DNA of 25,893 nt from a virus. Positions within the stretch are counted from its first letter, which is position 1. Each line of letters begins with the position of its first letter. Below the pieces are notes generated by a model. The model was not told where the DNA came from and ran no database searches. It saw nothing but the letters and a program-made list of their open reading frames with translations. The stretch spans positions 1-25,893 of the IMG/VR virus record IMGVR_UViG_3300042879_005094, one strand, 5' to 3'. Both the position numbers and the translations under genes were made by a program. Shown piece by piece: positions 1 through 25,893 of this stretch.

Positions 1-2
1 AT

Positions 3-3000
3 GGTACAAATGGTACAAACGGCACCTCAGGTACAAATGGTACAAATGGTACAAATGGTACCTCAGGAACCAATGGTACAAATGGTACCAATGGCACCTC
101 AGGAACCAATGGTACAAATGGTACAAACGGTACCTCAGGTACAAATGGCACCAATGGCACCTCAGGTACAAATGGCACCAATGGCACCTCAGGTACAAAT
201 GGCACAAACGGTACCTCAGGTACAAATGGTACAGATGGAACCAATGGTACCTCAGGTACAAATGGTACAGATGGAACCAATGGTACCTCAGGAACCAATG
301 GTACAAACGGTACCTCAGGTACAAATGGTACAGATGGAACCAATGGTACCTCAGGAACCAGAGGCACTTCAGGTACCTCAGGTACAAATGGTACTTCAGG
401 TACTAGAGGTACTTCAGGTACAAATGGTACTTCAGGTACCTCCGGCACAAATGGTACTTCAGGTATAGATGGAAAAAATGGTACAGATGGAACCAATGGT
501 ACCTCAGGAACTAATGGTACCTCAGGTACTAGAGGCACTTCAGGTACTTCAGGTACAAATGGTACCTCAGGAACTAATGGCACCTCAGGTACAAATGGTA
601 CCAATGGCACCTCAGGTACAAATGGTACAAATGGTACCTCAGGAACTAATGGTACCTCAGGAACCAATGGTACAAATGGTACAAATGGTACAAACGGTAC
701 CTCAGGAACTAATGGTACAAATGGTACAAACGGCACCTCAGGTACAAATGGTACAAATGGTACAAATGGTACCTCAGGAACCAATGGTACAAATGGTACA
801 AATGGTACCTCAGGAACCAATGGTACAAATGGTACAAATGGCACCAATGGCACCTCAGGTACAAATGGTACAAATGGTACCTCAGGAACCAATGGTACAA
901 ATGGTACCAATGGCACCTCAGGAACCAATGGTACAAATGGTACAAACGGCACCTCAGGTACAAATGGTACAAATGGTACAAATGGTACCTCAGGAACCAA
1001 TGGTACAAATGGTACCAATGGCACCTCAGGAACCAATGGTACAAATGGTACAAATGGTACAAACGGTACCTCAGGAACTAATGGTACAAATGGTACAAAC
1101 GGCACCTCAGGTACAAATGGTACAAATGGTACAAATGGTACCTCAGGAACCAATGGTACAAATGGTACAAATGGTACCTCAGGAACCAATGGTACAAATG
1201 GTACAAACGGTACCTCAGGTACAAATGGTACTAATGGCACCTCAGGTACAAATGGTACAAATGGTACCTCAGGAACTAATGGTACCTCAGGAACTAATGG
1301 TACCTCAGGAACCAACGGTACAAATGGTACCTCAGGAACCAATGGTACAAATGGTACCAATGGCACCTCAGGAACCAATGGTACAAATGGTACCTCAGGA
1401 ACTAATGGTACCTCAGGAACCAACGGTACAAATGGTACTTCAGGAACTAATGGTACCTCAGGAACCAACGGTACAAACGGTACTTCAGGAACTAATGGTA
1501 CCTCAGGAACTAATGGTACAAATGGTACTTCAGGAACTAATGGTACCTCAGGTACTAGAGGTACTTCAGGAACTAATGGTACAAATGGTACCTCAGGTAC
1601 AAATGGCACCTCAGGAACCAATGGTACAAACGGTACCTCAGGTACAAATGGTACCTCAGGAACTAATGGTACCTCAGGAACTAATGGTACCAATGGTACC
1701 TCAGGAACTAATGGTACCTCAGGTACAAATGGTACAAATGGTACTTCAGGAACTAATGGTACCTCAGGAACTAATGGTACCTCAGGAACCAATGGCACTT
1801 CAGGTACAAATGGTACTTCAGGAACCAACGGTACAAATGGTACTTCAGGTACAAATGGTACCTCAGGAACCAATGGTACAAATGGTACCTCAGGAACTAA
1901 TGGCACCTCAGGAACTAATGGTACAAATGGTACCTCAGGTACAAATGGTACAGATGGAACCAATGGTACCTCAGGAACTAATGGTACCAATGGTACCTCA
2001 GGAACCAATGGTACAAATGGCACCTCAGGTACAAATGGTACAAATGGCACCTCAGGTACAAATGGTACCTCAGGAACTAATGGTACCTCAGGAACTAATG
2101 GTACCAATGGTACCTCAGGAACTAATGGTACCTCAGGTACAAATGGTACAAATGGTACTTCAGGGACTAATGGTACCTCAGGAACTAATGGTACCTCAGG
2201 AACCAATGGCACTTCAGGTACAAATGGTACTTCAGGAACCAACGGTACAAATGGTACTTCAGGTACAAATGGTACCTCAGGAACCAATGGTACAAATGGT
2301 ACCTCAGGAACTAATGGTACCTCAGGAACCAACGGTACAAATGGTACTTCAGGAACCAACGGTACAAATGGTACCTCAGGAACCAATGGCACCTCAGGAA
2401 CTAATGGTACAAATGGTACTTCAGGAACTAATGGTACCTCAGGAACTAATGGTACCTCAGGAACTAATGGTACCTCAGGTACAAATGGCACCTCAGGAAC
2501 CAACGGTACAAACGGTACCTCAGGTACAAATGGTACCTCAGGAACTAATGGCACCTCAGGAACTAATGGTACAAATGGTACTTCAGGAACTAATGGTACC
2601 TCAGGTACTAGAGGTACTTCAGGAACTAATGGTACAAATGGTACCTCAGGTACAAATGGTACCTCAGGAACCAATGGTACAAACGGTACCTCAGGTACAA
2701 ATGGTACCTCAGGAACTAATGGCACCTCAGGAACTAATGGTACCAATGGTACCTCAGGAACTAATGGTACCTCAGGAACTAATGGTACCAATGGTACCTC
2801 AGGAACTAATGGTACCTCAGGAACTAATGGTACCAATGGTACCTCAGGAACTAATGGTACCTCAGGTACAAATGGTACAAATGGTACCTCAGGTACAAAT
2901 GGTACCTCAGGAACCAATGGTACAAACGGTACCTCAGGTACAAATGGTACCTCAGGAACTAATGGCACCTCAGGAACTAATGGTACCAATGGTACCTCAG

Positions 3001-6000
3001 GAACTAATGGTACCTCAGGAACTAATGGTACCAATGGTACCTCAGGAACTAATGGTACCTCAGGTACAAATGGTACAAATGGTACCTCAGGAACCAATGG
3101 CACTTCAGGAACCAATGGTACAAACGGTACCTCAGGTACAAATGGTACCTCAGGAACTAATGGTACCTCAGGAACTAATGGTACAAATGGCACCTCAGGA
3201 ACTAATGGTACCTCAGGAACTAATGGTACCTCAGGAACTAATGGTACAAATGGCACCTCAGGAACTAATGGTACCAATGGTACCTCAGGAACTAATGGTA
3301 CCTCAGGAACCAATGGTACAAACGGTACTTCAGGAACTAATGGTACCTCAGGAACTAATGGTACCTCAGGTACAAATGGTACAAATGGTACTTCAGGAAC
3401 TAACGGTACCTCAGGAACTAATGGTACCAATGGTACCTCAGGAACTAATGGTACCTCAGGAACTAATGGTACAAATGGCACCTCAGGAACTAATGGTACC
3501 AATGGTACCTCAGGAACTAATGGTACCTCAGGTACAAATGGTACAAATGGTACCTCAGGAACCAATGGCACTTCAGGAACCAATGGTACAAACGGTACCT
3601 CAGGTACAAATGGTACCTCAGGAACTAATGGTACCTCAGGAACTAATGGTACAAATGGCACCTCAGGAACTAATGGTACCTCAGGAACTAATGGTACCTC
3701 AGGAACTAATGGTACAAATGGCACCTCAGGAACTAATGGTATCAATGGTACCTCAGGAACCAATGGCACCTCAGGAACTAATGGCACCTCAGGAACTAAT
3801 GGTACCAATGGTACCTCAGGAACTAACGGTACCTCAGGAACTAATGGTACCAATGGTACCTCAGGAACTAATGGTACCTCAGGTACAAATGGTACAAACG
3901 GTACCTCAGGAACTAATGGTACTTCAGGAACCAATGGCACCTCAGGTACAAATGGTACAAACGGTACTTCAGGAACCAATGGCACCTCAGGTACAAATGG
4001 CACCTCAGGAACTAATGGTACAAATGGTACTTCAGGAACTAATGGTACCTCAGGAACTAATGGTACCTCAGGAACTAATGGTACCTCAGGTACAAATGGT
4101 ACAAATGGTACTTCAGGAACTAATGGTACCTCAGGAACTAATGGCACCTCAGGTACAAATGGTACAAACGGTACTTCAGGAACCAATGGCACCTCAGGTA
4201 CAAACGGTACCTCAGGTACAAATGGTACCTCAGGAACCAATGGTACAAACGGTACCTCAGGTACAAATGGTACCTCAGGAACTAATGGCACCTCAGGAAC
4301 TAATGGTACCAATGGTACCTCAGGAACTAACGGTACCTCAGGAACTAATGGTACCAATGGTACCTCAGGAACTAATGGTACCTCAGGTACAAATGGTACA
4401 AACGGTACCTCAGGAACTAATGGTACTTCAGGAACCAATGGCACCTCAGGTACAAATGGTACAAACGGTACTTCAGGAACCAATGGCACCTCAGGTACAA
4501 ATGGCACCTCAGGTACTAGAGGTACCTCAGGAACTAATGGCACCTCAGGAACTAATGGCACCTCAGGAACCAATGGTACAAATGGTACCTCAGGTACAAA
4601 TGGCACCTCAGGTACAAACGGTACCTCAGGTACAAATGGTACCTCAGGAACCAATGGTACAAACGGTACCTCAGGTACAAATGGTACCTCAGGAACTAAT
4701 GGCACCTCAGGAACTAATGGTACCAATGGTACCTCAGGAACTAACGGTACCTCAGGAACTAATGGTACTAATGGTACCTCAGGAACTAATGGCACCTCAG
4801 GTACAAACGGTACCTCAGGTACAAATGGTACCTCAGGAACCAATGGTACAAACGGTACCTCAGGTACAAATGGTACCTCAGGTACTAGAGGTACTTCAGG
4901 AACTAATGGTACAAACGGTACTTCAGGAACTAATGGTACCTCAGGTACAAATGGCACCAATGGTACCTCAGGAACTAACGGTACCTCAGGAACTAATGGT
5001 ACCAATGGTACCTCAGGAACTAATGGTACCTCAGGTACAAATGGTACAAACGGTACTTCAGGAACTAATGGTACCTCAGGTACAAATGGCACCTCAGGTA
5101 CAAATGGTACCTCAGGTACAAATGGTACAAATGGTACCTCAGGAACTAATGGTACCTCAGGAACCAATGGTACAAATGGTACCTCAGGTACAAATGGCAC
5201 CTCAGGAACTAATGGTACCTCAGGAACTAATGGTACAAATGGTACCTCAGGAACTAATGGTACAAATGGCACCTCAGGTACAAATGGTACCTCAGGTACT
5301 AGAGGTACTTCAGGAACTAATGGTACAAACGGTACTTCAGGAACTAATGGTACCTCAGGTACAAATGGCACCTCAGGTACAAATGGTACCTCAGGTACAA
5401 ATGGTACAAATGGTACCTCAGGTACAAATGGCACCTCAGGTACAAATGGTACCTCAGGTACAAATGGTACAAATGGTACCTCAGGAACTAATGGTACCTC
5501 AGGTACTAGAGGTACTTCAGGAACTAATGGTACAAATGGTACCTCAGGTACAAATGGTACAAATGGTACCTCAGGAACTAATGGTACCTCAGGTACTAGA
5601 GGTACTTCAGGAACTAATGGTACAAATGGTACCTCAGGTACAAATGGCACCTCAGGTACAAATGGTACCTCAGGTACAAATGGTACAAATGGTACCTCAG
5701 GTACAAATGGCACCTCAGGCACTAGAGGTACTTCAGGAACCAATGGTACAAACGGTACCTCAGGAACTAATGGTACCTCAGGAACCAATGGCACTTCAGG
5801 TACATCTTCAGTATTTGAATATTGTACTATTCCACAAGATGGATCAGGACAAAAAATAATACCTATTAGTCTTGATGGTTCTACTAACTTACAAACTACT
5901 AAAAATTATGCTAGAATTGAATTTTTTGCCAGTGGATCAAATATACTCCAAGCCACTAGAACCACAGCTGTTTGGTCTAATAGTGGTACATATCCTTTAA

Positions 6001-6161
6001 CATTTTCTTCAGTTGAAGATGTAAGAACACCTGATAATAAACTTATTTATAACACGGCAACAGTAACTGGAAGTTGGCCGTCAAATCATACATTGAACTT
6101 ATTAGTAACTCAGTATAATATTAATGGTATAACATACTGTGCTAGATATGTATTTTTATAA
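3..6161 (+). CDS. Giant collagen-like (Gly-Thr-X)n phage fibre protein, 5' end outside window
   Basis: The frame whose codons start at positions divisible by 3 reads GTNGTNGTS and continues open from base 3 to the TAA at 6159-6161, giving 2052 residues in the window. Residues 1-1935 are 645 collagen-type triplets. The second residue is Thr in all but three that I found (GID at 462, GKN at 471, GIN at 3738), and the third is Asn or Ser with about 11 Arg and 5 Asp. The repeat has no proline. The last 117 residues (5808-6158) are a non-repetitive, beta-rich C-terminal domain with Cys codons at 5823 and 6138, probably a trimerising or receptor-binding head. Frame choice rests on three things. Glycine falls every third residue. 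Base changes fall mostly on third codon positions (GGT/GGC/GGA, ACA/ACC/ACT). The competing frame 1 is cut by TAG at 466-468 exactly where this frame reads GIDGKNG. Family knowledge: phage collagen-like repeats form trimeric fibres. The start codon lies upstream of the window, so total length is unknown. Confidence 0.93.
660..1207 (+). repeat. Segmental duplication inside the collagen repeat, offset 369 bp
   Basis: Bases 660-838 and 1029-1207 are identical by eye over 179 bp, including rare choices such as AAC and GGC codons at the same places. The offset is 41 units of 9 bp. Confidence 0.85.
1635..2317 (+). repeat. Segmental duplication inside the collagen repeat, offset 414 bp
   Basis: Bases 1635-1903 and 2049-2317 match over 269 bp with one difference that I can see, GGA at 1749 against GGG at 2163 (silent). 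The offset is 46 units of 9 bp. Another 414-bp spacing relates the GTR blocks at 4881 and 5295. Confidence 0.85.
3012..3741 (+). repeat. Segmental duplication inside the collagen repeat, offset 468 bp
   Basis: Bases 3012-3273 and 3480-3741 are identical by eye over 262 bp. The match ends where the second copy has ATC instead of ACC, producing the only GIN triplet. The offset is 52 units of 9 bp. Confidence 0.85.
5439..5647 (+). repeat. 90-bp tandem duplication near the 3' end of the collagen repeat
   Basis: Bases 5439-5557 match bases 5529-5647, a period of 90 bp (10 triplets) repeated about 2.3 times. Each copy carries one GTR-GTS pair (starting at 5502 and 5592). Direct adjacency suggests a recent unequal exchange or slippage event. 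Confidence 0.85.
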
Positions 6162-6169
6162 TTAAAATC

Positions 6170-6805
6170 ATGGGAAATACTAGTGTTTTTAATAAAATAG
6201 GATTTATATCTAAAGCAGCTAATGTAATATTAGCTGGAGATGTAGCTGAGAGTACTCTTGGTAATACTATGAATAATATCTCTAGTATTGGGGTTGTAGA
6301 GGATGGTGTGTATCCTGTTTTACCTCTTGAATTTGCTTTTTATAAAGAAATAACTGTAACATCTAATCAAACATATTATACATTATTTACTCATAATGTT
6401 ACTTGGAGTTCTACAATAAGTAAATTTCCCCCATATAATGCTATTCAAGTTTACCTATCAGCCAGAGCTATTTCAGGGGCTGCTATAGGCATTAATGGTA
6501 GAGCTGGGGTATATGGTATAAGAAGTATAATACCTTATGGGACAGGAGTAAGCTCAGGGAATGCTCTTTATAATAACACCAATAAAAGAACTTATATATG
6601 GACTTATAATAGAGTAGGAATCACAGGGGGAGGTGGTGGTGAAGCAAATTTTTCTTTATTTTCTATGGCTAGCGAGGATCCGTTAATAGGATTAGTTCCT
6701 TCTACAACAGGTGATGTTTTAACATATAGTTTTGTTATAAAAACAAATAACGTTCAGAATATAACAGGAACTTGGGCTGTACAAGGATTAGCTACTTTAT
6801 TGTAA
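6170..6805 (+). CDS. Hypothetical virion protein, probable fibre-associated, 211 aa
   Basis: This gene starts 8 bp after the giant fibre gene, with an A/T-rich leader and no Shine-Dalgarno sequence. I do not recognise a family. The protein has a short N-terminal part (residues 1-50) followed by a Ser/Thr/Tyr-rich, probably beta-stranded body, with a glycine run (GGGGG) near residue 155. It has no signal peptide or membrane segment. Its C-terminus (TWAVQGLATLL) has the same flavour as the ends of the next two proteins and of the collagen fibre, each of which finishes in a short hydrophobic beta-like stretch. Position directly after a fibre gene suggests a virion-surface or receptor-binding role. 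This is inferred from context only. Confidence 0.75.
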   Translation: MGNTSVFNKIGFISKAANVILAGDVAESTLGNTMNNISSIGVVEDGVYPVLPLEFAFYKEITVTSNQTYYTLFTHNVTWSSTISKFPPYNAIQVYLSARAISGAAIGINGRAGVYGIRSIIPYGTGVSSGNALYNNTNKRTYIWTYNRVGITGGGGGEANFSLFSMASEDPLIGLVPSTTGDVLTYSFVIKTNNVQNITGTWAVQGLATLL

Positions 6806-6811
6806 ATAATT

Positions 6812-7306
6812 ATGGTAACTTTAAATAACATAAAATCTTTTCCACAATTAAGTTATATACCTACAGGATCATTTGTTGATACAGCAGCTGGAGAGAATGT
6901 CTATCAGCCTATAAAAGGAGCTTTTGTTGTACATACTAGATCTGGTGGATTAAATTCATCAACAACCAATTTATTTGATATACCTATAAACACATATTCT
7001 AGTAATTTTGCTTATAGATATACTAATGCTGAGATATTAATAGTTAATGCTAGTACAGTAACTGGTGCCTCTGGAGTTACTAATACTATAGCTAGGTTAT
7101 TTTGTTCTCGAAATAACATAGGAACTAGCTCAACCACAACTTCAGACATATATTTAAGTGGTGGAACCGCTGCTTATACTGATACTTGGAATTCTTTTTT
7201 AATATATGATACTATTAATTTTAAATTTATACTAAGACTAGTTGTAAGTAGTACTACAACAATAACTAATGTAGGTTTATATAAAGGAACATATAAAATT
7301 TTTTAA
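6812..7306 (+). CDS. Hypothetical virion protein, beta-rich, 164 aa
   Basis: The start is 6 bp after the previous stop. No family is recognised. The N-terminus reads FPQLSYIPTGSFVDT, which resembles the N-terminus of the following protein (YPQIAFSSISGGDYVDS), so the two may be distant paralogues. The rest is Ser/Thr/Asn-rich with alternating hydrophobic residues, typical of small beta-sandwich virion proteins. It has no catalytic motif, signal peptide or transmembrane helix. It sits in the same tight gene string as the fibre genes and is probably co-expressed with them. Confidence 0.75.
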   Translation: MVTLNNIKSFPQLSYIPTGSFVDTAAGENVYQPIKGAFVVHTRSGGLNSSTTNLFDIPINTYSSNFAYRYTNAEILIVNASTVTGASGVTNTIARLFCSRNNIGTSSTTTSDIYLSGGTAAYTDTWNSFLIYDTINFKFILRLVVSSTTTITNVGLYKGTYKIF

Positions 7307-7308
7307 AA

Positions 7309-7863
7309 ATGGCTGTACTTTTACCTCGTAATTCCTCTAATTCATATCCTCAAATAGCATTCTCAAGTATTAGTGGAGGAGATTATGTTGATAGTAATGG
7401 TAATATTTTAGGTCAAATCAGACAAGAAGCATTCTATAATTCTTTTACTATAAGTACATCATCAACAATTAGAACATATCTTGTTTATGATTTAACAAAT
7501 TACCCTGGTTGTAATGGTATTATAGTTAACGCATCTTTAGAGTCTAATTTCCAGGGCTCACCTACAGCACCTAACAATGTAACTTTTAATTTTAACCATT
7601 ATTTTACAAGAACTATTGTATCAGGATCAGGAACAAACTCAAATTTGGCTTCAAATACCCTTAATATTGATAATGCTTCTGTAAATTTAAATACAGGAGC
7701 ATCCCAAGAAAATAGTCAATTTTTCCCTACAAACTTAGCTGGTCTTAATCCATTAGTTAGTAATGTAGGCGCTTATATATATTCTAATCAGATAGTTCAA
7801 TTTAGATTAAATTTTAAAGCTAATGTTACTTATTATATAAAAGGTATAACTACTTTTATATAA
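7309..7863 (+). CDS. Hypothetical virion protein, beta-rich, 184 aa
   Basis: Only two bases separate its ATG from the previous stop. The first 30 residues (with YPQIAFSS and YVDSNGN) resemble the start of the preceding 164-aa protein, hinting at duplication and divergence. The body is rich in Asn, Ser and Thr with beta-type alternation. No enzyme motif is visible. As the third of three small proteins after the giant fibre gene, it is plausibly an adhesin or fibre-tip accessory, but the function is unknown. It is followed by a 31-bp gap that contains a TATTTATA box. Confidence 0.75.
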   Translation: MAVLLPRNSSNSYPQIAFSSISGGDYVDSNGNILGQIRQEAFYNSFTISTSSTIRTYLVYDLTNYPGCNGIIVNASLESNFQGSPTAPNNVTFNFNHYFTRTIVSGSGTNSNLASNTLNIDNASVNLNTGASQENSQFFPTNLAGLNPLVSNVGAYIYSNQIVQFRLNFKANVTYYIKGITTFI

Positions 7864-7867
7864 AATA

Positions 7868-7875
7868 TATTTATA
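7868..7875 (+). promoter_or_regulatory. TATTTATA box, candidate late promoter element
   Basis: ATATTTATAAT lies in the 31-bp gap, 19 bases before the ATG at 7895. It is one of seven copies in intergenic gaps of this window. Confidence 0.45.
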
Positions 7876-7894
7876 ATATATAACCCATAAAAAT

Positions 7895-8983
7895 ATGCAA
7901 ATATTTGGAAATGCTCTTGGAATTATTGTTACAGACTCAGCTTCTTTATCAGAGGGATCAGCTTCTTTAAACCAAACTTTACCAGTTTTAAATTTTATTT
8001 TTGATTCAGATTTTGCTAATTCTAACGATTCAGGATCAATAGCTGCTATTGAAGCTTCTATAACAACTTCTTCTAATAATGGAGTAGCTGGAAATTTAAT
8101 ATTTAGAGTATCAGATACCTCTAACTTAACTTCTTCAGGGTCTGAAGTGGCTAGAATGTTTAATAGTGGGGGGGAGGCTAGGGTAGGTATAGGTTTTACT
8201 GATCCTTTAGAAAAACCTTTAACAACTTTAGATGTCAAATCTCAAATAAACTCAGCGGAAGGTACTCAAATCTTTTTAAGAAGTAGTAGAACTACTTTTG
8301 GAGCCCAAGTTGGAGATTCAGCTGGGGCTATTTCTTTTTTAGTAGATAGCGCCAGTTTTACAACAGAAAGTAAAGACCAATTCCAAGCTTCAGGTTCTAT
8401 AGCTGTAATTGATAGTGAAGTCACAACTGTTGATAAAAAAGGAGTTACAGGGGTTTTAAAATTTAATTATTACTCAGTTTCTGATTATATTACTAGAACA
8501 TTATTTACTATTGGAGATTTAGGTGGAGCTGATTATGTAGTTCAATCAACCGCTGATCGTACTGAATTAAAACCTAGTTCATATACTTTTCCTAACTCAT
8601 ATCTTACTATAGAATATGGATCAGGAAGTTATCTTGAAGAAAATAAAGTAGAACTAACTTTTATTACAGCTTCCATAACTAGTGATACTGAAATTACTAT
8701 AGGAGCTGCTTTTATTGGTGGTACTAGTAATGTTGGGTATTATAGTCTTATAATAGAATATAGTTTAATTAGTGGAGCTTCTAGTCCTTTAACAACAGCT
8801 GGGAGGACAGGTCAGTTTATGGCTGTTACTAATGGAGGTATAGTACATGATTTTACAGATTTTTCTACTCCTTCTATAGGTAATGAACCTTCCCCTCCAA
8901 TACTTTCTTGTAGTAGTGCTGGTAATTTGGTTATAAAAAGTGGAAGTGGTTATACTTTTAGAGGATATATCAAAAGGTTTTAA
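7895..8983 (+). CDS. Probable tail fibre protein with internal repeat, 362 aa
   Basis: Two similar segments can be seen. Residues about 35-73 (FDSDF ... SGSIAAIEA ... GVAGNLIF) and about 148-193 (VDSASF ... SGSIAVIDS ... GVTGVLKF) share spacing and sequence. Between them, at residues 96-115, is RVGIGFTDP ... TTLDV, a form of the GIGT-x-P-x-x-x-LDV motif seen in many phage tail fibres and other trimeric adhesins just before or after beta-helical parts. The C-terminal 150 residues are Ser/Gly-rich and beta-like, without a recognised chaperone domain. The fibre role comes from these motifs and from neighbouring fibre genes. The receptor is unknown. Confidence 0.7.
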   Translation: MQIFGNALGIIVTDSASLSEGSASLNQTLPVLNFIFDSDFANSNDSGSIAAIEASITTSSNNGVAGNLIFRVSDTSNLTSSGSEVARMFNSGGEARVGIGFTDPLEKPLTTLDVKSQINSAEGTQIFLRSSRTTFGAQVGDSAGAISFLVDSASFTTESKDQFQASGSIAVIDSEVTTVDKKGVTGVLKFNYYSVSDYITRTLFTIGDLGGADYVVQSTADRTELKPSSYTFPNSYLTIEYGSGSYLEENKVELTFITASITSDTEITIGAAFIGGTSNVGYYSLIIEYSLISGASSPLTTAGRTGQFMAVTNGGIVHDFTDFSTPSIGNEPSPPILSCSSAGNLVIKSGSGYTFRGYIKRF

Positions 8984-8990
8984 ACTTTAA

Positions 8991-8998
8991 TATTTATA
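8991..8998 (+). promoter_or_regulatory. TATTTATA box, candidate late promoter element
   Basis: TATTTATA lies 7 bases after the stop of the preceding gene and 38 bases before the ATG at 9037, in a 53-bp gap. It is the copy farthest from its downstream start. Confidence 0.45.
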
Positions 8999-9024
8999 GT
9001 CACATCCCTTTTGGACAGTGAAAA

Positions 9025-9030
9025 AAGGAA
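9025..9030 (+). promoter_or_regulatory. Shine-Dalgarno-like AAGGAA before the fibre gene
   Basis: AAGGAA ends 6 bases before the ATG at 9037. It is unusual here because most other starts in the window have only A/T-rich leaders. It supports the chosen start. Confidence 0.45.
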
Positions 9031-9036
9031 ATTAAC

Positions 9037-10431
9037 ATGGCGAACGAATTTATAGCTAGAAAAGGACTTATAGCTCTTGAATCCTCTCAAATAACAGGTA
9101 GCTTATTTGTTAGTGGTACTTCATTTTTTACAGGATCTGTAGATATCTCAGGGGGTATTGAAAATACTCATTTTATTGATTTCTCAACAACAGCTACCCC
9201 AGCATACTTAGAAGGTAGAGTTAATTGGATAGATGATACTAAAACATTAGCTATTGATACAGAACTTAATGGTTTCTCTATTGAAGTAGGTCATCAAAAT
9301 GTTATTAGAGTAAGAAACGAAACTGGTACTACCATATCAAGAGGTAGAGTAGTTTATTTAAGCGGTTCTTCAGGTAATAGACCACTTATCTATACTTCAA
9401 GTTTTGAAATAGACCCAACATCAGCAGGTACTGTAGGTTTAGTAGCAGCTGATATTAGCACTTCTAACAATGGTTATGTTATATCCAATGGTTTAATTAG
9501 AGATATAAACACAACTGCTTATACAGCGGGTGCTGTATTATATCTTTCTTCAAGCGGTCAACTTTCAACAACAGCACCTGTAGCACCTCTACATGCTGTT
9601 AGGATGGGTAAGGTTATAACATCCGCAGTATCTGGTATAATCCACGTAGATGTTGATAACGGTTATGAAATCGGTGAGTTACATGATGTAGTTGATAATA
9701 CAACAAGTACAACATATGGTTCGCTATTAGTTAAATCAGGTAGTGTATGGAAAGATGGTTATCAACTAACTGGTTCATATGGTTTAACTGGTAGCTTAAG
9801 TGCGACATCATTTACTGGTTCATTACAAGGAACTGCTTCTTGGGCATTAAATGTTGTTGGGGGAGGGGGAGGAGTCACAATTAATAATAATGTTGACAAT
9901 TATTTAATTACTGCTACAGGTACTGCTAATACTTTAAATGGTGAATCAGGTTTAACTTTTGATGGTACCACATTAACAGTAGCTAATAATGCTGTAATAA
10001 CAGCTATTGATGTAAGAAACGACCCAAGTACAACTATTGGTCAGTATGCTCCTGGCGCTCATATGGGTAGGGATTGGCCTGCCGCTGGTGGACCTGCTTT
10101 AACAGCTGGTAATATAGTTTATTTTTCAGGCAGTTCACAATGGACTAATGCTCAAGCTAATGCTACAGGTAGTAGTACCAGGATACTAGGTGTTGTGACA
10201 GATAATGCAGATCCAAATGAAATAGTTCTTCAAGGTACAGTTACAATTAATACAGACTTAGCTACATATCAAGTAGGCCAACCTGTATATTTAAGTCCAT
10301 TAACAGCTGGTAAAGTAACTAATGTACCCCCTTCATCTTCAGGTCATGTAGCTAGATATGTGGGATGGGTTGTTGATACTAGTAGAGATCAAATATATTT
10401 TAATCCTGATTTTACATATATTCAATTATAA
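9037..10431 (+). CDS. Tail fibre/virion structural protein with duplicated beta module, 464 aa
   Basis: The N-terminus (ANEFIARKGLIALESSQITG) and the central LTGSLSATSFTGSLQG segment (residues 250-265) are of a type I associate with structural or fibre proteins of uncultured aquatic phages. A module appears twice, at residues about 88-205 and 355-460. Each copy runs through a VVYLSG or IVYFSG strand, a GLVAAD or LGVVTDN strand, a VLYLSSSGQL or PVYLSPLTAGKV strand, and a final IHVDV or IYFNP strand. A poly-glycine hinge (residues 275-279) and a TLNGESGLTFDG strand lie between them. No enzymatic motif is visible. It has the best ribosome site in the window and its own upstream TATTTATA box, consistent with strong late expression. 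Confidence 0.75.
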   Translation: MANEFIARKGLIALESSQITGSLFVSGTSFFTGSVDISGGIENTHFIDFSTTATPAYLEGRVNWIDDTKTLAIDTELNGFSIEVGHQNVIRVRNETGTTISRGRVVYLSGSSGNRPLIYTSSFEIDPTSAGTVGLVAADISTSNNGYVISNGLIRDINTTAYTAGAVLYLSSSGQLSTTAPVAPLHAVRMGKVITSAVSGIIHVDVDNGYEIGELHDVVDNTTSTTYGSLLVKSGSVWKDGYQLTGSYGLTGSLSATSFTGSLQGTASWALNVVGGGGGVTINNNVDNYLITATGTANTLNGESGLTFDGTTLTVANNAVITAIDVRNDPSTTIGQYAPGAHMGRDWPAAGGPALTAGNIVYFSGSSQWTNAQANATGSSTRILGVVTDNADPNEIVLQGTVTINTDLATYQVGQPVYLSPLTAGKVTNVPPSSSGHVARYVGWVVDTSRDQIYFNPDFTYIQL

Positions 10432-10435
10432 AGTT

Positions 10436-11683
10436 ATGCCTCAAATAAACGGAATAGAAACAACAGCTATAGCTGGTTTAGGACAGATAGGAGTAACACC
10501 TGCTACAATTTATCCTTCAGGAGGGTTAGTTGTTAACTCAAATGTACTTAGGTCAGGATCACTCACTAATAGTGGGTATATTTATGGAACAGCCCCATTT
10601 TATAATAGACCATATGATATGGCTAGTGCTTCATTAGGTACTAGTACTTGGACTAAAATAGTAGGTAATAGCGTGGCTATTTACCTTTTGTCTTCAAGTG
10701 GTGAATTGTATTCTATGGGTAGTAGTACCTTTTATACAAGTACAGGTCAAACTTATAGATTATCTAAAGTAACTACTGGGTCTAGTGGGTGGACAGATAT
10801 AGCAGCTGGTAGTAATTTTGCTTTAGGAATTTGTGATAGTAAATTATTTGGTATAGGACTTAATGGTAATGGTCAACTTGGCAATGGAACTACTACCGCT
10901 ATTCTTACTAATTTTGCTGTTGTAAACAGTAATCCTTGGTGGACCCGAGTATCATGTGGTGAAGAAATGGCTATGGCTATGAGTGGTTCAGGTGGTTCAG
11001 GTGTATTATTCGCCGCTGGTAGAAATTTTGAAGGAAGAACAGGTCAAAATACAAGTACAGGCAACACTATAACTTGGACCCGAGTAGTCAATCATACAAG
11101 TAGTATATTTACTGACTTTAGCTGTGGTAATGACTTTACATTAGCCATCTCAGGGAGTAACATATTTGGTACAGGTGATGCTTCTGCTTTTGTATTTGGA
11201 AATAATAGTGAAACTGATTTATTAACCTTTACCTTAGTATCAGGTAGTGGTATTTGGAGTAGAGTATTTGCTTTTAATGCTTTCAGTAAAGCTATAGATA
11301 CTAATGGTTCTCAATATCATTGTGGGCAACAAGCTTATTCTAGGGGAGATGGTAGCATAGCTAACCTTAATACTTGGACTCGTTTAAACACTGCCTCAGC
11401 TGAATTTTCAGGTAGTTGGACAAATTTTTATGCTAACAACATAGGTAGTACAACTTATGGAGTTATAGGAGTAAATAGGAATAGACCTTTCTACATAGGA
11501 CAAAGAGGTACCACTACAGATTGGTTCCCAAATACAACTTGGACTGATTATACTACAGCTTCAAATGAGGCTACTTGGAAACCATTTGTAAGTACTAGTG
11601 TTAATGTAAGTTGTAGTGCTGCTGGTTTTTGGGGCAGTGCATTTGAACCAACATTGTTTATACAATTAACCCCAATATCATGA
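10436..11683 (+). CDS. RCC1/BLIP-II-like beta-propeller virion protein, 415 aa
   Basis: The protein contains six to seven repeats of roughly 45-55 residues, each opening with a tryptophan or phenylalanine strand and a small-residue turn. They begin near residues 72 (WTKIVGNS), 119 (WTDIAAGSNFAL), 169 (WTRVSCGEEMAM), 224 (FTDFSCGNDFTLAI), 274 (WSRVFAF), 328 (WTNFYANN) and 380. The second has the classic RCC1 signature FGIGLNGNGQLGNG at residues 138-151. Family knowledge: RCC1 and BLIP-II repeats fold as a seven-bladed propeller that binds proteins or other ligands. A longer frame begins at 10358 inside the previous gene, but the ATG at 10436, four bases after that gene's stop, gives a normal N-terminus (MPQINGIETT). 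In this fibre cluster it is most likely a fibre tip or receptor-binding head. Confidence 0.78.
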   Translation: MPQINGIETTAIAGLGQIGVTPATIYPSGGLVVNSNVLRSGSLTNSGYIYGTAPFYNRPYDMASASLGTSTWTKIVGNSVAIYLLSSSGELYSMGSSTFYTSTGQTYRLSKVTTGSSGWTDIAAGSNFALGICDSKLFGIGLNGNGQLGNGTTTAILTNFAVVNSNPWWTRVSCGEEMAMAMSGSGGSGVLFAAGRNFEGRTGQNTSTGNTITWTRVVNHTSSIFTDFSCGNDFTLAISGSNIFGTGDASAFVFGNNSETDLLTFTLVSGSGIWSRVFAFNAFSKAIDTNGSQYHCGQQAYSRGDGSIANLNTWTRLNTASAEFSGSWTNFYANNIGSTTYGVIGVNRNRPFYIGQRGTTTDWFPNTTWTDYTTASNEATWKPFVSTSVNVSCSAAGFWGSAFEPTLFIQLTPIS

Positions 11684-11928
11684 TACATTTTGTTAAAATA
11701 AACACTGAGGAAGAATTATTAGAAAATTGGCTTGATCCCGCTGTTCCTCATATGTCAATGTGTTTTCAACAAACTAAACTAGATCAATGTATAAAAAAAG
11801 GTGATTATATTTATGCTAGTTATGAACCCTTAGAATTAACCGAAACTATGATTTGGGAAACTGTTAATGGCCCGGTTATAGTACCCCCAGGTATTTACTT
11901 TATCCACCCTAATTTTGAAGAGTTTTAA
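11680..11928 (+). CDS. Small hypothetical protein, 82 aa
   Basis: The ATG overlaps the stop of the propeller gene (ATGA), so the two are probably translationally coupled. The protein is acidic, with an N-terminal MIHFVKINTEEELLENW and a C-terminal PVIVPPGIYFIHPNF. No known domain is recognised. Its size and coupling to a fibre gene would fit a fibre-assembly helper, but nothing in the sequence shows that directly. A 45-bp A/T-rich gap follows, with no terminator and no TATTTATA box. Confidence 0.7.
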   Translation: MIHFVKINTEEELLENWLDPAVPHMSMCFQQTKLDQCIKKGDYIYASYEPLELTETMIWETVNGPVIVPPGIYFIHPNFEEF

Positions 11929-11973
11929 AAAAAATTTGGTTATATAAAATAATTTAATTATATTGAAAATGTT

Positions 11974-13860
11974 ATGTCTATAGCTTTATCAATTAATTGT
12001 GAAGGGCTAGGTGATGTTATATCTTCTATACCTACTATTAGAAAAATATCTCAAGCTTATAACACACCTATAACTGTTTTTAGTTTATATCCTGAACTTT
12101 TTGAGAATCATCCTTGTGTAAGTAAAACCTTACATATAAATGATCCCAAAGAAGGATATGAGATATTAAATACTTTTTCTCACATAGCTGGAAAAGAACA
12201 TAGTTTAGAAGGAAATGTTGTTCAATTCAAACATTCCCATATTGATATTAGACAATATCATGCTCTTTCTTTAGGTTTTTCTTTACTACCTAAAGAAATG
12301 GAAACTGATCTTTATATTGAAGAAGATTGGGAAGTAGATTTTAAAGATTATATTATAATACATCCTACCCATACTTGGTCTTCTAGAACTTGGTCCTTTG
12401 AGAATTGGCAAAATTTAATTTATAAACTAAATCAACTTAATATTCCTGTTATAGCTATAGGTAAAAATACAGTTGAACATGGGCATGGAGAAGCCTATAA
12501 TAAAAAAGTTATGGAAATTGATATTCCATATGGTTTAAATTTAATGAATCATCCTGAGAGTAACTTTTCTAAGCTAAGAGGACTTTTTAAAAAAGCAAGA
12601 TGTATTATAACTATGGATTCAGGTATACTTCACTTAGCAGGAACAACTGATATTCATATAATTCAATTAGGATCTTCTATTAATCCTAAATTAAGAGCTC
12701 CTTATAGAAAAGGATCTCAAAACTATAAATATAATTATATTAAAGGATCTTGTGATTTATACTGTGCTTCCAATCTTAGATATAACATAAAAGAACATAA
12801 TTCTATACAAGGTGCTTCACCCTTAGACAATTGTTTAGAAAATAAACCTACATTTGAATGTCATTCAAAAATAGAAGATGTTATCAATGTTGTAAAAAAA
12901 TTACCTATGACTAAACAAAAATTAATGTATATAACTCCTCATTTGTCAACAGGAGGAATGCCTCAATATGTTTTAAGACAAATAAAAGAATTTAAAGCTT
13001 TTTTTGATATATCTATTATAGAATATGAGTTATATTCTGATACTTATATAGTTCAAAGAGAACAAATTAAAAATTTAATACCCTCTGAAAATTTTTTTTC
13101 TTTAGGGAAAGGTACTAATAATAAACCTGAGGTACTTGATATTATTCAGCAGATAAAACCTGATATTATTCATTTTCAAGAAGTCCCAGACAATTTTATA
13201 CATGAAAGTATTTTAAAAAAATTATTTAATCTAAATAATAGACCATATTTTATAGTTACTACTCACTCTAGTTATACTAACCCTTCTAAGTTACAATTTA
13301 TACCTGATAAGTTTATTTTGGTATCTGAATGGAGTAAAGAAAAATTTTCTAAGTTAACAACCCCATGTGAGGTATGGGAATATCCTATTGATAATTTAAC
13401 CCCAGAAAAAGAAAAATACCAAAAAGAATTAGGTTTAAATCCTAATTATAAACATATAATTAATGTTGGACTTTTTACTCAAGGAAAAAATCAAGGTGAA
13501 CTATTCCAATTAGCTAAAGAATTAGAAGAATATCCATTTTATTTTCATTTTATAGGTAATCAGGCTGAGAATTTTTATGATTATTGGGGTCCTTTAATGG
13601 AAAATAAACCTGATAATTGTATTATATGGGGAGAAAGAGATGATGTTTATAAATTTATCCAAGCCGCTGATTTATTCTTTTTTAGTTCTAAATTAGAATT
13701 AAATCCTTTAGTTATTAAAGAAGCTTTATCTTATAAACTGCCTATTTTTATGAGAAAATTAAACACTTATTTAGATTATTATGATAATAATTTTTTAGTC
13801 ACTTATATAGACAATGATCTTGAAAAAACTAAACAACTTTTAATATCCCATTTAAAATGA
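11974..13860 (+). CDS. Two-domain glycosyltransferase, GT9-like then GT4-like, 628 aa
   Basis: Residues 1-305 look like a GT9 (heptosyltransferase-type) domain. They have the nucleotide-loop start GLGDVISSIPTIRK (11-24), an IIIHPTHTWSSRTW strand and turn (127-140), and TMDSGILHLAG (213-223), the family's DSG-x-x-H-x-A signature. Four cysteines follow (260, 264, 287, 296), as in a metal-binding finger. Residues 315-628 look like a GT4 (GT-B fold) domain, with PHLSTGGMPQYV (322-333), TTHSS (429-433), INVGLFTQGKNQGEL (496-510) and the donor-site E-x7-E pair at E575 and E583. Both domains keep their signature residues, so two linked transfers are plausible. The donor and acceptor are not shown by the sequence. 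The stop overlaps the next gene by ATGA, so the two glycosyltransferases are coupled. Alternative roles are host surface modification or nucleotide modification. I favour virion glycosylation from context. Confidence 0.85.
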   Translation: MSIALSINCEGLGDVISSIPTIRKISQAYNTPITVFSLYPELFENHPCVSKTLHINDPKEGYEILNTFSHIAGKEHSLEGNVVQFKHSHIDIRQYHALSLGFSLLPKEMETDLYIEEDWEVDFKDYIIIHPTHTWSSRTWSFENWQNLIYKLNQLNIPVIAIGKNTVEHGHGEAYNKKVMEIDIPYGLNLMNHPESNFSKLRGLFKKARCIITMDSGILHLAGTTDIHIIQLGSSINPKLRAPYRKGSQNYKYNYIKGSCDLYCASNLRYNIKEHNSIQGASPLDNCLENKPTFECHSKIEDVINVVKKLPMTKQKLMYITPHLSTGGMPQYVLRQIKEFKAFFDISIIEYELYSDTYIVQREQIKNLIPSENFFSLGKGTNNKPEVLDIIQQIKPDIIHFQEVPDNFIHESILKKLFNLNNRPYFIVTTHSSYTNPSKLQFIPDKFILVSEWSKEKFSKLTTPCEVWEYPIDNLTPEKEKYQKELGLNPNYKHIINVGLFTQGKNQGELFQLAKELEEYPFYFHFIGNQAENFYDYWGPLMENKPDNCIIWGERDDVYKFIQAADLFFFSSKLELNPLVIKEALSYKLPIFMRKLNTYLDYYDNNFLVTYIDNDLEKTKQLLISHLK

Positions 13861-15026
13861 TCTATAATAATTTAGAAAAAACAGCTAAGTATTTAGAAAA
13901 AATTTTTTTTAATGTAAACTTTATAATGGGGGCCCAATTAGATATTGATGGTCCTTCTTCTAGTACTTATCAAGTTAAATTTTTTAATCATAAAACTAAT
14001 GAGTTAGTTTATGAAACTTTTTTAAAGTCTGGGATGTGGTCTAAACCTTCTATTCAATATTATATTCAATGGAGAATAGAAGTATGGGAAAATAATGAAT
14101 TAAAATTTGAACATATACTTAATTGTGAGAATAAAAAAATATATATTCATTTAAGTAGTAAAGCTTTAGGTGATACTATAGCTTGGTTTCCTTATATAGA
14201 AGAATTTAGAAAAGAACATAATTGTGAAATAATATGTTCAACTTTTTATAATGATTGGTTTATAGAAAAATATCCTGAGATTCAATTTATTAATCCTGGA
14301 GAGATGGTTTATAATATATATGCTATGTATGATATAGGTTGGTTTTATACTGAAGAGGGTGGTATTGATTTAACTAAACATCCCAAAGATGTTAAATCAT
14401 ATCCTCTTCAAAAAACAGCTTCTGATATTTTAGGTTTACCTTATAAAGAAATTAAACCTAATTTAAATATAAAAATTTTAGAACCTTTCATAACTGAACC
14501 TTATGTTATTATAGCACCACATGGTTCTAAACATGCAGCTTATTGGAATTACCCTGGGGGTTGGCAGGTTGTTATAGACTGGTTAAATGATCAAGGGTAT
14601 AAAGTAGTTATGTTATCTAGAGAATCTTTAGGAGATACTTGGCATGATTCTAAATTAGGAGGAACTTTAACAGGAGTAATAGATAAAACAGGAAATAATA
14701 GTTTTCAAGAAGTTTTTAACATTATCAACAATTCTGAACTACTAATAGGTTTGGGTAGTGGACTAACCTGGATAAGTTGGGCCTTAAACAAACCTACAAT
14801 ATTAATCTCAGGATTTAGTGATCCATACACAGAAATGCAAAATTGTATTCGCTTATCAGCTTCATCTAATGTTTGTGGAGGTTGTTTTAATACTCATAAG
14901 TTAGATGCTGGGGATTGGGATTGGTGCCCCCATCATAAAAATACAGAACGTCATTTTGAATGTTCTAAGTCTATAAAACCTGAGCAGGTAGTAAAATCTC
15001 TCAAAGAAGTTTTACATATTTATTAA
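13857..15026 (+). CDS. Autotransporter-type strand-loop-strand O-heptosyltransferase (TibC/Aah family), 389 aa
   Basis: The family enzymes transfer a sugar, heptose in TibC and Aah, to Ser/Thr hydroxyls of repeat-rich surface proteins. Residues 20-90 form the N-terminal beta domain of this family (VNFIMGAQLDIDGPSS, then GMWSKPSIQYYIQW and NCENKK). Residues 95-330 are a GT9-like GT-B core: SSKALGDTIAWFPYIEEF (100-117, with the conserved GD at 105-106), ICSTFYNDWFIEKYPEI, an APHGSKHAAYWNYPGGW acceptor or donor loop (220-236), and LIGLGSGLTWISWAL (296-310). Residues 338-372 hold the diagnostic cysteine finger C340-x2-C343-x13-C357-x11-C369 with GDWDWCPHHKNTERHFECS, matching the iron-binding finger known for TibC. 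The start is chosen because its ATG overlaps the preceding glycosyltransferase stop. The family call is strong. The sugar used and the target protein are inferred. Confidence 0.9.
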   Translation: MIYNNLEKTAKYLEKIFFNVNFIMGAQLDIDGPSSSTYQVKFFNHKTNELVYETFLKSGMWSKPSIQYYIQWRIEVWENNELKFEHILNCENKKIYIHLSSKALGDTIAWFPYIEEFRKEHNCEIICSTFYNDWFIEKYPEIQFINPGEMVYNIYAMYDIGWFYTEEGGIDLTKHPKDVKSYPLQKTASDILGLPYKEIKPNLNIKILEPFITEPYVIIAPHGSKHAAYWNYPGGWQVVIDWLNDQGYKVVMLSRESLGDTWHDSKLGGTLTGVIDKTGNNSFQEVFNIINNSELLIGLGSGLTWISWALNKPTILISGFSDPYTEMQNCIRLSASSNVCGGCFNTHKLDAGDWDWCPHHKNTERHFECSKSIKPEQVVKSLKEVLHIY

Positions 15027-15027
15027 T

Positions 15028-15279
15028 ATGGAACAAATTCAGTTATTGCAAGAAGAAATAGATCAACTTAAAAATCTTCAAAATTCCCAAACCCAATTAA
15101 TTAATAACTTTGGTCAGATTGAGTATCAAATCCAAATCTTAAATGACCAAAAAGAAGAATTAATAAAACAATTTAAAGAGTTTCAAAACCAAGAAAATGA
15201 ATTAGGATTACAACTAACTCAAAAATATGGTGATGGAAGTATTGATCTAACTTCAGGTTTATTTACTAAATCTAACTAG
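15028..15279 (+). CDS. Small coiled-coil protein, 83 aa
   Basis: It starts one base after the previous stop. Residues 1-70 are almost entirely helical and rich in Gln, Glu, Leu and Ile with heptad-like spacing (EQIQLLQEEIDQL, then IQILNDQKEELIKQF), predicting a coiled coil. A short tail (GDGSIDLTSGLF) follows. No family is recognised. Its place just ahead of the sheath gene suggests a small virion or assembly protein, which is inference only. It ends with TAG. Confidence 0.7.
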   Translation: MEQIQLLQEEIDQLKNLQNSQTQLINNFGQIEYQIQILNDQKEELIKQFKEFQNQENELGLQLTQKYGDGSIDLTSGLFTKSN

Positions 15280-15298
15280 TTTTTTAAGTCTTTTTTAA

Positions 15299-15306
15299 TA
15301 TTTATT
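15299..15306 (+). promoter_or_regulatory. Variant TATTTATT box, candidate late promoter element
   Basis: AATATTTATTATAA differs by one base from the other copies and lies 22 bases before the tail sheath ATG at 15329, in a 49-bp gap. Confidence 0.4.
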
Positions 15307-15328
15307 ATAAACCAATAATTGAAACAAC

Positions 15329-17059
15329 ATGGCAGAAGCATTATTATCACCTGGTGTATTTACTAGAGAAAATGACCAGTCTTTTATTCAACAACAACCA
15401 GTTCAAGCTGGGGCGGCTATCATAGGTCCTACAGTTAAAGGTCCTGTTGAAGAACCTACAGTTGTCACTTCTTATAGTGATTTTACAAATAAATTTGGTA
15501 GTGTATTTACTAGTGCTAGTAATACTTACACTTATTTTACGTCTATAGCAGCTTATAATTATTTTAATAATGGTGGAGATAGTTTATTAGTCACTCGTGT
15601 TGTTAGTGGAGCTTTTACCTCAGCCACAAGCACAGCTATAAGCTCAAGTGACCAACCAAGTTCACAACCTGCTTTTGTTCTAAAAACAATTGCTAAAGGA
15701 TCTAATCAAAATAGTATCTCATCACAAGATAGTGATGGAGCCTTAGCTAGTGGTTCCTCAGACAACTTAAGATGGGAAATTTCTCAAACTGATTCTAATA
15801 TAGGAACTTTTACTCTTTTAATTAGAAGAGGAGATGATATAACTGATGAAAAAGCAGTTTTAGAAACTTGGGCTAATTTATCACTAGATCCTTATGCTCC
15901 TAATTATATATCTAAAGTTATTGGAGATCAAGTTAAAACTAAAGTTACAGATAGTGCTGGTAATGTTTATCTTCAATATTCTGGGTCTTATCCAAATCAA
16001 AGTAGATACATTTATATATCTTCTGTAAAGAACGCCACACCTAATTATTTTGATAATAGTGGTAACCCTAAAACTCAATTTACAGGCTCATTACCTTCTA
16101 CAGGCAGTGGTTCTTTTGAAAATGCTACTGGAGAATTATTTGGGGCTGGGGCTAGATTTTATGAGACAATAGCTGCTGCTACCAATATTCAAGGATTAGA
16201 TGCTTATGTATATACTGCTTCCTTAGATATATTATCAAATAAGGATGAATATCAATTCAACACCTTAGTAATGCCTGGGATAATTAGTGATCTTGGAGGC
16301 ACATCAGCTACAACTATCAATAAAGCCCTAACTATGGCTATTGAAAGAGGTGATTTCTTAACAGTTATAGACATGGAAACTTATGGAGCTACAGTTGCTA
16401 ATGTAACATCTGAAGCCCAAACCTATAACAATAGTTACACCGCTACATATTGGCCTTGGTGCCAAGTGGCTGATCCTGATACTGGACAGTTAGTATGGGT
16501 CCCTGCCTCAACACTAATCCCAGCTGTCTATGCTTTTAATGACAGAAATGCTGAAGCTTGGTTCGCCCCTGCTGGTTTAAATAGGGGAAGTTTACCAACA
16601 GTGATCAGAACTGAAAGAACTTTAACTAAATCAGATAGAGATACTTTATATTCTAGTAATGTTAATCCTATAGCTACTTTCCCTAATAGTGGTGTGGTAG
16701 TTTTTGGACAAAAAACATTACAAAAGAAAGCAAGTGCTCTTGATCGGGTCAATGTTAGAAGATTATTAATTGAGTTAAAAAATTATATAGGACAATTAGC
16801 TCAAAATTTAGTCTTTGAACAAAATACTACAGCTACAAGAAATGCCTTCTTATCTCAAGTTAACCCATATCTTGAAAGTATTCAACAAAGACAAGGTCTT
16901 TACGCCTTTAGAGTAATTATGGATGATAGTAACAACACACCTGATGTTATAGATAGAAATCAATTAGTAGGTCAAATATTCCTACAACCCACAAGAACAG
17001 CTGAGTTTATAGTACTTGATTTTAATGTTCTTCCAACAGGAGCTGAGTTTCCATCTTAA
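15329..17059 (+). CDS. Contractile tail sheath protein (T4 gp18-like), 576 aa
   Basis: The sheath polymerises around the tail tube and contracts to drive it through the host envelope. The N-terminus carries the family opening LLSPGVFTRENDQS (residues 5-18), followed by AAIIGPTVKGPVEEPTVV and the YSDFTNKFGS strand, typical of the conserved sheath core. The middle part (about 90-300) is the variable surface region. The C-terminal third carries LNRGSLP ... RTERTLTKSDRDTLY and, from residue 459, FGQKTLQKKASALDRVNVRR ... NLVFEQNTTATRNAF ... YAFRVIMDD. These are the signatures of the C-terminal sheath domain that interlocks with neighbours. Length is slightly below T4 gp18 (659 aa). It is followed directly by the tube gene. 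Confidence 0.93.
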   Translation: MAEALLSPGVFTRENDQSFIQQQPVQAGAAIIGPTVKGPVEEPTVVTSYSDFTNKFGSVFTSASNTYTYFTSIAAYNYFNNGGDSLLVTRVVSGAFTSATSTAISSSDQPSSQPAFVLKTIAKGSNQNSISSQDSDGALASGSSDNLRWEISQTDSNIGTFTLLIRRGDDITDEKAVLETWANLSLDPYAPNYISKVIGDQVKTKVTDSAGNVYLQYSGSYPNQSRYIYISSVKNATPNYFDNSGNPKTQFTGSLPSTGSGSFENATGELFGAGARFYETIAAATNIQGLDAYVYTASLDILSNKDEYQFNTLVMPGIISDLGGTSATTINKALTMAIERGDFLTVIDMETYGATVANVTSEAQTYNNSYTATYWPWCQVADPDTGQLVWVPASTLIPAVYAFNDRNAEAWFAPAGLNRGSLPTVIRTERTLTKSDRDTLYSSNVNPIATFPNSGVVVFGQKTLQKKASALDRVNVRRLLIELKNYIGQLAQNLVFEQNTTATRNAFLSQVNPYLESIQQRQGLYAFRVIMDDSNNTPDVIDRNQLVGQIFLQPTRTAEFIVLDFNVLPTGAEFPS

Positions 17060-17082
17060 TTAATAAAAATTTGAATTTATAA

Positions 17083-17090
17083 TATTTATA
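17083..17090 (+). promoter_or_regulatory. TATTTATA box, candidate late promoter element
   Basis: AATATTTATAATAAAAT lies 13 bases before the tail tube ATG at 17104, in the sheath-tube gap. Confidence 0.45.
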
Positions 17091-17103
17091 ATAAAATACA
17101 AAA

Positions 17104-17592
17104 ATGGCAGTATTAGATCCAAACGAAATATTTTTTACAGCTTTTGAACCTAAAGTTAAAAATAGGTTTATCCTGTATGTTGATGGCATACCTTCTTATC
17201 TAATAAAAGGAGTAGGAGCTGTAACTGTAGAAATGGGGGAAATTAAACTAAATCATATTAATGTCTACCGTAAAATAAAAGGAAAGGCCAACTGGTCTGA
17301 TCTTAGCATGACATTGTATGACCCAATTACCCCATCAGGAGCCCAGTCTGTAATGGAATGGGTTAGATTACATCATGAATCTGTAACAGGTAGAGATGGT
17401 TATTCTGATTTTTATAAAAAAGATTTAACTATCAATGTTTTAGGTCCTGTTGGGGATATTATTAGTGAGTGGGTTGTCAAAGGAGCTTTCATTAAAACAG
17501 CCAATTTTGGTGAATTTAACTGGGACACTGAAGCTGAAGCTCAAAATATAGCTTTAACAGTTGGTATGGATTATTGTGTATTAAATTTCTAA
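17104..17592 (+). CDS. Tail tube protein (T4 gp19-like), 162 aa
   Basis: It forms the inner tube through which DNA passes. The length is almost the same as T4 gp19 (163 aa). The visible pattern is that of the tube family: an N-terminal PKVKNRFILYVDGIPSYLIK strand pair, AVTVEMGEIKLNHINVYRK, a SDLSMTLYDPITPSGAQSV strand leading into the helix VMEWVRLHHESVTGRDGY, and the final IALTVGMDYCVLNF strand. It is encoded between sheath and chaperone-position genes, the standard place in myoviruses. A strong hairpin terminator follows 20 bases after its stop, so transcripts of the sheath and tube pair probably end here. Confidence 0.93.
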   Translation: MAVLDPNEIFFTAFEPKVKNRFILYVDGIPSYLIKGVGAVTVEMGEIKLNHINVYRKIKGKANWSDLSMTLYDPITPSGAQSVMEWVRLHHESVTGRDGYSDFYKKDLTINVLGPVGDIISEWVVKGAFIKTANFGEFNWDTEAEAQNIALTVGMDYCVLNF

Positions 17593-17612
17593 TAAACAAA
17601 ATATATCTTAAG

Positions 17613-17642
17613 AAAAGAGTGCTATTATCGCGCTCTTTTTTT
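17613..17642 (+). terminator. Intrinsic terminator after the tail tube gene
   Basis: AAAAGAGTGC (17613-17622) pairs with GCGCTCTTTT (17630-17639) through 10 pairs including one G-U, with loop TATTATC, and runs into a T tract. The TATTTATA box at 17652 follows at once. Confidence 0.88.
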
Positions 17643-17651
17643 ATTATTATA

Positions 17652-17659
17652 TATTTATA
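17652..17659 (+). promoter_or_regulatory. TATTTATA box, candidate late promoter element
   Basis: ATATTTATAATAAAATAAAG lies between the terminator at 17613-17642 and the ATG at 17680 (20 bases), a position that fits a promoter restarting transcription. Confidence 0.5.
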
Positions 17660-17679
17660 ATAAAATAAAGTTATTAAAA

Positions 17680-18417
17680 ATGAGTGAATTTAAATTTCCC
17701 ACAGAGACAATTGACTTACCTTCTAAAGGTTTAGTTTATTCTGAAGATAGTCCTCTATCAAACGGTAAAATAGAAATGAAATATATGACCGCTAAAGAGG
17801 AAGATATTTTAACTAATCAAAATTATATTCAAAAAGGTACAGTATTAGATGAATTATTAAAATCTCTTATTGTCACAAAAATTAATTTTGATGACCTTAT
17901 TATAGGTGATAAAAATGCTATTCTTATAGCAGCCCGTATTTTAGGATATGGTAAAGATTATACTTTTATGTATGAAGGAGAAGAGATAACAATAGATTTA
18001 TCAACTCTTGAAACTACTGAATTAGATGAGAAAGAATTTGTTAAGGGCAAAAATGAATTCTCTTTTACCTTACCTCACTCAGGAACTAACATTACATATA
18101 AACTTTTAACACATGGTGATGAAAGAAAAATTACTGATGAGGTAAAAGGCCTTCAAAGACTTAATAAAAATTCATCCCCAGAATTATCAACAAGACTAAA
18201 ATATATGATTTTATCAGTTGATGGAGATCAATCAAAATCTACTGTTAGAAATTTTGTAGACAATTATTTTTTAGCTCGTGATTCTAGAGCATTTAGAGAA
18301 CACATTAGAAGAACCCAGCCTGATGTAAAATTAATTTTTGATCATGATGGTCCTAATGGATTTAAATCTGATTTGAATATACCTATTGGAGTTAACTTTT
18401 TTTGGCCTGACGCCTGA
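17680..18417 (+). CDS. T4 gp26-like baseplate/tail assembly protein, 245 aa
   Basis: The motifs LPSKGLVYSEDSPLSNGKIE (residues 13-32), MKYMTAKEEDILTNQNYIQK, and FDDLIIGDKNAILIAARILGYG match the T4-like baseplate protein family that includes gp26, found next to gp51 and the tape measure in T4-like phages. T4 gp26 is about 208 aa, so this one is a little longer. It lies between tail tube and tape measure, the place normally taken by tail-assembly chaperones. Its last codons overlap the next frame in a run of seven T (18397-18403). Ribosomes shifting there would make a fusion of about 335 residues. It has its own TATTTATA box and follows a terminator. Confidence 0.8.
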   Translation: MSEFKFPTETIDLPSKGLVYSEDSPLSNGKIEMKYMTAKEEDILTNQNYIQKGTVLDELLKSLIVTKINFDDLIIGDKNAILIAARILGYGKDYTFMYEGEEITIDLSTLETTELDEKEFVKGKNEFSFTLPHSGTNITYKLLTHGDERKITDEVKGLQRLNKNSSPELSTRLKYMILSVDGDQSKSTVRNFVDNYFLARDSRAFREHIRRTQPDVKLIFDHDGPNGFKSDLNIPIGVNFFWPDA

Positions 18418-18688
18418 GTATAGGGTAAATTTGTTCACACAAATACATGAGATAGTGTTTCATGGTAAAGGCGGCTATGATTATAACATTATTTACAATA
18501 TGCCCATTTGGTTAAGAAATTTTACTTTTCATAAAATTAATGAATTTTATGAGAAAGAAAATAAAATGTATGAGGATGCTAAAAAAGGAAATAAAACAAC
18601 AGTTATAGATCCTCAAGGTCAAGTTAAAGCACCTGAATTTATTAAAAAAACAAAAGTAAATTATAATAAAGAAGCATCACAAAAATGA
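18386..18688 (+). CDS. Out-of-frame extension of the gp26-like gene (gp51 position), probably made by frameshifting
   Basis: The open frame overlaps the end of the gp26-like gene by 32 bases and reads LTFFGLTPEYRVNLFTQIHE, then FHGKGGYDYNIIYNMPIWLR, with a lysine-rich C-terminal tail. The only start near its beginning is a TTG at 18386 with no ribosome site. The first in-frame ATG (MPIWL) lies well inside what looks like a continuous domain. This frame is +1 (equivalently -2) relative to the upstream gene. The T7 run at 18397-18403 allows a Phe tRNA to re-pair after either shift. In T4 the gene after 26 is 51, a baseplate hub assembly factor of 249 aa, but I cannot show homology. Independent initiation at TTG is the alternative. 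Its stop codon lies inside the right arm of the terminator that follows. Confidence 0.7.
   Translation: MELTFFGLTPEYRVNLFTQIHEIVFHGKGGYDYNIIYNMPIWLRNFTFHKINEFYEKENKMYEDAKKGNKTTVIDPQGQVKAPEFIKKTKVNYNKEASQK
18397..18403 (+). other. Candidate programmed frameshift site (T7 run)
   Basis: Seven T follow AAC and precede GG. In the upstream frame the codons are TTT TTT TGG. After a +1 or -2 slip a Phe tRNA still pairs with TTT and reading continues as GGC CTG ACG. The upstream frame ends only 12 bases later at TGA 18415-18417. Confidence 0.55.
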
Positions 18689-18697
18689 TGCTTTTTT
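18672..18697 (+). terminator. Intrinsic terminator overlapping the end of the frameshift frame
   Basis: AAGCATCA (18672-18679) pairs perfectly with TGATGCTT (18686-18693), with loop CAAAAA, followed by T residues to 18697. The TGA stop at 18686-18688 is part of the right arm. A TATTTATA box follows 1 base later. Confidence 0.82.
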
Positions 18698-18698
18698 A

Positions 18699-18706
18699 TA
18701 TTTATA
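18699..18706 (+). promoter_or_regulatory. TATTTATA box, candidate late promoter element
   Basis: TATATTTATAACAT lies between the terminator and the tape measure ATG at 18714, leaving 7 bases to the start codon. A transcript starting downstream of this box would be leaderless or nearly so. Confidence 0.45.
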
Positions 18707-18713
18707 ACATATT

Positions 18714-21700
18714 ATGGCAGCTACTCCTGAGCAAATAAAAAATACTGAAAAACTTGTAGCTTTATTAAAAGAAGCAGTTGAGTTATCTCAAAGATTAGGT
18801 GATACCTCTGGTGCTAGAAGATACAGTGAAGCTATAAAGGAAGCTAATAAAGCTACCTCAACTACTAGTGATGACCTCAAAAGTATGACTAGAGAGGTTA
18901 ATGATTTAAAAAGAGAATGGAAAGAATTTAGTAGTGATTTAAGTGGAGCTAGAGCTAGTTTTAACTCTATATTAGATTCTATAAATAAATCTAACACAGT
19001 TGTAGGACAAGTCGTTACCTCTGTTAAAAATTTAGGTAGTATAGCTAGTGATTTACAAAGCATCCAAAGTGGGTATACTGAGTTAAATGAGAAAAATTTA
19101 TCTCAAGTTAAAGAAAAAACTCAAAGAGAAAAACTTAGTTTAGAAATTGGAAGAAATCTTTTAGAATTTAAAAAAAGTGAGATTGAACAACAAATTGAAC
19201 TTAATAGAAATATAGCTAAAGATTTAACAAAAAGTGTTGAGGAAAGAAATGAGGCTAGAAAATCCCAAATTGAATTAAATAAAAAACTTAATGAAAATAA
19301 TCTAGCCCTAGAAGAAACTAACAATTTACTAAATGAAGAAAATTCAGGATACCAGGCTTTATTAAAAGTTATAGATCAACAAGAACAAAAATTAAAAACT
19401 GTAAATAAACAATTTGGGCTGGGTGGAAATTTAATTAAAGGTTTAGGTGAAACTTTAAATAAAATAGGACTAGGTGGTTTAGCTAATCAATTAGGTATAG
19501 ATGAAGCTGTATCTAAAATGAAAGAATTAGCTAATGAGGGTAAAATGGTAGATGGTGTTTTTGTACCTACAAATAGTAGAGTTAAAATACTATCTGAAGG
19601 GTTAAAGTCCATAGGTAAAAGTTTTATAGATACTGCCTTTAGCTTTGAATCTGTTTTTAGTTTTATATTAGATGCTACTTTAAAAACTAGCCAAAATATA
19701 GCTGATATAAGAAAACAAACTGGTTTTTCTTATGGTGAAGCTACAGCTTTAAACGCCGAAATGCAAGGAGTAGCCATAGCTACAGGAGACGCTTTTATTA
19801 CAGGAGATAAATTAGTTAAAACTTATGCTTCATTAACTAATGAGTTAGGCCAGTCAGCTGATATTTTAGGTAATGAAGCTTTAGTTTCAGCTACCCAACT
19901 TGAACAAAAGTTAGGACTTTCAGCTAAAGAATCAGCTCAATTAACTGTTTTATCTAGATTGCAAGGTAAAAATACTGAAGAGGTATTAGATAATACTGTA
20001 GCAGCTGTAGGAGCTATGAACCAGCAAAATAAAACAGCTATAAATGTGAAAGCTGTTTTAGGAGATGTAGCTAACGCTTCTGAAGCCATTCAGGTTTCTT
20101 TAGGTAAAAACCCTAAAGCTATAGCTGAAGCTGCTACAGCTGCTCGGCAATTGGGTCTTTCTCTCAGTGAAGTAGATAATGTAGCTAATAGTTTATTAGA
20201 TTTTGAATCTTCAATTTCTAGTGAGTTAGAAGCGGAATTATTATTAGGACAAGATATAAATTTAGAAAAAGCTAGGCTTTTAGCTTTAAATAATGATTTA
20301 AAAGGCTTAAGTGAAGAATTAAATAAAAATGAAGAGATAAAAGCAGCTTTTGCTTCAGGAAATAGAATACAACAAGAAGCAGCTGCTAAAGCTTTGGGTA
20401 TGAACCGAGATCAGTTAGCTAAAGTAGCTTTACAGCAGGACCTAAATAATATGGCCGCTGAAGAGTTTAAAAATAAATATGGTGAAGCTACATATGAATC
20501 TTTAAAAGCTACTTCAGCCTCAGAATCTTTTCAAGAAGTCTTAACCAAAATACAAAGTGTTTTAGGTCAAATAGGTATGGCTTTTGCTCCTATTTTAGAT
20601 GCTATAGCAGCTATTGTTAGTTTACCTTTTGCTCCTCAAATTATAGCAGCAGCCGCCGCAGCTATTCTTTTAGGTAAAAGTTTTAAGGGTGTAACTGAAA
20701 CTGTAAAAGAAACTTTTAGTACTGTTAAAGATTTAGGTAAAGGTATTTTAGATTTTGCCAAATCCGCTTCTGGGGCTGAAGGAGGTATTATGAGTAAAGT
20801 TAAAGCAGGGTTTAAAGGGGCTACTGGAGGAGGTGGGGGTGGTATTATAGAAACCGCAGGGGGTGTAGCTGAAGGAGCTCAATCTGCGGCTGAAGCTGGT
20901 GAAAAGGCTAAAGAGTTAGCTGGGATAAAACCTGATCTTATTAAGGAAACTATGGGAGCTATAGCTGAGGGGATAAAGAGTTTTGCTGATCCTAAAGTTT
21001 TAGGAGGAGCTTTGGTACTTCCTATAGCCGCTGCAGGGCTAATCCTTCTCCTCCCATCTCTCCCAGTTTTATTTGCTATACAACTTTTAAAAGCTGAACC
21101 TTTACAAAAGGGGTTAGAAGCTATAGGTAAAGGATTATCAACTTTAGGTGAAATGTTAAGGGGACCCCAAGCTGCAGCTATAGGTTTAGGTTTAGTTTTA
21201 ATAGCTGGTTTAGGAGCCGCTTTAATACCTTTAGCTTACGCTGCTAATTTAGCAGCCCCCGCTATATCAGCTATAGGAGATGTACTAGTATCAGCCTTTA
21301 CAGGATTAGGAACAGTAGTTGTAGCTGTAGGTCAAGCTTTAAGTATAATAATATCAAGTGTAGCTGATAGTTTAATCAAAATGGCTAGCCCTGAGATAGC
21401 TATAGGGTTGCTCTCTTTAGTCCCAGCTTTACTAACTTTGGGACCTGCCTTAGTAGGTTTTGGAGTTGGGTTAAGTATAGCAGCAGCTTCAATGGCTGTA
21501 ACAGGAATGTTTGGAAATCCTTTAGAAGCTATACTTAAATTAGCTGATTCTTCTTCAAAATTATTAGATGTTAATAATGCTATAACTGGTATGTCTGTAG
21601 CTATTCGTGAATTAGCTAATACTCTAGCAGAAGTTGATTTAGAAAAACTAGAATCTATCACCAACCCAGGAATTGGTGGTGTAGCTTTAGGGTTAGGCAC

Positions 21701-21899
21701 CGCTGCTATTGAAGGTGTAACTAGTACTGTTAAATCTATAACTGGAGGGGGTGGTGAAGGAGGAGATGGGGGTTTAATTAATGAAATGGTAGAAGTAAAA
21801 GAAATTTTAAAACAAATTTTAAGTAAAGAAGGAATAGTTATGCTTGATAGTAATAAAGTAGGTACTTCTCTTAATATGGGAACTTATAAATTAAAATAA
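18714..21899 (+). CDS. Tape measure protein, 1061 aa
   Basis: It sets tail length and is packed inside the tube. It is the longest ordinary gene in the window and lies directly after the gp26-like pair. Residues 1-250 are highly charged and helical with coiled-coil spacing (SDDLKSMTREVNDLKREWKE, then EIEQQIELNRNIAKDL). Residues about 310-610 are an alanine-rich helical region. Hydrophobic stretches typical of tape measures occur near 625-660 (ILDAIAAIVSLPFAPQIIAA) and at about 762-935, separated by Gly-rich spacers (GGGGGG near 705). The C-terminus (about 1017-1061) has a Gly-rich linker and a helix (EMVEVKEILKQILSKEG). At the usual 0.15 nm per residue the tail would be about 160 nm. No peptidase or lysozyme motif was recognised. 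Confidence 0.88.
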   Translation: MAATPEQIKNTEKLVALLKEAVELSQRLGDTSGARRYSEAIKEANKATSTTSDDLKSMTREVNDLKREWKEFSSDLSGARASFNSILDSINKSNTVVGQVVTSVKNLGSIASDLQSIQSGYTELNEKNLSQVKEKTQREKLSLEIGRNLLEFKKSEIEQQIELNRNIAKDLTKSVEERNEARKSQIELNKKLNENNLALEETNNLLNEENSGYQALLKVIDQQEQKLKTVNKQFGLGGNLIKGLGETLNKIGLGGLANQLGIDEAVSKMKELANEGKMVDGVFVPTNSRVKILSEGLKSIGKSFIDTAFSFESVFSFILDATLKTSQNIADIRKQTGFSYGEATALNAEMQGVAIATGDAFITGDKLVKTYASLTNELGQSADILGNEALVSATQLEQKLGLSAKESAQLTVLSRLQGKNTEEVLDNTVAAVGAMNQQNKTAINVKAVLGDVANASEAIQVSLGKNPKAIAEAATAARQLGLSLSEVDNVANSLLDFESSISSELEAELLLGQDINLEKARLLALNNDLKGLSEELNKNEEIKAAFASGNRIQQEAAAKALGMNRDQLAKVALQQDLNNMAAEEFKNKYGEATYESLKATSASESFQEVLTKIQSVLGQIGMAFAPILDAIAAIVSLPFAPQIIAAAAAAILLGKSFKGVTETVKETFSTVKDLGKGILDFAKSASGAEGGIMSKVKAGFKGATGGGGGGIIETAGGVAEGAQSAAEAGEKAKELAGIKPDLIKETMGAIAEGIKSFADPKVLGGALVLPIAAAGLILLLPSLPVLFAIQLLKAEPLQKGLEAIGKGLSTLGEMLRGPQAAAIGLGLVLIAGLGAALIPLAYAANLAAPAISAIGDVLVSAFTGLGTVVVAVGQALSIIISSVADSLIKMASPEIAIGLLSLVPALLTLGPALVGFGVGLSIAAASMAVTGMFGNPLEAILKLADSSSKLLDVNNAITGMSVAIRELANTLAEVDLEKLESITNPGIGGVALGLGTAAIEGVTSTVKSITGGGGEGGDGGLINEMVEVKEILKQILSKEGIVMLDSNKVGTSLNMGTYKLK

Positions 21900-21906
21900 T
21901 TATTAA

Positions 21907-21914
21907 TATTTATA
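21907..21914 (+). promoter_or_regulatory. TATTTATA box, candidate late promoter element
   Basis: TTAATATTTATAACAAAAAG lies in the 25-bp gap, 10 bases before the ATG at 21925. Confidence 0.45.
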
Positions 21915-21924
21915 ACAAAAAGCA

Positions 21925-22131
21925 ATGTCATTATTACAAAATTTACCCAATATGAATTTAGGTTTAAGAGGATTAACTCCAAACCAATTCATTTTAGAAG
22001 CAGCAGGGTCAAAACTTCACAATCAATACTCTATAAATAATAGACCTAAAATTTTAGGTAAACCTCAACCTTCTACTTTAGATTTAGACGGATTAACCCC
22101 TTCAAAATATCTAGATAACCCACCCAGATAA
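21925..22131 (+). CDS. Small hypothetical protein, 68 aa
   Basis: It begins MSLLQNLPNMNLGLRGLTPN and contains two similar elements, GLRGLTPNQFILEAAG (residues 13-28) and DLDGLTPSKYLDNPP (53-67), suggesting a duplicated short GLTP motif. It is proline-rich and probably extended. It ends four bases before the next gene, so the pair is likely co-translated. No family is recognised. Location after the tape measure suggests a minor baseplate or tail-tip component, by context only. Confidence 0.65.
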   Translation: MSLLQNLPNMNLGLRGLTPNQFILEAAGSKLHNQYSINNRPKILGKPQPSTLDLDGLTPSKYLDNPPR

Positions 22132-22135
22132 TTAG

Positions 22136-24379
22136 ATGGGTCTTATTGATTTAAAAACAGACTTAAAATCCTTAAAATATGGTAAGGATAAACCTGGGGG
22201 GGGAGATAGTAGACAACCTTTTATCAAATCCCCCATACCGGAAGGATTCTACCCAAAATCTGGGCCTGATTTTCTATTAAGGAATGGATTTTTAAATCCT
22301 GTTAGTAGTATTAGAGATGTTTTAAGGATAAGTAAATTTTTAACTACAGTTGATGGTCTTTTATTTGTAGCTAAACAAGAAGTCTTAGCTTTAACTAATC
22401 CTGTAACTATAGGAGGAAGAACTTCAACTAATTTTAGACCTGTTTTATATAATCCTTTAAATACTTTAGCCCAAGTAGGGGGTAATTCTATAGGATTCCA
22501 CACTGAAAGAACTGGCCCCTTCCCAGATATAACTAATTTTACTCAAAAATATGAGTATCTTCAAAAGAATTTTTACCAAGGTTCTAATAATAGACTTCAA
22601 TTATTATTTGAATCTAAAATAAAAGGTAATCGTACCTCTAATTTTAATGAGGGAAAAGCTAAAGAATTAGGTTTAAATTCAAATGATAGAAATGTTTTAT
22701 TTGATTATATTGGGGGGCCATCACCTAATGCTATTCAAGGGGGTAGAACTAAAATATTAAGAGTTACTTATACTGATAATGAAACAAATCCTAAAACAGG
22801 AAATCCCCGCCCTGTTACTATAAATAAAATATCATATAGTGGTATAGTTAATAAATATAATTTAGAATATGATTCTAATAACCCAGTTAACCCATTTATA
22901 TATAAATCAGGTTCTTTAGAAACAGACAATGCTCAATTAGAATTAAAAAGTAATAGTAAAGTTTTTATTGGTCTTGTTAATTATAGTAAAGCTGTTGGAG
23001 CTTCTCAAACTTATTATAGAATAACTGGGATAGATCCTTCTAGTAATACTTTTAATACAGAAGGTTCTTACTTATATTCTAATAATGTTTACCTCTCAGG
23101 ATCTCTTAGTCCTAATTTTTTTGTTATTAATAGTTCTACTCCTAATTATGTGGCTATTAATTATAGCAAAACTTTAGGAGCTAGTAAAAAATATACTACC
23201 TACACTGGAGAATCTGTTGGAATTGAAAATACTATATCAACTTTAGGTGGATTATTAATATCCCCTAATGTGTATAAACCTAACACATTAGAACCAGATA
23301 TAGAAAACTTAAATAAGAAAAAAGGATCCCCATTTCAATACTTAGGTGGAGATGAAGACAAATTAAAATTATCTTTTTTATATCGAGACCTAACCAATGA
23401 CTTAACCTTTTCTACAAACGAAGATTTAGGCTTAGATGGTAATAATAGAGCAACTATAAAAAGTGATGTTTATACTGAATTTCCTAAGACTAGTGAAATA
23501 ATAGAATCTAATAAAACAGCTACTTGGACTCAAGAACAATTAATTAATTCTATCCCTGTTTTAAGAGGAAGTACAGCTTTAACTAGTATATCAGATTATA
23601 GAAAAAAAGCTAATGAAAATAAACCTAAACAAATTCAAGTAGCCTCTGAAGATTATGAGAATTTTAATAGAGAAAAAACTTATTCAGAAGGAAATCCTGG
23701 TTTAAGAAACGCTAAAAGAGTTAGTTACACTAAGGGTCCCCAAGATGTTATAGATGATAGTGAAATAACAAGTGGAAGAGATAAGATTAATTTATACTCA
23801 AGTACTGATGTTAGTAATGAAATTGGAGTAGGAGATATTATTAAATTTAATTTTAGAATTATAAATAATAATTCTTTAAATGATGAATTTATATATTTTA
23901 GAGCCTATATAGATGAATTTAGTGATGTTTACACTTCAAATTGGAACTCATATCAATATGTAGGTAGAGCTGAAAAGTTTTATAGATACTCGGATTTTGA
24001 AAGAAAAATTACTGTAGGATTTACAGTAGCGGCCCAATCTAGAGCCGAATTATTACCTATTTATAGAAAAATAAATAACCTTATAGGAGCAATAGCCCCA
24101 GATTATAGTCAAGCTGGATTTTTAAGAGGTAGTGTTGTTAAAATAACTATAGGAGATTATATCACTTCTGAACCTGGTATAATAAATGGTGGGCTTACAA
24201 TTAGCCCTATTTTAGATGCTGGGTGGGAGATAGCTAGAAGTGAAGGGGGTAAATTAATAACAGATAGTAATGATATTCAACAACTACCTTTAGCTTTTAA
24301 GGTATCAGGTTTATCTATAAATTTAATTCATAAATTTATACCTAGAAAAGGTCAATCATTTATAGGAAATTCTTTATAA
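22136..24379 (+). CDS. Large baseplate protein with tail-tube-like C-terminal domain, 747 aa
   Basis: The N-terminal 80 residues are Gly/Pro-rich and basic. The middle (about 80-560) is Asn/Ser-rich and beta-like, with two related segments near residues 280-300 (FIGLVNYSKAVGASQTYYRI) and 338-356 (YVAINYSKTLGASKKYTTY). The C-terminal part (about 565-747) shows the pattern of tube-fold baseplate proteins: FIYFRAYIDEFSDVYTSNW, VGRAEKFYRYSDFERKITV, a helix with ELLPIYRKINNL, then GFLRGSVVKITIGDY and QLPLAFKVSG. In T4 the genes after the tape measure are 48 and 54, the tube-like caps that start tube assembly. This protein may fill such a role, but the match is by pattern and position only. Confidence 0.72.
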   Translation: MGLIDLKTDLKSLKYGKDKPGGGDSRQPFIKSPIPEGFYPKSGPDFLLRNGFLNPVSSIRDVLRISKFLTTVDGLLFVAKQEVLALTNPVTIGGRTSTNFRPVLYNPLNTLAQVGGNSIGFHTERTGPFPDITNFTQKYEYLQKNFYQGSNNRLQLLFESKIKGNRTSNFNEGKAKELGLNSNDRNVLFDYIGGPSPNAIQGGRTKILRVTYTDNETNPKTGNPRPVTINKISYSGIVNKYNLEYDSNNPVNPFIYKSGSLETDNAQLELKSNSKVFIGLVNYSKAVGASQTYYRITGIDPSSNTFNTEGSYLYSNNVYLSGSLSPNFFVINSSTPNYVAINYSKTLGASKKYTTYTGESVGIENTISTLGGLLISPNVYKPNTLEPDIENLNKKKGSPFQYLGGDEDKLKLSFLYRDLTNDLTFSTNEDLGLDGNNRATIKSDVYTEFPKTSEIIESNKTATWTQEQLINSIPVLRGSTALTSISDYRKKANENKPKQIQVASEDYENFNREKTYSEGNPGLRNAKRVSYTKGPQDVIDDSEITSGRDKINLYSSTDVSNEIGVGDIIKFNFRIINNNSLNDEFIYFRAYIDEFSDVYTSNWNSYQYVGRAEKFYRYSDFERKITVGFTVAAQSRAELLPIYRKINNLIGAIAPDYSQAGFLRGSVVKITIGDYITSEPGIINGGLTISPILDAGWEIARSEGGKLITDSNDIQQLPLAFKVSGLSINLIHKFIPRKGQSFIGNSL

Positions 24380-24381
24380 AA

Positions 24382-24684
24382 ATGGGCAGATATACTAATA
24401 TACCAGTTGTAAGATTCCAAAAAGGAGCTAGATATTTTGCTGAGGCAAAATACCCAGAAGTGCCTTTATCCCCAAGTGATATATATGTTGTTACTTCAGT
24501 AGGAGATAGGCTAGATTTATTAGCTCAACAATATTATGGAGATAATTCTTTATGGTGGGTTATTTCTATTGCTAATACAGAACTACCCCAAAATTCTTTA
24601 TATATTCCTTTAGGAACCCAATTAAGAATCCCTACCAATGTAGAAAACATCTTATTCAGTTATAAAAATTTAAATAATGTTTAA
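24382..24684 (+). CDS. LysM-like baseplate wedge protein (T4 gp53-like), 100 aa
   Basis: Residues about 33-86 form a LysM-type domain: DIYVVTSVGDRLDLLAQQYY, GDNSLWWVISIANTEL, then PLGTQLRIP. Small LysM proteins with the WWVI core are the usual form of gp53-like wedge proteins in contractile-tailed phages and link baseplate subunits rather than bind cell wall. T4 gp53 is about twice as long, so only the core is present here. The gene begins 2 bases after the large baseplate gene, and its stop overlaps the next start (TAATG). Confidence 0.8.
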   Translation: MGRYTNIPVVRFQKGARYFAEAKYPEVPLSPSDIYVVTSVGDRLDLLAQQYYGDNSLWWVISIANTELPQNSLYIPLGTQLRIPTNVENILFSYKNLNNV

Positions 24685-25893
24685 TGGCTAACATTTTACA
24701 AGAGTCTTTTTCTCCTTATGTAAAAAGACAAATCAATATAAGACAACAAAAATTAGGAGCTTTAACTCGAGATAATAATACTTTAGTATTTACAACAAGT
24801 AATGCTCCTTTTATTAAACTTACTTCATCGATAAATGTGACAGCTAATAAATGTCGAGAAATAGGTTTACCTGATAGCTTTTCAGGGAATAATTTAGCTG
24901 AAAAATTTGTTTTATTTGGAGGAACAGTTGAAGAAGACCATTCAGGTTCACCTATTTTAAAAAGTGGTGTTGCTTCTAGTTATAATGATTTTAATAATTC
25001 ATCTTATGGATTTTTAACTACTAGTGATTATGGATTAATTCCAATGCCTGGTATTACTAGTATTGATGTTAAATCTTTAAATAGAGGTTCTTTAAGAGAA
25101 TGTACTATAAATATAACTTGCCATAGTAAACAACAATTTCTTATTATTGAAACTTTATTTTTAAGATTAAAATATAGTTTTTTATTAGAATGGGGACATT
25201 CTGTTTATTTTAAAAATGATGGAACTCTTTCAACTGAAAATTTTTCTAATAGTAGTTTATTTTTAGGAGGAGGTGATGGTGATGTTAGTGATCAAAATTA
25301 TATTCTTAAAACTTTAGAAACTTCTAGAAACCAATCAAATGGTAATTATGATGCTTTTTTAGGATATGTTAAAAATTTTAATTGGACTCTTCGTCCTGAT
25401 GGTGGTTATGATATAACTGTTTCAGGTATAACATTTGGGGATGTTATAGAATCTCTCAAAATGAATGTTTTAAGATATGATGATGCTGATGTTGAAGAGC
25501 AAAATGAAGAAGAAGCTAATTTAGAAGGCCCTCCAATAGAAAAAGATAAAAATAGAACTACATTAAACCAAATATTTTATGCCCTTAAAAAACTTTCAGA
25601 AGAATCAGATGGACTTTTAACAGAAGAAAGTTTTGTTATAATAGATGAAGTTACATGTTCTAAGTTAAAAGAACTTATACCTTCTCTCCCAGATGTTAAT
25701 TTAGCTAAATATGCTGGGAGTAAGTTTATAAATAATGGTGATGCTCCTATAACACAACCTCAACCTCAACCTCAACCTCAACCTCAACCTAAAACTCCCT
25801 CACAAACCCAAGTTCAAGAAGAAGGTTTTTTTAGTTCTGTTGGGAATTTTATTAGTGAGACTGTTGAAGCTGTTGGAGAGTTTGTTAGTGAGG
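24684..25893 (+). CDS. Probable baseplate structural protein, 3' end outside window
   Basis: The start ATG overlaps the preceding stop by one base (TAATG), and the frame stays open to the window end, giving 403 residues: MANILQESFSPYVKRQIN at the N-terminus, a beta-rich body with GLIPMPGITSIDVKSLNRGS near residues 117-136, and NWTLRPDGGYDITVSGITFG near 234-253. The GITSIDVKSLNRGS ... ITC and DGGYDITVSG patterns look like strands of a phage baseplate domain, but I do not recognise the family. Acidic residues cluster near 265-285. A (Gln-Pro)6 linker (358-369) joins this to a second part beginning EEGFFSSVGNFISE, probably helical. Position after gp53 supports a baseplate role. Confidence 0.75.
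   Translation, partial: MANILQESFSPYVKRQINIRQQKLGALTRDNNTLVFTTSNAPFIKLTSSINVTANKCREIGLPDSFSGNNLAEKFVLFGGTVEEDHSGSPILKSGVASSYNDFNNSSYGFLTTSDYGLIPMPGITSIDVKSLNRGSLRECTINITCHSKQQFLIIETLFLRLKYSFLLEWGHSVYFKNDGTLSTENFSNSSLFLGGGDGDVSDQNYILKTLETSRNQSNGNYDAFLGYVKNFNWTLRPDGGYDITVSGITFGDVIESLKMNVLRYDDADVEEQNEEEANLEGPPIEKDKNRTTLNQIFYALKKLSEESDGLLTEESFVIIDEVTCSKLKELIPSLPDVNLAKYAGSKFINNGDAPITQPQPQPQPQPQPKTPSQTQVQEEGFFSSVGNFISETVEAVGEFVSE
25755..25790 (+). repeat. Six tandem CAACCT hexamers coding (Gln-Pro)6
   Basis: CAACCT is repeated six times without variation in the frame of the last gene. It makes a Gln-Pro linker at residues 358-369. Perfect hexamers are prone to length change without frame loss. Confidence 0.93.

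Follow-up and report, generated by a model that had tools for sequence, protein, structure and literature searches.

A phage gene for a putative proline-free, Ser/Thr-rich collagen-like fibre is associated with a gene for a TibC-like glycosyltransferase

Our main new result, drawn from sequence comparison, is the association of a phage gene for a predicted collagen-like fibre that lacks proline with a gene for a phage-encoded TibC-like glycosyltransferase, here termed GTb. We consider it probable that the gene product is a virion fibre of collagen type that is putatively O-glycosylated on Ser/Thr by GTb, with GTa, the product of the overlapping upstream gene, helping. The window, by which we mean the whole stretch of DNA analysed, is a linear virus fragment of 25,893 bases whose 5' end lies inside a Gly-X-Y array, and its features are as follows.

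3 to 5807, + strand: Gly-X-Y array of 645 triplets, GTN/GTS, with its 5' end off the contig (translation; PF01391)
5808 to 6161, + strand: fibre C-terminal domain, 117 aa, predicted all-beta (phmmer, alignment, AF2 model)
6170 to 7863, + strand: three small ORFs, at 6170-6805, 6812-7306, and 7309-7863 (ORF list)
7895 to 8983, + strand: ORF conserved in the cassette of the L218 phage (phmmer, 5.8e-28)
9037 to 10431, + strand: virion protein with a weak Phage_cement_2 match below cut-off (profile searches, phmmer)
10436 to 11683, + strand: RCC1-like beta-propeller protein, variable among near-identical relatives (Pfam)
11974 to 13860, + strand: GTa, a GT9 part plus a GT4 part (profile searches)
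13857 to 15026, + strand: GTb, a homologue of TibC/AAH-like protein O-glycosyltransferases (TIGR04414, phmmer, structure model)
15329 to 17059, + strand: contractile tail sheath (profile and sequence searches)
17104 to 24684, + strand: tail tube, baseplate protein, tape measure (18714-21899), and other tail genes (profile searches)

Translation of the + strand from base 3 to base 5807 yields 645 consecutive Gly-X-Y triplets with Gly at every third residue (645/645), Thr in the X position of 642, and no Pro, Met, or phase break, reproducing the unbroken, proline-free repeat that a first-pass annotation had reported. The triplets comprise 372 GTN, 254 GTS, 11 GTR, 5 GTD, 1 GID, 1 GKN, and 1 GIN, and charged residues are few (11 Arg, 6 Asp, and 1 Lys per 645 triplets). 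The array also holds 373 N-X-S/T sequons; N-glycosylation at these sites was weighed as a reading and set aside. The first 500 residues of the fibre match the Pfam Collagen family (PF01391; E 4e-76, 251 bits, cut-off 27.2), the fibre ORF also matches phage tail-fibre PHROGs, and the gene shares its strand with a tail module of sheath, tube, tape measure, and baseplate genes; on these grounds the earlier identification of a collagen-like fibre gene from a contractile-tail phage is upheld. Among named phages, Flavobacterium phage immuto has the closest sheath, at 56% identity.

Three long open frames run across the array: the Gly-X-Y frame on the + strand, frame 1 (469-5859, 1796 aa), and an antisense frame (2-5794, 1931 aa). 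Read in the Gly-X-Y frame, the Gly codons (414 GGT, 165 GGA, 65 GGC, and 1 GGG) are invariant at positions 1 and 2 and vary at position 3. This frame continues for 117 residues past the array to a stop at 6161, and the C-terminal domain so encoded aligns at 43% identity with a protein of 161 residues that is encoded on its own in the L218 phage (5043-5528; phmmer, 5.6e-21). Because the domain is homologous to a stand-alone protein of another phage, Gly-X-Y is the coding frame, as had been claimed, and we regard this homology as the decisive point on the frame. Relatives of the domain turned up in the L218 phage only (in three assemblies), with none in the first viral-contig scan or in the phage collection, and its AF2 model is all-beta (mean pLDDT 64) with no fold match in the PDB at E <= 0.001. 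The first-pass annotation had also treated the missing ATG as a trait of such genes, which does not hold: in 34/34 closed Thr-rich Gly-X-Y ORFs from loci L002-L201, near-identical copies counted, the repeat is preceded by an in-frame Met and by N-terminal sequence that is not collagen-like, and the missing start in the window is therefore attributed to truncation of the contig within the repeat.

As the record starts within the array, 645 triplets is a lower bound for the assembled gene. Inside the array, exact repeats run to 262 bases and just 89% of 151-mers occur once, so that the assembled array length may be wrong in either direction. Arrays of this type interrupt assembly, as in the L218 phage, where three assemblies stop inside their own array at 224, 209, and 211 triplets. 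Contigs with a 97-99% identical GTb (L122-L124, L216) all stop short of the array. The fibre length of 550 nm put forward earlier is arithmetic from this uncertain triplet count and a presumed triple helix.

A degenerate GTN/GTS pattern scan of viral contigs returned at least 119 similar stretches. The longest single uninterrupted run among the matches listed has 874 triplets (L030), and closed single ORFs reach a length like that of the window array (642 triplets in L085, 696 in L020). The composition thus represents a widespread phage type rather than a singularity, and the uniqueness once ascribed to the array has to be given up, comparable arrays being common in viral contigs and longer ones known. 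The expectation that such genes are mis-annotated stood in part. Microcystis phage Mel-JY01 has a Thr/Ser Gly-X-Y ORF on the + strand (bases 2-3049), which its GenBank record overlays with two antisense 'hypothetical proteins' with PLVPEVP-like repeats (CDS 1-651 and 739-2298) and annotates on the true strand only by a short CDS for the last 177 residues. The fibre is mis-called in this one record through the antisense frame, not through frame 1 as had been expected, and such fibres can therefore be called on the wrong strand, a trap for annotation.

GTb, encoded 8 kb downstream of the Gly-X-Y array by a gene whose start overlaps the end of GTa by 4 bases, reaches 291.8 bits (cut-off 200) with TIGR04414, the model for the autotransporter strand-loop-strand O-heptosyltransferase AAH/TibC, and 33.1 bits or less with LPS heptosyltransferase models. 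An association with PF01075 was dropped for the more specific TIGR04414. Comparison with the TibC structures 4rb4/4rap by phmmer gave an E of 1e-51. The AlphaFold2 model of GTb (pTM 0.80) consists of an N-terminal beta-barrel and a GT-B fold, with a low-confidence stretch at the iron-finger region (339-370), and Foldseek matched it to TibC (4rap/4rb4) with an E of 1.9e-31 and a TM of about 0.8, versus 2.4e-8 or worse for LPS heptosyltransferases (2.4e-8 for LPS heptosyltransferase II). TibC, according to the available text of PMC4358343, has four iron-finger cysteines, a catalytic Asp, and a donor-site Trp. By alignment, Asp106 and Trp305 of GTb correspond to the catalytic Asp110 and donor-site Trp305 of TibC, and Cys340, Cys343, Cys357, and Cys369 correspond to the four iron-finger cysteines; these residues are conserved in 11/11 aligned sequences, the cysteines being invariant in both alignments (A1, A4). 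The TibC donor-site residue Lys230 is replaced by Ala228 in GTb, which has a Lys at 225, as does the L218 enzyme, and Arg286 is replaced by Val286. Given these changes, we class GTb as a TibC-like homologue and not as an ADP-heptosyltransferase; its donor may not be ADP-heptose, or its activity may be reduced. Among relatives of GTb, fusion to a GT4 part is frequent, and L050 shows fusion to an FkbM methyltransferase domain. A Pfam search of most ORFs of the window found no autotransporter substrate gene near GTb, and a collagen-like fibre gene is present instead.

The enzyme and Ser/Thr-rich collagen-like genes occur together in many phages. A first set of 39 records, consisting of 38 from a sheath search plus phage immuto, contained TIGR04414 over its cut-off in 16 records, PF01391 in 10, and both in 7 (G004, G005, G009, G011, G014, G015, and G034); in the nine enzyme-only records, no contig extends more than 4.7 kb upstream of it. 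In what follows, the samples include related phages, and the limits of 7.5 kb, 80 kb, and 0.8 Ser+Thr per triplet were set after the first data had been seen; P values computed on such samples are descriptive and make no correction for relatedness. Where at least 7.5 kb lay upstream of the sheath and the enzyme was present, 7/7 contigs of the first set had collagen, Ser/Thr-rich in 6, while sheath relatives that lacked GTb and had the same upstream minimum showed Gly-X-Y in 0/13 of the upstream stretches examined; two of these 13 contigs (G010, G020) have a collagen elsewhere that is not Ser/Thr-rich. A reverse sample was drawn with the enzyme alone as query (alignment A2) and comprised 73 loci outside the earlier sets. 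Where 7.5 kb or more of DNA preceded the enzyme, a Gly-X-Y gene lay upstream in 25/25 loci, Ser/Thr-rich in 24/25 with an array of proline/glutamine type as the exception (L250); with 3-7.5 kb the count was 9/18, and with less than 3 kb it was 0/30. The 25 loci fall into 17 clusters at 95% identity, 16 of which have a Ser/Thr-rich array, and in the reverse sample the array lies upstream, its end separated from the enzyme by 4.3-7.8 kb. The L218 locus carries the cassette but yielded no match to the sheath, so the linkage is more than shared tail synteny. There, ORFs of like size occupy the position of the three small ORFs at 6170-7863, with no sequence match detected between the two groups.

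Starting from the array, we hand-picked 50 Thr-rich contigs, near-identical phages included, from the pattern-scan loci, for which an initial list had 71 contigs of 30 kb or longer. TIGR04414 was over its cut-off in 32/50 and in 21/21 of the contigs of at least 80 kb, every one of the 18/50 contigs without it being shorter than 80 kb. In 26 of the 32, a distance of 10 kb or less separated the enzyme from a Ser/Thr-rich run; in the other 6 the distance was 40-275 kb. PF00535 (GT2) and PF13692 (GT4) were each found in 36/50 of these contigs at E <= 0.001 and were left out of the evidence. Controls were 25 contigs with GAQ-type collagen, namely those of at least 42 kb among the matches listed, minus L024, which was already in the Thr-rich set; TIGR04414 was present in 7/25 of them and in 4/13 of those of at least 80 kb. 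Two of the seven enzyme-bearing controls also carry Ser/Thr-rich Gly-X-Y genes near the enzyme, three have a GAQ array only, cut by the contig end, and two have no Ser/Thr-rich array in the part examined. One control, L312, lacks ten consecutive triplets in the part of it examined.

Among 50,697 phage records searched by tblastn, the enzyme was found in four. Mel-JY01 and LR756501 have Ser/Thr-rich Gly-X-Y near it, LR756503 equals LR756501 in length and match, and LR756504, a huge-phage record, has no Gly-X-Y within 20 kb. A cytidylyltransferase-like protein of Mel-JY01, considered as a heptose-nucleotide enzyme, was rejected as a weak general match. TibC-like loci in bacterial genome contigs had any Gly-X-Y in 6/54 cases and a Ser/Thr-rich array in 4, and these four are the ones nearest the phage enzyme, one of them with phage tail genes. 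The three most similar bacterial-contig loci come from Flavobacteriales, Winogradskyella, and Bacteroidetes bins, which together with the immuto sheath points to Bacteroidota, probably the hosts of this phage. The linkage of enzyme and collagen is not absolute, and in G009 and L250 the enzyme is paired with collagen of the proline/glutamine type. The commonest feature common to the linked arrays is Ser in Y. We found no report tying TibC-like genes to phage collagen-like genes in the literature covered, of which subscription journals and preprint servers formed little part.

We propose that the gene provides the shaft and C-terminal domain of a collagen-like virion fibre in a T4-like contractile-tail phage, the shaft having Ser/Thr-bearing triplets in place of proline. 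GTb would glycosylate shaft hydroxyls, on Ser in Y and/or Thr in X, in the infected cell before assembly, GTa would perhaps extend the sugars placed by GTb, and these sugars would stabilise and/or coat the fibre. On the TibA peptide tested, TibC modified Ser and not Thr, as described in the available text of PMC4358343; taken with the prevalence of Ser in Y, this suggests that the Ser of GTS is no less likely than Thr to be the acceptor. A parallel is offered by BclA3, whose collagen-like region is glycosylated on Thr by SgtA, the product of an adjacent gene (PMC7157674, available text). Against the proposal stands a collagen from an E. coli prophage, which needs no Thr glycosylation to be stable (PMC3368898, available text). 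In our view, the puzzle of a collagen with neither proline nor charge is best addressed by the TibC-like glycosyltransferase nearby.

Other explanations differ from this proposal in the acceptor, the fold, or the reality of the array. An unmodified tail fibre, whose Ser/Thr/Asn shaft folds or stays extended unaided while the glycosyltransferases act elsewhere, would have a precedent in the unglycosylated collagen-like fibres of E. coli prophages (available text of PMC3368898) and would suit the 18/25 GAQ controls in which Gly-X-Y genes occur without a TibC-like gene. We nevertheless find it unlikely, as the enzyme has specifically Gly-X-Y genes in its neighbourhood (24/25 Ser/Thr-rich), GTb belongs to a protein O-glycosyltransferase family, and Gly-X-Y was found nearby in 0/13 enzyme-free sheath relatives. 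It is distinctly unlikely that GTa and GTb modify the host surface (LPS/O-antigen) or another virion protein, such as the RCC1-like protein or that at 9037-10431, with the fibre lying close by through a shared host-recognition region. An LPS-modifying role has been ascribed to glycosyltransferases in such regions of phages (PMC7029224, available text), GT9 includes LPS heptosyltransferases, and the other virion proteins of the region could serve as acceptors; against this, GTb is set apart from LPS heptosyltransferases by both profile (291.8 bits versus 33.1 or less) and model (1.9e-31 versus 2.4e-8 or worse), and RCC1-type matches occur in 3 sheath-set loci and 9037-type matches in few, the Gly-X-Y gene being more constant. 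Relatives of the 9037-10431 protein include non-collagen parts of other phages' Gly-X-Y ORFs.

The triple-helix stability of Thr/Asn triplets is low, and together with the lack of proline and the few charges this speaks for a chain in another extended Gly-X-Y form, either a bundle of polyglycine-II type or a disordered, sugar-coated brush. The register unbroken across 645 triplets, the PF01391 match, and a fused C-terminal domain as in trimeric fibres, although the trimer is presumed here, make such a form doubtful. That the array is an artefact of assembly or recombination, with a length absent as such from virions, strikes us as very improbable: the contig end inside the array, the exact repeats, and the breaks in the L218 assemblies would all fit, but ORFs of like kind and length are closed in L085 and L020.

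Like the window fibre, known phage collagen-like tail fibres, including EPclA-D of E. coli prophages (PMC3368898, available text) and PHROG tail-fibre families, have a Gly-X-Y shaft with non-collagen ends, a tail-module context, and a presumed trimer. The window fibre differs from fibres of the EPclA-D type in having no proline, almost no charge, Thr in 642/645 X positions, a far greater length, and a TibC-like glycosyltransferase nearby. With TibC/AAH (TIGR04414; available text of PMC4358343), GTb shares a score above the curated cut-off, the iron-finger cysteines, the catalytic Asp, and a model with N-terminal beta-barrel and GT-B fold; unlike them it is phage-encoded, has a collagen-like neighbour and no autotransporter among the window ORFs searched, shows two changed donor-pocket residues, and has relatives often joined to GT4 or, in L050, to FkbM. 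The BclA3/SgtA pair of Clostridioides difficile likewise combines a collagen-like surface protein bearing Thr triplets with an adjacent O-glycosyltransferase gene, whereas SgtA has a GT-A domain and adds GlcNAc to a GPT substrate with proline (PMC7157674, available text); we claim no homology between the two systems. Glycosylated phage virion proteins, as proposed here, have a parallel in mycobacteriophages (Freeman 2023, as cited in the available text of PMC12619734), where the capsid and tail tube are concerned and not a collagen-like fibre.

We put at about even the chance that many aquatic phages share a portable cassette that pairs a Ser/Thr collagen-like fibre lacking proline with a TibC-type protein glycosyltransferase, in which sugars would take over the stabilising role of proline/hydroxyproline and a ring enzyme of TibC type would act on a collagen-like rather than a beta-helical substrate. 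If true, this would give a testable reason for how phage collagens manage without proline, would carry the TibC family beyond bacterial adhesins into viral fibres, and would offer enzyme-substrate pairs for glycosylated collagen materials. Taken together, the genomic data suggest that phage collagen fibres may be held together or coated by sugars.

In many phages, among the contigs with Thr-rich Gly-X-Y proteins, the domain resembling the protein O-glycosyltransferase TibC is embedded in frames of 728-1921 residues, where it is preceded by a GT4 domain. These include Microcystis phage Mel-JY01 (L213) and a second phage locus, L050, in which an FkbM methyltransferase lies behind the TibC-like domain:

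L213 4750-8430, long frame with TibC-like domain
L050 1274-4195, long frame with TibC-like domain, GT4 in front and FkbM behind

In Mel-JY01, antisense hypothetical proteins have been annotated over the collagen-like ORF (L213 1-3052), and the final 2.3 kb of the linear record is unannotated, yet a long open frame is present there. In the 735 kb huge-phage record LR756501, a short Ser/Thr Gly-X-Y ORF lies a few kb from a TibC-like gene, on the opposite strand. At the 3' end of the window, six exact copies of CAACCT (25755-25790) encode a Gln-Pro linker belonging to the last, truncated ORF.

Comparison of the window with its near relatives, contigs L122, L123 and L124, revealed that the RCC1-like protein (10436-11683) is 87% identical to that of L122 and only 56% identical to those of L123 and L124, while identity for the protein encoded by 9037-10431 ranges from 39 to 84%. 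As the flanking genes are 97-100% identical in the same comparison, 9037-10431 and 10436-11683 are, by sequence identity, a hypervariable pair, and their products are candidate receptor-binding proteins. Matches of the 9037-10431 protein in phmmer include non-collagen portions of Gly-X-Y ORFs from other phages (e.g. L097 and L086). It appears as if fibre arms and tips are reshuffled.

Follow-up and report, generated by a model that had tools for sequence, protein, structure and literature searches.

A divergent TibC-like glycosyltransferase encoded together with a giant collagen-like fibre in a T4-like phage, and its proposed action on Gly-(Thr/Ser)-Y repeats

A divergent O-glycosyltransferase of the TibC type, encoded by a T4-like phage, probably modifies collagen-like Gly-(Thr/Ser)-Y repeats, which in this case would be those of the phage's own giant fibre; from the genomic evidence, we place the probability of this reading at roughly 70%. 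It is carried by what was observed of the enzyme (its sequence and its modelled fold), by the composition of the fibre, by the conserved pairing of both kinds of gene in phage and cellular genomes, and by the pairing or fusion of the enzyme with glycosyltransferases of family GT4. The preliminary description of this DNA had proposed that the enzyme acts on the fibre, and the proposal was strengthened by the co-occurrence in phages, the adjacency in cellular genomes, the GT4 pairing and the HldE-like genes beside TibC in a sister clade, whereas the parts concerning helix stabilisation and heptosyltransferase identity came out weaker.

If the reading is true, relatives of bacterial adhesin heptosyltransferases are used by phages for glycosylating giant fibres of their own, and an enzyme–acceptor pair becomes available for a large class of unexplained Pro-free (Gly-Thr-Ser)n proteins in phages and bacteria. 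Phage transferases near tail genes would then have to be read as virion decoration rather than as a change in host LPS. The pair makes the stability and solubility of collagen-like chains without proline or hydroxyproline testable, and it may serve as a tool for glycosylated collagen-like materials. A search of the open-access literature gave no paper in which TibC-type enzymes are connected with collagen-like proteins.

Gene layout and family of the enzyme

The window, that is, the whole stretch of 25,893 nucleotides that was analysed, is a 25.9-kb piece of a T4-like phage with genes for the tail sheath, tail tube and tape measure. The nearest annotated relative of its tail sheath is that of Flavobacterium phage immuto (56%), followed by that of Microcystis phage Mel-JY01. 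As shown in Table 1, the fibre and both transferases are encoded on one strand and, as had been described before, in one late block, but the fibre lies outside the coordinates given with that description (11974–15026) and is not adjacent to the transferases, since 7.7 kb with several ORFs separate its 3' end from the TibC-like gene. The ORFs of the GT9-GT4 protein and the TibC-like protein are both open, have the positions stated earlier for them and overlap by 4 nt (ATGA). Inspection of ORFs, domains and profiles found no autotransporter gene in the window, where a collagen-like ORF is present instead.

Table 1. Positions of the fibre, the transferases and neighbouring features in the window.
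Feature	Position	Strand	Basis or remark
Giant collagen-like fibre ORF, proposed acceptor	3–6161	+	5'-open at contig start; repeat composition
Non-repetitive C-terminal part of the fibre, 118 aa (putative trimerisation or tip domain)	5805–6158	+	Translation
ORFs separating the fibre from the transferases; products probably fibre-tip or decoration proteins, one of them an RCC1-like propeller	6170–11928	+	
GT9-GT4 fusion protein, 628 aa	11974–13860	+	PF01075 and PF00534, both above cut-off
GT9 half (N-terminal) of the fusion	11974–12900	+	PF01075, 42 bits
GT4 half (C-terminal) of the fusion, conserved phage partner of TibC	12901–13857	+	Homologs in TibC loci
TibC-like glycosyltransferase, 389 aa	13857–15026	+	TIGR04414 score; fold match to TibC
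N-terminal beta domain of the TibC-like protein, residues 15–92	13899–14132	+	AlphaFold strands; structural alignment with TibC begins at residue 15
Asp106 (TibC Asp110), catalytic base, GD motif	14172–14174	+	Asp in 100/100 aligned homologs
Predicted donor-phosphate loop GSKHAAYWN, with Lys at the TibC-227 and not the TibC-230 position	14523–14549	+	Alignment of 100 homologs
Four-cysteine (iron) finger, Cys340/343/357/369	14874–14963	+	Cys in 83/83 viral and 16/17 cellular homologs
Small coiled-coil protein, 83 aa	15028–15279	+	Homologs in 23 TibC loci; relatives 3' of TibC in many loci
Tail sheath, anchor of the control comparison	15329–17059	+	phrog_23 tail sheath, 4e-76

The TibC-like protein matches the profile TIGR04414.1 (hepto_Aah_TibC) at 291.8 bits with an E value of 7e-87, where the curated cut-off is 200, and it matches TibC in PDB entries 4rap/4rb4 by sequence with an E value of 1e-51. 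The AlphaFold model of the protein (pLDDT 88.3, pTM 0.87) matched TibC in a structure search with a TM score of 0.85 (E 2e-33), and its superposition on TibC gave a Z score of 39.2 with an rmsd of 2.3–2.4 over 360 residues (model residues 15–389). In the model, the beta domain and the GT-B catalytic domain are arranged as in TibC, and the beta domain matches PF21129 (TibC_1st) below threshold only. By sequence and modelled fold, the protein belongs to the TibC family, as had been stated in the preliminary description, and the beta domain, the GD motif and the four-cysteine finger named there were all recovered in the alignment and the model. Identity as an LPS heptosyltransferase was rejected on the basis of the sequence score and the fold comparison, the scores being 292 bits for TibC versus 33 bits for the LPS enzymes, and the Z scores 39 for TibC versus only 17–19 for WaaC/WaaF.

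Pairing of TibC-like enzymes with collagen-like repeats

The repeat of the fibre consists of 1934 residues forming 645 uninterrupted Gly-X-Y triplets, and contains 645 Gly, 642 Thr (previously given as over 640), 374 Asn, 253 Ser and no Pro. The triplet GTN occurs 372 times and GTS 254 times; practically all X positions are Thr, and the Y positions are Asn in 58% and Ser in 39% of the triplets. Charged residues account for 18 of the 1934. The long Gly-X-Y run makes the fibre collagen-like, where the triple helix is a prediction. The repeat also contains 373 Asn-Gly-Ser/Thr sequons, at which N-glycosylation by an unrelated host enzyme may take place.

Genes of the TibC-like type are common in IMG/VR, where 554 candidate loci were found, and Ser/Thr-rich, Pro-free Gly-X-Y ORFs are present in many of the loci with enough flanking DNA. 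A comparison of short loci gave 7/113 versus 0/98 (p = 0.016), which is a weak test because the loci are short, and it was replaced by a search of whole contigs, in which phage contigs of 55–385 kb were picked by the DNA repeat pattern alone and then searched for TibC over their entire length. TibC was found in 18 of the 25 contigs with (GT[S/T])4 and in 1 of the 25 contigs with (GPX)4 (p = 8e-7), one of the 18 matches being at 193 bits, just below the curated cut-off of 200, and the former 25 being the mostly larger ones among 37 Gly-Thr-Ser contigs above 50 kb, with the TibC-bearing L284 and L286 among those omitted. All p values are guides only, because related phages are not independent samples. 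When the contigs of 55–90 kb alone are considered, TibC is present in 6/9 with Gly-Thr-Ser/Thr and 0/20 with Gly-Pro-X. The other seven of the 25 Gly-Thr-Ser contigs, which may be fragments, gave no TibC match over their whole length. For (GTN)3, the window's own pattern, TibC was found in 0 of 45 usable short loci, where about three would be expected at the GTS rate. The preliminary description had tied its proposal to the co-occurrence of the two gene types across phage contigs, and the contig comparison bore this out.

A further comparison was anchored on the tail sheath, so that all loci came from one genome region of one phage group, each with 7.5 kb or more of upstream DNA; the fibre was present in 5 of 7 loci with TibC and 0 of 13 without it (p = 0.0014). 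Fifteen contigs were searched from a second TibC group, which is mostly repeat-free within 10 kb. The repeat is present elsewhere in nine of them, the remaining six, which may be fragments, have no such repeat, and the reversed pattern gave no matches in the same 15 contigs. Both TibC and the repeat are present in Microcystis phage Mel-JY01 and in a 735-kb megaphage; in the 636-kb megaphage LR756504, TibC is present and no [ST][ST] repeat was found.

The pairing is not confined to phages, being found also in bacteria and an archaeon. The profile search gave 17 cellular loci, from Methylococcaceae, Polaromonas, other Gammaproteobacteria, Bacteroidota, Schekmanbacteria, Rickettsiaceae, the archaeon Nitrosotalea and others, and close to TibC in the majority of the 16 non-canonical loci there is a small ORF with (Gly-Thr/Ser-Ser)n runs, which often begins like a signal peptide or lipoprotein. 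In one order, for which 251 genomes were compared, the repeat is present in 8 of the 9 with a divergent TibC (303–327 bits) versus 19 of the 242 others (p = 5e-8), where the 242 include five genomes with a canonical TibC (654–663 bits) and some of the 19 matches lie in frames with TGA and are thus not coding. In the loci fetched afterwards, a repeat ORF lies 106–921 bp from TibC in 6 of 7 divergent loci versus none of seven canonical loci, where TibC mostly has as its neighbour a very long ORF of the expected autotransporter type. This double dissociation in the sequences argues that the partner of the divergent subfamily is a collagen-like repeat and not an autotransporter. Chance co-occurrence was rejected by the reversed-pattern, sheath-anchored, Gly-Pro-X and canonical-TibC controls.

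The GT9-GT4 fusion named in the preliminary description was confirmed, with PF01075 (GT9) at residues 124–249 and PF00534 (GT4) at residues 479–606. Relatives of the GT4 half (35–66%) lie just upstream of TibC in 59 of 100 loci and are found in nearly every viral TibC locus having enough upstream DNA, and homologs of the GT9 half were found in L002 and L003 alone among the TibC loci, these being the window's nearest relatives. GT4 and TibC form a single protein in L048 and L050 and, judging by the reading frame, in L073, and this fusion shares a short block with a collagen ORF of 1500–2570 aa in the three loci. The collagen ORFs of L048 and L073 carry the Pfam domains Collagen and Peptidase_S74, the latter a chaperone typical of phage fibres, and are therefore phage fibres. 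In L025 and L043, the collagen fibre comes first, followed by the GT4 genes, TibC and the sheath.

The location of the transferases can also be explained if both of them remodel the LPS or capsule of the host, for stopping superinfection or releasing progeny, and lie near the fibre because they share with it the variable region that T4-like phages devote to host interaction. Pelagimyophage transferases in host-recognition regions are usually read in this manner (PMC7029224), and GT9 enzymes are classically LPS heptosyltransferases, with the GT9 half here weakly matching heptosyltransferase I models. However, we consider this explanation improbable, because the match of the enzyme to TibC is far above that to the LPS enzymes, a shared region does not explain why TibC is so rare in the Gly-Pro-X collagen phages, and the bacterial gene beside small secreted (GTS)n proteins is left unexplained as well.

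A similarly small chance is given to an active TibC-like enzyme whose acceptor is another virion protein, for example a product of the intervening ORFs or the 83-aa coiled-coil protein, with the fibre as a bystander. In the window, the distance to the enzyme is shorter for these genes than for the fibre, and the coiled-coil gene follows TibC in many loci. However, few if any relatives of the intervening ORFs occur in other TibC loci (none were found there for most of them, nor for the fibre's C-terminal part), whereas the Ser/Thr repeat is seen repeatedly, in phages, in bacteria and in an archaeon.

Residues of the active site

As described for TibC, the residues Asp110, Arg286, Trp305 and Lys230 are needed, and replacement of any one of them by Ala abolishes or largely diminishes the activity (PMC4358343). 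The corresponding positions were compared in an alignment of 100 homologs, 83 viral and 17 cellular, among the matches listed. Asp106 and Trp305 of the TibC-like protein, corresponding to TibC Asp110 and Trp305, are kept and are present in all aligned homologs, and Cys340/343/357/369 align with TibC Cys339/342/358/370, from which an iron finger is predicted. The phosphate-binding Lys230 of TibC is replaced by Ala228, with Lys225 at the TibC-227 position, and Arg286, which contacts the adenine, is replaced by Val286. The loss of the essential Lys230 is absent from the preliminary description.

Lys230 is kept in 96 of the 100 homologs, the exceptions being L002, L003, L011 and L012, which form the window's subclade. 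All four of these, and the window, have Lys at the TibC-227 position, and none of the remaining homologs has it there; the loop reads SKHAAYW in the subclade versus SAHAKYW elsewhere. The appearance of Lys-227 exactly where Lys230 is lost points to a compensating move rather than decay, and suggests that the phosphate-binding lysine is relocated in a working enzyme. Arg286 is variable across the divergent family and is Arg in 7 of the 17 cellular members. That the TibC-like chemistry was lost or changed in this lineage, with the GT9 half performing the first transfer or with a donor other than ADP-heptose, would fit the Lys/Ala swap throughout the subclade, the variable Arg286 and the confinement of the GT9 half to the closest relatives of the window, but it is the least probable alternative in view of the conserved catalytic Asp, Trp305, four Cys and overall sequence and of the lysine that looks compensating.

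The TibC-like protein is not filed as a BAHT heptosyltransferase, because two functional residues differ and the partner is no autotransporter. The BAHT heptosyltransferases use ADP-heptose as the donor, form a dodecameric ring and are encoded next to an autotransporter, and the known acceptors of TibC are beta-helix strand-loop-strand repeats, the shape of which is unlike a collagen chain. The earlier description of the protein as a heptosyltransferase of the TibC/Aah kind is thus retained as to family and fold, but not as to Lys230, Arg286 and the partner.

Proposed modification, related systems and heptose donor

From these observations, we infer an activity, an acceptor residue, a donor, an extension step, a timing and a purpose (shielding, solubility, stiffness or adhesion) as follows. 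The fibre and both transferases would be made from one strand at a late stage of infection, and the TibC-like enzyme probably puts the first sugar, most likely heptose from ADP-heptose, on many Thr/Ser residues of new fibre chains. This would occur before or during trimerisation, probably on unfolded chains; the co-translated GT9-GT4 protein probably extends the first sugar, which would leave the virion with a giant fibre coated in short glycans. That the sugar on the fibre is heptose has about an even chance. The wider proposal, in which bacteria, an archaeon and many large phages share a widespread, unrecognised TibC-like subfamily that puts O-linked heptose on their Pro-free Gly-(Thr/Ser)-(Ser/Asn) collagens, giving sugar-coated fibres in the phages, with part of ADP-heptose synthesis carried in some lineages, may equally well hold or fail.

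Regarding the role of the sugar, the preliminary description had argued, from Riftia cuticle collagen and BclA, that it stabilises the helix. The fibre is indeed Pro-free and charge-poor; however, Thr is in the Y position in prokaryotic collagens, including BclA (PMC8968730; PMC7157674), whereas here Thr is in X and Asn or Ser in Y, so that the argument is weak as stated. Solubility, shielding from proteases or antibodies, or adhesion may equally be the role.

With the BAHT enzymes TibC/Aah (TIGR04414), the enzyme of the window shares the full-length fold, the catalytic Asp, Trp305, the four-Cys finger, a sequence score above the cut-off and a nearby Ser/Thr-rich repeat protein as the partner (PMC4358343). 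It differs in the moved Lys230, the lost Arg286, a collagen-like partner, its presence in a phage and the pairing or fusion with GT4; the scores are about 290–330 bits here versus about 655 bits for canonical members of one order. In Clostridioides difficile, a transferase gene likewise lies beside that of a collagen-like protein, and SgtA O-glycosylates Thr (and Ser) in the BclA3 repeat with GlcNAc from UDP-GlcNAc (PMC7157674). The present pair would work alike but is not a member of that system, which differs in enzyme family, in the UDP-GlcNAc donor, in its GPT repeats with Thr in Y and in its location on the spore surface; the modification here is predicted from the genomic pairing.

Mimivirus also encodes collagens together with the enzymes that glycosylate them, L230 and R699 (PMC9546862), although it is an amoeba virus with hydroxylysine-linked Gal/Glc and other enzyme families. 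Mycobacteriophage virions are described as glycosylated on the C-termini of capsid and tail-tube proteins (Freeman 2023, as cited in PMC12619734). These are likewise tailed phages with their own particle glycosylated, but, as far as that citation describes, no collagen-like fibre is involved. We know of no TibC-type enzyme reported for the glycosylation of mycobacteriophage virions.

The window contains no heptose-synthesis genes, so the donor would have to come from the host or from elsewhere in the phage genome. A sister clade includes 20 loci with two genes directly after TibC that have as their best NCBIfam matches the HldE halves, a heptose-7-phosphate kinase and a heptose-1-phosphate adenylyltransferase, both below the curated cut-offs, including the matches to TIGR02199; their position adjoining TibC gives a hint of an ADP-heptose donor. 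Of 20 phage records searched for GmhA, that of megaphage LR756504 alone contains it, at 251 bits (cut-off 209) and 27 kb from TibC.

Repeat sequences of the fibre and of cellular proteins

The repeat of the giant collagen-like fibre (window 3-5807) contains 373 Asn-Gly-Ser/Thr sequons, which may serve as N-glycosylation sites, provided that the host has a suitable enzyme. A relative without TibC (L162) carries, at a comparable position, a collagen-like GISGLS repeat in which Y is Ser and X is Ile or Leu.

In bacteria and one archaeon (L089-L096, L099-L104 and L545-L550), genes of the divergent TibC subfamily are adjoined by those of small (Gly-Thr-Ser)n proteins, which frequently have signal-peptide or lipoprotein-like character.

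Candidate heptose-synthesis genes in phages

HldE and GmhA take part in ADP-heptose synthesis, GmhA as the first enzyme. In L055 and 19 other viral loci, a gene pair similar to the two halves of HldE lies directly 3' of TibC, with matches that score under the curated cut-offs. The 636-kb phage LR756504 (L179) encodes GmhA, which scores above its curated cut-off.

Coiled-coil proteins and other window features

The small coiled-coil proteins, sometimes present in several copies beside the fibre and transferase genes, end C-terminally in a KYGxGxIxLxxG-like motif. The RCC1-like ORF probably starts at 10436 rather than 10358. Six perfect CAACCT copies encode a Gln-Pro run within the last ORF of the window.

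Table. Positions of the features
Feature	Position	Setting
Small coiled-coil proteins	window 15028-15279; L025:6713-6988; L055:7532-7786 and 12313-12699	flanking fibre and transferase genes
RCC1-like beta-propeller protein	window 10436-11683	late block
CAACCT repeat	window 25755-25790	
HldE-like gene pair	L055:11149-12265	
GmhA	L179:1402-1971	
GISGLS repeat	L162:130-1835
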